Shown here in pieces: positions 1-64,000 of a stretch of DNA of 64,000 nt. Within the stretch, counting starts at the first letter, position 1. Every line of letters begins with the position of its first letter. The position numbers and the translations under genes were made by a program. Where the stretch lies: assembly GCF_014201195.1 (NCBI RefSeq), contig NZ_JACHDS010000001.1, positions 3,224,001 through 3,288,000 of the forward strand, given 5' to 3'. A model generated the notes under the pieces. That model was given only the letters and a program-made list of their open reading frames with translations. It searched no databases and was not told where the DNA came from. Source of the DNA: Nocardiopsis mwathae. GTDB taxonomy: Bacteria > Actinomycetota > Actinomycetes > Streptosporangiales > Streptosporangiaceae.

Positions 1-2
1 TC

Positions 3-65
3 TCACCCGCCGCAACGGACCCGCTCGCCCACTCGGCCCCGCAGATCGCCCAGGTCGCCAGGTGA
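3..65 (+). CDS. 3' end of an unidentified upstream gene (partial)
   Basis: The first bases form an open frame that runs in from outside the window and stops at TGA 63-65; its last residues read QIAQVAR. The stop overlaps the GTG start of the next gene as GTGA (62-65), a typical translational-coupling arrangement, and this overlap is the main reason to believe the frame is real. Only 20 residues are visible, too few to name a family. Confidence 0.4.
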   Translation, partial: SPAATDPLAHSAPQIAQVAR

Positions 66-934
66 GCGCGACCGGCCGTCCGACGCGGACCGCGCCCACC
101 CGCCGCTCCCTCTCCGGCCCCGACGCGCTGGCCGACAGCCTGGCGGGTGCGGTGGCGGAGGTGGGCGGACTGCTGCGTGCGTGGCGCAGTGACGCCCGGG
201 CGACACAGGGGACCTGGGAGGGGAGCCAGTTCAAGGCGGAGGCCGACACGCGGGCACACGAGGCGCTGTGCGCGCGGCTGCGGGAGATCGACCCGGGCAT
301 CCCCGTGGTCAGCGAGGAGGATCCGGGGTCGCTGCGCGGCGACCGGCCGCCGCGCTACTGGCTGATCGACCCGATCGACGGAACCGCCAGCTACGCGCAC
401 GGCTACCCGGGCTACGTCACCCAGGCCGCGCTGATGATCGGCGGGCGGCCCGCGCTGGCCGCCATCTGCGCCCCCGAGGCCGATGTGCTGTACACGGCGG
501 TGCGCGGGCGGGGCTCCGCCGCCAACGGGCGGCCGCTGCCACCCACCGCCCGCGCCGCCCCGGGGTCGGGCGTGCTGATCGACAACACCCCCGAGCCGCA
601 CGGGATCGCCCGCGAGGTGGGTGAGCGGTTCGGGTACACGCGGTACCGGGAGTGCGGCAGCATCTCGCTGAAGCTGTGCCGGGTCGCCGAGGGGGAGGCG
701 CACCTGTTCGTCAAGGACGTGCCGGTACGCGACTGGGACGTCGCCGCACCCGACCTGGTGCTGGCCGAGGTCGGCGGCCACCTGAGCCGGCTCGACGGCA
801 CCCCGTTCGCCTACCGCGGCGGCTTCCAGCACAGCGGGCTGGTCGGCGCGGCCGACCCGGGGACGGGCGCCGAAGTCGCGGCATGGTGCGCGGCGCGGCC
901 GTCCGCCGACACCGACGCGGCCGATCCCCCCTGA
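62..934 (+). CDS. inositol monophosphatase / CysQ-like 3'(2'),5'-bisphosphate nucleotidase family protein
   Basis: This is a 290-residue protein of the Mg-dependent, Li-sensitive phosphatase family, whose members remove a phosphate from inositol phosphates, histidinol phosphate or 3'-phosphoadenosine 5'-phosphate. The metal-binding signatures are visible: SEED at residues 84-87, DPIDGT at 103-108 and the C-terminal WDVAAPD at about 225-231, all in the expected order and spacing. The N-terminal 20 or so residues are a low-complexity, Arg/Thr-rich extension. The GTG start overlaps the stop of the preceding frame, so the two are probably co-translated. Which substrate is used cannot be read from the sequence; histidinol phosphatase or inositol-phosphate phosphatase are alternatives to CysQ. 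Confidence 0.85.
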   Translation: MSATGRPTRTAPTRRSLSGPDALADSLAGAVAEVGGLLRAWRSDARATQGTWEGSQFKAEADTRAHEALCARLREIDPGIPVVSEEDPGSLRGDRPPRYWLIDPIDGTASYAHGYPGYVTQAALMIGGRPALAAICAPEADVLYTAVRGRGSAANGRPLPPTARAAPGSGVLIDNTPEPHGIAREVGERFGYTRYRECGSISLKLCRVAEGEAHLFVKDVPVRDWDVAAPDLVLAEVGGHLSRLDGTPFAYRGGFQHSGLVGAADPGTGAEVAAWCAARPSADTDAADPP

Positions 935-1025
935 GCCGGGACCCGCGGGGGTGCCGCCGGATGTCCTACTTCGGCCGTACGGCCGATCTGGACCTCCGGC
1001 GGAGGAAAGCCGCATTCCCAGCGGA

Positions 1026-1031
1026 CTAGCA
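1026..1031 (+). promoter_or_regulatory. candidate -10 box TAGCAT
   Basis: TAGCAT matches the actinobacterial TAnnnT -10 pattern and lies about 94 nt before the ATG at 1125, in the only sizeable gap before the DUF1707 genes. It would give a leader of roughly 85 nt. No convincing -35 is seen. Confidence 0.35.
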
Positions 1032-1124
1032 TGGCGGTGAGGTGGCCGCCGTTTCCCCACGGGAACACCCGCCCGGGCCGGGGCGGCGCGTGCGGCGGTG
1101 CAGGTACGAGGAGGGGCCGGGAGC

Positions 1125-1604
1125 ATGAGTTCCGATATCACACCGCACAGCGGCATGCGCGCGTCCGACGCCGACCGCGACGCGGTGGCGCAGCGGCTGG
1201 CCTCGGCGCTGTCGGAGGGGCGGCTCGACCTCGCCGAGTACGAGCGCCGCCTGGACACGGCCATGACCGCGACCGTCATGGGCGAACTTCAGCCCCTCAC
1301 CGCCGATCTGCCGACACCCGCGCGCCCCGAGGAGCAGCCCGTCGACCTGGCCGCGGTGGGCGAGCGGGACGCCGCCCCGTCGGCGTGGCGCGAATGGTTC
1401 GACGAGTGGCGCTGGTGGCTGGGCGGCGCGATCATCATGATCGGGATCTGGGGCGCCACCAGCCTGAGCGCCGGGGAGTTCCAGCACTTCTGGCCGGCCA
1501 TCCCGCTGGGCATCTGGGCCGCCATCCTCATCGCCCATGTCGTCTTTCCGTCCGACCATGGCAAGAAGAGGGACAGGAAAGACAAAGAAGACGACTGGTA
1601 CTGA
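1125..1604 (+). CDS. DUF1707 domain membrane protein (first of a tandem pair)
   Basis: The protein has 159 residues. Its N-terminal 55 residues carry the DUF1707 signature (MRASDADRDAVAQRL, then EGRLDLAEYERRLDTA), a small helical domain seen at the N-terminus of many actinobacterial membrane proteins. After a linker, a Trp-rich segment (FDEWRWWLGG) leads into two predicted membrane helices, followed by a charged Lys/Asp-rich tail. ATG 1125 is chosen because GAGGGG stands about 9 nt upstream and the conserved domain begins soon after; an in-frame GTG at 1098 is possible but lacks a binding site. It is paralogous to the next gene. The molecular function is unknown. Confidence 0.8.
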   Translation: MSSDITPHSGMRASDADRDAVAQRLASALSEGRLDLAEYERRLDTAMTATVMGELQPLTADLPTPARPEEQPVDLAAVGERDAAPSAWREWFDEWRWWLGGAIIMIGIWGATSLSAGEFQHFWPAIPLGIWAAILIAHVVFPSDHGKKRDRKDKEDDWY

Positions 1605-1747
1605 GGGCGAAGGACCTCGTCGGGGGGCCGGAAGTCCGTGGGCGGCGCGGCCGCCGCGACATGACTCTGGCGGAACCGGTGCCTTTTCTCGGCCCGGCCC
1701 GCGGCGTATCGTGAGTGTCGCCAGCATCCTGCCGCAGGGGGTGGGCG

Positions 1748-2197
1748 TTGGACGACGATCGCGTCCCGGAAAGCCAGATGCGCGCCTCGGACGCCGACCG
1801 CGATGCTGTGGCCGAACGGCTCGCGACGGCCCTCACCGAGGGCCGACTCGACCTGGCCGAGTACGAGCTCCGGCTCGACAGGGCGATGCACGCGGTCGTC
1901 CTCGGTGAGCTGCGGGCCCTGACGGCCGACCTCCCGGTGCCTCCGGAACCCGCGGACGAGTCGGACGGCGACCTCGTCGCCGCGGGGCGGGCCGCCCTGT
2001 CGCCCTGGCGGGACTGGGTGGACGAGTGGCGCTGGTGGCTGGGGGGCGCCGTGATCATGACCGGGATCTGGGGCGTCACCAGCATCATGGGGGGCGCTCT
2101 GCTCCCGTTCTGGCCGCTGGTCCCACTGGGGATCTGGGCCGCCATCCTGGTCGCCGCGGCCATCTGGCCGGATGAGAGCACCGGCAGCCGCACGTGA
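1748..2197 (+). CDS. DUF1707 domain membrane protein (second of a tandem pair)
   Basis: This 149-residue paralogue of the preceding gene keeps the same order: DUF1707 (MRASDADRDAVAERL, EGRLDLAEYELRLD), acidic linker, WVDEWRWWLGG motif, then two predicted membrane helices. The strongest identity is in the DUF1707 block and around the Trp-rich motif; the linker and tail differ, and the charged C-terminal tail of the first copy is missing. I prefer TTG 1748, preceded by a GCAGGGGG site; an in-frame GTG at 1715 would add 11 residues with no visible ribosome-binding site. The pair probably arose by tandem duplication and may interact through the membrane segments, which is inference. Confidence 0.75.
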   Translation: MDDDRVPESQMRASDADRDAVAERLATALTEGRLDLAEYELRLDRAMHAVVLGELRALTADLPVPPEPADESDGDLVAAGRAALSPWRDWVDEWRWWLGGAVIMTGIWGVTSIMGGALLPFWPLVPLGIWAAILVAAAIWPDESTGSRT

Positions 2198-2210
2198 GCG
2201 CCGGAGCGGC

Positions 2211-2705
2211 TCAGCCTGCGGCGTGCAGCCAGCGCACCGGGGCGCCGTCCCCGGCGTAGCGGAACGGCTCCAGCTCTTCGTCCCAGACCCGGCCGGTCAG
2301 CCGGTCGAGCTCCTCGGCGAGATCGGCCTCGTGGGCCGCGGCCCGCTCCATGGCGTTGCGCAGCCGCGCCTCCGACACCATGACCTCACCCGACGCACTG
2401 GTCACCGCGGTGAAGATGCCGAGGGTCGGCGTGTAGCTGTAGCGCGCGCCGTCACACCCCACGGTCGCCTCTTCGGTCACCTCGAAGCGCAACCGCTGCC
2501 AGCCGTTCAACGCCGAGGCGATCGCGCCCGAAAGACCGGGAGCCCCCTGCCAGTTCAGCTCGGCACGGTGGGTGCCGGGCGCCGCCGGCTGGTCGTCCCA
2601 GTCGAGTTTCACAGGTACGCCGACCACACCCGCGACCGCCCACTCGACGTGTGGGCACAGCGCCGCGGGCGCGGAGTGGACGTACAAGACGCCACGTGCG
2701 GACAC
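2211..2705 (-). CDS. DUF3145 family protein
   Basis: The 164-residue product matches the actinobacterial DUF3145 family. The N-terminus (RGVLYVHSAPAALCPHVEWAV) is highly characteristic, and the length is typical. No signal peptide or membrane helix is present, so it should be cytosolic; the biochemical role of the family is not known. The GTG start is preceded by an AGGAGG-type ribosome-binding site about 4 nt away. It faces the second DUF1707 gene tail to tail with a 13-bp gap and is divergent from the sigma factor gene, sharing a roughly 235-bp promoter region with it. Confidence 0.9.
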   Translation of the reverse strand: MSARGVLYVHSAPAALCPHVEWAVAGVVGVPVKLDWDDQPAAPGTHRAELNWQGAPGLSGAIASALNGWQRLRFEVTEEATVGCDGARYSYTPTLGIFTAVTSASGEVMVSEARLRNAMERAAAHEADLAEELDRLTGRVWDEELEPFRYAGDGAPVRWLHAAG

Positions 2706-2940
2706 CGAACCTCCTGATACGAACGAGTGCGCTTCCCCGACGCCCTCGTATCCGCAGAGGAGCCGTCCGTGTAGGTATGAGTTCTCCTCGGCCTATTGTG
2801 CCGCATGGACCCCACAGGCACCAGGTCATCGTCGCCCCGAAGATCCGGCTCCTTCTCCGGCTACGGCGGTGACCCTTCGGCTACGGTGATTCCCGTTCTC
2901 CCGTGTGCATGCGGGAGCAGCGAGTCTAGCGGGGGTGCGG

Positions 2941-3531
2941 GTGAGTGACCAGCCCTGGGCGGAGATGGCCACCGGCGAACTGGTGAAGCGAGCGCTGGAC
3001 GACGCCGTGGCGCTGGAGCACCTCATCGCCAGATTCGCCCGCAGGGTCCGCTCGGTGGTGCGCTTCTACGGCATGTCGGTCCACGACGCCCAGGACGCCG
3101 AGCAGACCGTCTGGCTCGGCTTGTGGCAGCACCTCGCGGCGATCCGCACCCCCGAGCATGTCGGCGCGTGGCTTGCCGCAGCCACCCACAACGCCTGCCG
3201 CAAGCAGCTGCGGCTGGCCCGGCGCCTCGCTCTGGCGGACCCCGTCCACCTCGACGCCTTCGACGTCGGCGCGTCCGGGCAGGCGCGTACGCCCGAGGAG
3301 CACCTGCTGGCCGCGGAACGGCGCCGCCGCGTCCGTGCGGCCATCCTGGAGCTGGGGGAACCGGACCGGACCATCGCCGTTCTGGAGCTGTGCGGGCCGC
3401 GCTCGCCGGCGGCGTCGGTCGCGGACTTCACCGGTCTGCCCATCGCCGAGGTACCCAATGCGCGGCGCCGTGTCAGACGGCGGCTGCGGCGCCTGCTGAT
3501 CGACGAGCAACACGGCGGGGAGTGTCCGTGA
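2941..3531 (+). CDS. sigma-70 family (ECF-like) RNA polymerase sigma factor of a CHAT-protease locus
   Basis: The product of about 196 residues has the two-domain layout of a small sigma factor: a sigma-2 region (residues about 20-85, with VRFYGMSVHDAQDAEQTVWLGLW and a WLAAATHNACRK segment) and a C-terminal helical region with an HTH-like SVADFTGLPIAEVPNARRRVRRRLRRLL tail. It should redirect RNA polymerase to alternative promoters. GTG 2941 is chosen because GGGGG lies 5 nt upstream; in-frame GTGs at 2905 and 2935 are alternatives. No anti-sigma factor with a zinc-finger or membrane domain follows. Instead two genes follow on the same strand, a small beta-rich protein and a TPR-CHAT protein, suggesting this sigma factor belongs to a dedicated signalling unit. 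Confidence 0.8.
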   Translation: MSDQPWAEMATGELVKRALDDAVALEHLIARFARRVRSVVRFYGMSVHDAQDAEQTVWLGLWQHLAAIRTPEHVGAWLAAATHNACRKQLRLARRLALADPVHLDAFDVGASGQARTPEEHLLAAERRRRVRAAILELGEPDRTIAVLELCGPRSPAASVADFTGLPIAEVPNARRRVRRRLRRLLIDEQHGGECP

Positions 3532-3532
3532 G

Positions 3533-4087
3533 ATGACCGGTGAGGACAGGGCAGGGGCCATGGACGGCCCGCAGCCGCAGGACGGCCGCGCCCGGGCGCA
3601 CGGCGCGGCGCCCGAGGAGCCGTGGGACGCGGTCCTGGACGAACGGATCGCCGGGCTGTGGGGGGAGGGGACCGCCACCGGCGACCCGGCATCGGCCGAG
3701 ATCCGCGCCACCGCCCGCACGGTCTACGCGGCCCGCGCGGAGGGCGGGATCATCGCCGAGGTGGTCAACGACTCCGTGGACGACCCGCCGAGTGACCTGC
3801 GCGCCGTCGCCGACCTCGCGGCCTCCCCCCGCTACGTGCGTTTCCACGCGGCGGGGCTGACGGTGCGGTTGGAGGTCGCGGTCGCCGACGACGGCCGCGA
3901 CATCGTGGGCCGGGTCAGCCCGACCGACGTGACCGGTGTCGAGGTCCGCTGGCCGGGCGGCTCGATGCGGCGGGAGATCGACGAGTCCGGCAGCTTCGCC
4001 GCCCGCGCGGTCCCCCGCGGCCCGGTCAGCATCCGCCTCCACCGCGCCGCCGGACCGTGCGTCAGCACCCCGTGGCTGGCGTACTGA
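3533..4087 (+). CDS. small beta-rich protein between sigma factor and CHAT protein, unknown function
   Basis: ATG 3533 lies 1 nt after the sigma factor stop codon, so the two genes are almost certainly co-translated. The 184-residue product has a charged N-terminal third (about residues 1-75) and a C-terminal half dominated by short alternating hydrophobic stretches (VRFHAAGLTVRLEVAV, DIVGRVSP, GVEVRWPGG, SFAARAVPRGPVSIRL). This is the pattern of a compact beta-sandwich, perhaps immunoglobulin- or transthyretin-like; that fold assignment is inference. There is no zinc-finger or transmembrane anti-sigma signature. Position suggests it modulates the sigma factor or is a partner or substrate of the CHAT protein. 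I do not recognise a named family. Confidence 0.65.
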   Translation: MTGEDRAGAMDGPQPQDGRARAHGAAPEEPWDAVLDERIAGLWGEGTATGDPASAEIRATARTVYAARAEGGIIAEVVNDSVDDPPSDLRAVADLAASPRYVRFHAAGLTVRLEVAVADDGRDIVGRVSPTDVTGVEVRWPGGSMRREIDESGSFAARAVPRGPVSIRLHRAAGPCVSTPWLAY

Positions 4088-4231
4088 AAAAGGACCCGGC
4101 AGGAACGACGGATGGGGACGGGCCGCAGGACGTCCGATCAGCGGCGATTTTCCGACGCACGGTGACGAACGGGACGGTCCGGCCGGTGGATCGCGGATCT
4201 CCCCCTCCCATAACGGGATCACGGGCTGCTA

Positions 4232-4244
4232 TCACTGGCAGTGA
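4232..4244. promoter_or_regulatory. 13-bp perfect palindrome upstream of the CHAT gene
   Basis: TCACTGGCAGTGA is a perfect palindrome around a 3-nt centre, located 85 nt before the CHAT start. A second small hairpin (TCCGCC/GGCGGA, 4248-4263) follows at once. It lies in a 241-bp gap that otherwise shows nothing coding. It could be an operator for a dimeric regulator or the apex of a transcript hairpin. Confidence 0.35.
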
Positions 4245-4328
4245 CGCTCCGCCGACAGGCGGACGGGGACGGACGCTTCGCCGTCCAGGCGTCGCCCAGC
4301 ACGATCGTCGCGTGCGAAAGGCTCTTCG

Positions 4329-6824
4329 ATGGCGGATCCGCAGCATGTCGATGTCCACCTGCCGGTCATGCTCGTCGCACGGGACCCGCGCCGGGCGCGG
4401 ACGCGCGCCGAGCGCATGCTCGCCGACTCCCCGGAGCCCGTGACCAGAGCCGTTGCGCTGCGCATCCTCGGGGTGGCGCAGCGGGAGTTCGGTGACACCG
4501 CCGGCGCGCACCGGACCCTGCGCATGGCGGCGGCCGTCGCGACCCGGGCGGGGGCCGACGAGCACGCAGCGCACGCCCGGACGTCGCGCCTGGGTCTGCT
4601 GGCGCTGCGCGGTGGCGGCGGGGTGGCCGGGGCCGCACTGGACCGCATGGCGGCGTCCACCCCGTCGACCCGCGCACCGGCACTGCTCCACCAGGGTGTC
4701 GCGGCCGCCCAGCGCGGGCATTTCGGTCCGGCCCTCGCCTTCTTCGACGCCGCACTCGCCGAACTGGGCCGCGGCGCCTACGACCGGATGCTGCCGGGCG
4801 TACTCAGCAACCGCGGGCTGGCGCTGATGTACTCCGGCCGCCTGGAGGAGTCGGCCGAGGACCTGCACCGGGCGCTGGCGCTGGCCGAGCGCCACGCGCT
4901 GGACTACCTGCGCGGGATCACCCTGCAGAACCTCGGCTGCCTGGCCACGCGGCGAGGCGACATCTCCGCCGCCGTCGCGAGCTTCCGTAGTGCCGCGCGG
5001 CTGGTGCCCGAGCACCGCGGGGCGGGGCTGCGCCTCGACCACACCGACGCGCTGCTGGCCGCCGGCATGTTCGGCGAGGCCCGAAAGGTCCTCCTCGGCA
5101 CCGCGGTGGAGAGCGCCTACGCGGACGAGATCACCGCCCGGCTGCTGCGCGCCAAGATCCACCTGGGCCGCGAGGAGCGGCGCGCCGCCCGCGACCAGGC
5201 GCTGCGAGTGCGGGCCCGATGCGCCCCGGGCTCGCTGTGGGCACGGCTCGCGGACCAGGTGGCGTGGTCCGCGCTGCACCTCCCGGGAACCGCGCCGGCC
5301 CCCGGGCGGGGCGCGGTTCCCCGCTCTCGGCCTGCCGCGGCGCCACCCGCCGGACCACCCGGCCGCACCGCGGCCGGAGGAGCGGCTCCGGCCCTCGCAC
5401 GCTGTGTGTCCAGCGCGCCGCTGGGTCCGCTGTCCCCGGAGGTGCTCGCCCCGAGGCATGCCGACGCGCTGCGCGCGATCGCCGCGGGCGACCACGTCGG
5501 GGCGCGGCGTGAACTGCTGCGCGCGGCGGACGACGGCCCGCAGGAGGCCCCGGCCGTGCACCACCTGGAGTTGCTGGCCCACCAGCACGCCCATGAGCGC
5601 GAGGTGGCGGCCGCCGGGGCGCGCGGCGCGCTGGACCAGGGGAACGCCGCTGCCGCCCTGGACTGGGTCGAGCACGGACGCGCGCTCTTCAGCGTCCCCG
5701 GGCGCTGCCGGGACCGGGCCTGGAAGGGGGTGCTGGACCGGTGCCGGGAGGCGTTCGCACGGGCCCGTAGCGGGGACGACGGCGCCGCGATCGAGCTGCG
5801 GCGGCTCACCGCCGTCCTCGGCCCTGCCCAGTGGCACACGGGCTGCGCCGCCGCGGGGGCGGGAGGTCCGGCGCCCTGGCCCGGCAGCACCGACCTCGCC
5901 GGGCTGCTGGGGCGCCGGGTGCTGGTCTGCTACGCCCAGCCGCACGGTGTCCCGGCCGCGATCACGGTCGTCGACGGGCACGTGGCGGCTCACCCGCTCC
6001 CGCCGCTGCGCGTGATCGAGGACGCCGTGTGCCGGATGAACGGGGTCGCCCGGATGAACTCCCGCGGCGATGCCGCGGACGGTGCGGGCCTCGCCGCGGC
6101 CGCCGCACAGGTCGAGCGGCTTCTGCTCGCCCCGCTCGCCGGGGTTCCCGACGACCGGCCGCTGGTGATCGCGCCGGCGCCGTTCGCCGAGGCGCTGCCG
6201 TGGGGGCTGCTGCCCGCGCTGCGGGGGCGGGAGGTGAGCGTGGTCCCCTCGGGGCGGGCGTGGCTGGCGTGCCGTGCCCGTTCCCGCGCCGTGGCCCACC
6301 GGGCGCCGCGGGCGCTGCTCGCGGCCGGCGGCGACCTGGGAACGGCGGTCGCGGAGGTCCGGTCGCTGCACCGCCGCCATCCCGGGGCCGAGGTGCTCAC
6401 CGGTCCGGACGCCCGGGTGGGCGCGGTGCTGGACGGGCTGGCGCGCTGCGACCTCGCACACATCGTCGCGCACGGACTGGTGCCGGCCGGTGCCCCCATG
6501 CTGTCCGGGCTCGCGCTCGCGGACGGGCCGCTCTTCGCCTACGACCTGGAATCGCTGCCCGAGGTCCCGGCCGTGACGGTGCTGTCCTCGTGCCGTGTGG
6601 GCACGGCCGCCCCCTCGCCGGCGGGCGTGCGGCTGGGTTTCGCCGCGGCGCTGCTCGCTCTGGGCGGAGCCACCGTCGTCGCGGGCGTCCTGCCGGTCCG
6701 CGACCGGGGCACACCGGCCGCCATGGAACGCTTCCATTCCGCCCTCGCCTCGGGTTCCGCCCCGGCCCGAGCGGTCGCCGACCACCTCGCCGACGCCGGC
6801 TTCCTCTGCTTCGGCGCCGGGTGA
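4329..6824 (+). CDS. TPR repeat protein with C-terminal CHAT (caspase-like) protease domain
   Basis: The 831-residue protein has an N-terminal alpha-helical half with tetratricopeptide-like repeats (clear around residues 115-230, e.g. LSNRGLALMYSGRLEESAEDLHRAL and LQNLGCLATRRGD), an Ala/Pro/Gly-rich linker near 325-360, more helical repeats, and a C-terminal CHAT domain from about residue 520. The predicted catalytic dyad is present: His715 in HIVAHG and Cys755 in VLSSCRVG, followed by the typical GFAAALLALGGATVVAGVLPVRD segment. CHAT proteins are clan CD cysteine peptidases; several known ones are activated through their repeat regions to cleave partner proteins. The gene follows the sigma factor and beta-rich protein by 241 bp on the same strand. 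Substrate and trigger are unknown. Confidence 0.85.
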   Translation: MADPQHVDVHLPVMLVARDPRRARTRAERMLADSPEPVTRAVALRILGVAQREFGDTAGAHRTLRMAAAVATRAGADEHAAHARTSRLGLLALRGGGGVAGAALDRMAASTPSTRAPALLHQGVAAAQRGHFGPALAFFDAALAELGRGAYDRMLPGVLSNRGLALMYSGRLEESAEDLHRALALAERHALDYLRGITLQNLGCLATRRGDISAAVASFRSAARLVPEHRGAGLRLDHTDALLAAGMFGEARKVLLGTAVESAYADEITARLLRAKIHLGREERRAARDQALRVRARCAPGSLWARLADQVAWSALHLPGTAPAPGRGAVPRSRPAAAPPAGPPGRTAAGGAAPALARCVSSAPLGPLSPEVLAPRHADALRAIAAGDHVGARRELLRAADDGPQEAPAVHHLELLAHQHAHEREVAAAGARGALDQGNAAAALDWVEHGRALFSVPGRCRDRAWKGVLDRCREAFARARSGDDGAAIELRRLTAVLGPAQWHTGCAAAGAGGPAPWPGSTDLAGLLGRRVLVCYAQPHGVPAAITVVDGHVAAHPLPPLRVIEDAVCRMNGVARMNSRGDAADGAGLAAAAAQVERLLLAPLAGVPDDRPLVIAPAPFAEALPWGLLPALRGREVSVVPSGRAWLACRARSRAVAHRAPRALLAAGGDLGTAVAEVRSLHRRHPGAEVLTGPDARVGAVLDGLARCDLAHIVAHGLVPAGAPMLSGLALADGPLFAYDLESLPEVPAVTVLSSCRVGTAAPSPAGVRLGFAAALLALGGATVVAGVLPVRDRGTPAAMERFHSALASGSAPARAVADHLADAGFLCFGAG

Positions 6825-6892
6825 GGCGCGGCCGGGGCTCGCCGCGGCGCCGTCACGAGTCGCCGTTCCGCCTGTTCGGGATGGCCGGTCGG

Positions 6893-6898
6893 TACCGT
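6893..6898 (+). promoter_or_regulatory. candidate -10 box TACCGT, leaderless promoter of the DUF2203 gene
   Basis: TACCGT ends 6 nt before ATG 6905, so transcription would begin at or within 1 nt of the start codon. The gene has no Shine-Dalgarno sequence, as expected for a leaderless mRNA. Confidence 0.45.
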
Positions 6899-6904
6899 GA
6901 ACCC

Positions 6905-7330
6905 ATGAGCGACGACGATGTTCCCCCGGTCGCGGCCGGAGGGAAGGGCGGACCCGACGAGCCGCACGTGTTCACCCTGGAGGAGGCACGCGCCCTGATG
7001 CCCGAGGTGCGCAAGCACGTCGACGAGTTCGTTCGGCTCCGCGCCGACCTGGCCGAGCACGCCGCCGACCTGCGGATCTCCGGTAGCTCGCCGCTGGGCG
7101 GTGTGCCGGAGCTCAAGGCGATGGAGGCCCGGTTCAGCGAGCTGCACGCCTGGTTCCCCGACCACGGCATCGAGGTGAAGAACCTGGCGCCGGTGCTCAT
7201 CGACTTCCCCGCGCTTCTGGACGGGGCCGCGGTGCGGCTGTGCTGGCTGGAGGGCGAGCCGGAGCTCGCCTGGTACCACCGCAGCGAGCTGGGCTTCATC
7301 GGCCGACGCCCGCTGCCGCGCGACCGCTGA
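6905..7330 (+). CDS. DUF2203 family protein
   Basis: This is a 141-residue cytosolic protein with the DUF2203 hallmarks: FTLEEARALMPEVRKHVDEF near the N-terminus, then a central KNLAPVLIDFPALLDG segment and a C-terminal VRLCWLEGEPELAWYHRSELGFIGRRPL. It is mostly helical with a short, highly conserved C-terminal block. The family is widespread but has no assigned activity. ATG 6905 is chosen because a -10-like box sits just upstream and because the conserved domain starts at about residue 23. The gene converges on the metallo-hydrolase gene across a 177-bp gap. Confidence 0.85.
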   Translation: MSDDDVPPVAAGGKGGPDEPHVFTLEEARALMPEVRKHVDEFVRLRADLAEHAADLRISGSSPLGGVPELKAMEARFSELHAWFPDHGIEVKNLAPVLIDFPALLDGAAVRLCWLEGEPELAWYHRSELGFIGRRPLPRDR

Positions 7331-7380
7331 ACCCCCGCCCGGGCCGTCGATCCCGGCAAAGTGCTCCGGATGCCGCCGGT

Positions 7381-7406
7381 GGTCGGCAGTGGTCGGCAGT
7401 GGTCGG
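7381..7406. repeat. 10-bp direct repeat, about 2.6 units
   Basis: GGTCGGCAGT is repeated head to tail twice and partly a third time, in the gap between the convergent DUF2203 and metallo-hydrolase genes. No function is visible; slippage within GC-rich intergenic DNA is the simplest explanation. Confidence 0.5.
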
Positions 7407-7507
7407 TGCGCGCCACCGAGATCGGCGCCGGACCCGGTGGCGGCGCGGCGGGCCCCCGGCGCCCCGGCGCGGTCTCCGCGGGGGCGTCGGGGGCCCGGAA
7501 CGGGTGG

Positions 7508-8161
7508 TCACCAGCCGCGATCGCGCCACTCTCCCAGGTGCGGGCGTTCCGCCCCGAGCGTGGTGTCCTTACCGTGGCCCGGATAGACCCATGTGTCGTC
7601 GGGCAGCACGGCGAAGACGCGCTCATCCACGTCGTCGATCAGGGACCGGAAGTCCTCCGGCGCCCAGGTCTTGCCGACGCCTCCGGGGAACAGGCTGTCC
7701 CCGGTGAACAGGTGGGTGCACCCGTGCGGGTCGTCGTAGCGCAGGGCGATCGAGCCGGGGGTGTGGCCGCGCAGGTGGATGACCTCCAGGGCGCACTCGC
7801 CGACGGGGATCCGCTGGCCGTGCTCGACCGGTTCGTCCACCGACACCGGCAGCTCTCCCGCGTCCGCCGGGTGGGCGACGGTCCGGGCACCGGTCGTGCC
7901 GACGACTTCGGCCAGTGCCTGCCAGTGGTCGTGGTGGCGGTGGGTGGTGACCACCCGTTGCAGCCCCCCGTCGCCGACGAGTTCGAGGAGGCGGTCGGCC
8001 TCGTTGGCGGCATCGATGAGCACCGCGTCCCCGGTGCGCCGGCAGCGCAGCAGGTAGGCGTTGTTGTCCATCGGCCCCACGGCGAGCTTGGCGATGAGGA
8101 GCTCGGGCAGTTCGCGTATGTCGGCGGGCCCACCGACCCGCGTATCTCCGGAATAACTCAC
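7508..8161 (-). CDS. MBL-fold metallo-hydrolase (glyoxalase II-like)
   Basis: The 217-residue protein carries the metallo-beta-lactamase motif THRHHDHW at about residues 93-100, a second metal ligand in the GHTPGSIAL segment, an Asp ligand in FTGDSLFPGGVGK and a His in VYPGHGKDT. The family binds two metal ions and hydrolyses thioesters, lactones or similar bonds; the FTGDxLF and PGHG motifs resemble glyoxalase II-type hydrolases. It has no signal peptide. It starts with GTG 8161, whose upstream bases contain a TGTAAT box overlapping the 3' end of the crotonase gene, so it may have its own leaderless transcript as well as read-through from upstream. Confidence 0.88.
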   Translation of the reverse strand: MSYSGDTRVGGPADIRELPELLIAKLAVGPMDNNAYLLRCRRTGDAVLIDAANEADRLLELVGDGGLQRVVTTHRHHDHWQALAEVVGTTGARTVAHPADAGELPVSVDEPVEHGQRIPVGECALEVIHLRGHTPGSIALRYDDPHGCTHLFTGDSLFPGGVGKTWAPEDFRSLIDDVDERVFAVLPDDTWVYPGHGKDTTLGAERPHLGEWRDRGW

Positions 8162-8167
8162 GCCCCC

Positions 8168-8173
8168 ATTACA
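8168..8173 (-). promoter_or_regulatory. candidate -10 box TGTAAT before the metallo-hydrolase gene
   Basis: On the minus strand TGTAAT ends 6 nt before GTG 8161 and there is no ribosome-binding site. The box overlaps the stop codon of the upstream crotonase gene (8169-8171). Confidence 0.35.
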
Positions 8174-8960
8174 GCACCCAACGCGGAGGGCGCTTCGCGA
8201 AGAAGGCCTCGCGTCCCTCCGCAGCGTCGTCGCTGCCGAAGAATTCGCGGGACAGCTCGCCCATTTCGGCGAAGGCGGACGCGCGCTTGTGCCCGTCGGG
8301 CCCGCTCAGCAGCGCCTTGGTGCGGGCTAGGGCGCGCGGTGCGCCCTTGCGCAGCCCGTCGAGGATCTCCTCGGTGTACGCGTGGAGCCGGTCGGCGGGC
8401 ACGGCGGCGGTCAGCAACCCGGCCTCGGCGGCGGCGCGGGCGTCGAACGTCTCACCGGTGAGGAAGTAGCGGCCGAGCTGGCGGTCGTGCATGCGCGCGG
8501 CCACAGGGACGGAGATGATGGCCGGGACCACCCCGATGCGCACCTCGGTGAAGGCGAAGGTGGCGTCCTCCGGCGCGACGGCGATGTCGGCCGCGGCGAC
8601 CAGCCCGATGCCTCCGGCGCGGGCCGGGCCGTTGAGCCGGGCGACGACCGGCTTGTCGGCGTCCATGATCGCGGAGAACAGCTCGGGCATGCCGGGCGCC
8701 GCGGGGTCGGGCTCCCGGCCGGCACGCTCGGCGGCGACCTCCTTGAGGTCGGCTCCGGCGCAGAAGGCGGGGCCGGATGCGGTGAGGAGGACCGCCCGCA
8801 CGGCGTCGTCGGCCAGGGCCGCGGCCAGGCCGTCGGCGAGCTCGGTGCGCAGCCGCGCCGAGAGCGCGTTGCGGTTGTGCGGGGAGTCCAGGGTGAGGGT
8901 CGCGATGCCCCTCTCCGTGCTCCGGCGCACCAGCGGCGTGGTGGATTCCACCATGTTCAT
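8169..8960 (-). CDS. enoyl-CoA hydratase/isomerase (crotonase) family protein
   Basis: The 263-residue protein is a standard-length crotonase. It shows the CoA-binding, oxyanion-hole segments SGPAFCAGADL (about residues 65-75) and NGPARAGGIGLVAAADIAVA (about 115-134), then FAFTEVRIGVVPA. In classical hydratases two Glu residues are catalytic; here the position after GG in the second motif is not Glu (GGIGL), whereas the Glu in FTEVRIG is kept. It may therefore be an isomerase, lyase or a specialised hydratase rather than the beta-oxidation enzyme; some annotators would call it methylglutaconyl-CoA hydratase-like. ATG 8960 is preceded by a GGAAAGGG site. The metallo-hydrolase gene follows with a 7-bp gap. 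Confidence 0.85.
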   Translation of the reverse strand: MNMVESTTPLVRRSTERGIATLTLDSPHNRNALSARLRTELADGLAAALADDAVRAVLLTASGPAFCAGADLKEVAAERAGREPDPAAPGMPELFSAIMDADKPVVARLNGPARAGGIGLVAAADIAVAPEDATFAFTEVRIGVVPAIISVPVAARMHDRQLGRYFLTGETFDARAAAEAGLLTAAVPADRLHAYTEEILDGLRKGAPRALARTKALLSGPDGHKRASAFAEMGELSREFFGSDDAAEGREAFFAKRPPRWVL

Positions 8961-9101
8961 CTCGCCCTTTCCGTCGTTCCGTGAACGTCGTCGTCCTCGT
9001 CATGACCTCCGTCGATCCCGGGGGCGGCGACCGTGGTCCGGCACGCGTCCGGTCGGTGTCCCCGAGATCGGCGGACGGGGTGGGCACGGGGCCCGGTGCG
9101 C

Positions 9102-9169
9102 CTAGGGCGTGTCCGACGGATCATTCCCGGCTCGCGGCCACCGGAAAGCATCCGCCCAACACGCCCTAG
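9102..9169. repeat. 68-bp miniature inverted repeat with CTAGGGCGTGT ends
   Basis: The two ends are perfect 11-bp inverted repeats, CTAGGGCGTGT at 9102-9112 and its complement at 9159-9169, and the pairing continues imperfectly inward (ggat...atcc, ttcc...ggaa). The right end contains the TAG stop codon of the peroxiredoxin gene. The right arm, read on the minus strand, matches the first 27 bases of another copy at 15659 with one mismatch. It looks like a MITE or IS end and may form a transcript hairpin for the peroxiredoxin mRNA. Confidence 0.7.
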
Positions 9170-9630
9170 TCGCGCAGGGCCCGCAGGGCGCGCAGGGCGC
9201 CCTCGGCGTGCGCCTGCATGCGGATCTCGCTCCTGACGACGTGCAGCACCCGGCGGTCGGTGCCGATGACGAAGGTCGTGCGCCGGGTCGGCGCCACCGC
9301 CGACAGCACGCCGCCGCGGCGTACCCCGTAGAGGTCGGCGACGGTGCCGCCGACGTCGGACAGGAGGGGGAAGTCGAGCCCGTGGGCGCGGGCGAAGTCC
9401 GACTGGCGGCCGACCGGGTCGGCGCTGATCCCGATCCGCTGGGCGCCGCGTTCGGCGAACTCCGCACCCAGATCCCTGAAGTGGCAGCTCTCGGCGGTGC
9501 ACCCGGGCGTCATCGCGGCCGGGTAGAAGAACAGTACGGCGGGGCCGACCGCCAGCAGGTCGGTGAGCCGCCGGGGAACGCCGTCCTGGTCGGGCAACTC
9601 GAAGTCGGGGGCGTGCGCTGCGATGTCCAC
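9166..9630 (-). CDS. thioredoxin-dependent peroxiredoxin, BCP/PrxQ type
   Basis: The 154-residue protein has the peroxiredoxin active site in FYPAAMTPGCTAESCHF: the peroxidatic Cys44 and a resolving Cys49 five residues later, the spacing typical of atypical 2-Cys BCP/PrxQ enzymes. Thr41 and Pro42 of the catalytic pocket are also present. The enzyme should reduce hydroperoxides with thioredoxin in the cytosol. GTG 9630 is preceded by a TAGGGT box 7 nt away and no ribosome-binding site, so a leaderless transcript is likely. The stop codon lies inside the arm of a miniature inverted repeat. Confidence 0.92.
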   Translation of the reverse strand: MDIAAHAPDFELPDQDGVPRRLTDLLAVGPAVLFFYPAAMTPGCTAESCHFRDLGAEFAERGAQRIGISADPVGRQSDFARAHGLDFPLLSDVGGTVADLYGVRRGGVLSAVAPTRRTTFVIGTDRRVLHVVRSEIRMQAHAEGALRALRALRD

Positions 9631-9637
9631 GCCGCAA

Positions 9638-9643
9638 ACCCTA
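9638..9643 (-). promoter_or_regulatory. candidate -10 box TAGGGT, leaderless promoter of the peroxiredoxin gene
   Basis: TAGGGT on the minus strand ends exactly 7 nt before GTG 9630. Its first three bases are the TAG stop codon (9641-9643) of the upstream phosphodiesterase gene, so the peroxiredoxin promoter is embedded in the end of its neighbour. Confidence 0.5.
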
Positions 9644-10792
9644 GGCCACCGTCGTCACCCGCAACAGGGGCACCCTCAGTTCCACGGGGGTGAGCGACCC
9701 GTGCTGGCCGACCAGGGAGCTCTCGACCGGCTCGGCCTTGGGGGCGACCAGCGCGGTGTCGCCGTGGGCCAGCGCCAGGACGTCGCCGATGCGCGCCCGT
9801 ACACCGTCGTCGACCGCGCCGAACAGGCCCCGGGCGATCGCCTCGTCACGGGTGACGACCTCGGCCGACCCGGCGAGGCGCTCCCGCCACGCGGCCAGGA
9901 CGTCGTCGGCCGCGCCTTCGCGGGCGTAGACCTGCCGGACCCGGGCCTCCCCCGCCAGGACCCGCACACCCGCGCTGAGGGCGGGGTCGGACTCGACGTC
10001 GATGCGGGTGTCGGGGCCGGTGTCGACCATGCCGTGGTCGGCGGTGATGTAGAGGGCGGAGTCGGGCGGCAGTGCGGCCGCGATCTGCTCGGCCAGGCGG
10101 TCCACGTGCCCCAGGTGCAGCCGCCAGTAGGCGGAGTCCACCCCGAACATGTGGCCGTAGGAGTCGAGGTCGGGGTGGTAGACGAAGGCCAGCGCGCGGT
10201 CGGCTGCGGTGAGCGCGGCGCGTGTCCGGACCGCGAGCTCGGTGATGTCGTTCGCGGCGAGGTAGCGGCTGCCGCGCGCCGAGGCCCGGCTCAGCCCGCC
10301 GCCCTCGAACGCGCCGGCCGCGACGTAGGAGGCGGCCACCCCGGCCCGCTCGGCGCGCTCGTAGACGGTGGCGCGGGGCTGCCACGCCTCGGGGTCGACG
10401 TCGGGGTCCCAGCGGAGCTGGTGCAGGATGCGGTCGGTGCCCGGGATGGCGACCTGCAGGCCGATGACGCCGTGGTGGCCGGGCGACAGGCCGGTGCCGA
10501 GTGTGGTGAGACTGGTGGCGGTGGTCGTGGGGAACGCGGCGGTGATCGGGGCGGCCGCGTCGATCAGCGAGGACAGGAAGGGGGCGCTGCCCCGGTTGGC
10601 GAGGAGCGGCTCCCAGCCCATGCCGTCGACCAGCAGGACACAGGCCCGGCGGACCGGGGGCAGCTCCAGGGGGCCGCTCTCCCCCGGCACGCCGAGCGAG
10701 GCCAGGACCGACGGGCTCAGGTCGGCGAGCGAGGCGCCGCCGTAGCGCGGGGACTCGAACGGGGGCACGGACGCGGCCGCGGGCGTGTTCAT
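9641..10792 (-). CDS. alkaline phosphatase superfamily phosphodiesterase/nucleotide pyrophosphatase
   Basis: The 383-residue protein belongs to the type I phosphodiesterase/nucleotide pyrophosphatase branch of the alkaline phosphatase superfamily. Metal and nucleophile motifs are visible: LLVDGMGW with Asp56, FPTTTATSLTTLGTG around residues 88-102 carrying the Thr nucleophile, HPDLDSYGHMFG around 206-217, and ITADHGMVDTG near 249-259. No signal peptide or membrane helix is seen, so it is probably cytosolic. It hydrolyses phosphodiester or pyrophosphate bonds, but the physiological substrate cannot be named. ATG 10792 has an AGGTGG site upstream. It lies just upstream of the peroxiredoxin gene, 10 bp apart. 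Confidence 0.88.
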   Translation of the reverse strand: MNTPAAASVPPFESPRYGGASLADLSPSVLASLGVPGESGPLELPPVRRACVLLVDGMGWEPLLANRGSAPFLSSLIDAAAPITAAFPTTTATSLTTLGTGLSPGHHGVIGLQVAIPGTDRILHQLRWDPDVDPEAWQPRATVYERAERAGVAASYVAAGAFEGGGLSRASARGSRYLAANDITELAVRTRAALTAADRALAFVYHPDLDSYGHMFGVDSAYWRLHLGHVDRLAEQIAAALPPDSALYITADHGMVDTGPDTRIDVESDPALSAGVRVLAGEARVRQVYAREGAADDVLAAWRERLAGSAEVVTRDEAIARGLFGAVDDGVRARIGDVLALAHGDTALVAPKAEPVESSLVGQHGSLTPVELRVPLLRVTTVA

Positions 10793-10906
10793 CGGGATGA
10801 TCCACCTGCTCTCGGACCGGGTCGCGGACCGGTGCCCGGGACACCGGTCCGCGACCGAGCGGTTGGCGCTGTCGTCGTGGTCTGCCGGGCCGCCGCGGCC
10901 GCACCG

Positions 10907-11503
10907 TCACGGACGGGCGGTGGCCTCCGACAGCACGTTGGCGAAGTTGACCATGGTGGCCACGGAGTCGGTGCCGTCCGCGGCCTGGCTCACCCGCAGG
11001 GTCAGCGGTTCGGCGGTGATGGCGCCGGTGTAGCCGTGGTCGAGCTCGCAGGACTCGTCCGCGCACGATGCGGGTTCGAGGTCGATGTGGGCGATGGCGC
11101 CCCAGTTGACGTTGAGGCTGATGCTCAGCACCACCTCGCCGGGCAGGCTGCCGGGCGCGTAGTTGGCGGGGTCGGCCACCACCCGGGTCAGCGCGACGGA
11201 CTGGATGTTGCCGATCCGGATGGAGTCGGTGGTGGTGGAGGCGTGCGGGCGTCCGTTCCCCTCCGCCGGCGGGTGTTCGTCGGTGTGGCAGACGATCAGC
11301 CGCGTGGGGGTGAGGAGCAGGACGGTGGTGTGCCGCCGCATCTCCATCGCGGGATCGAAGATGGCCTCGTGGTGCACCACGAAGGCCTCGGCGGTCTCGT
11401 TGCCGAGAGCTGTGGCGACGGCATCGATCACGAGACCGGGGTAGTACCCGCTGCGCTCGATCTCCGAACGCCAGTCGGTGGGCACGGCACGCGTTTTCCT
11501 CAT
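10907..11503 (-). CDS. DUF5998 family protein
   Basis: The 198-residue protein is recognisable as the actinobacterial DUF5998 family, beginning DWRSEIERSGYYPGLV and containing EAFVVHHEAIFDPAMEMRRHTTVLLLTPTRLIVCHTDE and a C-terminal LRVSQAADG block. The many short hydrophobic strands suggest a mixed alpha/beta or PH-like cytosolic fold; no activity is known. ATG 11503 is chosen because the family N-terminus begins within ten residues and a purine-rich GGAAGAGGGCAGGATGGAG stretch precedes it. It is upstream of the phosphodiesterase gene on the same strand with a 114-bp gap, a pairing that may be functional but cannot be shown here. Confidence 0.85.
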   Translation of the reverse strand: MRKTRAVPTDWRSEIERSGYYPGLVIDAVATALGNETAEAFVVHHEAIFDPAMEMRRHTTVLLLTPTRLIVCHTDEHPPAEGNGRPHASTTTDSIRIGNIQSVALTRVVADPANYAPGSLPGEVVLSISLNVNWGAIAHIDLEPASCADESCELDHGYTGAITAEPLTLRVSQAADGTDSVATMVNFANVLSEATARP

Positions 11504-11621
11504 GTCTCCATCCTGCCCTCTTCCGGCAGCAGATCGCATCCCGCGTCCACAAGGCGCGCCGCCCGGTGGGTGGCCCGCCGGGCACGGGTAACCGGAAACG
11601 ATCCGGGGTAGGGCCGTCGGC

Positions 11622-11804
11622 ATGAACGCGACTGTGCCACCGGTACCGATACCGGATCCGCCCGGACCGCAGCCGCCGGGTCCGGGGCCGGTGCCGCCCG
11701 AGCCGACACCGGCACCGCCCGAGCCGCCGATGCCCGAACCGGGCCCGGGGCCGGGCCCCGGGCCGCTGCCGCCGGAACCGGAGCCCGAGCCCCGCCCCGC
11801 CTGA
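11622..11804 (+). CDS. possible small proline-rich protein (60 aa)
   Basis: An ATG-initiated frame encodes 60 residues, more than half of them proline, glycine or glutamate (repeated PxPPEP and PGPGPG). It sits between two minus-strand genes on the opposite strand. There is no strong ribosome-binding site. In GC-rich DNA such frames arise by chance, although strongly proline-repetitive composition with a defined start and stop can also mark a real surface or scaffold peptide. I list it as doubtful. Confidence 0.25.
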   Translation: MNATVPPVPIPDPPGPQPPGPGPVPPEPTPAPPEPPMPEPGPGPGPGPLPPEPEPEPRPA

Positions 11805-11850
11805 CCGCGGCCCGCGGCGCGGGCGTGTGCGTGTGTGTGCGGCACCCGGG

Positions 11851-14577
11851 TCAGAACGTCACGCCGCGCAGCCGCCGCGGCCCGGCGTCGGGGCGCAGGT
11901 CGGGCGGTTCGCGCAGCCACACCCGGGCACCCAGGACATGGGCGCCCTCGGCGTTGACCACGACCGGGTCGAGGTCGACGTGGGCGACCTCGCCGAACGC
12001 CTCCACCAGCCGGGACACCCGGATCAGCAGCTCCTCCAGCGCGTCGACGTCGGGCTGCTCGGCCAGCGATGTCGCCCCGGCCGGAAGTCCGAACAGCAGG
12101 GGCGAGGAGCGCACCGCCCGGACCAGGTCGGCGGCGTCGGCGTCGGTGAGCGGGGCGAGCCGGAACGCGCGGTCGTCGAGCAGTTCGGCGGTGACGTCGG
12201 CCAGTCCGAACCCGACCACCGACCCGAACGACGGGTTCTCCCCGGCGCGGATCACCGTGGGCACACCGGGCACCACCATGCGCTGGACCGCGAGCATGGC
12301 CTCCTCGCCGAGCCGGTCGAACAGGGCGGTGAACGCCCCCCGGACGTCGCTGGATGTGCGCAGGTCGGCCCGGATTCCGCTGCCACCGGCGCGCAGCCGC
12401 AGGTCGGGGGCGTTGGCCTTGACCACGACGGGGTAGCCGATCCGCTCGGCCGCGGCGACGGCCTCATCGGCGGAGGCGACCGGGACGTCCTCCCACACGT
12501 CGATTCCGTAGCAGGCGAACAGGTCGCGCGCGGCCTCCGGTGCGACGGCGTTCTCCTCGTTGTGCACCGGCTCGCTGGTGAACCACACCGGGCGCGGGAT
12601 GCCCTCGGCGTCCTCCTCCATGGCGAGGGTCCGGTCGATGATCTCGCGGGCACGCGCCCCGTCGATGTCGGCGAGCTCGGGGTGGCGCCCGGCGTCGCGC
12701 CGGCGCCACATGGAGTAGCGGGTCGCGTGGGCCAGGGCGCGCACGGCGTCCTCGGGCGCGGGGTAGGAGGGCACCGAGCCGCGCACGGTGCGCCCGTCCT
12801 CGCCGGTGCGGCGCAACTCCTCGGGCAGGCCCTGGTAGCCGAGGTAGGTGGTGACGATGGGCTTGTCACCGGTGGCGGCCTTGGCCCGCATGACCGCGGC
12901 GACGTCGTCGGAGATCGGGTTCAGGGCGGGGATGAACACCACGACGACGGAATGCACCGCGTCATCGGCCAGCGCCGCGGTCAGCGCGCGGTCGAAGTCC
13001 TCGGCGGTGGCCTTGGGCCCGAGGTCGACGGGCTCGTGCGGTTTGAGCCCCGAGCGCACGCAGGCGTCCTTGACCAGCAGCCCCAGCGAGTCGGAGTTGC
13101 CGAGGATGCCGACGCGCGGTCCGGCGGGCAGCGGCTGGTAGGCGAAGAGCTGGGCGACGTCGAACATCTGGGTGATGTCGTCCACGCGCACCACCCCGGC
13201 CTGTTCGAACAGCGAGGTGACGGCGTAGTCGGGCAGGGCGAGCGCCCCGGCGGCGTGCCCGGTGGGCACGCCCTGGGAGGATCCGCCGCTGCGCACCGCG
13301 ACGACCGGCTTGTGCTGGGCCAGGCGCCGTGCCAGCCGGGTGAACTTGCGGGGGTTTCCCAAGGATTCGAGGTACTGCAGGACGACCTCGGTGGCGGGGT
13401 CCTCCTGCCAGTACTGCACCAGGTCGTTGCCGGACACGTCGGCGCGGTTCCCCGCCGAGACGAAGGTGCTCAGGCCCATGCCGCGGTCGGCGACGCGCTG
13501 CAGAATGGCCCGACCCAGCGCGCCGGACTGGGAGAAGAACCCGATGGGGCCGCGCGGCGGCAGGTCCGGGGAGAGGGTGGCGTTGAGGGAGACCGCGGGA
13601 TCGGTGTTGGCGATGCCCAGGCAGTTGGGACCGACCACACGCATCCCGGCCGCGCGGGCGGTGCGCACCAGCTCGTCCTGGCGGGCACGGCCCTCGGGCC
13701 CGGTCTCACCGAAGCCGGAGCTGACCACCACCAGGCCGTGTACGCCCTTCCGGGCGCACTCGTCCACCACGTCGGCGACCATGTCCGCGCGCACTGCGAC
13801 GACGGCGAGGTCGACGGGGTCGGGGATGTCCAGAACGCTGCGGTAGGCGCGGACGCCCGCGACGGCCTTGGCCTCGGGGTGCACCGGGAACACCGGCCCC
13901 TGGAAGTCCGCGGCCAGAAGGTTGCGCAGGGCGGTCTGGCCGATGGTGTGCGCGGTACGGCTGGCGCCGATGACGGCGACCGACTCCGGAAAGAGCAGCC
14001 GGGAGATGGAGCGGGACTCGGCCCGCTGCTCGCGGGCGCGCATGACCTCCTGGGAGGAGTCGGTGGGCTCCAGGTCCAGGGTGAGCCGGATGACGCCCTC
14101 GTCGAAGGTCTGCTGGGCGGTGTACCCGGCCTCCCTGAAGACGTTGATCATCCGGCGGTTCTCGGGCAGGACGTCGGCGATGAACCGGCGGATGCCGCGC
14201 TCGCGGGCGGCCGCTCCGATGTGCTCCAGCAGCACCGAGGCGAGCCCGCGCCCCTGGTGGGCGTCCTCCACGACGAAGGCGACCTCGGCCTCGTCCTCGC
14301 TGACCTTGTCGTAGCGGACGACGGAGACCATGACGTCGGAGATCGTCGCCACGAGCGCGACGCGGTCCTCGTAGTCGACGTGGGTGAACCTCTTCACGTC
14401 GCGGTCGGAGAGCTTGGGGTAGGGGGCGAAGAAGCGGAAGTAGATGGTCTCCGGCGACAGCCGCGAGTGGAAGGCCCGGAGCAGATCGGCGTCCTCGGGC
14501 ACGATGGGGCGGATGTGGGCGGTGCCGCCATCGGTGAGGACTACGTCTGCTTCCCAGTGGTTCGGGTATGACTGCAC
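11851..14577 (-). CDS. Pat-type protein acetyltransferase: N-terminal GNAT fused to NDP-forming acyl-CoA synthetase-like region
   Basis: The 908-residue protein begins with a GNAT acetyltransferase domain (about residues 10-165; the acetyl-CoA-binding QGRGLA loop is at 108-113). It continues with the CoA-binding, ligase-CoA and ATP-grasp domains of an ADP-forming acyl-CoA synthetase (VAVIGASRTAHTIGQTALRNLL, GPNCLGIANT, SQSGALGRAIL, then VVKANAPDLRLRAGGSGI in the ATP-grasp part). Related Pat/PatZ enzymes acetylate lysines of acyl-CoA synthetases and other proteins. In the E. coli and Salmonella enzymes the GNAT domain is C-terminal; here it is N-terminal, the order reported for streptomycete Pat. 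GTG 14577 is chosen because TAGGCT lies exactly 7 nt upstream (leaderless) and the domain begins a few residues later. Confidence 0.88.
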   Translation of the reverse strand: MQSYPNHWEADVVLTDGGTAHIRPIVPEDADLLRAFHSRLSPETIYFRFFAPYPKLSDRDVKRFTHVDYEDRVALVATISDVMVSVVRYDKVSEDEAEVAFVVEDAHQGRGLASVLLEHIGAAARERGIRRFIADVLPENRRMINVFREAGYTAQQTFDEGVIRLTLDLEPTDSSQEVMRAREQRAESRSISRLLFPESVAVIGASRTAHTIGQTALRNLLAADFQGPVFPVHPEAKAVAGVRAYRSVLDIPDPVDLAVVAVRADMVADVVDECARKGVHGLVVVSSGFGETGPEGRARQDELVRTARAAGMRVVGPNCLGIANTDPAVSLNATLSPDLPPRGPIGFFSQSGALGRAILQRVADRGMGLSTFVSAGNRADVSGNDLVQYWQEDPATEVVLQYLESLGNPRKFTRLARRLAQHKPVVAVRSGGSSQGVPTGHAAGALALPDYAVTSLFEQAGVVRVDDITQMFDVAQLFAYQPLPAGPRVGILGNSDSLGLLVKDACVRSGLKPHEPVDLGPKATAEDFDRALTAALADDAVHSVVVVFIPALNPISDDVAAVMRAKAATGDKPIVTTYLGYQGLPEELRRTGEDGRTVRGSVPSYPAPEDAVRALAHATRYSMWRRRDAGRHPELADIDGARAREIIDRTLAMEEDAEGIPRPVWFTSEPVHNEENAVAPEAARDLFACYGIDVWEDVPVASADEAVAAAERIGYPVVVKANAPDLRLRAGGSGIRADLRTSSDVRGAFTALFDRLGEEAMLAVQRMVVPGVPTVIRAGENPSFGSVVGFGLADVTAELLDDRAFRLAPLTDADAADLVRAVRSSPLLFGLPAGATSLAEQPDVDALEELLIRVSRLVEAFGEVAHVDLDPVVVNAEGAHVLGARVWLREPPDLRPDAGPRRLRGVTF

Positions 14578-14584
14578 GGTTTTG

Positions 14585-14590
14585 AGCCTA
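14585..14590 (-). promoter_or_regulatory. candidate -10 box TAGGCT, leaderless promoter of the Pat-type gene
   Basis: TAGGCT on the minus strand ends 7 nt before GTG 14577; there is no Shine-Dalgarno sequence. This supports the shorter start rather than an ATG at 14622. Confidence 0.5.
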
Positions 14591-14675
14591 AACGAGAACC
14601 GCCCGGGGGTGACCAACCCCACGCCTGCGATTCGCGGTCTGCCACTTCGTTACCCGCAGCCCCCCTCAGACCTGT

Positions 14676-14681
14676 TAACGT
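14676..14681 (+). promoter_or_regulatory. candidate -10 box TAACGT for the PfkB kinase gene
   Basis: TAACGT precedes an ATG at 14685 by only 3 nt, so transcription would probably start inside or after that codon. This favours the ATG at 14760 with a leader of about 70 nt. The region is a divergent promoter shared with the Pat-type gene. Confidence 0.35.
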
Positions 14682-14759
14682 CGCATGGCAGGCGTTCTTA
14701 ACGGGCACGAATGCGCGCGGTACCCGCGGAACACGGGCGGCAAGGCGGTGGGTGAAGCA

Positions 14760-15662
14760 ATGGCACGAGTGGTAGTGATCGGCGATCTCATGACCGACGC
14801 TGTCGCGAGGGCTTTCCACCCGCTGGCCCGCGGCAGCGACACCCCCGCGTCGGTCATCACCTACGGCGGTGGATCGGGCGCGAACGTCGCGGCGTGGCTG
14901 GCGATCGAAGGCACCGAGACCACATTCGTCGGGCGACGCGGATCCGATATCACCGGGCGGACCCGCGAGATGGAGCTGATGGGCTACGGCATCGACTCCC
15001 GGCTGGTCATGGACCCGGAGCGGCCCACGGGCACCTGCGTGGTGATGATCACGCACCGGGGCGACCGCACGATGCTCAGCGACCCCGGCGCCAACGCCCG
15101 GCTGCAGCCCGAGGACCTGCCGCGCGACGTCTTCGGCCCCGACGGCCACCTGCACGTCTCCGGTTACACGCTGATCAACGACGACTCCCGGCGCGCGGCC
15201 CGCATGGCGCTGCGCATGGCGCGGGAGACGGGCATGTCGATCTCGGTCGACGGCGGCTCGCACGCCCCGCTGGAACGCGCGGGCGCCGAGAACTACCTGG
15301 ACTGGACCAACGGCGCCCGGCTCCTGTTCGCCAACAGCGACCAGGCCCGCGTTCTGACCGGCCGCGACGAGCCCGAGGCCGCGGCAAAGGTGCTCACCGC
15401 CTGGTTCCCCAACGTCGTCATCAAGATGGGTGACGAGGGTGCGCTGTGGGCGTCCAAGACCCGCGACGACATCGTCACCGTCCCCGCAGAGCCGGTGGAG
15501 CCCTCCCCCGGATCGATCGGTGCGGGTGACGCGTTCATCGCCGGGTTCCTGCCTCCCTGGCTCGCCGGCCGCCACCCCAAGGACGCCCTGGGCCACGCCC
15601 AACTGCTGGCCGCCCGCGCCCTCCACCAGCCCGGCGCCCGCCCCGACCTCGGCGACTCCTAG
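14760..15662 (+). CDS. PfkB/ribokinase family sugar or nucleoside kinase
   Basis: The 300-residue protein is a typical PfkB kinase. The N-terminal VVVIGDLMTDAVAR strand, the substrate-side YGGGSGANVAAWLA motif (PfkB signature 1, about residues 37-50) and the C-terminal PGSIGAGDAFIAGF motif with catalytic Asp257 are all present. It should phosphorylate a sugar or nucleoside hydroxyl with ATP in the cytosol; adenosine kinase- or ribokinase-like substrates are possible but not decidable. Upstream in-frame ATG 14685 and GTG 14748 are alternatives; 14760 places the first beta-strand at the N-terminus as is usual. It is divergent from the Pat-type gene, and its stop codon lies inside a dispersed repeat end. 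Confidence 0.87.
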   Translation: MARVVVIGDLMTDAVARAFHPLARGSDTPASVITYGGGSGANVAAWLAIEGTETTFVGRRGSDITGRTREMELMGYGIDSRLVMDPERPTGTCVVMITHRGDRTMLSDPGANARLQPEDLPRDVFGPDGHLHVSGYTLINDDSRRAARMALRMARETGMSISVDGGSHAPLERAGAENYLDWTNGARLLFANSDQARVLTGRDEPEAAAKVLTAWFPNVVIKMGDEGALWASKTRDDIVTVPAEPVEPSPGSIGAGDAFIAGFLPPWLAGRHPKDALGHAQLLAARALHQPGARPDLGDS

Positions 15663-15861
15663 GGCGTGTTCGGCGGATGCTTTCCTCCTGAGCGAGCGGC
15701 CGTCCGGGGCGGCGCTCGCAAGCCGCTTCACGAAGTCGATCCAGGTCGGCTTTGCGAGTGGAGCGGCGCAGCGAGCGTCGTTCCGGAGGCCCTCTCGTGC
15801 TGTCAAATCGCTGCCGGGCTGTACCTAACCTCTGTGGTCAGTACACCTAGGGCGTGTTCGG
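15659..15861. repeat. 203-bp segment bounded by direct copies of CTAGGGCGTGTTCGG
   Basis: Identical 15-mers CTAGGGCGTGTTCGG begin at 15659 and 15847, the first overlapping the TAG stop of the PfkB gene. The first 27 bases also match an arm of the 68-bp inverted repeat at 9102-9169. The interior has no convincing gene; a minus-strand reading frame there is short and compositionally odd. It looks like remnants of one or two mobile-element ends, or a degenerate MITE. This covers most of the gap between the kinase and RecQ genes. Confidence 0.6.
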
Positions 15862-15902
15862 CCTTCACCGATCGGTGTGCCCTCCTGTCCCGCGGTGATC
15901 GT

Positions 15903-15930
15903 GGAAGGGGCATCCGCGGATGCCCCTTCC
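15903..15930. terminator. strong stem-loop terminator downstream of recQ-PRTase
   Basis: A perfect 13-bp stem, GGAAGGGGCATCC and its complement, with a 2-nt centre, lies 20 bp past the RecQ stop codon. There is no T-run, as is common for actinobacterial terminators. It could serve both the minus-strand RecQ gene and read-through from the kinase gene. Confidence 0.7.
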
Positions 15931-15949
15931 GCCCGGTCGGGTTCCGTGG

Positions 15950-18109
15950 TCACCGCTGGAGGGCCAGCGTGAGCGGGAGGACGTCGTCGGCGCCGGCCTC
16001 GCGGAGCAGGCGAGCGGCCAGGGTGAGGGTCCAGCCGGTGTCGGTGTAGTCGTCGACCAGCAGGACGGGACCGTCGAGGGCGGCCAGGGCCGAGGCGACC
16101 TCGTCGCCGACCGTGAGCGCCGTCCACACCGACGCGAGGCGCTGGGCACTGTTGTGGCGGCGCGGGCCGGGGCCCTCGGGTCGCGTGTAGGCGAGGGCGC
16201 CGACGGGTGCCAGGCGCCCGACCCGGGCCAGGCGGGCGGCCAGTTCGGTGATCATGCGGGGGCGGGTGCGCGAGGGCATCGCGACGACGCCGACGGGGCG
16301 CCGCTCCCACGGCCAGGCCGCCAGAACCTCGACGACCGCCTGGAAGACGCGGTCCCCCACGGGCTCGTCCGGTGCACCCTCGGCCAGCAGTCGGCGCAGC
16401 TCGGTGCCCCAGCCGATGTCGGTGAGGCGGGCCAGGGCACGGCCCTCCTGCGCCCGCTGGCCGGCGGGGATGTTCCCGGAGGCCGCGATGTCGAGGGCCG
16501 CCATTCCGGTCGGCCACTGCTTGCGCGGCGCGATGGGAGTTCCCGGCCGGGCCAGGTGCGCCGCTGCCGCCGCGCGCCGCTCCGGGTCGACGTCGGTGGA
16601 CCAGGTCCGCCCGGTGCAGGCGTCGCACCGCCCGCACGGCGCCGCCCGGGGGTCGTCGAGCTCGCGGCGGAGGAACTCCATCCGGCAGCCGTCGGTGGCG
16701 ATGTAGTCGAGCATCGCCCGCTGCTCGCGCTCGCGCGCCGCGGCCACGGCGGCGTAGCGTTCGGCCGCATAGACCCACGGCCGCCCCGTGGCCTCCCAGC
16801 CGCCGCGCACGCGGCGCACCGCCCCATCGACGTCGAGCACCTTCAGCATCTGCTCCAGCCTGCTCCGGCCCAGGTCGACCTCGGTCTCCAGACGCGGGGT
16901 CGACACCGGGCCGCCCGCGGCGGCCAGCGCGTCGAGCGTCCGGCGCACGGTCTCCTCCGGCGGGAACGCCAGACCCGCGAAGTAGCTCCAGATCTCCCGG
17001 TCCTCGCGCCCGGGCAGCAGGATGGCCTCGGCCCGCTCCACACCGCGCCCGGCCCGGCCCACCTGCTGGTAGTAGGCGATGGGCGACTGCGGCGCGCCGA
17101 GGTGGATCACGAAGCCGAGGTCCGGCTTGTCGAACCCCATGCCCAGCGCGCTGGTCGCGACCAGCGCCTCGACCCGGTTGTGCAGCAGGTCGTCCTCGGC
17201 CCGCTGCCGCTCCTCGGGGTCGGTCTGGCCGGTGTAGGCACGGACGTCGCGCCCGCACTCGGTGAGGAACGCGGCGGTCTCGTGCGCGGCCGCGACGGTG
17301 AGCGTGTAGATGATGCCCGACCCGGGCAGTTCGGGCAGGTGCTGGGCCAGCCAGCTCCAGCGGGCGGTGGAGTCGGGCAGGTCGACGACGGACAGCCGGA
17401 GGCTCTCGCGCTCCAGCGGCCCGCGCAGCACCAGGGTGGCGGTGTCGTCGCCGACCTCCAGCTGCTCGGCGACGTCGCGGGTGACCCGCTCGTTGGCGGT
17501 GGCGGTGGTGGCCAGCACCGGGATGCCGGCGGGCAGTTCGCGCAGCAGGGTGCGGATGCGCCGGTAGTCGGGACGGAAGTCGTGGCCCCAGTCCGAGACG
17601 CAGTGGGCCTCGTCGATGACGACCAGCCCCGCCCCGGCCGCGAGCTCGGGCAGGACGCGGTCGCGGAACTCGGGGTTGTTCAGCCGCTCCGGGCTGACCA
17701 GCAGGACGTCGACCTTGCCCGCGGCGACCTCCTCATAGGTGGCCTCCCACGCGGTGACGTTGGAGCTGTTGACGGTGTGCGCGCGGATCCCGGCGCGCTC
17801 GGCCGCGGCGATCTGGTTGCGCATCAGCGCGAGCAGCGGCGAGATGATGACGGTGGGGCCGGCCCCCTCGGCCCGGCGCAGCGCGGTCGCCACGAAGTAC
17901 ACCGCGGACTTGCCCCACCCGGTTCGCTGAACGACCAGGGCGCGCCGCCGCTCGGCGACCAGCGCGTGGATGGCGGTCCACTGGTCCGCACGCAGCCGCG
18001 CGGAGGGGCCGGCGAGCGCACGCAGGTGGCGCTCGGCCGCTTCGCGCATGGCGGGGTCGGCGGGGGACGCGGTCGCCGGTACTGCCTCGGGAGGCACGGA
18101 GGTAGCCAT
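15950..18109 (-). CDS. RecQ-family DNA helicase fused to a phosphoribosyltransferase domain
   Basis: The 719-residue protein starts with a RecQ helicase core: Walker A in QRTGWGKSA (Lys67), DEAH around residue 167 followed by CVSDWGHDFRPDY, and the helicase C half with SALGMGFDKPDLGFVIH and QQVGRAGRG. Cysteines near residue 500-530 (GCRMEFL..CGRCDACTG) form the RecQ zinc site. After that the usual HRDC domain is replaced by a roughly 150-residue phosphoribosyltransferase-like region ending in VLLVDDYTDTGWTLTLAARLL, the PRPP-binding loop. Helicase activity is expected; the PRTase may sense or use PRPP or nucleotides. ATG 18109 is preceded by AAGGAG. It is 68 bp downstream of the PTS genes and could be transcribed with them. 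Confidence 0.88.
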   Translation of the reverse strand: MATSVPPEAVPATASPADPAMREAAERHLRALAGPSARLRADQWTAIHALVAERRRALVVQRTGWGKSAVYFVATALRRAEGAGPTVIISPLLALMRNQIAAAERAGIRAHTVNSSNVTAWEATYEEVAAGKVDVLLVSPERLNNPEFRDRVLPELAAGAGLVVIDEAHCVSDWGHDFRPDYRRIRTLLRELPAGIPVLATTATANERVTRDVAEQLEVGDDTATLVLRGPLERESLRLSVVDLPDSTARWSWLAQHLPELPGSGIIYTLTVAAAHETAAFLTECGRDVRAYTGQTDPEERQRAEDDLLHNRVEALVATSALGMGFDKPDLGFVIHLGAPQSPIAYYQQVGRAGRGVERAEAILLPGREDREIWSYFAGLAFPPEETVRRTLDALAAAGGPVSTPRLETEVDLGRSRLEQMLKVLDVDGAVRRVRGGWEATGRPWVYAAERYAAVAAAREREQRAMLDYIATDGCRMEFLRRELDDPRAAPCGRCDACTGRTWSTDVDPERRAAAAAHLARPGTPIAPRKQWPTGMAALDIAASGNIPAGQRAQEGRALARLTDIGWGTELRRLLAEGAPDEPVGDRVFQAVVEVLAAWPWERRPVGVVAMPSRTRPRMITELAARLARVGRLAPVGALAYTRPEGPGPRRHNSAQRLASVWTALTVGDEVASALAALDGPVLLVDDYTDTGWTLTLAARLLREAGADDVLPLTLALQR

Positions 18110-18177
18110 GTGCTCCTTGGTATCAGAGTGGGGCGACGCCCGCCGACCGTCGTCCACGACCGGGTCGGCCTCGGTCG

Positions 18178-18474
18178 TCAGTCCAGGAGGCCGTGCGCGG
18201 TCAACCGGTCCCGCAGGGCGGCGGCCAGGCCCTCGGCATCGAGGAAGTCGCTGACCGTGACGACGATCGGCGCGAGGTCGCCCAGCTCGGCGGTGTGCAG
18301 CTCCTGGCCGATGACGATGTCGGCGCGCATGCCGCGGGCGGTCGACACGTCGGTGGCCTCGACGCGCGCGGGCAGGCCGAGGGCGCGCAGGGCGTCCTCG
18401 GCGGTGATCTTCAGCATCAGACTCGACCCCATGCCGACGCCGCAGACGGTGATCACGTCGAGTGTCCGGTCCAT
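18178..18474 (-). CDS. PTS EIIB component, ascorbate (UlaB/SgaB-like) type
   Basis: The 98-residue cytosolic protein begins with the EIIB phospho-cysteine loop ITVCGVGMGSSLMLK, with Cys11 as the phosphorylation site. The rest follows the small EIIB fold. It receives phosphate from an EIIA and passes it to the sugar bound by EIIC. It is encoded 8 bp downstream of the EIIC gene and was clearly co-transcribed with it. No EIIA, HPr or EI is in the window, so the phosphate donor must be encoded elsewhere. Confidence 0.9.
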   Translation of the reverse strand: MDRTLDVITVCGVGMGSSLMLKITAEDALRALGLPARVEATDVSTARGMRADIVIGQELHTAELGDLAPIVVTVSDFLDAEGLAAALRDRLTAHGLLD

Positions 18475-18482
18475 GGTGTGCC

Positions 18483-19964
18483 TTACCCGCTTCCGGTCGT
18501 CCGACTTCGGTTCCGCTCGCCCCCGCCCGCCGTGCGCCGCTCCCTGCGCCCGAGGGCCAGGAGGATCGCGACGGTCGCCCCGAGCCCGATGACGGGGACG
18601 GCCCAGACCGCGGCGCCGCCGAGCAGCGGCCGCACCCCGGCGACCAGCCAGACCAGGAGGTACCAGTCAGGGTCGGCCAGGGTGGCGAGCTCGGGGGCGG
18701 TGCCGGAGAGCAGCCCCCAGGTGAGGGCCTGGCCGACGGCGAGGCCGAGCCCGGTGAGCGCGCCGCCCAGCACCGCGCCGGGCCAGCCGGCGACCGCGTT
18801 GCCGAACACGGCCGCGGCGCCGCCGACGAAGAAGAGCATGATCATGGGAGGCACCAGGGTGAACCACCCCGTCACGGCGAACAGTCCGAGGAGGGCGAGG
18901 AAGACGGCGGTGGCGGTGACGAAGCCGAGCATCACCGCCGTCGGCGCCACGGGGAAGATCGCGGGCGCGTCGAGGGCCGGCCGGGTGCCCGGGATGACCC
19001 GGTCGCTCAGCCCCTTGAAGGCGGGCACGATCTCGGCGAGGAACATCCGGACGCCGAAGAGCAGGATCGCGATCCCGCCCGCGAAACGCAGCCCGACGAG
19101 CAGCGCCCACACCCACGGGGACAGGGCGGGGTCGGTCTGCGCCGCCAGGTCGGCGACCCGGTCGGGGTCGGCGGCGGCGACCGCGCCGAGCAGCAGGGCG
19201 GAGACGACCAGGGCGGTGCTGACGTTGACGTCCTTGAAGAAGGAGAGTCGGCGGGGCAGGGCGATGCGCTCGGTGTCACGTGCCCCGCGGCCGCGGAGCG
19301 GCCGGGCGGCCAGGCCGGTGAGCACACACATCACCGAACTGGTGTGGGCGAAGCCGAAGCGGTCCTCGGGCATGACCCTGCGCATCAGCGGGCGCATCCA
19401 CAGCGGTTGGAGGGTCCAGTAGGCCGCGACGACGGCGGTCCCGCACACCACGAGGGTGAGGCGGTCGGCGTCGGGGGCGGCGATCACCAGCGCGGCGACC
19501 GCGACCGTGCTGATCCAGAACATCAGGTGCCCGGTCAGGTAGAGGTAGCGGGCGGCGGGCAGCAGCCGGACCAGCAGGACATGGGTGAGGAAGCCGAGGG
19601 TGAGGACCAGGGCGACGGTTCCGCCGTGGAGGGTGAGGAACTCGGTGAGCGTCCGGTCGGCGGGAGGCGGTTCGGCGCCCACCGCGTCGGCGAGCACGGT
19701 CTGGAACCCTTCCAGCCCGCCGGTGAACACCTCGACGCCGATGAAGAGGATGACCACACCCACCGCGGCGCGCAACGCGCCGCCGACCACCTCCTCGACG
19801 GGTTTGCGCTGCAGCGCCAGCCCGGCCAGGGTGATCAGGCCGATGAGGAGCGGCACCTGGCCGAAGACGTTGTCGGCGAGGAACACCAGGGCGTCGGTGA
19901 CGGTCGCGCCGATGGTGCCGGCCACGGTGTCGGCACGGGTGCCGGTGTCGGCGCTTACGTCCAT
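18483..19964 (-). CDS. PTS EIIC permease, ascorbate (UlaA/SgaT-like) type
   Basis: The 493-residue polytopic membrane protein has about ten to eleven hydrophobic segments and matches the SgaT/UlaA family in the segments NVFGQVPLLIGLITLAGL, EEVVGGALRAAVGVVILF and TLEFLTLHGG-like loop followed by a long permease core. These permeases bring in ascorbate or a related acidic sugar with phosphorylation. The C-terminus is an Arg-rich cytosolic tail. Actinomycetes with this system often use it for ascorbate or pentose-derived acids, but the real substrate is unknown. The gene starts 16 bp after a secreted-protein gene and is followed by EIIB, so all three probably form one operon. Confidence 0.88.
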   Translation of the reverse strand: MDVSADTGTRADTVAGTIGATVTDALVFLADNVFGQVPLLIGLITLAGLALQRKPVEEVVGGALRAAVGVVILFIGVEVFTGGLEGFQTVLADAVGAEPPPADRTLTEFLTLHGGTVALVLTLGFLTHVLLVRLLPAARYLYLTGHLMFWISTVAVAALVIAAPDADRLTLVVCGTAVVAAYWTLQPLWMRPLMRRVMPEDRFGFAHTSSVMCVLTGLAARPLRGRGARDTERIALPRRLSFFKDVNVSTALVVSALLLGAVAAADPDRVADLAAQTDPALSPWVWALLVGLRFAGGIAILLFGVRMFLAEIVPAFKGLSDRVIPGTRPALDAPAIFPVAPTAVMLGFVTATAVFLALLGLFAVTGWFTLVPPMIMLFFVGGAAAVFGNAVAGWPGAVLGGALTGLGLAVGQALTWGLLSGTAPELATLADPDWYLLVWLVAGVRPLLGGAAVWAVPVIGLGATVAILLALGRRERRTAGGGERNRSRTTGSG

Positions 19965-19980
19965 GTCGCGGCCGTCTCCC

Positions 19981-21354
19981 TCACGCGTCGGGTACGTACA
20001 GGCGGATGTCGTCGACGACGGCGGAGCCCTCGTAGAAGTTCAGGTGGGGGTCGCCGATGATGAAGGTGTCGGGGTAGGCGGAGTCCGCGGGCCAGGCGTG
20101 TTCGGTGGTGTAGGTGCCGGCGTGGCCGGTGTGGGTGAGGGAGCGGTCGAACGCGCCGTCGTAGGCGCCGGGGGTCCGGTTGTAGTGCCAGATGGGTCGG
20201 CCGTCCTCGACGAACTCGTGGTGGAAGCGCAGGGTGATCGGCCCGGGTGGCCCGCTGTGCCGGAACGGTCCGCTCATCTCCAGGGTGTAGCCGGTGGCGT
20301 CGCGTTCGACGGCGAAGGTGTAGGCGGCTTCGGGAAGGAGTTCGGGGCGGAGTTCGGTGCCGGTGAGGATCCCGGAGTACCGGCCCTCGTCGTCGAAGGG
20401 CTCGTCCCCGGAGAATTCCCCGCAGGCGGTCTTGAAGTAGTACTCGTTGCCGACGTCGTTGATTCCCGAGCGCATTCTGTCGCCGCGGATGAAGATCGCG
20501 TTCACGCCGTTGTACGTTCCGTCCTCGACGCCGTGGATCCGCCCGGTTCCCGGGTCGCACACGGCGTTCTTCGCGGACCATTCCCGCTGGCTGTAATACC
20601 CGTCCATGACCACCTTGCGGCGAAAGTGGATCCCGGGGTTTCCCTGCGGCGACGGCGTGGGGTGGTCCAGTATCCCCAGATAGTAGAAGCCGTTCTCCTC
20701 GGTGACGTCGTGGTAGTCGCAGCGCTCGACTCCGGGAAGGGCGCCGTGGAAGGTCCAGGGGAAGCTCGTCTTGCACCCGGCTCCGGTCCGGTAGCCGTTG
20801 TACTTCCCCTCGTATTCCAGCGACCCGTCGCGCATTCCGCCGAAGTCGATGTCGCGCAGGGTCATCTCCACGCGGTAGCGCTCCGGGAGCGGGTCGGTGG
20901 AGCGGATCAGCACCCCGGCGTCCCAGCTGGGCTCGTGGATCCGCGCGGCGCGCTCACCGTCCGGCAGCTCCACGGTCGCCAGTCCGGGCTCGGAGTCGGG
21001 TGCTCCGGACCGGTCCTTGTCCACCGCGGCGATCTCCGCGGTCAGCCAGCCGCCGTCGCCGAACGCGACGCGTTTGCGGTAGACGTCGAAGGTGGCCGTC
21101 TGCTCGGAGAAGTCCGGGTCGCTGATCGCGTGCCACACCTCACCGTCGTCGCCGAACGGGTCCATGTACCACGGGCTCCGCGGCCCCTGCGGGTCGAGCG
21201 TCCACGGCACCTCGTCGATCCGCAGCGGATCGACGAAATCCTCCTCGGCGACAAGGCGCCATCCGGATAAATGATCGTTTTCGCCGGCGTCGGCCGACTG
21301 CGCCGCCAGAATCGCCGCGGCGATCGTGGCGGCGGCCGTTCTCCGGTACCGCAT
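19981..21354 (-). CDS. secreted protein, possible concanavalin-A-like carbohydrate-active enzyme or lectin
   Basis: The 457-residue product begins with a short signal peptide (MRYRRTAAATIAAAILAAQSADA, basic n-region, Ala-rich h-region, AxA-type cleavage near residue 22). The mature part is rich in Trp, Tyr, Asp and Gly, with beta-strand-like segments such as GWRLVAEEDFVDPL, WLTAEIAAVD, WDAGVLIRS, YRVEMTLRDIDFGGMRDG and a C-terminal AVVDDIRLYV. That composition and the ending resemble jelly-roll or laminarinase-like (GH16-type) secreted domains, but I cannot place catalytic residues, so this is inference. ATG 21354 is chosen for its GGAGGG site and the signal peptide. Position upstream of a PTS permease suggests the protein frees or binds a sugar that the PTS then imports. 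Confidence 0.7.
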   Translation of the reverse strand: MRYRRTAAATIAAAILAAQSADAGENDHLSGWRLVAEEDFVDPLRIDEVPWTLDPQGPRSPWYMDPFGDDGEVWHAISDPDFSEQTATFDVYRKRVAFGDGGWLTAEIAAVDKDRSGAPDSEPGLATVELPDGERAARIHEPSWDAGVLIRSTDPLPERYRVEMTLRDIDFGGMRDGSLEYEGKYNGYRTGAGCKTSFPWTFHGALPGVERCDYHDVTEENGFYYLGILDHPTPSPQGNPGIHFRRKVVMDGYYSQREWSAKNAVCDPGTGRIHGVEDGTYNGVNAIFIRGDRMRSGINDVGNEYYFKTACGEFSGDEPFDDEGRYSGILTGTELRPELLPEAAYTFAVERDATGYTLEMSGPFRHSGPPGPITLRFHHEFVEDGRPIWHYNRTPGAYDGAFDRSLTHTGHAGTYTTEHAWPADSAYPDTFIIGDPHLNFYEGSAVVDDIRLYVPDA

Positions 21355-21693
21355 GCGGGGCCCTCCGGTCCGTTCGGAGGCGGGCTGGGAACGCCAGGGT
21401 AAAACGATTCCCGGCCCGAGTGAACGACCGTCGGGCCAATGCGGCCGAAACGCCCGACGGGTCGGCGGACCTCCGATCGAATACACGGGGTGAGCCGACG
21501 GGAAGTGCCAAATCGTCGGCCTCTCCCCCGCATCTTCGGCACTCGCACCCTCTGCTTCCACACTGACCGAAATTGGGAAAAGTCCCCGCGCGCGGCGCGT
21601 CCTCGATCTAGGCTTCCAGGGGGAGGCCGCCCGTCACCGCCGACCCCGCGGCCCACCGCACCGTCACGTGTCCGCCCGAGGGAGAGTGCACCG
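21355..21693. other. 339-bp divergent intergenic region
   Basis: This gap separates the minus-strand secreted-protein gene from the plus-strand zinc-ribbon gene and must hold both promoters. On the plus strand a TAGGCT -10-like box lies at 21609-21614, about 80 nt before ATG 21694. On the minus strand a TACCCT box about 50 nt before ATG 21354 is a weaker candidate. I see no convincing gene in it. Confidence 0.5.
21609..21614 (+). promoter_or_regulatory. candidate -10 box TAGGCT upstream of the zinc-ribbon gene
   Basis: TAGGCT matches TAnnnT and would give a leader of about 75 nt for the gene at 21694. The -35 region is unclear. Confidence 0.35.
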
Positions 21694-21810
21694 ATGGCCC
21701 GTCCGTGTCCCCGCTGCGGCGGTTCCGGCAACAGCCCCGACGGCTCAGGCAAGTGCTACTTCTGCAAGGGAAACGGGGAAACCCTGCGCGCCCCGGCCCC
21801 CGCGTCATGA
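21694..21810 (+). CDS. 38-residue zinc-ribbon (DnaJ-like CxxCxGxG) mini-protein
   Basis: The tiny protein is built around two cysteine knuckles, CPRCGGSGN and CYFCKGNG, the pattern of DnaJ-type zinc fingers. Four cysteines could bind one zinc ion. ATG 21694 has a GGGAGAG site 8 nt upstream. Its TGA stop overlaps the ATG of the next gene as ATGA (21807-21810), indicating co-translation. Proteins of this size and motif are common beside actinobacterial genes and often act as stability or assembly partners, but no function can be assigned here. Confidence 0.7.
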   Translation: MARPCPRCGGSGNSPDGSGKCYFCKGNGETLRAPAPAS

Positions 21811-22136
21811 CCGTCGACCCCACCGATCTCAGCCGCGGCGGGTCCTTCGACACCGCGTGGCGGACCTGGGCCGAGGGGTACGCCGCCGCCTCAGCGTCCG
21901 ATCCCCCGCCGCCCGAACCGGACGCCCGGCCCCTCCACCTCTACGACCTGCTGCCGCCCGACGTCCTGCGGCGCCTCGACTGGGTCACGCTGCAGTGCGC
22001 CGCGATCACCAAGATCCTGCCCGGTAACCGGTGCGACTCCGACCTGGTGCTCCGCTTCGCGGCCACCTACCGGGAGCCCGGCCTGCGCCGGGTGCTGGAC
22101 GACATGCGGCGCCACCCGCCCGGCCGGGTCGGCTGA
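21807..22136 (+). CDS. hypothetical protein co-translated with the zinc-ribbon mini-protein
   Basis: The 109-residue product is unrecognised. Its N-terminal half is acidic and proline-rich (ASDPPPPEPDARPL); the C-terminal half is helical (LPPDVLRRLDWVTLQCAAITKIL, then LRFAATYREPGLRRVLDDMRR). It has no signal peptide or membrane helix. The ATGA overlap with the preceding zinc-ribbon gene argues that the two proteins work together. It ends tail to tail with mrpG; a hairpin covers both stop codons. Confidence 0.65.
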   Translation: MTVDPTDLSRGGSFDTAWRTWAEGYAAASASDPPPPEPDARPLHLYDLLPPDVLRRLDWVTLQCAAITKILPGNRCDSDLVLRFAATYREPGLRRVLDDMRRHPPGRVG

Positions 22137-22153
22137 GCGGCCCGGCTCAGCCG
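22130..22153. terminator. bidirectional hairpin between convergent genes
   Basis: CGGCTGAGC and its complement GCTCAGCCG form a 9-bp stem around a 6-nt loop. It covers the stop codons of the plus-strand hypothetical gene and the minus-strand mrpG gene, a compact shared terminator. Confidence 0.55.
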
Positions 22154-22527
22154 CGCGGCGGCCCCGGTTCCCCGGCCGGGTCGCCCGGCTCGGCGGCGTG
22201 CAGCGCCTCGGCCAGCTCGTCGACGACCAGGTGCTCCTCGTCCGTCTCGCCGCGGCTGTAGGCCACCCGGCCCAGGGTCTGGGCGAACACGGGGATGGTG
22301 GTGAACTGGAAGAGGGCGACCAGCAGCAGCGGGGCGGCCGCGGCCGGTCCGGGCAGTTGGAAGGCGGCCCCGGCGAGGATGAGCACCAGGCCGACCGTGT
22401 CGGGCTTGGTGGCCGCGTGCATGCGCGCGAGCACGGTCGGGAAGCGCAGCAGGCCGAGCGTGCCGAACAGGGTGAACAGCGCGCCGAGCGGCATGAGCAC
22501 GGCGGTCATCACGTCAGTCCAGGTCAT
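22147..22527 (-). CDS. mrpG: Mrp antiporter subunit G
   Basis: The 126-residue protein has three hydrophobic helices and the MnhG/PhaG signature around LLRFPTVLARMHAATKPDTVGLVL. It is a small subunit of the multi-subunit Na+(K+)/H+ antiporter, needed for complex stability in characterised systems. An acidic and Pro/Gly-rich C-terminal tail extends beyond the conserved core. It is the last gene of the mrp operon, overlapping mrpF by 14 bp, and is followed by a hairpin. Confidence 0.93.
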   Translation of the reverse strand: MTWTDVMTAVLMPLGALFTLFGTLGLLRFPTVLARMHAATKPDTVGLVLILAGAAFQLPGPAAAAPLLLVALFQFTTIPVFAQTLGRVAYSRGETDEEHLVVDELAEALHAAEPGDPAGEPGPPRG

Positions 22528-22786
22528 GCGCCCGCCTTTCGGCGAATCGCGCCGCCGTCAGCGTGGCGACGAACCCCAGCAGCGCGATGCTCACCAGCAC
22601 ACCGATGTAGGCGTTGTCGCCGCGCACCGCCATCTCCACCGCCATGAAGCTGACGAGCAGCACCGACAGTGTGCTCAGGCACATGATCCGGTCCAGCACG
22701 GAGGGCCCGCGCACCAGTCGGAACAGCACGAACAGCACGGACAGCGCCAGCATGGCGGACGTGGCCGTGTAGACGATACCGAGCAT
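22514..22786 (-). CDS. mrpF: Mrp antiporter subunit F
   Basis: The 90-residue protein has three predicted membrane helices and the MnhF motif RLVRGPSVLDRIMCLSTLSVLLV, including the conserved GPSxxDR segment. It is a small integral subunit of the Mrp cation/proton antiporter. Its 3' end overlaps mrpG, and a 46-bp gap separates it from mrpE, the only gap of note in the operon. Confidence 0.93.
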   Translation of the reverse strand: MLGIVYTATSAMLALSVLFVLFRLVRGPSVLDRIMCLSTLSVLLVSFMAVEMAVRGDNAYIGVLVSIALLGFVATLTAARFAERRAHDLD

Positions 22787-22832
22787 GTCTCACCCGCCCT
22801 TCGGCTCGTAGGTCGGTCGGTCACGGCGCGGA

Positions 22833-23426
22833 TCAGGCACGTGCGGACCCCTCCTCCGCCGCCTCGAAGGCGGCGATGTCGTCGGCGGTGCCGAAAGCGC
22901 GTACGAACAGCTCCTCGATGCGGCGCGCGTGGCGGCGCACCCGCTCGGCATCCTCGGGTTCGGCGACCGGCAGGCCGTGCACGTAGATGACACCCTCGTC
23001 CCGGTTGAGCTCGATCACCAGGCTTCCGGTGATCAGTGACAGCCCCCCGGTGACCATGACCAGCAGCAGTTCGGAGTCGGTGCGCATGGGCACGGCCACG
23101 ATGGCCCCGTTCACCTCGCGCGGCCGCCACACCACCCGGAAGGCCACCTGGAGGCTCGACGCGATCAGGTCGAAGAGGAAGCGCCCGGCCAGCCGGAGCA
23201 CGCGCAGCGGGCGGAAGCCCAAGCGGACCGGGAGGTGCGGCAGCTTCGCCACCGAATAGCACAACGTGGCCACCGCGGCCCCGGCGAGGACCGTCCCCGG
23301 ACTCGCGTCGCCCCACAGCAGCACCCACATCACGGTCAGCCAGGCGATGGTGGGCAGCCGCCCCAGGACCCGGCGCCAGCGGGGCCGCCCCGTCTCGGAG
23401 CCGACGTGGGTGCTCGCCGCGTTCAT
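22833..23426 (-). CDS. mrpE: Mrp antiporter subunit E
   Basis: The 197-residue subunit has an N-terminal membrane region (WLTVMWVLLWGDASPGTVLAGAAVATLCY) and a conserved cytosolic half with the GGLSLITGSLVIELNRDEGVIYVHGLPV block typical of MnhE, where the usual GTGGGS-type loop is altered. ATG 23426 has a GGAGGAGG site and overlaps the mrpD stop as ATGA. The C-terminal 35 residues are an acidic tail. The subunit helps assemble the antiporter. Confidence 0.92.
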   Translation of the reverse strand: MNAASTHVGSETGRPRWRRVLGRLPTIAWLTVMWVLLWGDASPGTVLAGAAVATLCYSVAKLPHLPVRLGFRPLRVLRLAGRFLFDLIASSLQVAFRVVWRPREVNGAIVAVPMRTDSELLLVMVTGGLSLITGSLVIELNRDEGVIYVHGLPVAEPEDAERVRRHARRIEELFVRAFGTADDIAAFEAAEEGSARA

Positions 23427-24949
23427 GAACCTCCTCCGGGAAGGACGGCCTCGATGTAGGCGCCGCCGTCGAGCAGGTCGTGCGCCGCGGTGAAGGACAG
23501 GTCGACCAGCGGGCCGCCGAGCACGGCGACGAGCACACCGACCCCGACCATGACCCCCGTCGTCACCGTCATCATCCGCAGCCCCGCCGCGTCGGGCCCT
23601 CGCTTGAGCTCGGCACGCGCGGTGAGCATGTCGGGAAGCGGGGTTCCCCAGAACGCGCGGGTCCACACGCGGAAGATCGCGATGATGGTGAGCAGGCTCG
23701 TCAGCAGCCCGGCACCGATGCCGACCCAGGTGAGCCACCCGCCGGCCTCGACCCCGGCCTGGAACAGCGCGACCTTGGCGATGAACCCCGACATCGGCGG
23801 GATGCCGGCGAGGCTGACCGCCGGCAGGAAGAAGAAGAGCGCCAGCGCGGGCGACACCGCTGTGAGGCCGCGGATGGACCGCAGCGAGGTGTGCCCGACG
23901 TACTGTCGGACCAACCCGTTGACCAGGAACATCGTGGCCTGCACGACGATGTGGTGGACCAGGTAGACCATCACCCCGGCGATCCCGGCCACCGTGTTGA
24001 GCGCCAGCCCGAAGATCATGAATCCGATGTGGCTGACCAGCGCGAACGACATGATCCGGTTGATGTCGTCCTGTACCAGGGCACCCAGGATCCCCACGAT
24101 CATGGTGGCGATCGCGATCCAGAGCATCACGGCCGACACGTCGTCGCCGCCGAAGAGCAGCGTCTGGGTGCGGATGATGGCGTAGACCGCGACCTTCGTC
24201 AGCAGCGCCGCGAAGATCGCCGAGATGCGGGTGATCGCCACCGGATAGCTGTCGGGCAGCCAGAAGTGCAGGGGCACGATGGCCGCCTTGATGCCGAACA
24301 CCACCAGGAACAGCAGCGCCAGCACCATGCGCAGGTCGTCGGGGGCGCCGTCGAGCTTGATGGCGATGTCGGCCATGTTGACGGTGCCGACGAGCGCGTA
24401 CACCAGCGCGATCCCGGTGAGGAACAGGATCGAGGAGGTCAGGCCGACCACCGTGTAGATCATGGTGGCGCGTACCCGCGCCCGGGTCGGAGCCTGGGTG
24501 ATCAGCGCGTAGCTGGCGGTCAGCATCACCTCGAAGGCCACGAACAGGTTGAACAGGTCGCCGGCCAGGAAGCTGAGGCAGACCCCGGCGGTGAGCACCA
24601 GGTACAACGGGTGGAAGGTCTGCGGGGTGGCGCTGCTGAGCCCGCCGATGTCCTGGCCGATGGCGTACAGCAGCACCAGCAGGAGCACCACGGACGAGAC
24701 GGTCAGCAGCAGCGCGGCCAGCGGATCGGCCACCAGGGTGATGCCCAGCGGCGCCGCCCAGCCCCCGGCGTCGCTCGCGATGACGGTGCCGTCGGCGGTC
24801 AGCCACAGCAGCCACACGGCGTCGACGACGACCGCGGCCAGCGTGACGACGCCCGCGATCTGCTTGGAGCGGGGGGAGCGGCGGAGCAGCAGGGTGATGC
24901 CCGCGCCGAGCAGCGGGATGACGAAGGGTACGGCGAGCAGCAGGTTCAC
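23423..24949 (-). CDS. mrpD: Mrp antiporter subunit D
   Basis: The 508-residue protein is a proton-conducting, NADH-dehydrogenase ND2/ND4/ND5-like subunit with about 14 membrane helices. Family landmarks include FVAFEVMLTASYALITQAPTR, the KAAIVPLHFWLPDSYPVAI loop with its conserved Lys and His-Pro, FAALLTKVAVYAIIRT and FIAKVALFQAG. It contributes an ion channel to the Mrp complex. GTG 24949 overlaps the mrpC stop codon, so translation is coupled along the operon. Confidence 0.95.
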   Translation of the reverse strand: MNLLLAVPFVIPLLGAGITLLLRRSPRSKQIAGVVTLAAVVVDAVWLLWLTADGTVIASDAGGWAAPLGITLVADPLAALLLTVSSVVLLLVLLYAIGQDIGGLSSATPQTFHPLYLVLTAGVCLSFLAGDLFNLFVAFEVMLTASYALITQAPTRARVRATMIYTVVGLTSSILFLTGIALVYALVGTVNMADIAIKLDGAPDDLRMVLALLFLVVFGIKAAIVPLHFWLPDSYPVAITRISAIFAALLTKVAVYAIIRTQTLLFGGDDVSAVMLWIAIATMIVGILGALVQDDINRIMSFALVSHIGFMIFGLALNTVAGIAGVMVYLVHHIVVQATMFLVNGLVRQYVGHTSLRSIRGLTAVSPALALFFFLPAVSLAGIPPMSGFIAKVALFQAGVEAGGWLTWVGIGAGLLTSLLTIIAIFRVWTRAFWGTPLPDMLTARAELKRGPDAAGLRMMTVTTGVMVGVGVLVAVLGGPLVDLSFTAAHDLLDGGAYIEAVLPGGGS

Positions 24950-25320
24950 GCGGAGTCCTCCGGCTCACTCAGCCGCCCGATGCGCCGGTCCTCCAGGTCG
25001 TCGGGGACCTCGTCGTTGGCGTCACCCAGCCAGACCCGGTAGGCGAGCGCGAGCAGGAACGTGGTGACGCCGAAGGTGATGACGATGGCGGTCAACGCCA
25101 GCGCCTGGGGCAGCGGGTCGGAGATCGGTCCGTCGGGTCCGCCGAGCAGGGGTGGCAGGGTGATGGCGGCGTCGGTCAGCATCAGCGACAGGTTGGCGGC
25201 GTGCCCGAGCATCACGATGCCGAAGACGACGCGCATCAGGGAACGCTGCAGCAGCAGGTAGAAGCCGCAGGAGTAAAGGATCGCCACGGAGGCGACGAGG
25301 ACGAGTCCGGGGACGTTCAC
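24946..25320 (-). CDS. mrpC: Mrp antiporter subunit C
   Basis: The 124-residue protein has three membrane helices and resembles NuoK/MnhC: LYSCGFYLLLQRSLMRVVFGIVMLGHAANLSLML carries the family core, and QALALTAIVITFGVTTFLLALAYR the third helix. A charged C-terminal tail follows. GTG 25320 overlaps the mrpB stop, and the gene's own stop overlaps mrpD, consistent with tight coupling. Confidence 0.93.
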   Translation of the reverse strand: MNVPGLVLVASVAILYSCGFYLLLQRSLMRVVFGIVMLGHAANLSLMLTDAAITLPPLLGGPDGPISDPLPQALALTAIVITFGVTTFLLALAYRVWLGDANDEVPDDLEDRRIGRLSEPEDSA

Positions 25321-25964
25321 GGCGTCTCGTTCCTCCCTTCCGTTGTCGGTCGGCCCGGGTCGGTACGGGGCTCCACCGCGCCGCCGGAGGGCGCGCGGCG
25401 GCGGCGCCGCAGCGCGCTCAGCGCCCGCGCCTCCTCTTCCTCCGCCTCCATGCGGGCGCCCAGTGCGGCGACGACCGCCAGCACGAGGCCGACGACGATG
25501 AACACGACGCCGAGCTCGAACAGGAGGTAGCTGGCGAACTTGACCTTGCCGAAGACGGGAAGGTCGGCGGTGTAGGAGAAGGTCCGCAGGATCGGGTCGC
25601 CCCACAGCAGCGGGGCCGTGGCGGTTCCGGCCGTGGCCAGCAGGCCGATCGCCAGCAGCCCCTGGGGGCGCGTCGGCAGCCCGGCGGCGAGCTCCTGCCG
25701 CCCGCCCGCGACGTAGCGCAGCACGTAGGCCATGCCGGCGACGAGTCCGGCGGCGAACCCGCCCCCCGGCCGGTCGTGCCCGGTGACGAGGAGGAACACC
25801 GCGAAAGTCAGGATGGAGGGGATGAGCAGCCGGGCGACCACCTCCAGCAGCACCGACCGCGGGCCGAAGGCCGGCCGCACGACCGTGCTCAGCCACCTCT
25901 CGCGGGGTGCCTCCCACCCCTCGGGCGGTCCGCCGCGCACCGGCGGTCCGTGCTGATCAGCCAT
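25317..25964 (-). CDS. mrpB: Mrp antiporter subunit B
   Basis: The 215-residue subunit has four predicted helices and the MnhB core: ARLLIPSILTFAVFLLVTGHDRPGGGFAAGLVAGMAYVLRY, including the conserved HxxPGGGF motif. N-terminal and C-terminal extensions are charged and low complexity, longer than in many homologues. It overlaps mrpA at its start and mrpC at its stop. It belongs to the membrane arm of the antiporter. Confidence 0.93.
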   Translation of the reverse strand: MADQHGPPVRGGPPEGWEAPRERWLSTVVRPAFGPRSVLLEVVARLLIPSILTFAVFLLVTGHDRPGGGFAAGLVAGMAYVLRYVAGGRQELAAGLPTRPQGLLAIGLLATAGTATAPLLWGDPILRTFSYTADLPVFGKVKFASYLLFELGVVFIVVGLVLAVVAALGARMEAEEEEARALSALRRRRRAPSGGAVEPRTDPGRPTTEGRNETP

Positions 25965-28356
25965 GGCGCGTCCCCCTGTCCGCGTCCTCGTGTTCCTCCG
26001 GCGGATCCTCCACGACCACCCGGGCGCGCCGGTTGAGCAGGACGAGGGAGGCCACGGCGATGGCGGCGGTCGCGAGCACCACGACCTCGCCGAAGGTGTC
26101 CAGCGCCCGGAAGTCGGCGAGGATCAGATTGACCAGGTTGGCCCCGCCCGCCTCGGCTGCGAGGTCGGAGTAGCCGAGCGAGACGGGCGGATCGGTGCGT
26201 GCGGCCGTCATCGCCCACAGGGCGACGGCGATGAACGTTCCGGCTGCGGCACACAGCAGCACGGTGAGGCGCTTGCCCCAGCCGTCGGGCCGGGTGCCGA
26301 ACGTCGCGGGCAGCCGCCGCAGCACGAACAGCAGGATGATGGTGGTCAGTGTCTCCACCAGGATCAGGGTGAGTGCCAGGTCGGGGGCGCCGTAGAGCAC
26401 GAACAGCCCGGCCACGCCGAAGCCGGTGGCGCTGATGAGGATCAGCGCGCCGAACCGGCGGTGTTCGCGGATGGTGGCGACCGCGGTGACCGCGATGACC
26501 ACGGCGACCAGGCCCTCCAGCGGGGAGTTCCACAGCAGCGGCCCGTTGTCGCCGCCGGGGAGTTCGATGCCGCCGCCGACCAGGCCCATGACCAGGTAGG
26601 TGCCGGGCAGCGCGAGCAGGGTGGCGAGGATGATGCCCAGGTAGACCGGGAGTGACCCGCTCTGCGTGCGCCGGGTGACGCCCAGGGCAGCGGAGTACAC
26701 CGCGTGCAGGACGAGATGGTAGCCGACCTCGGCATCGGGCCAGCGCGGCATGGCGTTCTGCACCCGGGTGAGCCGGCCCCGACCGACGAACAGCAGCCCA
26801 CCGGCCGCGATCACCAGCGCGGTCAGCCCCAGTACCGGGGTGAGGCCGTGCCACAGCGCGAGGTGGTAGGGCTCCCCCTCGGGGAACGCGGCGGCGTGCC
26901 CCTGGGCGATCGCGTCGACGGGCGCCGGGTAGAGCCCCAGGAGCAGACCCAGTGCCGAGGTCAGCACGGGCGCGGCGACGAACGGGGCGGCGGGCGCGGT
27001 GAACCGCCGCTCGGAGACCGTCTCCTTGTCGGCGAAGGCGCCCCATACGAACCGCGCGCTGTAGGCGAACGTCAGGATCGAGGCGATCACCAGGCCGGTG
27101 AGCATGATCGGGCCGGTGAGCGGCCAGTCGCCCGGCGCCTGTCCGGGGAGGAACCCCTCCAGCGCCGCCTCCTTGCCGACGAAGCCCAGCAGCGGCGGGA
27201 GCCCGGCCATCGACGCGGCGGCCGACGCGGCGGCCGCGGTCAGCACGGGCATCCGGCGGCCGATCCCGGTGAGCAGGGAGATGCTGCGGGTGCCGGTCTG
27301 GTGGTCGATGATGCCGACGGTGAGGAACAGGGTGGACTTGAAGAAGCCGTGCGCGAGCAGCACCCCGATGGTGGCGGCCGCCGCCGTCTGCGTTCCCGCC
27401 CCGGCGAGCAGGGTGAGAAAGCCCAGCTGGCTGACGGTGCCGTAGGCGAGCAGCAGCTTCAGGTCGTCCTGGCGCAGCGCGCGCCAGCCGCCGATGACCA
27501 TGGTGGCCAGGCCGAACGACAGCACGATCGCCCGCCAGGGGTCGACGTCGGCGAAGCCCGGGGCGAGCCGGGCGATGAGGTAGACGCCGCCCTTGACCAT
27601 GGCAGCGGCGTGCAGGTAGGCGCTGACCGGTGTCGGCGCCACCATGGCGCCGGGCAGCCAGAAGTGCAGGGGCGCCTGGGCGGACTTGGCGAACGCCCCG
27701 ACGAGGATGAGCACGAGGGCCGCGGGCAGCAGGGGGTGGTCCAGCGGCGGGTGGGCCAGCAGCTCGGAGATGCGGTAGCTGCCGCCGATCCGGCCGAGCA
27801 GGATGAACCCCAGCAGCATCGGCAGGCCGAATCCGGCGGTGACGACCAGCGACTGGGTGGCGGAGCGCCGCGCCTGCTCCTTGCGGTCGTCGTGGCCGAT
27901 GAGCAGGAAGGAGGTGACGGAGGTCAGCTCCCAGAAGACGAACAGCGCGAACAGGTTGTCGGTGGTGACGACGCCGAGCATCGACCCGGCGAACAGGACC
28001 AGCAGGGAGGCCAGCCGGCCCAGGGCACGCTCGTCGGCGTGAAAGTACCAGGCGCAGTAGCCGAAGATGACCGCACCGACACCGCTGACCAGCAGCACCA
28101 TGGCCAGTGCGAGGGGGTCGAGGAGCAGGTCGAAGCCGATGCCCAGGCCCGGGACCCAGGCGATGGAGGCGGTTGCGGGGATCCCGGCCACGACGGCGGG
28201 GGCGTGGGCGAGCGCCCACACGGCCGCGGTCGCGGGCGGCACCGCCGCTACCAGGAACGCGCGCGGGCCGAGCGCGCGCACCAGCCGCGGCAGCAGCACG
28301 GCGACCGCTGCGTGCAGCAGGAGGATGAAGGGCAACAGCATGGGGAGGCCAACCAT
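25957..28356 (-). CDS. mrpA: Mrp antiporter subunit A (large subunit)
   Basis: The 799-residue protein is the largest Mrp subunit, with about 20 helices. The N-terminal ND5-like channel region shows FFVWELTSVTSFLLIGHD-type and AKSAQAPLHFWLPGAMVAPTPVSAYLHAAAMVKGGVYL motifs with the conserved lysines and His. The C-terminal part contains the MrpB-like DUF4040 domains (TLILVETLTTIILLFVLRRLP and VVLATAAIAVASLVLLNR). It is the first gene of the seven-gene operon, which exchanges cytosolic Na+ or K+ for protons and supports salt and alkali tolerance. ATG 28356 is the likely start; an in-frame ATG at 28386 would add ten residues. Confidence 0.93.
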   Translation of the reverse strand: MVGLPMLLPFILLLHAAVAVLLPRLVRALGPRAFLVAAVPPATAAVWALAHAPAVVAGIPATASIAWVPGLGIGFDLLLDPLALAMVLLVSGVGAVIFGYCAWYFHADERALGRLASLLVLFAGSMLGVVTTDNLFALFVFWELTSVTSFLLIGHDDRKEQARRSATQSLVVTAGFGLPMLLGFILLGRIGGSYRISELLAHPPLDHPLLPAALVLILVGAFAKSAQAPLHFWLPGAMVAPTPVSAYLHAAAMVKGGVYLIARLAPGFADVDPWRAIVLSFGLATMVIGGWRALRQDDLKLLLAYGTVSQLGFLTLLAGAGTQTAAAATIGVLLAHGFFKSTLFLTVGIIDHQTGTRSISLLTGIGRRMPVLTAAAASAAASMAGLPPLLGFVGKEAALEGFLPGQAPGDWPLTGPIMLTGLVIASILTFAYSARFVWGAFADKETVSERRFTAPAAPFVAAPVLTSALGLLLGLYPAPVDAIAQGHAAAFPEGEPYHLALWHGLTPVLGLTALVIAAGGLLFVGRGRLTRVQNAMPRWPDAEVGYHLVLHAVYSAALGVTRRTQSGSLPVYLGIILATLLALPGTYLVMGLVGGGIELPGGDNGPLLWNSPLEGLVAVVIAVTAVATIREHRRFGALILISATGFGVAGLFVLYGAPDLALTLILVETLTTIILLFVLRRLPATFGTRPDGWGKRLTVLLCAAAGTFIAVALWAMTAARTDPPVSLGYSDLAAEAGGANLVNLILADFRALDTFGEVVVLATAAIAVASLVLLNRRARVVVEDPPEEHEDADRGTRHG

Positions 28357-28386
28357 CGGGAGCGCTCCGGAGTGCGCGGTTCTCAC

Positions 28387-28872
28387 CTCCGGGCGGTGGG
28401 CGGACGGGGTGGGACGGGGTCGGGCGGACCGGACACCGCAAGGTTAGCCTGAGTCACACGGTGCGCCTTGACTCCGACGCGATCCGGTGTAACATTCGCC
28501 GCGCTTTTTCACCCTCCGCCAATGGATACTTTCCGTTACTTCCCACCCCGACCAGGCATGACGCCGACGACAGGCGCAGGCGGTCGCCGCGGATTCCCGC
28601 ATTCGCCGTGTTTGATCTCACCGAACGCCCGAAAAGCCGCTCCAGGACCGGTTGCGGCCCGCTCCGGCGGAACCGGACACACCCCCGGACATCATCACCC
28701 AAAGTAGTCATCGCCGACGTTCACCCCCGGTCCCCCGGCGCCGCGGAGAGCACGTTCACGCGGTTTTAACGGGATCTTGACGCCCCCGCACAGCGCGGTT
28801 TCCGGCGCCGCGCCGCGCCCGATGGGGGCGATCGGTTCGCGCTGGTCGCCGCCGCGGGCCAGAATGACCGGC
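28387..28872. other. 486-bp divergent intergenic region between mrpA and parC
   Basis: This region is lower in GC than its surroundings in its first half and must hold the mrp operon promoter (minus) and the parC promoter (plus). An AGGTTAGCCT block at about 28441 resembles half of an iron-box-type operator and also contains a TAGCCT -10-like hexamer. A plus-strand frame from GTG 28461 (about 100 codons) has an unusual composition and I do not call it. Otherwise nothing coding is convincing. Confidence 0.5.
28860..28865 (+). promoter_or_regulatory. candidate -10 box CAGAAT, leaderless promoter of parC
   Basis: CAGAAT ends exactly 7 nt before ATG 28873, the spacing seen at other leaderless genes of the window, although its first base departs from TAnnnT. 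It supports the start at 28873 over ATG 28864. Confidence 0.3.
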
Positions 28873-31350
28873 ATGGCCCGTACTACATCCGCTCCCCCCG
28901 AGGAACCCGCCGAGAAGATCATCGACATCGACGTCTCCGAGGAGATGCGCGGCAGCTTCCTGGAGTACGCATACTCGGTGATCTACTCGCGGGCGCTGCC
29001 GGACGCCCGCGACGGGATGAAACCGGTGCAGCGCCGCATCCTCTACCAGATGAACGAGATGGGGCTGCGCCCCGACCGCGCCCACGTCAAGTGCGCCCGC
29101 GTGGTCGGCGAGGTGATGGGAAAGCTGCATCCGCACGGCGACAGCGCGATCTACGACGCCATGGTGCGGATGAGCCAGGACTTCGCCATGCGTGTCCCGC
29201 TCGTCGACGGGCACGGCAACTTCGGGTCCCTGGGCGGTGACGACGCCCCGGCCGCCATGCGCTACACCGAGGCGCGGATGGCCCGCGCCGCCGAGCTCCT
29301 GGTCGGCTCGATCGACGAGGACGTCGTCGATTTCCAGCCCAACTACGACGGCCAGGAGACCGAGCCCGAGGTCCTTCCGGCGGCCTTCCCCAACCTCCTG
29401 GTCAACGGCGCCTCCGGGATCGCGGTGGGCATGGCCACCAACATGGCCCCGCACAACCTGGGCGAGGTCATCGCCGCCGCGCGGCACCTCATCGCCCACC
29501 CCGACGCCACGCTGGACGACCTCATGGAGTTCGTCCCCGGCCCGGACCTGCCCACGGGCGGGAGCATCAACGGACTCGACGGCGTCCGCGACGCCTACGC
29601 CAAGGGCCGCGGCACCTTCCGGACCCGCGCGACCGTCTCCATCGAGAAGGTCTCGCCGCGCCGCACAGGCCTGATCGTCACGGAGCTCCCCTACAGTGTC
29701 GGCCCGGAGAAGGTCATCGCGCGGATCAAGGAGCTGGTCCAGGCCAAGAAGCTGCAGGGCATCTCCGACCTGAAGGACCTCACCGACCGCAACCAGGGCC
29801 TGCGGCTGGTCATCGAGCTGAAGAACGGCTTCAACCCCGAGGCGGTGCTGGAGGAGCTGTACCGCCTCACACCGATGGAGGAGTCCTTCGGCATCAACAA
29901 CGTGGCGCTCGTCGACGGCCAGCCGCAGACGCTGGGCCTGCGCGAGCTGCTGCAGGTCTTCGTCGACCACCGCCTCGACGTGGTGCGCCGCCGCTGCGAG
30001 TACCGCCGCGCCAAGCGCCAGGAGCGCCTGCACCTGGTCGCCGGCCTGCTGATCGCGCTGCTCAACATCGACGAGGTCATCGCGCTGATCCGGGAGTCCG
30101 AGGACACCGCGCAGGCGCGGCAGCGGCTGATGTCGGCCTTCGAGCTGTCCGACACCCAGGCCCGCTACATCCTCGACACACCGCTGCGCCGCCTCACCAA
30201 GTACGACCGGCTGGAGCTGGAGACCGAGCGCGACCGGCTCAACGAGGAGATCGCCGAGCTCACCGCGATCCTGGACTCGGACAAGAGGCTGCGCCGCCTG
30301 GTCTCGGGCGAACTGGCCAAGGTCGCCAAGGAGTTCGCCACCCCGCGCCGCACCGTGCTGCGGGAGAGCTCCGGCGCCACGCGCAGCGCCGTGATCCCGC
30401 TGGAGATGGGCGACGAACCCTGCCACGTACTGATGAGCACCACCGGCCGGCTCGGCCGCAGCAAGGGTGCCGCCGTGCCGCGGATGCACGACGGGCTGCG
30501 CGCCGAGCACGACGCCGTGGCCGTGTCGATCCCCGCCACCACGCGCAGCGACATCGGGTTCATCACCGACCTGGGCAGGATGATCCGCGTCCCGGTGCTG
30601 GAACTTCCCGAACTGCCCGACGGGGACGGCGACACCCCCGCTCTGGCCGCGGGGCTCCCTGCGGACGAGTTCGTGGCGCTGGGCGAGGGCGAGCGGCTCG
30701 TGTCGGTCGTCGCGATGTACGCCGACGGCCCGGGGATCGTCCTGGGCACCGAGCAGGGCGTGGTCAAGCGCGTCGCTCCCGACTACCCGCCGAACAAGGA
30801 CGACTTCGAGGTCATCGGCCTCAAAGACGGTGACCGTGTGGTGGGCGCCGCCCAACTGTCCACCGGCGAGGAGGACCTCGTCTTCATCACCTCCCAGGCG
30901 CAGCTGCTGCGCTTCTCCGCATCAGGTGTGCGCCCGCAGGGACGCGCCGCCGGCGGTGTGGCCGGGGTGAAGCTGCCCGAGGAGGCGCGCGTGGTGTGGT
31001 GCGGCGCGGTCGCTCTGCCGGAGGACTCGGTGGTCGTCACGGTCACCGGGGCCTCCACGGCGCTGCCGGGCACGCAGGCGGGGTCGGCGAAGGTGACGCC
31101 GTTCGAGGTGTACCCGGCCAAGGGGCGCGCCACCGGCGGTGTCCGTTGCCAGCGCTTCCTGAAGGGGGAGGACACCCTGCTGTTCGCGTGGATCGGCCGG
31201 GCGCCGGCCCGCGCCAACCGGGCCGACGGCGGCCCGGTCCGGCTTCCCGACCTCGACCAGCGGCGCGACGGCTCCGGAGAGCCGCTGACCAGCCCCATCG
31301 CCACGGTGGGCAGCGGGCGGACCGACGCCGGGGTGACACCCCCGGCCTGA
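28873..31350 (+). CDS. parC: topoisomerase IV subunit A (ParC), GyrA-type DNA-cleaving subunit
   Basis: The 825-residue protein is a type IIA topoisomerase A subunit: [28 protein letters not shown] at the N-terminus, then [26 protein letters not shown], the catalytic Tyr131 in [10 protein letters not shown], and a six-bladed C-terminal beta-propeller from about residue 500. Propeller blades do not show a strict GyrA box (QRRGGKG), which fits ParC better than GyrA. It pairs with ParE, encoded on the opposite strand at 38-40 kb, to decatenate chromosomes. A large GyrA-like gene elsewhere is expected. In streptomycetes parC and parE lie near hrdB, as here. Confidence 0.88.
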
Positions 31351-31488
31351 TCGGCGCCGATGACGGCGCGAACACCCGGTGTGCGGCCGCCGCCCCTGCC
31401 TTGGAAGAATGGGGGGAGCCGCACACCGCCGACGGGGGCCGCACGCGCTCACGGCGTGCGAGCAGGGAAAGTGGAGAGGGACGATCCG

Positions 31489-31992
31489 ATGAGTGGCGCG
31501 TTCGACGACGTGTTCAAGGCCAACGACGACTATGTCGCCCGGTTCCGCCTGCAGGGCCTGCAGCCCGTGGCCGCCCGCGGACTGGCCCTGGTCACCTGTA
31601 TGGACTCGCGTATCGAGCCGCTGGACACGCTCGGCCTCCAGCCCGGCGACGCCAAGATCCTGCGCAACGCCGGCGCCCGCGTCACCGACGACACCCTGCG
31701 CACCCTGGTGCTGGCCGTCTACCTGCTGGGGGTCGACCGGGTGCTCGTCCTCCCGCACACCCGTTGCAAGATGGCCTCGGTGGCCAGCGACGACGAGGTG
31801 CACGACACCATCCTGGACACCTACGGGGTCGACACCCGCAGCCTGGAGTTCAAGACCGACAACGACCAGCTCGGCGCGCTCAAGCACGACCTTGAGCGGA
31901 TCCGGCACCACCCGCTGCTGCCGAAGGGGCTTCCGGTGGGCGGCGCGATCTACGACGTGGACACCGGCCGGGTCACCCCCGTCGGCTCCTGA
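31489..31992 (+). CDS. beta-class carbonic anhydrase
   Basis: The 167-residue protein carries the zinc ligands of beta carbonic anhydrases: Cys37 in LVTCMDSR, His90 and Cys93 in LPHTRC, with the Asp39-Arg41 dyad. It interconverts CO2 and bicarbonate in the cytosol. It is shorter than the plant-type enzymes and matches the compact actinobacterial group. ATG 31489 follows a GGAGAGGGA site. It lies 138 bp downstream of parC on the same strand but probably has its own transcript. Confidence 0.9.
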   Translation: MSGAFDDVFKANDDYVARFRLQGLQPVAARGLALVTCMDSRIEPLDTLGLQPGDAKILRNAGARVTDDTLRTLVLAVYLLGVDRVLVLPHTRCKMASVASDDEVHDTILDTYGVDTRSLEFKTDNDQLGALKHDLERIRHHPLLPKGLPVGGAIYDVDTGRVTPVGS

Positions 31993-32056
31993 ACCCCCGC
32001 CCGACGCGCGGGAATAGGCCGCCGGGGGCAGGTGTTGTGATGCGGAGACGCAGGGG

Positions 32057-32389
32057 GTGCACGTGGAGGAGACCACCTACGAGACCTACGCGCGCGGCCG
32101 CATGTACTTCGACCTCGGGGACCCCATCGGAGCAGCCCGGATCCTGGCTCCCCTCGCCGACGCCGAACCGCGCAGCCGCTCGATCCTGGAACTCCTGGGG
32201 CGGGCCTACTTCCACTCCGCCCAGCTGCGGAAGGCCGAGGACACCTTCCGCCGACTGGTCGAACTCGACCCGTGCGACAGCTGGGCGCACATCGCCCTGG
32301 CGCGCGCCCTGGAGCGCCAGAACCGCGAGGACGAGGCCGCCCCGTACCGGCGGCTGCACGCCGTCATGTCCGGCGGCTCACTCGACTGA
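32057..32389 (+). CDS. small tetratricopeptide-repeat protein
   Basis: The 110-residue protein consists of about two and a half TPR helical hairpins: YARGRMYFDLGDPIGAARILAPLADAEP, LLGRAYFHSAQLRKAEDTFRRLVELDP and HIALARALERQNREDEA. Such proteins bind partner peptides. No signal peptide or membrane helix is seen. GTG 32057 has a GGAG site 9 nt upstream; GTG 32063 is a near-equal alternative with GGGGG before it. It lies 64 bp after the carbonic anhydrase gene. Confidence 0.8.
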   Translation: MHVEETTYETYARGRMYFDLGDPIGAARILAPLADAEPRSRSILELLGRAYFHSAQLRKAEDTFRRLVELDPCDSWAHIALARALERQNREDEAAPYRRLHAVMSGGSLD

Positions 32390-32481
32390 CCGCCCGGTGC
32401 GGCCCCGGCCGGCTCCGGTGCCGCACCGTTCCCCCCGCGCCAAAGCCGCACCGACCTGCGGGAACACCCGTCGCTCCGGGG

Positions 32482-32487
32482 TAGCAT
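32482..32487 (+). promoter_or_regulatory. candidate -10 box TAGCAT, leaderless promoter
   Basis: TAGCAT ends exactly 7 nt before ATG 32495 of the cysteine-synthase-fold gene, which has no ribosome-binding site. The match to TAnnnT is perfect. Confidence 0.5.
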
Positions 32488-32494
32488 GCGGCGT

Positions 32495-33637
32495 ATGACA
32501 GCCTCGGGAGACGAGAACGGTTCCGCCTGGGTCGACCGCAGCTGCGCGCGCACCCGCTCGTGGGTCGACGAGGCGATGCGCAGGGTCGTCGCCGACGCCA
32601 ACCGCTCTGCCGACACCCACCTGCACGTGGTCCCCCTCCCGGCGGAGTGGGGCATCGACCTCTACCTCAAGGACGAGTCGGTGCACCCCACCGGCAGCCT
32701 GAAGCACCGGCTGGCCCGGTCGCTGTTCCTCTACGGGCTGGCCAACGGGTGGATCCGCGAGGGCACCACGATCGTCGAGGCCAGCTCGGGCTCGACCGCC
32801 GTCTCCGAGGCGTACTTCGCCCGCCTCATCGGCCTCGACTTCGTCACGGTCATGCCGCGCTCCACCAGCCCGGAGAAGATCGAACTGATCGAGCGCTTCG
32901 GCGGGCGCTGCCACTTCGTGGACGTCCCCGCGGAGATGTACGGCGAGGCCGAGCGGTTGGCGGCCGAGTGCGGCGGCCACTACATGGACCAGTTCACCTA
33001 CGCCGAACGGGCCACCGACTGGCGCGGCAACAACAACATCGCGGAGTCGATCTTCGAGCAGCTCACCATGGAGCCGCACCCCGTCCCCGACTGGATCGTC
33101 GTGGGAGCCGGTACAGGCGGCACCTCCGCCACCATCGGCCGCTACCTTCGCTACCGGCGCCACCACACCCGGCTGGCCGTGGTCGACCCGGAGAACTCCG
33201 CGTTCTTCCCCGGCTGGGTCACCGGATCGGCCGACCACACCACCGGTATGCCGTCGCGTATCGAGGGCATCGGGCGCCCGCGTATGGAGCCGAGCTTCGT
33301 CCCCTCGGTCATCGACCTGATGGTCCCGGTGCCCGACGCAGCGAGCATCGCGGCGATGCGCCACCTCAACGACACCACCGGGCTGTGCGCGGGGGGTTCC
33401 ACCGGCACCAACATGTGGGGGGTGTGGCAGCTCGTCGCGCGCATGCTGCGCGAGGGGCGGCGGGGCAGCGTCGTCACCCTGCTGTGCGACGGTGGCGAGC
33501 GCTACCGGCACAGCTACTACGCCGACACGTGGGTGGCCGACCGCGGCCTGGACCTGGCGCCCTACACCGCCGCCATCGAGCGCTTCCTGTCGGCCGGGAC
33601 ATGGAGCCCTCCCCCGACGGTCGGCGGCACGGAGTAG
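32495..33637 (+). CDS. PLP-dependent cysteine synthase-fold enzyme, possible L-cysteine desulfhydrase (Cds1-like)
   Basis: The 380-residue protein is a fold-type II PLP enzyme. The Schiff-base lysine is Lys70 in [10 protein letters not shown], the phosphate cup is [13 protein letters not shown] and the substrate loop [15 protein letters not shown]. It is longer than OASS-type cysteine synthases. It resembles the actinobacterial Cds1 group (M. tuberculosis Rv3684), which degrades L-cysteine to sulfide, pyruvate and ammonia; that assignment rests on overall resemblance. ATG 32495 is preferred to ATG 32486 because a -10 box stands 7 nt upstream. The product is cytosolic. Confidence 0.8.
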
Positions 33638-33941
33638 CGGACCGGCACGCCCACCACCACACCCCGACCGCGGAGCGGATCCACCCGACGAAGCTGCACG
33701 GTCATCCGCGTCGCCCCCGGCCGCCGGAAGCCGGCGGTCCGTCAACGATCGATGGGCCGATCTTTACCGCCCCACGGTGTCCCATGTCACATTCCACGGG
33801 AAGGGTAGAGGCGTTGGCCGCCGTCGGGGGAGGCACCCCGTCCCGGGGTTCGACGGCGGAACGTTCTGCCATGGGCAATAGGGGGATGCACATGTCCTGT
33901 AACTCGTGTTCGGCCGCCGACCCGCAGCGGAGGGCCGCGCA
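33638..33941. other. 304-bp region upstream of the molybdoenzyme operon
   Basis: This gap should contain the promoter of the three-subunit oxidoreductase operon. It holds a short possible reading frame (33784-33945) described separately. I found no molybdenum-cofactor riboswitch-like structure and no repeat. Confidence 0.4.
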
Positions 33942-33945
33942 GTGA
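33784..33945 (+). CDS. possible small peptide upstream of the molybdoenzyme operon (53 aa or shorter)
   Basis: An ATG frame of 53 codons ends in a CxxC-containing tail, HMSCNSCSAADPQRRAAQ. Its TGA overlaps the GTG of the iron-sulfur subunit gene as GTGA (33942-33945), the geometry of coupled genes. A shorter start at 33886 or 33892, preceded by a run of G, would give only about 18 residues. It could be a leader peptide or a real mini-protein; codon statistics would be needed. Confidence 0.3.
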   Translation: MSHSTGRVEALAAVGGGTPSRGSTAERSAMGNRGMHMSCNSCSAADPQRRAAQ

Positions 33946-34514
33946 GCCACCAGACGACCCACCGGACCCACACAGCACGCGTACCCGGCCAGCCCCGTGC
34001 CACCGAGGCGGCCCCCGTCGCCGCCGAACGTGGACCGGGCACCGTCGAGGTCACGCTGACCGTCAACGGGACCGTGCACGACATCGAGATCGAACCCCGT
34101 GTGAGCCTGCTCGACGCGCTGCGCGAGCACCTCGACATCACCGGCCCCAAGAAGGGCTGCAACCAGGGCGCCTGCGGCGCCTGCACGGTCTGGGTGGACG
34201 GCCGCCGCGTCGTCTCCTGCCTGACCCTGGCCATCTCCTGTGAAGGACATGAGGTCACCACCGTCGAAGGGCTCGCCGACGGCGATGAACTGCACCCGAT
34301 GCAGCAGGCCTTCGTCGAACACGACGCGTTCCAGTGCGGGTACTGCACACCCGGCCAGCTGATGTCCGCCATCGCACTGATCGAGGAGGGCCACGCCGAC
34401 GACGACGCCGAGATCCGCGAGTGGATGAGCGGCAACATCTGCCGGTGCGCCGCCTACCCCAACATCTGCTCGGCGATCCGCGCCGTCCGCGACGCGTCGG
34501 AAGGGGGCCGGTGA
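33942..34514 (+). CDS. molybdenum hydroxylase small subunit, two 2Fe-2S clusters
   Basis: The 190-residue protein has about 35 low-complexity N-terminal residues followed by the standard small-subunit fold. A ferredoxin-like cluster is bound by Cys73, Cys78, Cys81 and Cys93 (GCNQGACGACTVWVDGRRVVSC). The helical C-terminal domain carries a second cluster through Cys132, Cys135, Cys167 and Cys169 (QCGYCTPG and ICRCA). It relays electrons between the molybdenum and FAD subunits. The extension has no twin-arginine motif, so export as in E. coli PaoA is not supported. GTG 33942 follows a GGAGG-like site and is translationally coupled to the next gene. Confidence 0.92.
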   Translation: MSHQTTHRTHTARVPGQPRATEAAPVAAERGPGTVEVTLTVNGTVHDIEIEPRVSLLDALREHLDITGPKKGCNQGACGACTVWVDGRRVVSCLTLAISCEGHEVTTVEGLADGDELHPMQQAFVEHDAFQCGYCTPGQLMSAIALIEEGHADDDAEIREWMSGNICRCAAYPNICSAIRAVRDASEGGR

Positions 34515-35509
34515 TGCAGCCGATCGCCTACACCCGCGTCTCCGACGTCACCTCCGCCATCACCGAGGCCGCGTCCGACCCCGGCAGCGAGTTCCTGGCC
34601 GGCGGCACCACCGAGGTCGACATGCTCAGGATCGGCGTGGCGCGGCCGCGCCGCGTCGTCGACATCAACGACCTGCCGATCTCCCGTATCGAGGAGCTGC
34701 CCGGCGGCGGTATCCGCCTCGGCGCCCTGGCCAGGATGAGCGACGTCGCCCAGGCGCCGAGCGTGCGCCAGCGCTTCCCGATGGTCGCCCAGGCGCTGGA
34801 GCTCGGCGCCTCGGCGCAGCTGCGCAACATGGCGTCGATGGGCGGCAACCTCATGCAGCGGGTGCGCTGCTCCTATTTCCGGGAGGGGACCGCCCCCTGC
34901 AACAAGCGGGTACCCGGCAGCGGGTGCGCCGCGATCGACGGGGTCAACCGCGGCCACGCCGTCCTCGGCACGAGCGAGCACTGCATCGCGACCCACCCGT
35001 CGGACGTCGCGGTCCCGCTGGTGGCGCTCGACGCCGTCGTGCACATCCAAGGGCCGCAGGGGACCCGCACCGTCGGCTTCGACGACTTCTTCCTGCTGCC
35101 CGGGGACACCCCGGACCGGGAGCACCCGATCGGCCACGGTGAGCTCATCACGGCGATCGACATCCCGCCGATGCCGATGGCCCGCAGGTCCCACTACCTC
35201 AAGGTGCGCGACCGGGAGTCCTACGAGTTCGCCCTGACCGCGGCGGCCGTGGCCATGCGGATGGAGAACGGGGTCATCGGCGAGGTCCGCATCGGGCTCG
35301 GGGGTGTGGCCACCAAGCCCTGGCGGGCCCGGCGCGCCGAGGAGGTCCTGACCGGGCAGCGACCCGACCGGGAGACCTTCGAGCGGGCCGCACGCGAGGA
35401 GATGGCGCCGGCCGTCCGGCGGAGCATGAACGGGTTCAAGGCCGAACTGGGCCGACGCACGATGGTCCGGGCCCTGGAGACGGTCGCGGCGATGGGAGGC
35501 ACAGCGTGA
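34514..35509 (+). CDS. molybdenum hydroxylase FAD subunit with predicted extra 4Fe-4S cluster (PaoB/YagS-like)
   Basis: The 331-residue subunit has the FAD-binding domain of the xanthine dehydrogenase family, with FLAGGTTEVDMLRIG, the LGASAQLRNMASMGGNL flavin loop and the C-terminal CO-dehydrogenase flavoprotein domain. Between about 119 and 157 it has an insertion with Cys119, Cys129, Cys138 and Cys157 (RCSYFREG..CNKRVPGSGC..HCIATHPSD). This matches the PaoB-type subunit, where four cysteines bind a 4Fe-4S cluster. The ATG overlaps the previous stop by one base (TGATG). Its stop is at 35507-35509, where a 105-bp-period repeat array begins. Confidence 0.9.
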   Translation: MQPIAYTRVSDVTSAITEAASDPGSEFLAGGTTEVDMLRIGVARPRRVVDINDLPISRIEELPGGGIRLGALARMSDVAQAPSVRQRFPMVAQALELGASAQLRNMASMGGNLMQRVRCSYFREGTAPCNKRVPGSGCAAIDGVNRGHAVLGTSEHCIATHPSDVAVPLVALDAVVHIQGPQGTRTVGFDDFFLLPGDTPDREHPIGHGELITAIDIPPMPMARRSHYLKVRDRESYEFALTAAAVAMRMENGVIGEVRIGLGGVATKPWRARRAEEVLTGQRPDRETFERAAREEMAPAVRRSMNGFKAELGRRTMVRALETVAAMGGTA

Positions 35510-35718
35510 GGCCGACCGAGCAACCGGAAGCGCCGGTGCCGACCGGCCCCAGACCCCACAGCTCCGGCGCTGGAGGGCGCGAGGAGACCGAGCGTGAGGG
35601 AGGCCGCAACGCGAGGCCGACCGAGCAACCGGAAGCGCCGGTGCCGACCGGCCCCAGACCCCACAGCTCCGGCGCTGGAGGGCGCGAGGAGACCGAGCGT
35701 GAGGGAGGCACAGCATGA
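35506..35718 (+). CDS. possible 70-residue peptide made of two 35-residue repeats
   Basis: The array between the FAD and molybdenum subunit genes is fully open in one frame. It starts at GTG 35506, overlapping the FAD-subunit stop as GTGA, and ends at TGA 35716-35718, overlapping the ATG of the molybdenum subunit as ATGA. The period is exactly 35 codons, so the frame is kept through both units. The peptide is rich in Pro, Glu, Gly and Ser (PEAPVPTGPRPHSSGAGGREETER). It may be a translated spacer keeping coupling intact rather than a functional protein. Confidence 0.35.
   Translation: MRPTEQPEAPVPTGPRPHSSGAGGREETEREGGRNARPTEQPEAPVPTGPRPHSSGAGGREETEREGGTA
35508..35709. repeat. tandem direct repeat, two identical 97-bp units with 105-bp period
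   Basis: Bases 35508-35604 and 35613-35709 are identical, separated by CGCAACGC. The array is flanked by copies of GGAGGCACAGC (35495-35505 and 35704-35714), the second providing the ribosome-binding site of the molybdenum subunit gene. Without the array the FAD-subunit stop and the next ATG would overlap as in a normal operon, so the array looks inserted. Confidence 0.85.
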
Positions 35719-37961
35719 GTACTCCGACGAAAGCCGAGATCGGGCGGCCCCTCGACCGTATCGACGGGCGCTCCAAGGTCACCGGTAGCGCTCGGTACTC
35801 CGCCGAGGTCACGCCGCAGGGGACGGCGCACGCCATCATCATCGGCTCGGAGATACCGGCGGGCAGCGTCACCGCCGTCGACGACGCCGACGCCCTGGCG
35901 GCCGAGGGCGTCCTGGCCGTACTCAGCCACGTCAACATGCCCCGAATCGCCACGGAGCCGCACCTGATCCCGTCGCTGGCGGGCACCACGGCCCATGGGC
36001 AGAGCTTCTTCCCGATGCAGGACGCCAAGGTGCACTACGCGGGCCAGCCCGTGGCCGTGGTCGTCGCCGACACCCTCGAACGGGCTCAGTTCGCCGCCAG
36101 GCTGCTGCGGATCTCCTACGAGCGGGAGCCGGCGACGACCACCGTCGCCGAGGGGCGCGACCATGCCTATGAAGCCGAGCGGATCTTCGGCGGGATGATT
36201 CCCGGCCGGGCCGAACGCGGCGATATCACGGCCGGGTTGGCCGACGCCGAGGTGCGGGTCGACCGCACGTACCACCTGGCCGCCAACCACCACAACCCGA
36301 TCGAGATGTCGGCGACGACCGCCGTGTGGGAGGACTCGCGGCTGACCCTGTACGACGCCACCCAGGGCCCCACCGCGACCCGGCTGACGGTGGCCGAGCT
36401 CCTCGGCATCCCGCCGTCCAACGTCCGTGTGATCAGCGACTACGTGGGCGGCAGCTTCGGGTCCAAGGCGATGATCTGGCACCATCCGGCGCTGGCCGCG
36501 TTCGCCGCCCAGCACGTGCGGGCACCGGTGAAGCTCGTCCTGATCCGCGAGCAGATGTTCGACGGCTGCGGGCACCGGGAGGAGCAGGAGCAGCGGGTGG
36601 TCCTCGGGGCGCGGCGCGACGGCACGCTCACCGGGATGCTCCACCACAAGCTCTCGCCGACGTCGCACTTCGACGACTGGGCGGAGCCGTCGCTGAACGT
36701 CGCGTCGCAGATGTACGCCTGCCCCAACTATGAGGGTGTGTACCGCCTGTTCAAAGCCAACACCATGACGCCGACGTTCATGCGCGGCCCGGGCGAGGCG
36801 TCCGGTGTGTTCGCGGTGGAGACGGCGATGGACGAGCTCGCCTACGAGCTGGGCATGGACCCGATGCAGCTGCGGCTGCACAACCATGCCGACGTCGACC
36901 CGGAGTCCGGGCGACCGTGGTCCAGCAAGGGGCTCAAGGAGTGCTACGCGCGCGGCGCGGAGCTCTTCGGGTGGTCCGACCGCGACCCGCGCCCCGGGGT
37001 CCGCCGCGAGGGGAACTGGCTCATCGGCACGGGGATGGCCACCGCCATCTACCCGGTCTACCTGCCGATGAACCCGCAGCGGGCGCGCGCCCGCATCTAC
37101 GCCGACGGCCACGCCGTGATCGAGAGCGGGGCCGCGGACTTCGGCACCGGTGTGGGCACGGTGATGGCGCAGGTGGCGGCCGACGGGCTCGGTGTGTCCA
37201 CCGACCTCGTGGCGGTCCACTACGGCGACACCGAGCTGCCCAACACCGTCGCCGCGGTCGGATCGGCCGGTGCCGGGGCGGTCAGCGCGGCCGTGCACAC
37301 CGCGGCCACCGCGCTGCGCGACCAGCTCATCGCCCAGGCGGTGGCCGACGCCCGGTCGCCGTTGCACGGCGCGGACCCGGCCGGTGTCGAGGTGCGCGAC
37401 GGGCGGATGATGCTGCGGGACCGTCCCGACACCGGTGAGACCTACGCGGAGCTGCTGCAGCGCAACATGATGTTCGACGCCGAGACGCTGGGGTCGTGGA
37501 ACCCGCCCGGGCCGGACACCGGCCACGGCATGGCCACCTTCGGCGCCCAGTTCGCCGAGGTCGCGGTCGACCCGGAGCTGGGGGTGGTCCGGACGCGCCG
37601 GATGGTCGGCGTGTTCGCGCCCGGCCGGGTGCTCAACCTCAAGACCGCGCACAGCCAGCTGATGGGCGGCATGCTGTGGGGGCTCAGCCAGGCGCTGCTC
37701 GAAGCCACGCATATGGAGCCGCAGCTCGGCCGCTGGGCCAACCCCAGCCTTGGCGAGTACCTGCTGCCCGTGCACGCCGACATCCCGGACGTGCGTGTGG
37801 AGACGATCGAGGTCGAGGACCGGGTCGTCAACCCGCTCGGTGTCAAGGGCGTCGGCGAGATCGGCATGGTGGGCGTGTCGGCGGCCATCGCCAACGCCGT
37901 CTTCCACGCCACCGGAAAGCGCTTCCACGAGCTGCCGATCACCATCGAGAGGGTGATGTGA
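35715..37961 (+). CDS. molybdenum hydroxylase large subunit (aldehyde/xanthine oxidoreductase, PaoC/YagR-like)
   Basis: The 748-residue protein is the molybdopterin-cytosine-dinucleotide-binding subunit. Domain landmarks include GRPLDRIDGRSKVTGSARY at the N-terminus, YVGGSFGSKAMIWHH (MPT contact loop), MRGPGEASGVFAVETAMDELA and the catalytic Glu in VKGVGEIGMVGVSAAIANAV near the C-terminus. The size and three-gene order (2Fe-2S, FAD+4Fe-4S, Mo) match the PaoABC/YagTSR type of aldehyde oxidoreductase, which detoxifies aromatic aldehydes in E. coli. Xanthine dehydrogenase-like activity cannot be excluded. A PaoD/XdhC-like maturation factor was not found in the window. Confidence 0.9.
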   Translation: MSTPTKAEIGRPLDRIDGRSKVTGSARYSAEVTPQGTAHAIIIGSEIPAGSVTAVDDADALAAEGVLAVLSHVNMPRIATEPHLIPSLAGTTAHGQSFFPMQDAKVHYAGQPVAVVVADTLERAQFAARLLRISYEREPATTTVAEGRDHAYEAERIFGGMIPGRAERGDITAGLADAEVRVDRTYHLAANHHNPIEMSATTAVWEDSRLTLYDATQGPTATRLTVAELLGIPPSNVRVISDYVGGSFGSKAMIWHHPALAAFAAQHVRAPVKLVLIREQMFDGCGHREEQEQRVVLGARRDGTLTGMLHHKLSPTSHFDDWAEPSLNVASQMYACPNYEGVYRLFKANTMTPTFMRGPGEASGVFAVETAMDELAYELGMDPMQLRLHNHADVDPESGRPWSSKGLKECYARGAELFGWSDRDPRPGVRREGNWLIGTGMATAIYPVYLPMNPQRARARIYADGHAVIESGAADFGTGVGTVMAQVAADGLGVSTDLVAVHYGDTELPNTVAAVGSAGAGAVSAAVHTAATALRDQLIAQAVADARSPLHGADPAGVEVRDGRMMLRDRPDTGETYAELLQRNMMFDAETLGSWNPPGPDTGHGMATFGAQFAEVAVDPELGVVRTRRMVGVFAPGRVLNLKTAHSQLMGGMLWGLSQALLEATHMEPQLGRWANPSLGEYLLPVHADIPDVRVETIEVEDRVVNPLGVKGVGEIGMVGVSAAIANAVFHATGKRFHELPITIERVM

Positions 37962-37999
37962 TCCGCTGACATGGCAGTGACACGGCGTCCGCCGTGCGC

Positions 38000-38025
38000 C
38001 CCGCCGTCCGGGGGCGGACGGCGGG
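38000..38025. terminator. stem-loop between the convergent molybdoenzyme operon and parE
   Basis: CCCGCCGTCCG and its complement CGGACGGCGGG form a perfect 11-bp stem with a GGGG loop. It lies about 40 bp past the molybdenum subunit stop and 20 bp beyond the parE stop, so it can serve both operons. Confidence 0.7.
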
Positions 38026-38046
38026 CGCCGCCGTCGGTACGGCGGG

Positions 38047-40152
38047 TCAGGTGTCGATGCGGTTGAGGTCCAGCTCCTGGGCGCCCTTGCTGATGAACTC
38101 CCGCCGCGGCGCGACCTCGTTGCCCATGAGCAGGCCGAAGACCTTGGCGGCCTCTTCGGCGTGCTCCACCTGGATGCGGCGCAGCGTGCGGAACCGCGGG
38201 TCCATCGTGGTCTCGGCGAGCTGGTCGGCGTCCATCTCGCCCAAGCCCTTGTACCGCTGGACCGGCTCCTTCCAGCTGAGCCCTTTCTTCTCCAACTCCA
38301 GCAGGGTGCGCTGCAGCTCACCGTCGGAGTAGGTGTAGATGTAGCGGTCCTCGGGCTTGGCCCCGCGCTTCTTGCGGACGTTGGTCAGCTCGATCCGGTG
38401 CAGCGGGGGCACCGCGGCGAACACCCGCCCGGCCTCCAGCATCGGCCGCATGTAGCGGTAGAACAGCGTCAGCAGCAGGCAGCGGATGTGCGCGCCGTCG
38501 ACGTCGGCGTCGGCCATGAGGATGACCCGGCCGTAGCGAGCCGCGTCCAGGTCGAAGGTGCGGCCCGAACCGGCACCGATGACCTGCAGGATCGCCGCGC
38601 ACTCGGCGTTCTTCAGCATGTCGGCGACCGACGACTTCTGCACGTTGAGGATCTTGCCGCGGATGGGCAGCAGCGCCTGGAACTCCGAGTCGCGGGCGAG
38701 CTTGGCGGTGCCCAGGGCGGAGTCGCCCTCGACGATGAACAGCTCGCTGCGGTCGAGCCCCTCGCTGCGGCAGTCGACCAGTTTCGCCGGGAGCGCCGAG
38801 CTCTCCAGGGCGTTCTTGCGGCGCTGGGTCTCGCGCTGCTGACGGGCGGCCAGCCGCGCCTTGGCCGCGTTGACGACCTTCTCCAGCACCGCGCGGGCCT
38901 GCTGCTTCTCACCGCGCTTGGTGGAGGTGAGGAAGTGCCGCAGCTCCTTGCCGACCACGGAGGAGACGATCCGGGAGGCGGCGGAGGTCCCCAGGATCTC
39001 CTTGGTCTGGCCCTCGAACTGCGGCTCGGGCAGTCGCACCGTGACCACGGCCGTCAGCCCTTCGAGGACGTCCTCCTTGGTGACCGCCTCGTCGTTGGCC
39101 TTGAGCAGCTTGGTGGTGCGCAGCTGGTCGTTGATCACCCGCACCAGCGCCCGCTCGAACCCGGCCATGTGGGTGCCGCCCTTGGGCGTGGCGATGACGT
39201 TCACGAACGAGCGCGCCGTGGTCTCGTAGCCGCTGCCCCAGCGCAGCGCGATGTCGACCTCCAGCTGCCGTTCGACGTCGGTGGGCACCATGTGGCCCAG
39301 GTCGTCGAGGACCGGCACGGTCTCGGTGAAGTGCCCGGTGCCCTCGATGCGCAGGACGTCGTTGATCGCCTCGTCGGGGGCGAGGTAGGTGCAGAACTCG
39401 CCGATGCCGCCGTCGAAGCGGAACTCCTCCTCATAGGGCTGCTCCTCCGCGGAGCGTTCGTCGCGCACCGCGATGGTGAGGCCCGGGATGAGGAAGGCGG
39501 TCTGCCGGGCGCGGTCCAGCAGGGACTCGCGCGTGATGTCGGCGTCCTTCAGGAAGATCTGGCGGTCGGCCCAGAAGCGGATGCGGGTGCCGGTGACCTT
39601 CTTGGCCACGCGGCGCACCTGCTGCAGGCCGGAGGCCGCGGCGAAGTCGGCGTCCGGCCCGGGGGCGGCGAAGCGTCCCGGGATGCCGCGGCGGAAGCCG
39701 ATGGAGTGGGTGTGCCCGGCGCGGTCGACCTCCACGTCCAGGCGGGCGGAGAGCGCGTTGACCACCGAGGCACCCACGCCGTGCAGGCCACCGGAGGCGG
39801 TGTAGGACCCGCTGCCGAACTTGCCGCCCGCGTGCAGCTTGGTCATCACCAGCTCGACGCCGGACAGTCCGGACTTGGGCTCGACGTCGACCGGAATACC
39901 GCGCCCGTCGTCGCGGACCTCCACCGATCCGTCGCGGTGCAGCACGACGTCGATGCGGGTGCAGAACCCGGCCAGGGCCTCATCGACGGAGTTGTCGATG
40001 ATCTCCCACATGCAGTGGGTCAGTCCGCGGCTGTCCGTCGACCCGATGTACATGCCGGGGCGCTTGCGTACCGCCTCCAGGCCCTCCAAGACCGACAGGT
40101 GCCGTGCGGAGTAATCCTCTGGTTCATGGACGGCTGCGGTGAGGGCGGTCAC
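38047..40152 (-). CDS. parE: topoisomerase IV subunit B (ParE), GyrB-type ATPase subunit
   Basis: The 701-residue protein has the GHKL ATPase motifs (EIIDNSVDEALAGF, VRDDGRGIPVDV, TASGGLHGVGASVVNALS), a transducer domain with a KGGTH segment, and the TOPRIM region with ELFIVEGDSALG, QALLPIRGKILNVQK and VILMADADVDGAHIRCLLLTLFYRY. The C-terminus ends with the YKGLGEMDADQLAETTMDP block. Length and sequence fit ParE/GyrB; the neighbouring hrdB and parC argue for ParE. GTG 40152 is preceded by AGGAG. It works as a tetramer with ParC encoded 7 kb away. Confidence 0.9.
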   Translation of the reverse strand: MTALTAAVHEPEDYSARHLSVLEGLEAVRKRPGMYIGSTDSRGLTHCMWEIIDNSVDEALAGFCTRIDVVLHRDGSVEVRDDGRGIPVDVEPKSGLSGVELVMTKLHAGGKFGSGSYTASGGLHGVGASVVNALSARLDVEVDRAGHTHSIGFRRGIPGRFAAPGPDADFAAASGLQQVRRVAKKVTGTRIRFWADRQIFLKDADITRESLLDRARQTAFLIPGLTIAVRDERSAEEQPYEEEFRFDGGIGEFCTYLAPDEAINDVLRIEGTGHFTETVPVLDDLGHMVPTDVERQLEVDIALRWGSGYETTARSFVNVIATPKGGTHMAGFERALVRVINDQLRTTKLLKANDEAVTKEDVLEGLTAVVTVRLPEPQFEGQTKEILGTSAASRIVSSVVGKELRHFLTSTKRGEKQQARAVLEKVVNAAKARLAARQQRETQRRKNALESSALPAKLVDCRSEGLDRSELFIVEGDSALGTAKLARDSEFQALLPIRGKILNVQKSSVADMLKNAECAAILQVIGAGSGRTFDLDAARYGRVILMADADVDGAHIRCLLLTLFYRYMRPMLEAGRVFAAVPPLHRIELTNVRKKRGAKPEDRYIYTYSDGELQRTLLELEKKGLSWKEPVQRYKGLGEMDADQLAETTMDPRFRTLRRIQVEHAEEAAKVFGLLMGNEVAPRREFISKGAQELDLNRIDT

Positions 40153-40618
40153 GTGGACATCTCCTGCGGTCGAAGGACAGGGACAGGCGCACGGCCGGGG
40201 AGGGTGCGCGGTACACGGGCGGCCGAGGGCGGGCGGTCAGGCCCGGCTTGGTTCACGGGTGTGACAGGACCCGGCCTCCCCGGCCACTCGCGCGGACTCG
40301 GGGCGCGACCGCCGAGAGCGACGGCGCGTGCGGCTCACTGCCCGCCCGGCGGCAGTGAGGCGGGCGCTTCTCCCTCTCCCGGCCACACCACGCGCGACAT
40401 TACCATCTCCGGCCCGCTCGGCCCGGCTGCTCCCCATCCGCCCGATAGCTGGGCGTGTCGTCGGGTACAACTCGAAGAAGATGACCCCCACCATCCGGGT
40501 GAAGCAGACCACAAACCCCGAGATTCCGCTGTCGGCGTACAGAGGAGCTGGTTGGGAAGCTCTTCGTCCGGTTAGATGTTGTCCAGGGTGACTAACGCCG
40601 AGCATTGAGGAAGGCGAA
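40153..40618. other. 466-bp divergent intergenic region between parE and the DUF7455 gene
   Basis: The gap must contain both promoters. An 8-bp inverted repeat (TCACTGCC ... GGCAGTGA) spans 40333-40356. On the plus strand TTGGGA and TTAGAT with a 14-bp spacer lie within the last 80 bp before GTG 40619. Minus-strand frames across this gap have abnormal composition and I do not call them. Confidence 0.4.
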
Positions 40619-40849
40619 GTGACTGGAACTCTTGCCCCCACGCAGCCCCTGAGCGCTGCAGACCGCTGCGACCGCTGCGGAGCGCAGGCGTACGTCCGAG
40701 TGGTTCTCAACACCGGTGGCGAACTACTGTTCTGCGCGCACCACATGCGCAAGCACGACGATTCGATCAGAAAGATCGCCTCGGAGATCCAAGACGAGAC
40801 GAGTCGCCTCCACAAGGAACCGGCCACAACGCCCGACGAGGAGCGTTAG
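40619..40849 (+). CDS. DUF7455 family small zinc-finger-like protein
   Basis: The 76-residue protein has a CDRCGAQAYVRVVL motif and a second pair in FCAHHMRKH, giving a probable zinc ribbon (two Cys plus Cys/His). It matches the small conserved actinobacterial DUF7455 proteins often located next to parE and hrdB. GTG 40619 has a GAGGAAGG site. It is cytosolic; function unknown, with a role linked to transcription or topology suggested only by its conserved location. A strong hairpin follows. Confidence 0.85.
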   Translation: MTGTLAPTQPLSAADRCDRCGAQAYVRVVLNTGGELLFCAHHMRKHDDSIRKIASEIQDETSRLHKEPATTPDEER

Positions 40850-40870
40850 GTCAGAACTCCCCCAGACGTC

Positions 40871-40903
40871 CGGCGGCGGCCTCCACCACGGAGGCCGCCG
40901 CCG
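40871..40903 (+). terminator. stem-loop terminator after the DUF7455 gene
   Basis: CGGCGGCGGCCTCC and its complement form a perfect 14-bp stem around a 5-nt loop, 22 bp past the stop codon. Confidence 0.75.
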
Positions 40904-41007
40904 TTGTCGTGTGAGCCGGGACAGCGAAACCCGCTCGTTCCGCTCTGCCGCATGCCCTGCACACGCCGTATGTATCGCCGCGGTTTCCCTGCACCGCAGA
41001 GCCGGTG

Positions 41008-41040
41008 CGTATATCTTGGTGTTCAGTTCGTATATATGAA
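41008..41040 (+). promoter_or_regulatory. probable autoregulatory operator/promoter of vapBC
   Basis: CGTATAT occurs at 41008-41014 and again at 41029-41035, spaced 21 bp centre to centre (two helical turns). The second copy lies in an AT-rich near-palindrome, TTCGTATATATGAA, which also contains a TATATA -10-like sequence. The A+T-rich patch stands out in this GC-rich window and lies 28 bp before ATG 41068. VapBC complexes commonly bind such sites to repress their operon. Confidence 0.5.
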
Positions 41041-41067
41041 CCGACGCACCGACGCCAGTGAGGCGAG

Positions 41068-41283
41068 ATGACGAAAGTCCTGATCGACATCGACGACGAG
41101 GCCCTCACTCAGGCCACGGAGCTGCTGGGCACGAAGACCAAGAAGGACACGGTCAACGCGGCCCTGCGTGAGGTCGTGCGGCAGATGAAGCGCGCCCGAG
41201 CCCTCGCTGACATGCGTGAACACGCTGCCGAAGGTGGGTTTGACCTCGACCTGCTCATGGACAAGCGGAACTACCGCCGGTGA
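41068..41283 (+). CDS. vapB: type II antitoxin, VapB family (operon 1)
   Basis: The 71-residue protein has the ribbon-helix-helix pattern of type II VapB antitoxins: [37 protein letters not shown], followed by a flexible tail (MDKRNYRR) that would wrap the toxin. It neutralises VapC and probably represses its own operon with it. A GAGGCGAG site precedes the ATG. The stop codon overlaps the vapC start as GTGA. Confidence 0.9.
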
Positions 41284-41702
41284 GCCAGGCGCATTACCTC
41301 ATCGACACCAGTGCGCTGGCGCGACTCCTTGCCAAGCCCGACAGCCTCCCGGAATGGGATCGGGCGATGCGATCCGGAGTCATCGCGGTCAGCCCGGTGA
41401 CCGAGCTGGAGTTCTTGTACAGCGCCCGGTCGCAGACCGATCGAGAGCGCATGGTGCGAAATCTCAACGACATGCTCCTACCCGCCCCCTTCGACGAGCG
41501 CCACAACGCGCGTGCATGGCAGGTACAGGGCCTGCTCACCCAACACGGGGAGCACCGCAGCGCAGGCCCCATCGACCTGCTGGTCGCATCGTGCGCGGAG
41601 GTCACCGGGTTGACATTGCTCCACTACGATCGGGACTTCGAAACGATCGCCCGCCACACCGGCCAGCCCACGCGGTGGGTGGCCGAGCCCGGTTCCCTGT
41701 GA
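41280..41702 (+). CDS. vapC: type II toxin, PIN-domain ribonuclease VapC (operon 1)
   Basis: The 140-residue protein has a PIN fold with the acidic active-site residues Asp9 ([11 protein letters not shown]), Glu42 ([10 protein letters not shown]), Asp99 ([12 protein letters not shown]) and Asp117 ([10 protein letters not shown]). VapC toxins cut specific RNAs, often tRNAs or rRNA. GTG 41280 overlaps the vapB stop, keeping antitoxin and toxin in step. Its own stop overlaps an in-frame GTG upstream of yaaA (41699), so the stress gene may be coupled to it. Confidence 0.92.
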
Positions 41703-41713
41703 GTGAGAAGCGC

Positions 41714-42511
41714 ATGTTGATCCTGCTACCCCCGTCCGAAGGCAAGGCGAGTGCGGGGGACGGTCCGAAGTTGGACCTGTCCGCGTTGAGCCTGGCCGAG
41801 GTGACCGAGGCGCGCGAGACGGTGTTGGACGCGCTGGAGCGGGTGTGCTCGGGGCCGGTGGAGACGGCGCGGGAGGTGCTGGGGCTGTCCGCGCGGCAGA
41901 CCGATGCCGTCGAGCGCGATCTGCAGGTGCGCATCGCGCCCACGCTGCGGGCGGCCGACCTCTACACCGGCGTGCTCTTCGACCACCTGCGCCTGCCCGA
42001 GCTGCTGGCCGGGGGCGCCGCGGCGCGTGCCCGGGAGTCGGTGCTCATCTTCTCCGGGCTGTGGGGCGCGGTCGGGGTCGCCGACCCGCTGCCGCCCTAC
42101 CGGTTGTCGATGGGGGTCAAGCTGCCCCCGCTGGGCGCGCTCGGGGCGTTCTGGCGGTCCCGGCTGACCGACGCGCTCGCCGCGCGGGCCGAGGGGCGGC
42201 TGATCGTGGACTGCAGGTCGGCGGCCTATGCCGCCGCGTTCGTGCCCACCGGTGCGGCAGCCGAGCGAGCGGTCGCGGTGCGGGTGCTCCGCGAGACCAC
42301 GAGCGGAGGCGTCACCAAACGATCGGTGGTCAGCCACATGGCCAAGGCCACCCGCGGGGCCATCGCGCACACGCTGCTCGCCGAGGGGGTGGAGGCGGCC
42401 ACCCCGCGGGAGCTGGCCGACGCCCTCAACGACCTCGGGCACACCGCCGAGCTGAGCGCGCCCGCGCGCGGGAAGCGGCCGGCCACGCTCGACGTCGTCG
42501 TGCGCGAGTGA
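41714..42511 (+). CDS. yaaA: YaaA family peroxide stress protein
   Basis: The 265-residue protein matches the YaaA/DUF328 family: MLILLPPSEGKASAG at the N-terminus, SGLWGAVGVADPLPPYRLSMG in the middle and a basic C-terminal block VTKRSVVSHMAKATRGAIAHTLL. YaaA lowers free iron and protects DNA from hydrogen peroxide in E. coli. ATG 41714 is the natural family start; GTG 41699 overlapping the vapC stop would add five residues. The protein is cytosolic. Confidence 0.9.
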   Translation: MLILLPPSEGKASAGDGPKLDLSALSLAEVTEARETVLDALERVCSGPVETAREVLGLSARQTDAVERDLQVRIAPTLRAADLYTGVLFDHLRLPELLAGGAAARARESVLIFSGLWGAVGVADPLPPYRLSMGVKLPPLGALGAFWRSRLTDALAARAEGRLIVDCRSAAYAAAFVPTGAAAERAVAVRVLRETTSGGVTKRSVVSHMAKATRGAIAHTLLAEGVEAATPRELADALNDLGHTAELSAPARGKRPATLDVVVRE

Positions 42512-42564
42512 CCCGGGCGTGACCGCGGCGCCGCGGGGGTGAGTGCTCCTCCCCCGCCGCCGTG

Positions 42565-43587
42565 TCAGGCCATCTTGAGGTCGACCAGCGCCGTGGCGAA
42601 CTCGTGCCGGGCCGACTGCCGGTACCCCCACGGCTTGGCGACGAGGTGGTTGCCCACCTGCTCCAGGTGCCAGCGCGCCGCGTCATGGGCCCCCGCCTCG
42701 TAGAAGCACCAGCCGAAGTAGTGGTGGGCGGCCAGGTCGTCCGGGTGCGGGCCGGGTGCCGCCGTGCACCACTTGGCGGCCGCCGCCCGCAGCTCCGCCA
42801 CGGCGGCCTCGGACCAGTGCTCCTCCTGGAACTTCACGTACTCCCAGGTCTTGTCCTGGTGCTCGACCAGGTCGTCGTAGACGCGCTGGACGTACTCGTA
42901 GTGCGCCATCGGCAGCAGGTAGGGAACCGGGTGCCCGTTGGGTGCCAGGGCGACGGTCTCGCGGGCGAAGGCGAACATCTCCGCGTGCGACCCGTACCAC
43001 TTCTCGCACAGCACCTGCAGGCGGCGCCAGTTCGCGTCGATGAGGAAGCGGGCACGCTGGGCGACGTTGGCCCAGATCCGGTCCTGCCGGTCGCGGTCGA
43101 GCTGCATGCCCATCCCGTAGGCGAGCATCTCGTGCCAGGGGGTGGGGTCGTCGGGGCGCAGCTTGGCGGCTTCGAGCAGGGGTTCCTCGGCGGCTCCGAG
43201 GCTGGCGAAGAAGAGCTTGTAGCGGTCCTCGCCGACGGTGTCGGAGTACCCGCCGCCGCGGATCTCCCAGGCCTCGCTGACCAGCGTGGAGCCGAGCCAG
43301 ACCAGGATGTCGGCGGCGTCTTCGGCCGGCATTCCGTCGGCTAGGAGGTCGAAGACCTCCCCGCTGCGTCCGATCGCGGCATCGCCCAGTGTGCCCACCC
43401 GGCTGACCCGCAGCTCGTGGTCGTAGCGGCACTCGCGCAGCAGCGCCAGCCCGGCCTGCAGGTAGCCGTCGCCCACGGCCTGCGCGCCCGCGCTCAGCGC
43501 CGGGTCCTGCCATAGGCCGGTGGTGACGAAGCCTTCGGCGAGCGCCTCGATCTTCGCCTTCTTCTTGCGGTTGCCGAACAGTCCCAT
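42565..43587 (-). CDS. conserved hypothetical, helical (TPR/DUF4034-like) protein
   Basis: The 340-residue protein is predicted almost entirely helical. It starts with a basic MGLFGNRKKKAKIEALAEG and contains repeated Trp/Tyr-anchored helices (EDAADILVWLGSTLVSEAWEI, PTPWHEMLAYGMG, NWRRLQVLCEKWYGSH, AAHHYFGWCFYEAGAHDAARWHLEQVG). It resembles the DUF4034-type tetratricopeptide-like proteins, but I am not certain. No signal peptide; a cytosolic scaffold role is plausible. ATG 43587 follows a TAATGT box at 43597-43602 by 9 nt. It is convergent with yaaA. Confidence 0.6.
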   Translation of the reverse strand: MGLFGNRKKKAKIEALAEGFVTTGLWQDPALSAGAQAVGDGYLQAGLALLRECRYDHELRVSRVGTLGDAAIGRSGEVFDLLADGMPAEDAADILVWLGSTLVSEAWEIRGGGYSDTVGEDRYKLFFASLGAAEEPLLEAAKLRPDDPTPWHEMLAYGMGMQLDRDRQDRIWANVAQRARFLIDANWRRLQVLCEKWYGSHAEMFAFARETVALAPNGHPVPYLLPMAHYEYVQRVYDDLVEHQDKTWEYVKFQEEHWSEAAVAELRAAAAKWCTAAPGPHPDDLAAHHYFGWCFYEAGAHDAARWHLEQVGNHLVAKPWGYRQSARHEFATALVDLKMA

Positions 43588-43891
43588 GGTTCTGCGACAT
43601 TAGCGGCAGAACGGACGGGGCGGCGCCCCAGGGCCCCGAGCACGGGTAACGAACCGGTCTCGGTCCTTTATCTCAGTCCTACACGGCATCCGGCAGGATC
43701 GTTCCCGTCGGATGAAGGATGTACGGAGCGGCGCCCCGGCACAGCGCCCCCCTCGGGAATCGCCACACCCGGGGGACCGGCCGGCCGGGCGGGGCCGCAC
43801 ACGGACCGGGCCGACCTTCCAAGGTCGCGGGAAGGTCGGCCCGGGGAAAACCAGCGCGAGGGCGGCGGTCCGCCCCGCGGATGCCGCGGGG
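43588..43891. other. 304-bp region between the DUF4034-like gene and hrdB, with hrdB terminator
   Basis: The half nearest hrdB contains the terminator hairpin listed separately (43806-43844). The half nearest the hypothetical gene should contain its promoter (TAATGT at 43597-43602). No additional gene is supported. Confidence 0.5.
43806..43844 (-). terminator. stem-loop terminator of hrdB
   Basis: CCGGGCCGACCTTCC and its perfect complement (15 bp) flank a 9-nt loop, about 50 bp beyond the hrdB stop codon on the minus strand, followed in that direction by a C/T-rich stretch. Confidence 0.75.
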
Positions 43892-45577
<1,686 letters not shown>

Positions 45578-45878
45578 AAACACCTCTCGAACGGACGTGT
45601 GGCGAGATTGCTGGACCCGGCGGCCGAAGAGCCACGAGGGAGAGCGCTGCCCTGTCCTCGCTGTTGCCCGGGATCGTCCTCGCCTCGGCGAGGAAGACTT
45701 ATTTTCTTCAGCGTATGCGCCCTGTCTAGCGTTTGGGCACATCCGCCCAGTAGGATTTTTCTCCGCGATACGTGCGGATCGAACCCCACCGTCGGGTCCT
45801 CGAACCCACCCCCCGCGCGAGCGGGGTTAATGGTTCCTCCACCTTAGGCAAAGTGGCGGACTTCTTCGTACGGTCTGC
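45578..45878. other. 301-bp upstream region of hrdB
   Basis: The hrdB promoter region. A TACGCT -10-like box on the minus strand (45710-45715) would give a leader of about 130 nt. A perfect 7-bp hairpin (CCTCGCC/GGCGAGG, 45678-45693) sits in that leader. CCCCGC/GCGGGG with a GCGA loop (45811-45826) may end the upstream SpoIIE phosphatase transcript. No SigR-type (GGAAT/GTT) promoter was evident. Confidence 0.5.
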
Positions 45879-47981
45879 TTACTCCGGCGTGGCCTCGTTC
45901 ACCGGAAGGTGGACGGCGAGCAGTGTGACGTCGTCGTCCTGCTCATACCCTGCGAGCATGCCCTCAACAAGGTACTCCAGCATGTGCTGTGGATCCCCCA
46001 CCACCTCCGGCGGCGCCTGAGACGCTACGGCGACTAGATCTTCGATCCCGGTGGCGACGGCCCGCCTCCGGTTCTCAACAAGTCCATCGGAGTAGAGCAC
46101 CACGGTGTTACCGGGTTCCACGAAAAATTTCTGGTGCCCGCGCTCCGAACTCACCCCCAGCGGCGTGTCGGGCTCTCCTTCCAGCAGGCGCGGCGCCCCG
46201 TCGGCGGAGACCACCAGGGGCGGCGGGTGGCCCGCGTTGCTCAGGTCGATCTGCCCGGTCTCCGGGTCGAGGACGAAGTAGACCAGGGTGGTGACCTGGT
46301 CCAGGCCCTCGGTCGCGTCGAACATGCGGTCGAGCCCGGTGAGCACGTCGGCGGGCTCGGGCATGCTGAACGCCAGCGCCCGCAGGGCGTTGCGCACCCG
46401 GCTCATCCCGGTGGCCGCCTTGAGCCCCTTGCCCATGACGTCGCCGAGGACGCCGGCCACCCGGCCGTCGGGCAGCGGGAAGGCGTCGTACCAGTCGCCG
46501 CCCACCTGCACGTGCTGGGTGCCGGAGCTGTAGGAGGCCCGCATCCGGATGCCCTTGACCTCGGGCAGGTCCTCGGGCAGCAGGCTCTGCTGCAGTGCCT
46601 CCGCGGTGCGGTGCTCACGTTCGAAGAGCTGGGCGCGCTCCAGTGCGAGCGCGCACTGCCCGGCCAGCGCCTCCAGGAAGACCTTCTCCTCGTCGGAGAC
46701 GTCGCGGCGACCGGTGAACGCGAAGCGCAGCGCGCCCATCGGCAGCCCGGCGCTGAGCAGGGGCAGGGCGATCCACGCCTGCTCGTCGGTGTGTTCCAGG
46801 AAGCGCTCCACCTCGGGCGCGTCGTCGAGCAGGGCGCGCAGCTCCAGCCGGCTGCCGACGATGAGCGGCCCGCGCTCGCGCACGGCCGCCGCCATCGTGC
46901 AGGGGAAGTCCAGTGCGGCGTCGCACGGCTGGGCGCCGGGGATGTCGGGCAGCTCGTAGGCGGAGGAGCCCAGCAGCCGCAGCCGGAGGCGGTCGCGGTC
47001 CAGTTCGGCGATGGTGGTGCGGTCGGCGCCCACCGCGGAGCGGCCGATCTCGGCCATGACCTCGACGACCTGGTCGACGGTGAGCGCCTCGGCCAGGTCG
47101 GAGGTGGCCTTCTGCAACCGCACCGTACGCAGTGCCGCCTCACCCAGCTGCTGGGTGAGGCGCTGCCGCATGTCGTCGGCCTCACGCTGGACGGTGACGT
47201 CGGTGTTGGCGCCGACCCACTCCACGACCTCGCCGCCACGGGTGATCGGCACCGCCCGCGAGCGGTAGTGCCGGGTCTCGCCGGACTGGCTGCGGATCCG
47301 GAAGGTGGCGTCGAAGATCATCCGGTCGGCGACGGCATCGTCCCAGGCGCGCTCGACCCGCTCCCGGTCGTCGGGGTGGACGGCGTCGAGCCAGCCGCGG
47401 CCCAGGTACCGCTCGACCGTCTGGCCGGTGATGGCACGCCATTCCGGGCAGTCCTCGCCGACCTCCCCTTCCGGGTCGGCCGCCCAGACCACCTGGTTGG
47501 TGGCGGCGAGCAGGGACCGGTAGCGCTCCTCGCTGCGGCGCAACGCCACCTCCGCCTTGTGCCTGTCGCTCAGGTCGACCGCGATGAGCGCCACGCCGTC
47601 GATCACTCCGTCCTCACCGTAGGCGGGAAACCAGGACAGGGCCCAGTGCGGCTGCTCTCCGTAGCCGTCCGTGTCGCCGCCGACGAGGTGGTGGTCGCTG
47701 TAGACCACGGTCTCACCGGCGAGTGCCGCCGTGATGGCGGATTCGTGGGCCGCGACGTCGTCCGGAGAGGAGCAGACCTCGGCCGGGGTACGCCCGTGGA
47801 GTTCGGCTTCGCCGTGTCCGTATATCCCGGCCAGTGTCCGATTCACCCGGCGGAAGCGGGCCGAGGTGTCGAGAAACGCGAATCCGATGGGTGCTTCCTT
47901 GAGCAGCGTGTCGAGCAGGGCCGAATCGGAGGACCCGAGTCCGGACATGCGAGGGAGCGGGAGGGATGTCTCGGTGCTCAA
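45879..47981 (-). CDS. PAS-PAS-GAF-SpoIIE (PP2C) serine phosphatase
   Basis: The 700-residue cytosolic protein has two PAS domains (about residues 25-140 and 150-275; SRFRRVNRTLAGIYGHGEAELHGRTPAEV and VWAADPEG..ITGQTVERYLGRGWLDAVHPDDR), a GAF domain (about 300-460, with ADRTTIAELDRDRLRL) and a C-terminal SpoIIE/PP2C phosphatase domain (GGDWYDAFPLPDGRVAGVLGDVMGKGLKAA, NAGHPPPLVV, VVLYSDGLVENR). Such proteins dephosphorylate anti-anti-sigma factors in partner-switching cascades in response to light, redox or ligand signals. The TTG start at 47981 follows GGAGGT by 7 nt. No anti-sigma gene is adjacent; the target may be elsewhere. Confidence 0.9.
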   Translation of the reverse strand: MSTETSLPLPRMSGLGSSDSALLDTLLKEAPIGFAFLDTSARFRRVNRTLAGIYGHGEAELHGRTPAEVCSSPDDVAAHESAITAALAGETVVYSDHHLVGGDTDGYGEQPHWALSWFPAYGEDGVIDGVALIAVDLSDRHKAEVALRRSEERYRSLLAATNQVVWAADPEGEVGEDCPEWRAITGQTVERYLGRGWLDAVHPDDRERVERAWDDAVADRMIFDATFRIRSQSGETRHYRSRAVPITRGGEVVEWVGANTDVTVQREADDMRQRLTQQLGEAALRTVRLQKATSDLAEALTVDQVVEVMAEIGRSAVGADRTTIAELDRDRLRLRLLGSSAYELPDIPGAQPCDAALDFPCTMAAAVRERGPLIVGSRLELRALLDDAPEVERFLEHTDEQAWIALPLLSAGLPMGALRFAFTGRRDVSDEEKVFLEALAGQCALALERAQLFEREHRTAEALQQSLLPEDLPEVKGIRMRASYSSGTQHVQVGGDWYDAFPLPDGRVAGVLGDVMGKGLKAATGMSRVRNALRALAFSMPEPADVLTGLDRMFDATEGLDQVTTLVYFVLDPETGQIDLSNAGHPPPLVVSADGAPRLLEGEPDTPLGVSSERGHQKFFVEPGNTVVLYSDGLVENRRRAVATGIEDLVAVASQAPPEVVGDPQHMLEYLVEGMLAGYEQDDDVTLLAVHLPVNEATPE

Positions 47982-48308
47982 CAATGACACCTCCGGGGTC
48001 CGGGTCACCCCCACGGGCGTGGGGCTCGCTCATGCGAGCGCCAAGAGCTTAACGAATCAGGGGGAGGGAAAGAGGACGTGAGGCGGACCGGCACCGCCCC
48101 GGCTCCGGCCACCTCGCGGCGACGCGTGCGGACGCGGCGCCGTCTCCGCCCAGCATAGGCCACCGGTCTCCGGGGAGCCGATGCCGCGGCGGAAAGTCAA
48201 CGTCGTTCACGGAAGGCAAATGATACGCCGTGATGCTCACGTTCGCTGCCCCAGGCCTGGTTTCGGTCAGCCCATTCTCGGCGAAACGCCGCCTTGAGCT
48301 GGAGGAAC

Positions 48309-48392
48309 ATGGATATTTACAGAGCCAGGCAGTTTTCCCTCTTGGTCCGAAAAAGGTATACACCAATTAAAGGTCGGCCGGAGAGGGGTTGA
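48309..48392 (+). CDS. possible 27-residue basic peptide
   Basis: ATG 48309 has a consensus-like GGAGG site 4 nt upstream and opens a 27-codon frame, MDIYRARQFSLLVRKRYTPI and a short basic tail, ending in TGA 48390-48392. Its codons include A/T-ending ones that are rare in this window (aga, aaa, att). It could be a leader peptide before the gene at 48466 or a recent acquisition; it may also be chance. Confidence 0.3.
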   Translation: MDIYRARQFSLLVRKRYTPIKGRPERG

Positions 48393-48416
48393 CACCCTTC
48401 CCCGAACAAGTGAAAT
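48389..48416 (+). promoter_or_regulatory. candidate promoter for the gene at 48466 (TTGACA-16-TGAAAT)
   Basis: TTGACA at 48389-48394 is a perfect -35 hexamer and TGAAAT at 48411-48416 a partial -10, separated by 16 bp. It is the best conventional promoter in the window. Transcription would begin about 45 nt before ATG 48466. Confidence 0.45.
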
Positions 48417-48465
48417 GGATGGAGGTCGCCGTCCAGACCACCGCCAGCGAGGGGCGTGAGCAAGG

Positions 48466-48723
48466 ATGCTCCAGACCTATCCCGTCCGTGACCTGCAGGA
48501 GGTCACGGCCCGACTGCACGACGAGTTCAGCGTCCTGTCCCATCGATGCGTCGAACGCTGTGTCAACGACAGCTGGAAATGCGCGGAGCACCTCGGGTAC
48601 CAGGTCACGCCGAGCCTGGTGGAGGGCCTCGCCAGGGAACACCTGCAAGCCATGATCAACTCGCAGCCGCCGTCCCGGCTGAGCGTCCCCCTGCCGACCC
48701 GGCCACGCGAAGGACTGCTGTAG
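48466..48723 (+). CDS. small three-helix protein (DUF3562-like)
   Basis: The 85-residue protein has the segment LHDEFSVLSHRCVERCVNDSWKCAEHLGYQVTPSLVEGLAREHL, a pattern of three amphipathic helices reminiscent of DUF3562 proteins, followed by a short Pro/Arg tail. Two cysteines are four residues apart in RCVERCVND. No signal peptide is present. A good promoter and a following hairpin make it a monocistronic gene. The function is unknown. Confidence 0.65.
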   Translation: MLQTYPVRDLQEVTARLHDEFSVLSHRCVERCVNDSWKCAEHLGYQVTPSLVEGLAREHLQAMINSQPPSRLSVPLPTRPREGLL

Positions 48724-48790
48724 GGACCGCTGCCGCCGTCCGCCGCGACGCGGCCGGCACGGCGCACGGACGCGCGGTGCGCGCACTCCG

Positions 48791-48811
48791 GGGCGCCCCA
48801 CCGGGGCGCCC
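48791..48811 (+). terminator. stem-loop after the DUF3562-like gene
   Basis: GGGCGCCCC and its complement GGGGCGCCC form a 9-bp stem with a 3-nt loop, 68 bp beyond the stop codon. Confidence 0.55.
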
Positions 48812-48896
48812 TCCTCGTGTGGGTGCACCACGTTCGCGCCGAACGCCGTGTGCACACCGCGGCGGCGATGCGAACCGGCCCGGACCACGTGTGCCA

Positions 48897-48902
48897 TAGG
48901 CT
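48897..48902 (+). promoter_or_regulatory. candidate -10 box TAGGCT, leaderless promoter
   Basis: TAGGCT ends exactly 7 nt before GTG 48910; no ribosome-binding site is present. It fixes the start of the following large gene, whose frame is otherwise open further upstream. Confidence 0.5.
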
Positions 48903-48909
48903 TTATCGG

Positions 48910-50598
48910 GTGTCCGTTCCTTCCCACTCCCCGCGGCCGGACGGCGAGCCCGTGCCGGACGCCGTCTTCGCAGAGATGCTGCGCGCGGCCCGAGCGCTCC
49001 TCGCGATGCGGCACCCGCTGGACGCCGAGATCGGCGTCAGCGAGATGCTGGGCTCCTGGTGGGGACTGAGCATGCCGGGCACGCCCGGGGCCGACGTCGA
49101 ACGGCGCCTCGGCGAGGGGCTGGTCGCGCACGCCGCCGCCTCCGGCACCGCGGCCGGGCTCGCCCTGCTGAGCGGCATCGCGGCCCTGGGCACCTCGCGC
49201 CGCCAGCGCATCCTCGCCAAGAAGGGCGTCCTCGACCTGAGCGGGCAGGGCGTCGGCCGACCCACGTGGGCCGCCGCGCTGGGCGCCGCTCGGCCCGTCG
49301 CCGCCTACGTCTCCGGGTCGCGATTCGGCGACACCGACGACATCATCTGCACCTTTCGCCACGAATGCGACCCCGACCCCGGTGAGGAGGCGAAAGCCGA
49401 CGGCTCCGGGCACGCGCTGATCGCCGTCGTCGACCACAACAGCGGCGGGGTCCTACGCGACGCCTGGGTGACCACCAAGGTCGGCCGACTGCTGGAGCAC
49501 TGCCGCGCCGAAGCGGCCGACAACCCCATGGCGACCTTCGAACCGCTGGACCTCGGCCGCGCCCGCGACCTGCTGGAGGCCGCGGTCGCCCGCACCGACC
49601 GGCGGCTGGCCGACAGCACCGCGGCGCACACCGACCCCGACACGGCCGCACACGGCCCCGGGCTCACCGGACGATCCCTCGCGGCGCACCATGCCCTGCT
49701 CCGCGCCCGGATCCGGGTCCTGCCACACGCGCCGGAAAGCGCCGCCGAACCGGTGTGGCGGCATGACCGCAGGGCCATGCTGGCCGCGCGCTTCCTCGCC
49801 TCCGACGAGGCCGCGGAGCTCTCCGACTCCTATGCGGCCAGCAGATGCGTCGACCACATCATCGACTACGGCTGCGACCGGGACGCCGGCCGCCCGCTGC
49901 GGGTGAGCCCGCGCAAGGTCGAAGCGTTCCTGCTGAGCTGGCTGCCGCGGCGAGTGGTCCTGCTCCCGGCCGAGCAGGAGGCCATGCCCCACGTGCTGGC
50001 GGCGTGGATCCGCTGGACCGGCCCCAGGTCCGGGCTGCCCGACATCGCGGTCGGTGCCACCCTGGACGCGCTGTGGGAGGCGACCACCCCGTTCACCACC
50101 TCCTACCGCGACCCCAGCGCCTCCTTCGGGCTGAACCAGGAGGCGATCCGGCGGCTGCTGCCCGACCGCGACCTGTCGGCGCTGCCCCGCCGCATGTTCG
50201 CCTTCCCCCTGCTCGCCAGCGACCTGCTGGAGGAGTCGGCGGGCGACTTCGACCCCTCGACCTCGGCCGGGCGCCGCGCGCTGCTCCGCCTGGACCATTT
50301 CGGCGAGTACGACGCTCCGGCCGCCCACCGCGGCAGGCACGAGACCCCGGCCGACGGCGGGGCGACCGACCACGGCACGACCGAGGACGGCGCCCGCGCC
50401 GCGACCGAGGCGGAGCTCACCGCGCACGAGCATCTCGCCGAACGCCTGTGGCACGGCGAACCACCCGCGCTGTGGGCGGCGGCCCAGCGTCTCCTCGACC
50501 GCGGGCTCAGCCGCCCCGCCGTGCTGCGGACCCTGCTCGACACCCTGGCGTCGGCTCAGGACGGCGAGGAGCCGACGGCGGCGCTGGAGGACCTGTAG
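48910..50598 (+). CDS. conserved hypothetical protein, unknown
   Basis: The 562-residue cytosolic protein is unrecognised. It has two parts: an N-terminal half with SEMLGSWWGLSMPG, GIAALGTSRRQRILAKKG and a GLALLSGIAAL stretch, and a C-terminal half with repeated DPxTSAGRRALLRLDHFG-type, Trp-containing helices and the VDHIIDYGCDRDAGRPLRVSPRKVEAFLLSWLPRR block. Residues about 470-520 are a low-complexity, acidic and histidine-containing linker. Start at GTG 48910 because a -10 box lies 7 nt upstream. No nearby gene explains its role. Confidence 0.7.
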   Translation: MSVPSHSPRPDGEPVPDAVFAEMLRAARALLAMRHPLDAEIGVSEMLGSWWGLSMPGTPGADVERRLGEGLVAHAAASGTAAGLALLSGIAALGTSRRQRILAKKGVLDLSGQGVGRPTWAAALGAARPVAAYVSGSRFGDTDDIICTFRHECDPDPGEEAKADGSGHALIAVVDHNSGGVLRDAWVTTKVGRLLEHCRAEAADNPMATFEPLDLGRARDLLEAAVARTDRRLADSTAAHTDPDTAAHGPGLTGRSLAAHHALLRARIRVLPHAPESAAEPVWRHDRRAMLAARFLASDEAAELSDSYAASRCVDHIIDYGCDRDAGRPLRVSPRKVEAFLLSWLPRRVVLLPAEQEAMPHVLAAWIRWTGPRSGLPDIAVGATLDALWEATTPFTTSYRDPSASFGLNQEAIRRLLPDRDLSALPRRMFAFPLLASDLLEESAGDFDPSTSAGRRALLRLDHFGEYDAPAAHRGRHETPADGGATDHGTTEDGARAATEAELTAHEHLAERLWHGEPPALWAAAQRLLDRGLSRPAVLRTLLDTLASAQDGEEPTAALEDL

Positions 50599-50650
50599 TC
50601 CTCCGCCGACGACCCCACGGCCCCCTCGCGCCACCCGCCCGACGCCGTCA

Positions 50651-51439
50651 TCACCCGGGCGACAGGAGGCGTTCGCGCAGGGCGGTGACGGTCTCCGGGG
50701 CGACCTTCAGGCCGTCGGCGACATAGCCCTCGAAGGACCCGTAGACCCGGTCGGCCTCGTCGAACGCCGACTGCAGGTACTCCGCGCGCACCTCCATCAG
50801 CGGCTGGAGCAGGTCCGGGTCGATCCCGTAACGGGCGGCGGACCCGTGCATCCACTCCCGCGCCTGGGCCAGGCGCGCATTGCTGGCGAGGTAGTCGGCG
50901 ACGATGGTCTCGCGGGGAACATCCAGCAGGGCCAAAAGGACGGCCGCACCCCAGCCGGTGCGGTCCTTGCCCGCGCTGCAGTGGAAGACCAGCGGGGAGG
51001 GGCCGGCCGCGGTGAGCCGCACCAGCTCCCCGTACCCGGCCAGGGCGTCCTCCCAACTGACCAGCATGCGGTTGACCTCGTGCACGAAGCGCTCACCGCC
51101 GCCGTTGCCGAGCAGTTCGGCGGAGCGCTCCGGGTCGGTCAGCATCGCGGCGAGGTCGGCGCCGGTGCTGTGGTCCCCCTGGACGTCGATGACCGCGTAC
51201 TCGACGCCGTCGGGGACGCGGTCGGCCGCGGCTGCGCGCTCGAAGGAGGTCCGCAGGTCGACCTGGAGCCGCAGGCCCAGACGGTCGCCGAGCGCGTGCA
51301 GCTCGTCGTCGGTGAGGTTGGCCAGGGAGTCGGAGCGGTAGACCAGGCCGCGGCGGACGACGGATCCGTCGCGGGTGGTGTGTCCGCCGAGGTCGCGGAA
51401 GTTGGGGGCGCTGGCCGGGAAGTGGGCGTCATTCGTCAC
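50651..51439 (-). CDS. tyrosine/serine phosphatase, HCxxGKDRTG type
   Basis: The 262-residue protein has the N-terminal FRDLGGHTTRDGSVVRRGLVYRSDSLANLTDDELHAL segment of the atypical tyrosine phosphatase family (Y_phosphatase3; relatives include PtpB-like lipid and protein phosphatases). The catalytic P-loop HCSAGKDRTGWG carries the nucleophilic Cys and Arg. The C-terminus has helices typical of the group. It should dephosphorylate phosphotyrosine or phosphoinositides. GTG 51439 is chosen because a TATCGT box lies 7 nt upstream (leaderless). Confidence 0.88.
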   Translation of the reverse strand: MTNDAHFPASAPNFRDLGGHTTRDGSVVRRGLVYRSDSLANLTDDELHALGDRLGLRLQVDLRTSFERAAAADRVPDGVEYAVIDVQGDHSTGADLAAMLTDPERSAELLGNGGGERFVHEVNRMLVSWEDALAGYGELVRLTAAGPSPLVFHCSAGKDRTGWGAAVLLALLDVPRETIVADYLASNARLAQAREWMHGSAARYGIDPDLLQPLMEVRAEYLQSAFDEADRVYGSFEGYVADGLKVAPETVTALRERLLSPG

Positions 51440-51446
51440 GGATGCG

Positions 51447-51452
51447 ACGATA
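51447..51452 (-). promoter_or_regulatory. candidate -10 box TATCGT, leaderless promoter of the phosphatase gene
   Basis: TATCGT on the minus strand ends exactly 7 nt before GTG 51439; there is no Shine-Dalgarno sequence. Confidence 0.5.
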
Positions 51453-51493
51453 CCGACCACCGGTCACGGCCCTGTACCGCGCGGCGGCGCCCC

Positions 51494-52228
51494 TCAGGAC
51501 GCGGAGGCCCCTCCGCGCAGCGCCGCGATCTCATCGCCCGCCTCCTTGACGTCCTTGACCGTGTCCACGCCGCGCCAGAACCCGTCGATGCGGTACCCGA
51601 ACAGGCGCCCCTCCTTGGCCAGTTCGGGGAACGTGCCGGACTCGTGGTCACCCTTGACCGGGAGCAGCGGCACGGCGGCGCGCTCGAAGAGGTAGACGCC
51701 CGCGTTGATCCAGAACGGCAGCTGCGGGCTCTGCGTGAAGCCCTCGATCACACCGTCGTCGGCGACGTCCACGATCCCCCAGGTGGTCTGGAACCGGGCC
51801 AGCGCCAGGGTGACCAGTCCGCCCTTGCCCCGGTGGTAGGCGGTGAACTCGTCCAGCGGGAACCAGGTGAGGATGTCGCCGTTGAGGGCGTAGAAGGGGT
51901 CGCCGGAGCCCCGCAGGCCGCCGGCCGCGTGGCGCAGACCGCCGCCGCGGCCCAGCGGCTCCTCCTCGACCACCAGGGTGGTCTCGGGGCCGCCGCCGCG
52001 CCCGGCCAGGTGGTCGCGGAGCACCTCCGCCTTGTACCCGCAGGACACGACCACGTGCTCGACGCCGTGTCCGGCCAGCCAGTCGAGCTGGTGGTCGATG
52101 ATCGGCCTTCCCGCGACCTCGACCATGGCCTTGGGGCGGGTGTCGGTGTAGGGGCGCAGCCGCGTGGCCTGGCCTCCGGCCAGGATGATCGCCTGGGTGA
52201 CGGGAGCGGCGGTGGAGTGTCCGGTCAT
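51494..52228 (-). CDS. sugar-1-phosphate nucleotidyltransferase family protein
   Basis: The 244-residue protein has the nucleotidyltransferase signature AIILAGGQATRLRPYTDTRPKAMVEVAGRPIIDHQLDWL (residues about 13-50; the LAGGxGTRLxP-like loop and the PKAM lysine). Metal-binding Asp is in FYALNGDILTW, and the sugar-side DVKEAGDEI follows. It transfers NMP to a sugar-1-phosphate, as in GDP-mannose or dTDP-glucose formation; the sugar is unknown. ATG 52228 has a TACGCT box 7 nt upstream. No glycosyltransferase neighbours are present. Confidence 0.85.
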   Translation of the reverse strand: MTGHSTAAPVTQAIILAGGQATRLRPYTDTRPKAMVEVAGRPIIDHQLDWLAGHGVEHVVVSCGYKAEVLRDHLAGRGGGPETTLVVEEEPLGRGGGLRHAAGGLRGSGDPFYALNGDILTWFPLDEFTAYHRGKGGLVTLALARFQTTWGIVDVADDGVIEGFTQSPQLPFWINAGVYLFERAAVPLLPVKGDHESGTFPELAKEGRLFGYRIDGFWRGVDTVKDVKEAGDEIAALRGGASAS

Positions 52229-52235
52229 GCAGCGG

Positions 52236-52241
52236 AGCGTA
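52236..52241 (-). promoter_or_regulatory. candidate -10 box TACGCT, leaderless promoter of the nucleotidyltransferase gene
   Basis: TACGCT on the minus strand ends exactly 7 nt before ATG 52228. Confidence 0.5.
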
Positions 52242-52307
52242 GCAGGCCGGTATTCCGCGCGGATGGCGGAGCTCGGCGCCGCCGGCGGGGCCCGCGGGGG
52301 CCCTGGT

Positions 52308-54803
52308 TCAGCTCTGGGTGAGCTCCGAGTAGGCCTGGCGCAGATCCGCGCTGGTGACCAGGGTCAGCTCGGCGGCGGTGGCGGAGTCGCCGAGTTCCTC
52401 GGCCACCCGCAGGTCCCGGTAGGAGCACGCCTTCTCGAACAGGGAGCGGGCGAAGCGCCCGTTGCCCAGTTCGTCGATCCAGCCCCCCTCGCACACGTAG
52501 CCGAAGATCCGCCGCAGGTCCTCCCGCGCCTCGGGGTCGAAGGCGTCGCCGGTGCGGGCCGCCACCACATCGGCGATCTCACTCAGCTCGTCGGCGGTGT
52601 AGCTGGGGAAGGCCACCCGCACGTTGAAGCGGGAGGACAGCCCGACGTTGCTCGCCAGGAAGCGGTCCATCTCCGCCGGGTACCCGGCCAGGACCACGAC
52701 CAGCCGGTCCCGGTCGTCCTCGGCCCGCTTGAGCAGGGTCTGGATCGCTTCGGCGCCGAACGCGTCGCCGCCGCTATAGCCGGGGTTGGCCAGGGCGTAG
52801 GCCTCGTCGACGAACAGCACGCCGCCCAGCGCGCGGTCGACGAGCCGGTCGGTCTTGATCGCCGTCGCGCCGAGGTGCTCCCCCACCAGGTCGGAGCGCT
52901 GCGCCTCCACGACCTCGGCCCGGCCGAGCAGCCCGAGCGCGGCGAACACGCGGCCCAGCACGCGTGCCACCGAGGTCTTGCCGGTGCCCGGCGGCCCGGA
53001 GAAGACGAAGTGCCGCATCGGCGCCTGGGTGCGCAGTCCCTGCTCCTCCCGGAGCTTGGCCACCTGGAGCTGGGCGACGATCGAGCGCACCTGGGCCTTG
53101 ACCGGCTCCAGGCCGATCATGCCGTCGAGCTCGGCCAGGGCCTCGGTGATGTCCGGTGTCTCCCCGAACCCGGGCAGCCGCGCGGTGAGCTCGTCGAACG
53201 CGGTCACGATGTCGGCGGCGCGCACGGTGACCAGGTCGTCCGGCACCGGGCGGCCCCCGCCGTGGCCCGCTGTCACCACGCGCACGTCGCGGGCCTCGGC
53301 CGACTTCTCCACCAGTGAGCGCACGAAGCGGCCGTTGCCCAGGTCGTCGATGACGCCGCGCTGGACCACCTGGTCGAACCGGCGGCGCAGTACCGGGCGC
53401 GCCGTGTCCTCGACCAGGTCGCCCCGCTGCTCGAAGTGGTGCTCGGAGATCCGCCGCAGCTCCTCGGCGGTGTAGCTGGGAAAGGTGACGCGGGTGGCGA
53501 AGCGCGAGGCCAACCCGGGGTTGGAGGCCAGGAAGCGGTCCATCTCGGTCTCGTATCCGGCGAGGATGACCACGAGCCGCTCGCGGTCGTCCTCGGCGCG
53601 CTTGAGCAGGGTCTGCACGGCCTCGTTGCCGAAGCGGTCGGGCTGCCCGTCGCCGTCGTTGACCAGGGAGTAGGCCTCGTCGATGAACAGCACGCCGCCC
53701 AGGGCCCGGTCCACCAGCTCGTTGGTCTTGATCGCGGTCGCACCGAGGTACTCGCCGACCAGGTCGGCACGCTGCGCCTCGACCACGTGCGGCGTGGGGA
53801 GCAGGCCGAAGGAGTGGAAGATCGTCGCGAGGGTGCGGGCGACACTGGTCTTGCCGGTGCCCGGCGGTCCGGAGAACACCAGGTGCCGCAGGGGCTTCTC
53901 CACGGAGTAGCCGGCGTCGGCGCGCAGGCGCGCCGCCTCGATGGACGCCGCGATCGCGCGGACCTGCTGCTTGACCGGATCGAGGCCGATCATGTTCTCC
54001 AGCCGGGCCAGGGCCTGGTCGACCGGGATGGGCTCGGGCACCTCGCCGTCCCGCGCGCCGGGGCCGCCCTTCCCCCCCTCGGTGGCGCGGTCGCGGCGCC
54101 GGTCCGCGGCCCCGTCGGTCGGATGGTCGGTCCGGTGGTCGGCGAGGTCGCCGGTACGGCTGCCCGCGCGGGGGAAGAGGCCGGACCCTCCCGGCCGCCT
54201 CCCCGCGGCGGCGTCCGCACCGTCGCGGGGCTCCATGCCGCGGCGCAACCGGTATCCGGCCAGTGCCCGCCAGCCCAGGGCGGTGGCCGCGGCCACCGCG
54301 CACACGGCGACGCCGGCGCCCGGCCCGACGGTGTCGGTGAGCAGCCCGGCGAGCGCGACGGCCAGGCCCACGATCAGCCCGACCAGCAGTGCCAGCAGGG
54401 TGGTGTGCCAGACGGGGAAGGCGGTGATGCGGGCGGCGCCCAGCGCCACCAGCAGCGGGATGAGCGGCAGGAGCAGCAGCACCGAGGAATCGGCCACCGA
54501 GATCGGGATCTGGAACAGGACGTAGGCCAGGACCAGCCAGACCAGGCTGACCAGGGCCGTGGCGACGGCGTCGGACGAGCGCATCAGCGCGGCGAAGAGG
54601 GACAGCGCCGCGACGGCGATCACGATGGCGAGGAGGACCGGGAAGGCGGCGAGGTAGGCGAGCGCGGCGGCGGCGGTGACGGCGGCCAGGGCCGCGAACA
54701 GCCGGGTCCGCGGCGGGAAGGCGTAGTAGGCGGCGCGCAGCCGGGCGAGCGGCGTCCGAGTCTCGGCTCTCGGGGAGATGCGGGTCCGGTCCTCGCGTGC
54801 CAT
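52308..54803 (-). CDS. membrane-anchored double AAA+ ATPase (CbbX/SpoVK/EccA-like)
   Basis: The 831-residue protein begins with a membrane domain: at least five hydrophobic helices between residues about 34 and 175 (FAALAAVTAAAALAYLAAF, VSLVWLVLAYVLF, LLLLPLIPLLVAL, TLLALLVGLIVGLAVALAGLL). A low-complexity basic linker (about 185-255) leads to two tandem AAA+ modules of the CbbX/SpoVK class, with Walker A GPPGTGKTS at 312-320 and 603-611 and Walker B GGVLFIDEAY / GGVLFVDEAY at about 369-378 and 660-669, each with a LGATAIKT pore-like loop. Such ATPases remodel protein complexes. Anchoring by a membrane domain suggests action at the membrane. ATG 54803 has a GGAGGAG site. Whether it is ESX-related is unclear, as no ESX genes are near. 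Confidence 0.88.
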   Translation of the reverse strand: MAREDRTRISPRAETRTPLARLRAAYYAFPPRTRLFAALAAVTAAAALAYLAAFPVLLAIVIAVAALSLFAALMRSSDAVATALVSLVWLVLAYVLFQIPISVADSSVLLLLPLIPLLVALGAARITAFPVWHTTLLALLVGLIVGLAVALAGLLTDTVGPGAGVAVCAVAAATALGWRALAGYRLRRGMEPRDGADAAAGRRPGGSGLFPRAGSRTGDLADHRTDHPTDGAADRRRDRATEGGKGGPGARDGEVPEPIPVDQALARLENMIGLDPVKQQVRAIAASIEAARLRADAGYSVEKPLRHLVFSGPPGTGKTSVARTLATIFHSFGLLPTPHVVEAQRADLVGEYLGATAIKTNELVDRALGGVLFIDEAYSLVNDGDGQPDRFGNEAVQTLLKRAEDDRERLVVILAGYETEMDRFLASNPGLASRFATRVTFPSYTAEELRRISEHHFEQRGDLVEDTARPVLRRRFDQVVQRGVIDDLGNGRFVRSLVEKSAEARDVRVVTAGHGGGRPVPDDLVTVRAADIVTAFDELTARLPGFGETPDITEALAELDGMIGLEPVKAQVRSIVAQLQVAKLREEQGLRTQAPMRHFVFSGPPGTGKTSVARVLGRVFAALGLLGRAEVVEAQRSDLVGEHLGATAIKTDRLVDRALGGVLFVDEAYALANPGYSGGDAFGAEAIQTLLKRAEDDRDRLVVVLAGYPAEMDRFLASNVGLSSRFNVRVAFPSYTADELSEIADVVAARTGDAFDPEAREDLRRIFGYVCEGGWIDELGNGRFARSLFEKACSYRDLRVAEELGDSATAAELTLVTSADLRQAYSELTQS

Positions 54804-55015
54804 CACCTGCTCCTCCCCGCTGTGTGCTGCGCCGTGTGCGTCACCGAGCGCTCCGCGGCGCCGACGGCCGCTCACCTTTTCTACCGCCCCGGGGCCGCGG
54901 CCCGACAGGCCCTGCGCCGGGACCCATCTTGGCGGCTGCGGCGGCGTTCCGCCGGGTTCCACCGCCCCGGGGAGCCCGGCGTGTCGCGCGCGGCGCGGTT
55001 CCGGGCCGACCCGAT

Positions 55016-55720
55016 CTAGAGGAGGGGCAGCTGGCCGTCGCGGTCGGGCCGGTGCCGGCGCAGGTGCCGCCACTTCGGCAGTTTGTCCAGGTAGGACCAG
55101 CTCATTCGGTGGTGGGGGGTGGGTCCCTTCTCGGCGAGTGCGGCGCGGTGCGCGGGCGAGGGGTATCCGGCGGCGGTCGCGAAGCCGTAGCCGGGGTACT
55201 GTGCGTCGAGCCCGGCCATGTAGGTGTCGCGGTGCACCTTGGCCAGGACGGAGGCGGCGGCGACCGTGACGCTGGTGAGGTCGGCCTGGATCTGGGTCCG
55301 CACCGGCCAGGGTGCGCCGAGGTAGTCGTGTTTGCCGTCGAGGATGACGAGATCGGGCCGGATGCGCAGGCCGTCCAGGGCGCGGGCGGCGCAGCGGCGC
55401 AGTGCCTCGGTCATGCCGACCTCGTCGATCTCCTCCGGCTCGGCGGCACCGAAGGCATGGTCGGCCACCCACGGGCGCAGCAGCTCGGCCATGGCCGTGC
55501 GGCGCTTGGGGCTGAGCTTCTTGGAGTCGGTGAGGCCGTCGGGCGGTACCGATCCGTCGGTGACGGCGGCGCAGACCACGACGGGTCCGGCCCAGGCGCC
55601 CCGGCCGACCTCGTCGACCCCGGCGATGCGGGTGGCGCCCCGCTCGGCGAGCCGGCGCTCCAGGTCGTAGGTGGGTGCACCGCCGGAGCGGGGAGCGGTG
55701 GGAGAGGATGAGGCGGCCAC
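55016..55720 (-). CDS. rnhB: ribonuclease HII
   Basis: The 234-residue protein has all landmarks of RNase HII: Asp36-Glu37 in [21 protein letters not shown], a second catalytic Asp in [28 protein letters not shown] and the C-terminal [18 protein letters not shown] and [10 protein letters not shown] blocks. It removes ribonucleotides and RNA primers from RNA-DNA hybrids. GTG 55720 has a TAAGCT box 7 nt upstream, so the mRNA is probably leaderless. Confidence 0.95.
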
Positions 55721-55727
55721 GCGGCAC

Positions 55728-55733
55728 AGCTTA
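55728..55733 (-). promoter_or_regulatory. candidate -10 box TAAGCT, leaderless promoter of rnhB
   Basis: TAAGCT on the minus strand ends exactly 7 nt before GTG 55720. Confidence 0.5.
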
Positions 55734-55776
55734 GAGGAACCGGCGGCGCGCGGCTCCCCACCCGCTCATGCCGCGT

Positions 55777-56199
55777 TCACCGGCGCGGGGCCAGGTCGCG
55801 CAGCAGGGAGTGCCCGGCGTTGGCGCAGGCCACCGACATCCAGACCCCGATGATGGGGAGGACGGCCTCGCTGCCGAGGACCACCGCCAGCAGGAACGTC
55901 AGGACGAGCCCGGTACCGGCGGAGAGCACCGCCACGGCCAGTGTGCTCCAGGTCCGCACCAGCCACTCGGGGGCACCAGCCCCGCCGGTGCGCGGCGCGG
56001 GTGCCGTGTAGGGCCCGCGCGACGCGGAGGAGACGCCGAGGCGGGCGTCGATACGCCGGTCGATCTCCTCGCCGATGCGCTCCACGAGCCCTTCGGCCAC
56101 GACGTCGTCGTAGGCCGCGCCGAGCTCCCCGCGGGCCGCGACCGCCGACCGGATCTCGCCGTCGACGCCACCGTTCCCATGCGCCACGTTCTCACTCAT
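55777..56199 (-). CDS. hypothetical membrane protein with two C-terminal helices
   Basis: The 140-residue protein has an N-terminal cytosolic part with an ELGAAYDDVVAEGLVERIGEEIDRRIDARLG segment (likely amphipathic helix or coiled coil), then two hydrophobic helices in LVRTWSTLAVAVLSAGTGLVLTFLLAVVLGSEAVLPIIGVWMSVACANAG. No family is recognised; DUF1707-like domain order is suggested only by appearance. ATG 56199 follows a TTAGG-type box by about 5-6 nt. Confidence 0.7.
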   Translation of the reverse strand: MSENVAHGNGGVDGEIRSAVAARGELGAAYDDVVAEGLVERIGEEIDRRIDARLGVSSASRGPYTAPAPRTGGAGAPEWLVRTWSTLAVAVLSAGTGLVLTFLLAVVLGSEAVLPIIGVWMSVACANAGHSLLRDLAPRR

Positions 56200-56484
56200 G
56201 TCCGGCCTAACGCCGGGCGGCGCACCGACGGTTCCGTCCGTGCCCGTACGTGCCCGACCCGGACGACCAGGACGTACGGTCGCGGTCCGCGGTCGGAAAC
56301 GGACGAACCCCACGCCGGATTCGGGCCTCCGGAGGCCCGATCATGCTCCGCGTCTCCCCTATCCTGAGGGGCGGGCCGCTTCGCGGCGGCCGTCTTGATA
56401 GGTGACGCGGCGACCAGCGGCCCGAGCCCTGGCGTCGGCCGTGCACGATGGCGTACCGAATCTCAGTGGGGAGAGGCCGGCACA

Positions 56485-57174
56485 ATGACCCCCGTAGCCC
56501 CGACGCCCGGGTCCGACCCACAGGGCGGCGACGGCTCACCCGGTGACCAGGACTCGGTCGCGAAACTGATCGAGATCGCGCATCGTCCGACCCTGGGCCA
56601 GCGGCTCATCTCCTGGTCGTCGCGGCCCCCGGGCCGCCTCTACCTCCCGGCCTGCGCGTTCATCGGGCTGGTGCTGCTGCACGAGGACAGCATGCCCGGC
56701 GGCCACCTGCCGAGCTGGGTGATCGGCATGGGCGGGGGCGCGTTCCTCGCGGCGATGGGCGCACTGCGGCTGGGAATCGCGCTGTCGGTCGCCCGCCCGA
56801 TGATCCGCCGCTACTGGCTGCGCTGGGTCACCGCTCCGGTGATCGCGGCGCTGGCCATCGTTCTGTCGGTGATGGACGTCCCGCTGCAGGCACGGGTCGA
56901 CGCGTCCCATGACCAGCTGCTACAGGTGGGCGCCACCGCCAACCGGTCCACCGCCATCCCGATGAACGGGACCTGGGCGGGGCTGTACCCGCTGGCGGCG
57001 GTGTCGGTTTCGGACGGCGTCACCCGCTACACCGTGCAGGGTGCCGGATTGCTGCGCGACTCCGGTCTGGCCTACAGCACCGAGGAGCTGCCCACCGACG
57101 TCTTCGTCCCGGGGCACGGCGGGGTGGTCTACGAGCACATCACCGGCGACTGGTACGCCTGGAGCGAGTACTGA
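56485..57174 (+). CDS. hypothetical membrane protein
   Basis: The 229-residue protein has a Pro/Gly/Asp-rich N-terminus, then three to four hydrophobic helices (LYLPACAFIGLVLL, WVIGMGGGAFLAAMGALRLGIALSVA, WLRWVTAPVIAALAIVLSVM) and a likely external C-terminal domain of about 90 residues (DSGVTRYTVQGAGLLRD-like, ending HGGVVYEHITGDWYAWSEY). I do not recognise the family. ATG 56485 has a GGGGAGAGG site. It is divergent from the preceding minus-strand membrane protein. Confidence 0.7.
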   Translation: MTPVAPTPGSDPQGGDGSPGDQDSVAKLIEIAHRPTLGQRLISWSSRPPGRLYLPACAFIGLVLLHEDSMPGGHLPSWVIGMGGGAFLAAMGALRLGIALSVARPMIRRYWLRWVTAPVIAALAIVLSVMDVPLQARVDASHDQLLQVGATANRSTAIPMNGTWAGLYPLAAVSVSDGVTRYTVQGAGLLRDSGLAYSTEELPTDVFVPGHGGVVYEHITGDWYAWSEY

Positions 57175-57400
57175 CGGGACGTGGGGGTGTGCGACGGCCC
57201 GGGTAAGAGTTCCCGGCACCGCCCCACCGGCCGCTTTCGCACCGGACCCGCCCACCCGCAGGGCTTCCGGGAGCCGCCCGTGGCACATGTCACGGGCGGC
57301 TTCGACGTCCCGGGGCTCGCCTCTCACCGCCTTCTTATACCGGTTCGGTAAACCTAGGGGCGGAACTCGCGAGTCTTTGGCGACCCGAGGGACGGAGGAC

Positions 57401-57595
57401 ATGATGAGTGAATTCATGACGACGCTGCACCTGCGGATCTACGACGCGGTCCGCGCGCTGCGCCGCGCACACGAGCGGGGCGACGAGGCGCTGTGCGCCG
57501 CCCAGGCCGGCGAGATCGAGGACCTGGTGGAGATCGCCGCCCGGCACGGGGTGGACATAGGAAGCGGCTACAAGGAGCTGGCGCACGCAGCGTGA
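57401..57595 (+). CDS. small helical protein (64 aa)
   Basis: ATG 57401 has GACGGAGGAC immediately upstream and opens a 64-residue frame predicted as two helices: LHLRIYDAVRALRRAHERGDEALCAAQAGEIEDLVEIAARHG and a C-terminal SGYKELAHAA. ATG 57404 is an in-frame alternative. A perfect terminator hairpin begins at the stop codon. Small, well-expressed genes with such signals are probably real; function unknown. Confidence 0.65.
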   Translation: MMSEFMTTLHLRIYDAVRALRRAHERGDEALCAAQAGEIEDLVEIAARHGVDIGSGYKELAHAA

Positions 57596-57622
57596 AGGGG
57601 GAGGCCGTCGGCCTCCCCCTTC
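57594..57622. terminator. stem-loop terminator between the small helical gene and the SPFH operon
   Basis: GAAGGGGGAGGCC and its complement form a perfect 13-bp stem with a 3-nt loop, starting within the stop codon of the plus-strand gene and ending about 25 bp before the minus-strand SPFH stop. It can act in both directions. Confidence 0.75.
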
Positions 57623-57647
57623 TGCGTGGCGGTGCGGATCCGGGGCG

Positions 57648-59123
57648 TCAGCGCTGGGTGCGCCGCCCGTAGCCCTCACCCTGCTCGAACTGGCGCTGCA
57701 TCGCCTCTTGCTGCTCCTGCTGGTAGGTCTCGGCCAGCCGCTGCTGCCGCTCGGCGGCGGCCGCCACCGAGCCGCGGGCCTGGTCGAACATCTCGGCCGC
57801 GGCCTGGGCCCCCGGACCGTCACCGCCCCCGTCGATCGAGGGGCGGCGGGCTGACCGGCTCCCGCCCAGGGTCGGCAGCAGCTGCGCCAGCAGCAGCGTC
57901 GACAGCGCCGACGAATCCCCACCTCCGTCGGTCCGCACGACGACCGACTGCGGTGCGTGCTCGGCCAGGGTGGCGCCGACCTCCAGTCGGCGACGGGCCA
58001 GCTCGTAGGTGAGCACCGCCCGGTTGTCCCGGTAGGAGGTGGCCAGCCGGCGCTGCGCCTTCGCCTCGTTCTGCGCGGCGACCAGGTCGGCGCGGCCGCG
58101 CGTCTCGATCTCATAGCGCACCCGCTGCGCCTCGGTCTCCTGCTCCTCCAGCATCTGCGCGACATCCTTGCGCGCCTTGTTCAGCGCCGCGTTGACCTCG
58201 ACGATCTTGGCGTCGCGCGTCTTCTTGGACCGCTCGATGTCCATCAGCAGGGTGTCGATGCGGCGCTTGCGGGTCAGCTCCCACTCCTGCTCGTAGGCGA
58301 CCAGCTCCTTGGCGACCCGCTCGCGGGTGGCCAGGTGCTGCTGGTACTGGCTGGGCAGCTGCACGTCGGGGATGTTGCACCCCATGATGCGCACGCCGTA
58401 GCGGCTGAGCTGCCGGTTGAGCAGGTCCTGCATGTCGGCGACATCGGAGCCGCGCAGGTCGTAGGCGCGCTCGGTACGCACCTGGCGGCCGCGCTGGCGG
58501 ATGGCGTCCTGCACGGCGTTGGACAGCACCAGGTCGAAGTTGCTGGCGCCGATGGTCCGCACGAACCGGATCGCGTCGGTGATGCGGAACTTCAGGAAGA
58601 ACTCGATCGACTTCAGCGGCACGTTCTCGTGCGTGGGGCAGGCCACGACGGGGGCCGAGTAGGGGATCTCGGTGGAGGTGTCCACGACGAAGTCGACGCG
58701 CGCCCACGGGTGCCACAGGTAGTGCCGCCCGGGATCGAGCGTGCCCACGACGGCACCGTACTTGGTGAGGACGCCGGTGGTGCCCTGCTCGATCTCCACG
58801 ATCGACGAGCGCCACCACCACATCAGCGCGAGGCCGATGCTGAGCAGCCCCACGATCAGCGTGGGGATGGACAGGATCAGGTAGACGCCGTCCCCTGCGA
58901 TCGCCGCGTCCCGGCGGATCGCCATGACCAGCGCCGAGAAGAGGGCGAACAGGCCGAACCAGATGGGGACGGTCCACAGCAGTCCGCGGCTGTCGCGCGG
59001 GATGACGACCGGGACGAGTGCCCCCTGGTCGCCACCGCGCAGCAGGCGGGCGATGTCGCTCCACGACGCGAGCGACTCCTTGATGCTGGAGCCGCTGCGG
59101 TCGGCGTGTGTCGGCTGGCTCAT
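57648..59123 (-). CDS. SPFH/band 7 domain protein, second of a pair
   Basis: The 491-residue protein has two membrane helices near the N-terminus (WTVPIWFGLFALFSALVMAI at about residues 50-69 and LILSIPTLIVGLLSIGLALMWWW near 82-104). An SPFH domain follows (IEQGTTGVLTKYGAVVGTLDPGRHYLWHPWARVDFVVDTSTEIPYSAP), then a long coiled-coil region rich in Glu, Arg and Gln (ALNKARKDVAQMLEEQETEAQRV) and a disordered C-terminal tail. Its start codon touches the stop of the preceding SPFH gene, so the two are one operon. SPFH proteins form membrane-associated ring assemblies such as HflK/HflC. Confidence 0.85.
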   Translation of the reverse strand: MSQPTHADRSGSSIKESLASWSDIARLLRGGDQGALVPVVIPRDSRGLLWTVPIWFGLFALFSALVMAIRRDAAIAGDGVYLILSIPTLIVGLLSIGLALMWWWRSSIVEIEQGTTGVLTKYGAVVGTLDPGRHYLWHPWARVDFVVDTSTEIPYSAPVVACPTHENVPLKSIEFFLKFRITDAIRFVRTIGASNFDLVLSNAVQDAIRQRGRQVRTERAYDLRGSDVADMQDLLNRQLSRYGVRIMGCNIPDVQLPSQYQQHLATRERVAKELVAYEQEWELTRKRRIDTLLMDIERSKKTRDAKIVEVNAALNKARKDVAQMLEEQETEAQRVRYEIETRGRADLVAAQNEAKAQRRLATSYRDNRAVLTYELARRRLEVGATLAEHAPQSVVVRTDGGGDSSALSTLLLAQLLPTLGGSRSARRPSIDGGGDGPGAQAAAEMFDQARGSVAAAAERQQRLAETYQQEQQEAMQRQFEQGEGYGRRTQR

Positions 59124-60872
59124 CTAGTGACCTCCCCGATACGGGCCGTCCTGGGTGTCGGTGCCCGGCTGCGGCCAGGGCGCGGGCGGCCCGTCGGGCG
59201 GTGGCGCGGTGGCCGCGCCGTCCTCGGCGGCGGTGCCCAGGCGCTGGTCGATGGCCTCGTCGGAGACCGACCGGCGGATCTCCTCGACGCGGTCCTCGCC
59301 GGGCACCTCCCCGCTGTCCGGCGGGGCGGCCACGGTCGCCTCCTCCGCCTCCAGCAGTTCGGCGATCTCGGCCTCGCGCGAGGCGATGCGCTCGGAGATC
59401 TCGCGCAGCCGGGTGCGGATGGCCGCCATGTCCTCCTCGGTGAAGAGCGCGGACTCGGCCTCCCCGATGATTCCCTGGGCGACCCGCAGGTAGTCGACGC
59501 TGGACGCGTCGCCGTCGCCGATCTGCAGCACCTGCGGGAGGCTGTCGGCCACGGCCTCCAGCTTGTCGAGCAGGTCCTGCTGGTAGCGGTAGTTGAGGAT
59601 CTCCGGGGCCTCGGCGGCGCTCACCGCGCGGATGTCCAGCGCCTGGGCCTCCAGCAGGGCGGCGTTGGCGTTGGCCTCACTCTCGGCCTCGACGAAACGG
59701 CGGCGGGCCACGGCGCGGGCACGGTTGGTCTCGCGCTCCAGGGCGGTGTCCATCTGCGCCTGGTACTGGGCGATGTCGGCCTGGATGGCCGACAGCGTCT
59801 CGTTCAGCGAAGCGAGCTCCTTGTTGAGGTCGCCCTCGTTCTGCTCCTTGCGGAGCTGCAGCTCGTACTCGTAGGTGTAGGCCTCCTTGGCCACGCGCAC
59901 CATCTCGGGCGCGGCCAGGTCCATCCGGTACTCCTGGCTGGAGGGCTCGGCGTGGGTGATGTTGGCGTTGGTGAGCTCCACGGCCGGCATGAACTGGGCG
60001 TTGAGCTGCTCCAGCAGGCGGGCGGTGTTCTCCCCGACCATGTCGTAGATGCCCGCTGCCTCCTGCTCGTAGATGAGGCTGCGGGTGGTCTCGCTGATCG
60101 CGTTGTTCAGCTTCTCCTGGAAGCCCTGGACCGCGCCGAGGGTGTAGATGAACTCGACCGGGTCCTTGATCTGGAACTGGACGAAGAGGTCGATCGAGGC
60201 CTGCACGCCGCTGCGCGTGGGCGCCTCGCGGATCGGCGCGTTGAACGGGTACTCGCGGGTGGTGTTGACGATGTAGGAGACCCGCTTCCAGGGGTTGAAC
60301 AGGGTGACCCGGCCGGGGCCCACGACCTGTTCCAGCTTGCCGAACTTGGTGATCATCGCGTGGCAGCCGTCGGGCACCATCACCATGCCCTGGCGCCACC
60401 ACATGAAGCCGGTGACGCCCAGCGTGATGATCCAGTAGTGGAACCCGAAGAAGGGGTTGAGGAGGGGGTTGGTTCCGGCGGCCAGCGCCGCGGGGACGAT
60501 GACGACCAGCGCCACGAGCCCGATGGCGATGAGCGCGATGGCGGGCAGCATGGTCGTGAAGGTGCGGCCCCGCGGGATCACCATGGGGCAGATGACGTGG
60601 ACGGGGCCGCCCTGGCCCCGTTCGAAGGAGCTGCGGTTGAGGGCCTCACCGGCGTTGTTCAGCGAGGTGGTCTGCTGCTCGATGCGGGTGCCGACAGAGG
60701 CTCCCTGGTCGCGGGCGGCGAGGAAGTCGCCGGGGTCGAGCCCGACCCCCTCCGCCGCATCACCGACCGCGCCGCCGACCGCGCCGCCGACCGCGTCGGC
60801 GACCGCCTGGCGCGGGTCACCGCCCTGGGCGATCGACGCGGCGGCCCCGCGCACCGTCTGCGCGAAGGACAT
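59124..60872 (-). CDS. SPFH/band 7 domain protein, first of a pair
   Basis: The 582-residue protein begins with an Ala/Gly-rich segment containing VGGAVGGAVG, then two membrane helices (about 108-131 and 143-158), an SPFH domain (MVMVPDGCHAMITKFGKLEQVVGPGRVTLFNPWKRVSYIVNTTREYPFN), and a coiled-coil region (ELQLRKEQNEGDLNKELASLNETLSAIQADIAQYQAQM, then ISERIASREAEIAELLEAEE) with an acidic, Pro-rich tail. ATG 60872 has AAGGAG upstream. The two SPFH proteins differ enough (only their SPFH cores align readily) to be hetero-oligomer partners, as with HflK and HflC, but neither shows an obvious HflK or HflC identity. No FtsH gene is adjacent. Confidence 0.85.
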   Translation of the reverse strand: MSFAQTVRGAAASIAQGGDPRQAVADAVGGAVGGAVGDAAEGVGLDPGDFLAARDQGASVGTRIEQQTTSLNNAGEALNRSSFERGQGGPVHVICPMVIPRGRTFTTMLPAIALIAIGLVALVVIVPAALAAGTNPLLNPFFGFHYWIITLGVTGFMWWRQGMVMVPDGCHAMITKFGKLEQVVGPGRVTLFNPWKRVSYIVNTTREYPFNAPIREAPTRSGVQASIDLFVQFQIKDPVEFIYTLGAVQGFQEKLNNAISETTRSLIYEQEAAGIYDMVGENTARLLEQLNAQFMPAVELTNANITHAEPSSQEYRMDLAAPEMVRVAKEAYTYEYELQLRKEQNEGDLNKELASLNETLSAIQADIAQYQAQMDTALERETNRARAVARRRFVEAESEANANAALLEAQALDIRAVSAAEAPEILNYRYQQDLLDKLEAVADSLPQVLQIGDGDASSVDYLRVAQGIIGEAESALFTEEDMAAIRTRLREISERIASREAEIAELLEAEEATVAAPPDSGEVPGEDRVEEIRRSVSDEAIDQRLGTAAEDGAATAPPPDGPPAPWPQPGTDTQDGPYRGGH

Positions 60873-60998
60873 ACGTGATCACTCCTTGCATATGGAGGAG
60901 GAGAAGGAACTGGGGATTGGACGCCGGCACCACCGGGACGGTTCCCGCCGGGCCGGTCAGAGGGGGTGCCCACGCGGAATCGCCCCCGGATCATCGCA

Positions 60999-61970
60999 TC
61001 ACTCCAGGAACTCGAACCGGGTGCCCACCCGGTCGCCCCGTGACGCGTCGGCCTCCTCGGCCGCCCGGTAGGCGAGCCAGGCCAGCGCGAGGTCCTGCCA
61101 GGCCAGGCCCACGGGCGCGTACACGGTGACGGTGTCGGCGGACTCGCGCGCCGCGAGGGCTCCGGTCAGGATGTCGCGCAGGGTCCCGTCGATGTCGGAC
61201 CGGTCCAGCGCGGTGCCGCCGACCGGTCCGCCGGACAGCGCGAGCCCGGGGTCGTCGACGATCACCCGGGCCGCCCGCAGCAGGTCGGCGGAGAGCTCGG
61301 CCCGGCCGGGCTCGTCGGAGCCGAGCGCGGTGTAGTGGGCGCCGGGCCGGGCGTCGTGCAGGTCCAGCAGGGGGCGGCGCGACCAGGTCGCGGTGAGGAC
61401 GATGTCGGCCTGGGCGGCGACGGCGGGCGCGTCGTCGGCGATCCGCACGGGGACGCCGAACTCGGTGGAGCAGCGCCCGGCGAACGCGTCGGCCCGCTCC
61501 CGGTCGATGTCGGTGACCACCAGCTCGGAGATCGGGCGCAGCCCGACCAGTCCGCGGGTGAACATCCCGGCCTGGGCGCCGCACCCGACGATGCCGAGCA
61601 CGTCGGCGTCGTAGCGGGCCAGCGAGTGCGTCCCGAGCGCGGCGGCCAGCCCGGTCCGCCACGCGGTCAGCGTCGCGGAGTCGAGGAGGGCCAGCAGCTC
61701 GCCGCCGGCCAGGTCGTGCAGGCACACCACCCCGCGCACGGCGGGCCGCGCGTCAGGGAACCCGGCGTTGACCTTGACGGTGTAGGCGGGGACATCGGGC
61801 AGCAACCCGGGCAGCAGCGCCACCGCCGTCCCGGGACCGGGCAGATCGGTCCGCACCCGCCGCCCCTCGATCGCCCCCGGCTCAGCGGTGAACCCACTCC
61901 ACAACCGGTCCAGACAGGTGTGGGTGTCCAACACACCGAGCAGGTCCGAACGACCCAGGATCAGCGTCAC
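60999..61970 (-). CDS. ornithine cyclodeaminase/mu-crystallin family protein
   Basis: The 323-residue protein has the family layout: LGRSDLLGVLDTHTCLDRLWSGF at the N-terminus, the lysine-containing YTVKVNAGFPD, and the NAD(P)-binding Rossmann motif GIVGCGAQAGMFTRGL (residues 127-142). Members include ornithine cyclodeaminase, alanine dehydrogenase, ketimine reductase (mu-crystallin) and siderophore-amino-acid enzymes; the activity here is not decidable, and a reductase or dehydrogenase role is as likely as cyclodeaminase. GTG 61970 is chosen to match the family N-terminus, although GGAGGT is immediately adjacent to it. No siderophore genes are near. Confidence 0.83.
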   Translation of the reverse strand: MTLILGRSDLLGVLDTHTCLDRLWSGFTAEPGAIEGRRVRTDLPGPGTAVALLPGLLPDVPAYTVKVNAGFPDARPAVRGVVCLHDLAGGELLALLDSATLTAWRTGLAAALGTHSLARYDADVLGIVGCGAQAGMFTRGLVGLRPISELVVTDIDRERADAFAGRCSTEFGVPVRIADDAPAVAAQADIVLTATWSRRPLLDLHDARPGAHYTALGSDEPGRAELSADLLRAARVIVDDPGLALSGGPVGGTALDRSDIDGTLRDILTGALAARESADTVTVYAPVGLAWQDLALAWLAYRAAEEADASRGDRVGTRFEFLE

Positions 61971-62125
61971 ACCTCCATTGTCCCATCGCACCCTACGACC
62001 CGTCGGCACCATATCCAGGTGCGGGAGGAGCCTCAGGTCCGAGAACGTTCCCAGCGATCGGAGAGTGATGGCGAAATCCGGTGCGGCCACGGCGTTACGA
62101 TCGAGGACCACTGCTTGGAGGACCG

Positions 62126-62413
62126 ATGAACGGCACGCAAGGCGAACACGCTGTCTGGCGCCGCAGTGGTCGACACTCCGACGCCTATGACGAAGCCCGT
62201 CGAGGATTTCTGCTCGGCAAGATGGTCTGTGAGCGTCGCGTCGCACTGGGACTGAGCCAACGTGAACGGGCTGAACGTGCTGGTATGACACAGCCCCAGG
62301 TGTCTCGGTCGGAGGAAGGAGGCACCACTCCGAGCATCGCCCTCCTGGAGCGTCTGGCGGAAGCGCTCAACGCCGATCTGAGCATTGGCTTCACACCACG
62401 CAATGCCGCGTGA
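62126..62413 (+). CDS. XRE-family helix-turn-helix regulator, antitoxin-like
   Basis: The 95-residue protein carries a Cro/C1-type HTH: MVCERRVALGLSQRERAERAGMTQPQVSRSEEGGTTPSIALLERLAEALNADL, with a short N-terminal arm and C-terminal tail. HTH proteins of this size are often HigA-like antitoxins, but no intact toxin frame is found on either side; upstream sequence to the OCD gene is short and contains only a frame with vague toxin-like features. ATG 62126 has a TTGGAGG site, and a TACGAT box lies at 62096-62101. It may be a stand-alone repressor. Confidence 0.8.
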   Translation: MNGTQGEHAVWRRSGRHSDAYDEARRGFLLGKMVCERRVALGLSQRERAERAGMTQPQVSRSEEGGTTPSIALLERLAEALNADLSIGFTPRNAA

Positions 62414-62449
62414 CCGGGCCCTGCGTCGTTGCCGGGCCCGGGTGGGGGG

Positions 62450-62878
62450 TCAGCCCTGGGTGATGTAGGCCTCCAGTTGGCGGCGGTCCTGTTCGAGTTG
62501 GCTGATGCGGGCTTTGACGACGTCACCGATACTGACGATCCCGACGAGGGAACCGGCTGACACCACGGGGACGTGGCGGACCCGGTTCTCGGTCATCAGG
62601 ACGGTCAGGGTGTCGTCGGTGTCGGTCGTCGCGCACGTGACGACCGCGCTGGTCATGATGTCGGAGACCGGCGCGGCGAGCAGCTCTGCTCCCCGCGATC
62701 GGAGTTGGCGGACGACGTCGCGCTCCGACGCGATTCCGGTGATGGCCCCGTCATCGGTCACCACCACCGCCCCGATATTGTGCGCGGCCAGCCGCGTCAG
62801 CAATTCGGCCACGGTCGTGTCCGGCTGGACAGTCACCACCTCTGAGCCTTTGGCACGCAGGATCTCAGCGATCAGCAT
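62450..62878 (-). CDS. CBS domain protein (two CBS modules)
   Basis: The 142-residue protein is a tandem CBS pair: KGSEVVTVQPDTTVAELLTRLAAHNIGAVVVTDDGAITGIASERDVVRQL and IMTSAVVTCATTDTDDTLTVLMTENRVRHVPVVSAGSLVGIVSIGDVVKARI. Such stand-alone proteins bind adenine nucleotides (AMP, ATP, SAM) and sense cellular energy state. ATG 62878 has an AGGTGG site; GTG 62887 would add three residues. It converges on the XRE gene. Confidence 0.88.
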   Translation of the reverse strand: MLIAEILRAKGSEVVTVQPDTTVAELLTRLAAHNIGAVVVTDDGAITGIASERDVVRQLRSRGAELLAAPVSDIMTSAVVTCATTDTDDTLTVLMTENRVRHVPVVSAGSLVGIVSIGDVVKARISQLEQDRRQLEAYITQG

Positions 62879-62956
62879 GGCAACCACCTTTCGATCGGTG
62901 ACCGAGGGTTACCCGCGCCAGGCTCACGCCAATCATCTGAGGACCGCGACAGAAAT

Positions 62957-63391
62957 TCAGATGTGAACGACGGCGACCCGTTGATTCTTCGCGCGATCCG
63001 GCTCCTCCACCAGTCGGCTCATGTCGTCAGGGTCGCTGCTCAATACGAGGACGGGACGTTCCTGGTCCAGAGCGGTCACCGCTACCACGGCATCGATCGC
63101 ACAACGGTGCCCGGACAGACCAGTGGCTCCGAGCAGCTCACCGGCACGGCGAGCGACGTCGGGCGTGACGCCCACGACGTTCACCCGGGAGAGAACGCGG
63201 TGCACAGACGCATCCCGCGGACTGCCGTGCAGGACCTCGGTCAGCGTGATCGCGCTGACCACCAGGCGGGCACGGCGCGCGAGGGCCTTGTGCAGATGTC
63301 CGCGCGCTTGCACGTCGCCGGCTGCGAGTTTGGAGAGGCCTTCGCTGTCAAGGATCAGCGTCCCACTCGTGGCTATTCGGCGTCGGGCCAC
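62957..63391 (-). CDS. vapC: type II toxin, PIN-domain VapC family (operon 2)
   Basis: The 144-residue protein has the PIN acidic residues: Asp15 (LILDSEGLSKLA), Glu52 (LTEVLHGSP), Asp100 (CAIDAVVAVTA) and Asp120 in LSSDPDDMSRL. In VapC toxins the first motif is usually xxDTSAL; here it is LDSEGL, a conservative variation. It overlaps the upstream antitoxin gene by 19 bp, so they are co-expressed. The usual role is site-specific RNA cleavage; the VapC-type PIN nuclease could also be another PIN family toxin. Confidence 0.85.
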   Translation of the reverse strand: MARRRIATSGTLILDSEGLSKLAAGDVQARGHLHKALARRARLVVSAITLTEVLHGSPRDASVHRVLSRVNVVGVTPDVARRAGELLGATGLSGHRCAIDAVVAVTALDQERPVLVLSSDPDDMSRLVEEPDRAKNQRVAVVHI

Positions 63392-63684
63392 GCCGCCTCC
63401 GCTTCAGCCAGGGCCTCCTCAGGCACAGGACCGTGTTCGGCTTCCAGGAGCTCAGCGAGCTCCGCCAGCTGATCCAGTTCAAGTTGCCTGGTCACAGCTT
63501 CGGTGACGTAATGGCTGAACTCGCCGCGGCCGACACGGTTCTGGACCGCCGCGGAAAGTCCTTCCGGCATCGACACGCTCACTTTGCGTGTCCGGCCGCC
63601 GAACCGCGTATCTTTGCCGCGCGGAGTACACGCGTCGGCAGCGACCTGGTTCCCGTCCCTCGATCTCTTCGCATCTGCGCCCAT
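63373..63684 (-). CDS. antitoxin of operon 2 (RHH/CopG-like)
   Basis: The 103-residue protein has a basic N-terminal part (about residues 1-28), then KVSVSMPEGLSAAVQNRVGRGEFSHYVTEAVTRQLE, a ribbon-helix-helix-like DNA-binding pattern of CopG/VapB type, and an acidic C-terminal helix (AELAELLEAEHGPVPEEALAEAEAAW) to mask the toxin. ATG 63684 is chosen because a TAGCAT box lies 7 nt upstream, giving a leaderless mRNA; a longer frame exists but has no promoter support. The toxin gene starts before its stop. Confidence 0.75.
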   Translation of the reverse strand: MGADAKRSRDGNQVAADACTPRGKDTRFGGRTRKVSVSMPEGLSAAVQNRVGRGEFSHYVTEAVTRQLELDQLAELAELLEAEHGPVPEEALAEAEAAWPDAE

Positions 63685-63691
63685 ATCCACG

Positions 63692-63697
63692 ATGCTA
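63692..63697 (-). promoter_or_regulatory. candidate -10 box TAGCAT, leaderless promoter of antitoxin-toxin operon 2
   Basis: TAGCAT on the minus strand ends exactly 7 nt before ATG 63684, matching TAnnnT perfectly. Confidence 0.55.
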
Positions 63698-63783
63698 CCG
63701 GCGGTGGCAGCACCCTGTCCGGGAAACCGAGACCCTCGACACGACCACGACACGAATCGAGATCGCCGCAGTGGACATGCGGA

Positions 63784-63810
63784 CCGGGGCCGACGGTACG
63801 TCGGCCCCGG
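63784..63810 (-). terminator. stem-loop terminator of nrdJ
   Basis: CCGGGGCCGA and its complement TCGGCCCCGG form a 10-bp stem with a 7-nt loop, 40 bp beyond the nrdJ stop on the minus strand. Confidence 0.65.
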
Positions 63811-63850
63811 TTCGGGTGTGGCCGGGGTCAGGCCCGCACCGGCTCCCGGA

Positions 63851-64000
63851 TCAGCTGCAACCGCTGGTGGAGCCGCAGCCCTCGCAGGCGTAGCAGCTGC
63901 CGGACGGGCGCATCTTGGTGCCGCAGGTGACGCAGAGCGGTGCGTCGGCGGTGAAGCCCTGCTTGGCCTCCAGGAGCTCCGTGCTGGTGTGCGCCTCGGA
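63851..64000 (-). CDS. nrdJ: vitamin B12-dependent ribonucleoside-diphosphate reductase, C-terminal end (partial)
   Basis: The last 49 residues of a gene that continues past the right edge are visible. They end with a cysteine-rich block, CVTCGTKMRPSGSCYACEGC and a GSTSGCS tail, matching the C-terminal zinc-ribbon/redox-active tail of actinobacterial class II (adenosylcobalamin-dependent) ribonucleotide reductase NrdJ. The tail cysteines re-reduce the active site. A terminator hairpin follows the stop at 63851. Class II enzymes make deoxyribonucleotides with or without oxygen. Confidence 0.85.
   Translation of the reverse strand, partial: SEAHTSTELLEAKQGFTADAPLCVTCGTKMRPSGSCYACEGCGSTSGCS

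What the first reader, a model, noticed from the sequence alone, without database searches (positions are those of the whole stretch)
2941..6824. Sigma factor - beta-rich protein - TPR/CHAT protease locus, a possible uncharacterised signalling or conflict system
Three same-strand genes, the first two 1 nt apart, encode an ECF-like sigma factor with no recognisable anti-sigma factor, a 184-residue beta-rich protein, and an 831-residue TPR-CHAT protein with both predicted catalytic residues (His715, Cys755). CHAT peptidases with repeat domains are known to be switched on by partner proteins. The inference is that the CHAT protein cleaves a regulator (perhaps the small protein) to release or destroy the sigma factor, an analogue of regulated proteolysis of anti-sigma factors. 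A 13-bp palindrome before the CHAT gene may add separate control.
Basis: partly seen in the sequence, partly recalled or inferred. Interest (0 to 1): 0.75.

Follow-up and report, generated by a model that had tools for sequence, protein, structure and literature searches.

The report
Caspase-like protease and sigma factor cluster
This is a conserved actinobacterial gene cluster in which a caspase-like protease sits beside a transcription switch and a small partner protein, so that cutting the partner may turn genes on; the kind of cluster has been noted in print, but how it works is untested here.

Summary
In detail: ECF-like sigma (2941-3531), a 184-aa small protein (SML, 3533-4087) and an 831-aa TPR-CHAT protein (4329-6824; His715/Cys755). 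The grouping is not chance: 47 of 49 hand-picked family loci hold sigma, SML and CHAT, and in 295 other genomes drawn across the phylum all 22 with this CHAT type are among the 29 with SML. Starting from the subtilase, 66 of the 80 nearest loci hold the other three. Catalytic residues are kept. A 2022 review already describes sigma group ECF54 with CHAT, subtilase and 'carboxypeptidase' neighbours and proposed proteolytic control. That 'carboxypeptidase' is probably SML (27 of 61 homologues match CarboxypepD_reg). I favour SML as a cytosolic anti-sigma factor cut by CHAT, like Csx29/Csx30/CASP-sigma. No functional step is shown; a covariation test gave no signal. The window is a three-gene variant at a fixed chromosomal site; a conflict role is not supported.

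The parts
2941..3531 (+). ECF-like sigma factor, probably group ECF54; alternative starts 2905 and 2935
   Evidence: Pfam Sigma70_r2 3.4e-10; TIGR02937 1e-15; profile hit 206 bits in own genome, next best 76
3533..4087 (+). SML, 184-aa soluble partner: two N-terminal helices (31-42, 55-68), linker, Ig/FN3-like beta sandwich (about 97-184); candidate anti-sigma factor and protease substrate
   Evidence: Match in 127 of 150 family genomes and 30 of 296 phylum genomes, own included; model; fold; CarboxypepD_reg in 27 of 61 homologues, not in the window copy
4329..6824 (+). TPR-CHAT protein, predicted caspase-like cysteine peptidase, dyad His715/Cys755
   Evidence: PF12770 3.8e-22; dyad invariant; model; nearest folds Csx29, separase, DdvA
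4088..4328 (+). SML-CHAT gap typical of the subtilase-less loci (80 nt or more in 16 of 17 gene-called; median -4 in 21 subtilase-bearing loci)
4232..4244 (.). 13-bp palindrome TCACTGGCAGTGA, possible operator for the CHAT gene
   Evidence: TCAC-N5-GTGA also in the gaps of L032 and L134 (19 gaps looked at)

Best explanation
The three genes are a subtilase-less branch of a widespread actinobacterial sigma/protease system, most likely sigma group ECF54. In the resting cell SML, made in step with sigma from the same message, holds sigma inactive (inferred). A signal sensed through the TPR part switches on the CHAT peptidase (inferred from TPR-CHAT relatives). CHAT cuts SML, most likely in the linker between its helical part and its beta sandwich, and sigma is freed to transcribe its targets (inferred). 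In the four-gene form the subtilase acts with CHAT, probably as a two-protease cascade (inferred). Shown by computation: the gene set, its linkage, the intact catalytic residues, the predicted folds, and the absence of the subtilase from the locus throughout one clade that holds the window. Not shown: binding, cleavage, signal and regulon.
For: Genome level: with own genome left out, all 22 CHAT genomes (E<=1e-60) are among the 29 SML genomes (E<=1e-3) of 295, hypergeometric 1.8e-27 with phylogeny ignored. Where the SML locus lacks the proteases, a strong CHAT match lies elsewhere in G267, G235, G311, G191, G338 and G385, next to and divergent from an S8 match in the first five. Sigma and SML are the tightest pair: 4-nt overlap in 29 of 70 gene-called pairs (one of the 70, L119, proved to be an opposite-strand pair with another sigma), 4 loci with only these two, and one sigma-SML fusion ORF in Actinosynnema sp. 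ALI-1.44, L184 (sequence). Sigma then partner is where an anti-sigma gene usually sits (established knowledge). Catalytic residues kept: CHAT H and C 140/140 ORFs; S8 H, N, S 128/128, D 128/129. Precedents: Csx29 (TPR-CHAT) cuts Csx30, which inhibits an ECF-type sigma (PMC10028731, passages); CalpL cuts anti-sigma CalpT bound to ECF CalpS (PMC11417357, passages). Csx29 is the top Foldseek match of the CHAT model, E 8.8e-12.
Against: SML matches no known anti-sigma family: no Pfam or NCBIfam hit for the window copy, HxxxCxxC zinc motif in 0 of 61 homologues, no PDB structure at E<=0.001. Covariation between sigma and SML in 116 pairs (Neff 73) equals its within-cluster null (0.2242 against mean 0.2233, maximum 0.2265 of 30 shuffles). 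[quoted passage not shown] In the window's clade CHAT is uncoupled from sigma-SML by a gap. Five loci hold SML without this sigma (L045, L103, L108, L117, L119; L117 is a 6.8-kb contig). The CHAT protein also resembles DdvA, itself an anti-sigma factor.
Confidence: 0.45

Rival explanations
1. CHAT (and the subtilase, where present) degrade or clip the sigma factor itself, keeping it off until the proteases are inhibited; SML is an adaptor or a guard.
For: [quoted passage not shown]
Against: It leaves no clear role for the co-translated SML, the most constant companion of sigma; both worked-out protease/ECF precedents that I saw cut the inhibitor, not sigma.
Confidence: 0.2
2. The proteases are effectors, not sensors: sigma, held by SML, drives expression of CHAT (and the subtilase), which then cut other cell proteins, a stress or self-killing response.
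For: A GTATCA element lies upstream of the subtilase in 13 of 30 divergent CHAT/subtilase gaps against a shuffled mean of 0.69 (maximum 3 in 200 shuffles; related genomes not independent), as an autoregulated promoter might. The subtilase has matches to PADLOC subtilase (3.3e-8, 6e-6) and IetS models, and CHAT a weak one to BovA (9.1e-5).
Against: No GTATCA-N14/15-GACTC site lies at the window locus (one in the genome, elsewhere); that form gave 11 sites in 10 genomes against 4 for the backward control, 3 of the 11 at these loci. A fixed site in the family fits regulation better than killing.
Confidence: 0.2
3. The TPR-CHAT protein is itself the anti-sigma factor, as in DdvA, and SML is its ligand or release factor.
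For: The only CHAT protein among the 51 PDB sequences that the CHAT profile hits at E<=0.001 is DdvA (8rot/8rw5, 5.7e-9; titled a transmembrane anti-sigma factor), and the aligned DdvA residues include the CHAT His and Cys.
Against: DdvA is a membrane protein with further regions; in this system the CHAT gene is the separable part and sigma-SML the constant part.
Confidence: 0.1

Closest known systems
ECF54 sigma-factor group (Huang 2015 and Casas-Pastor 2021, seen only as cited in PMC8999054; neither is held)
   Same: ECF sigma without a recognised anti-sigma; conserved neighbours with CHAT, subtilase and 'carboxypeptidase' domains; control by proteolysis proposed
   Different: The window genome has no match to the subtilase profile (the same profile rings in 10 of 10 other genomes); the 'carboxypeptidase' looks like a non-enzymatic beta-sandwich partner that may be the missing anti-sigma; the group's own sigma model could not be run
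Csx29/Csx30/CASP-sigma of type III-E CRISPR (Craspase)
   Same: TPR-CHAT peptidase, ECF-type sigma and a sigma-binding third protein in one locus; best fold match of the CHAT model
   Different: No RAMP (Cas7-like) match in the genome and no clustered repeats in window 1-16000; SML (184 aa) is far smaller than the 565-aa Csx30, and the SML profile hits no Csx30 chain in the PDB at E<=10
CalpL/CalpT/CalpS
   Same: Soluble protease, anti-sigma and ECF sigma trio (PMC11417357, passages)
   Different: Lon-type protease switched by cyclic tetra-adenylate, not TPR-CHAT
Myxococcus DdvA/DdvS
   Same: CHAT domain linked to an ECF sigma; DdvA holds the aligned His and Cys
   Different: There the CHAT-bearing protein is itself a transmembrane anti-sigma factor (title; passages of PMC4374960)

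Membership tests
ECF54 | ECF sigma, regions 2 and 4 | tested here: met
   Region 2 Pfam 3.4e-10, ECF superfamily model over residues 36-197 of 208; Pfam calls no region 4 in the window copy, and in L065 region 4 is below cut-off
ECF54 | CHAT protein in the context | tested here: met
ECF54 | Subtilase in the context | tested here: not met
   None in the window locus nor any profile match in the genome; present in 26 of 49 family loci. Context is a correlate, not the phylogenetic definition of the group, so I write 'probably ECF54', not 'is'
ECF54 | Carboxypeptidase-type neighbour | tested here: inconclusive
   CarboxypepD_reg in 27 of 61 SML homologues at E<=0.1, best 1.6e-7; none in the window copy
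ECF54 | Assignment by the group's own sigma model | not testable with these tools
   ECF group models not on hand; the two source papers are not held
Type III-E Craspase (Csx29) | Cas7-11 effector and CRISPR array | tested here: not met
   No RAMP match in the whole genome while 4 of 14 control genomes ring; no clustered direct repeats in window 1-16000
CHAT peptidases (clan CD) | Caspase-like fold and His/Cys dyad | tested here: met
   Model (separase 5fc2_B Z 26.2, rmsd 3.1 over 298 residues); dyad 140/140. Peptidase activity itself not testable
Zinc (ZAS) anti-sigma factors | HxxxCxxC motif (recalled) | tested here: not met
   0 of 61 SML homologues
DdvA-type anti-sigma | Transmembrane segment and sigma-binding domain on the CHAT protein | tested here: inconclusive
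   One hydrophobic stretch (19-residue mean 2.07) not located or examined further; no sigma-binding domain called by Pfam

The most novel reading that the evidence does not exclude
ECF54 sigma factors do have an anti-sigma factor: the small helical/Ig-like protein read as a 'carboxypeptidase'. It is cut by a caspase-like TPR-CHAT peptidase in a CRISPR-independent chromosomal circuit, fed by a subtilase-CHAT cascade, which the window's clade reduced to a single protease. This would be a free-living counterpart of the Csx29/Csx30/CASP-sigma module.
Probability: 0.4. Interest if true: 0.75.

Novelty: new variant of a known kind. Interest (0 to 1): 0.5.

Why it matters
Protease-released ECF sigma factors fed by CHAT or Lon peptidases were shown in CRISPR settings. 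Here is what looks like a chromosomal, CRISPR-free form spread over actinobacteria, with a natural experiment: one clade lacks the subtilase at the locus. If SML is the substrate, an open question about ECF54 (how a sigma with no known anti-sigma is controlled) becomes a purified three-protein assay.

Tried and rejected
Sigma-SML covariation: no signal above the within-cluster null, so neither support nor refutation. Promoter search: the strong conserved blocks upstream of sigma in the subtilase-less clade look like the leader and promoter of the divergent DUF3145 gene, not a sigma promoter. No conserved dyad in SML-CHAT gaps (best 7 of 19, shuffles 5-6). The GTATCA element is not at the window locus and weak genome-wide, and it was not consistent in the split genomes. 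Sigma-70-type promoter and terminator scans of 2700-7000: none. Rfam at gathering scores, window 1-12000: none. SML fold search: best Foldseek E 1.1e-2, VIA Z up to 8.9 over 79 residues, read only as a common beta-sandwich; a known anti-sigma fold was not among the rows shown, which excludes nothing. 'Mobile defence system' set aside: SML has no hit in 50,697 phage records (one query, L061 copy); in plasmids (one query, L110 copy) the only hit is an 11.85-Mb Nonomuraea record, which is chromosome-sized. Literature: ten searches, in open-licence papers only. The search for 'ECF54' or 'DdvA' listed 30 of 51 papers, every listed one with 0 occurrences of ECF54; PMC8999054, which has the term, was not among the 30 shown. 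So I cannot say that no experimental ECF54 paper exists.
Full report
What is there. Three same-strand genes: an ECF-like sigma factor (2941-3531; alternative starts 2905, 2935), a 184-aa protein that I call SML (3533-4087) and an 831-aa TPR-CHAT protein (4329-6824). Sigma and SML are 1 nt apart; CHAT follows after 241 nt. Upstream and divergent is DUF3145; downstream on the same strand is DUF2203. The genome has one CHAT match, no match to the profile of the subtilase described below (that profile rings in 10 of 10 other genomes), and 18 matches to the sigma profile, of which the window gene scores 206 bits and the next 76.

Is it more than chance? SML has a match in 127 of 150 genomes of the window's family. 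I took 48 wider stretches around SML matches from that family, picked by hand for score, spread and contig length, not drawn at random. With the window these are 49 loci, scanned by six-frame profile search: 26 hold subtilase, sigma, SML and CHAT; 21 sigma, SML and CHAT; 1 sigma and SML (L137, a 9-kb stretch at a contig end); 1 SML alone (L045). One CHAT call is partial, at a contig end (L040, 33 bits). Of 32 loci from other families, 23 have sigma, CHAT and subtilase around the SML match, 1 lacks only the subtilase, 4 have sigma only, 4 have none. In four of the 32 (L129-L132) SML is weak: 23-25 bits in three, and in L130 nothing in the six-frame scan against 24 bits in the gene call. The reverse test started from the subtilase alone in named genomes. 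Of these 80, 66 have sigma, SML and CHAT; 6 CHAT only, 4 none, 2 sigma and SML, 1 sigma, 1 SML; some misses are short contigs. Loci with all four include Actinomadura (L147), Nonomuraea (L165), Streptosporangium (L163), Planobispora (L166), Saccharopolyspora (L185), Lentzea (L197), Dactylosporangium (L210) and an Acidimicrobiia MAG (L193).

Genome-level co-occurrence. In 296 genomes drawn across the phylum, SML (E<=1e-3) occurs in 30 and this CHAT type (E<=1e-60, a cut-off that I chose) in 23; all 23 are among the 30. With own genome left out this is 22 of 22 within 29 of 295, hypergeometric 1.8e-27, which ignores phylogeny. The seven other SML genomes are five of family f19 with weaker CHAT proteins in or near the locus, G428 with a broken one, and G418. 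Ten genomes whose SML locus lacked one or more partners, or was broken, were searched whole. Strong CHAT matches lie away from SML in G267, G235, G311, G191, G338 and G385, and next to an S8 match on the opposite strand in the first five. In G332 the CHAT is in the same locus, in G428 it is broken, and G060 and G418 have only weaker matches (71 and 22 bits). So the set behaves as two modules, sigma-SML and CHAT-subtilase.

The missed partner. The gene before sigma in many relatives is a subtilase (PF00082: 4.1e-24 and 8.7e-27 in two copies of the S8-sigma-SML-CHAT order, 4.5e-15, 1.6e-19 and 1e-17 in three of the divergent order). No signal peptide is evident in the one copy looked at (first 60 residues, L065). 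Its catalytic His, Asn and Ser are kept in 128 of 128 ORFs and Asp in 128 of 129, the exception being L116 (ORFs of at least 100 bits with a residue at the column). A quick CHAT tree of 50 loci needs two changes: one at the base of an 18-row clade that holds the window (SH-aLRT 100) and one in L054. The chosen outgroup was not one side of a branch and L052 is a long branch, so the tree is a guide. Absence was judged within the fetched stretch, and genome-wide only for the window's genome. In subtilase-bearing loci SML and CHAT often overlap (11 of 21 at exactly -4), while in 16 of 17 subtilase-less loci the gap is 80 nt or more (gene calls).

The proteins. CHAT: AlphaFold2 model pLDDT 86.2, pTM 0.87. 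Foldseek ranks Csx29 first (8eey, E 8.8e-12), then separases and DdvA (8rw5, 3.6e-11). VIA-align: Z 28.2 with Craspase TPR-CHAT 7y84_C (rmsd 11.8 over 477, a flexible whole-length match), Z 26.4 with 7xc7_D (rmsd 4.0 over 370, residues 373-831), Z 26.2 with separase 5fc2_B (rmsd 3.1 over 298). His715 and Cys755 columns read H and C in 140 of 140 ORFs. SML: model pLDDT 81.3, pTM 0.63; low-confidence N-terminus, helices 31-42 and 55-68, then a beta sandwich from about 97. The sandwich resembles many Ig/FN3-like folds without a clear relative. The family motif DPVPxxVxxAARAA falls at the second helix. SML is soluble by hydropathy and has no zinc motif (0 of 61). Pfam's CarboxypepD_reg, a domain that is not itself a peptidase (established knowledge), matches 27 of 61 homologues.

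How it most likely works. SML looks like the partner of sigma. Their frames overlap by 4 nt in 29 of 70 gene-called pairs (one of the 70, L119, is an opposite-strand pair with another sigma); the pair occurs without the proteases nearby in 4 loci; and one ORF in Actinosynnema sp. ALI-1.44 (L184) carries both (a sequencing fault is not excluded). The order sigma then partner is the usual order sigma then anti-sigma (established knowledge). Two protease/ECF systems have been worked out: Csx29 cuts the sigma inhibitor Csx30 (PMC10028731, passages), and CalpL cuts the anti-sigma CalpT (PMC11417357, passages). I therefore favour: SML holds sigma; TPR-CHAT, once activated, cuts SML; sigma is freed. 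The subtilase, where present, probably acts in a cascade with CHAT. All of these functional steps are inference. Against: no anti-sigma family match, no covariation signal, five SML loci without this sigma, and the proposal in print that peptidases degrade sigma itself.

What is known. [quoted passage not shown] its Table 2 gives a Geodermatophilus protein as model. The two primary sources are not held. Our quartet matches that description if the 'carboxypeptidase' is SML. So the kind of system is known on paper. What I did not see in the passages that I could read: the subtilase-less variant and its clade, the two-module genome-level linkage, the intactness counts, and the view that the 'carboxypeptidase' is a beta-sandwich partner and the candidate anti-sigma factor. 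DdvA shows a second way for a CHAT protein to control an ECF sigma (title; PMC4374960 passages).

Conflict or housekeeping? In the family the locus mostly sits at one place, near DUF3145 (34 DUF3145 matches over the 41 loci), apart from divergent-order paralogues such as L053, L060 and L061. PADLOC gives only weak matches. SML is not found in phages, and the single hit in the plasmid collection is a chromosome-sized record. The genome has no RAMP match. I read this as a resident regulatory circuit; a stress or self-killing output remains possible.

Verdict. Observation confirmed; interpretation partly supported; a new variant of a known kind; interest 0.5.

Noticed in passing
window 2700-2830 (minus strand, upstream of DUF3145 at 2211-2705): The DUF3145 leader is strikingly conserved at nucleotide level in most of the 19 subtilase-less loci aligned (TACGAACGAGTGCGCTTCCCCGACGCCCTCGTA and ATTGTGCC...GCACCAGG blocks). 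It may be a promoter plus leader or an N-terminal extension; no Rfam match at gathering score.
   Followed up: partly
divergent CHAT/subtilase gaps, e.g. L053, L060, L133, L141: A (T)GTATCA element, in several loci followed about 14-16 nt later by GACTCT-like sequence, upstream of the subtilase: GTATCA in 13 of 30 gaps against a mean of 0.69 in shuffles. Possible sigma promoter of the divergent-order loci; weak genome-wide.
   Followed up: partly
L184:8912-9730 (+), Actinosynnema sp. ALI-1.44: One ORF matches both the sigma and the SML profile (273 aa), a natural fusion unless a sequencing fault.
   Followed up: partly
L121 (G246), 7240-18402: Two sets of SML, CHAT and subtilase genes lie side by side, with one sigma gene called.
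   Followed up: no
L053:5362-6990 (minus): A Ser/Thr protein kinase gene follows SML in this paralogous locus.
   Followed up: no
window 1098-1604 and 1715-2197: Two DUF1707 genes in tandem, perhaps a duplication.
   Followed up: no
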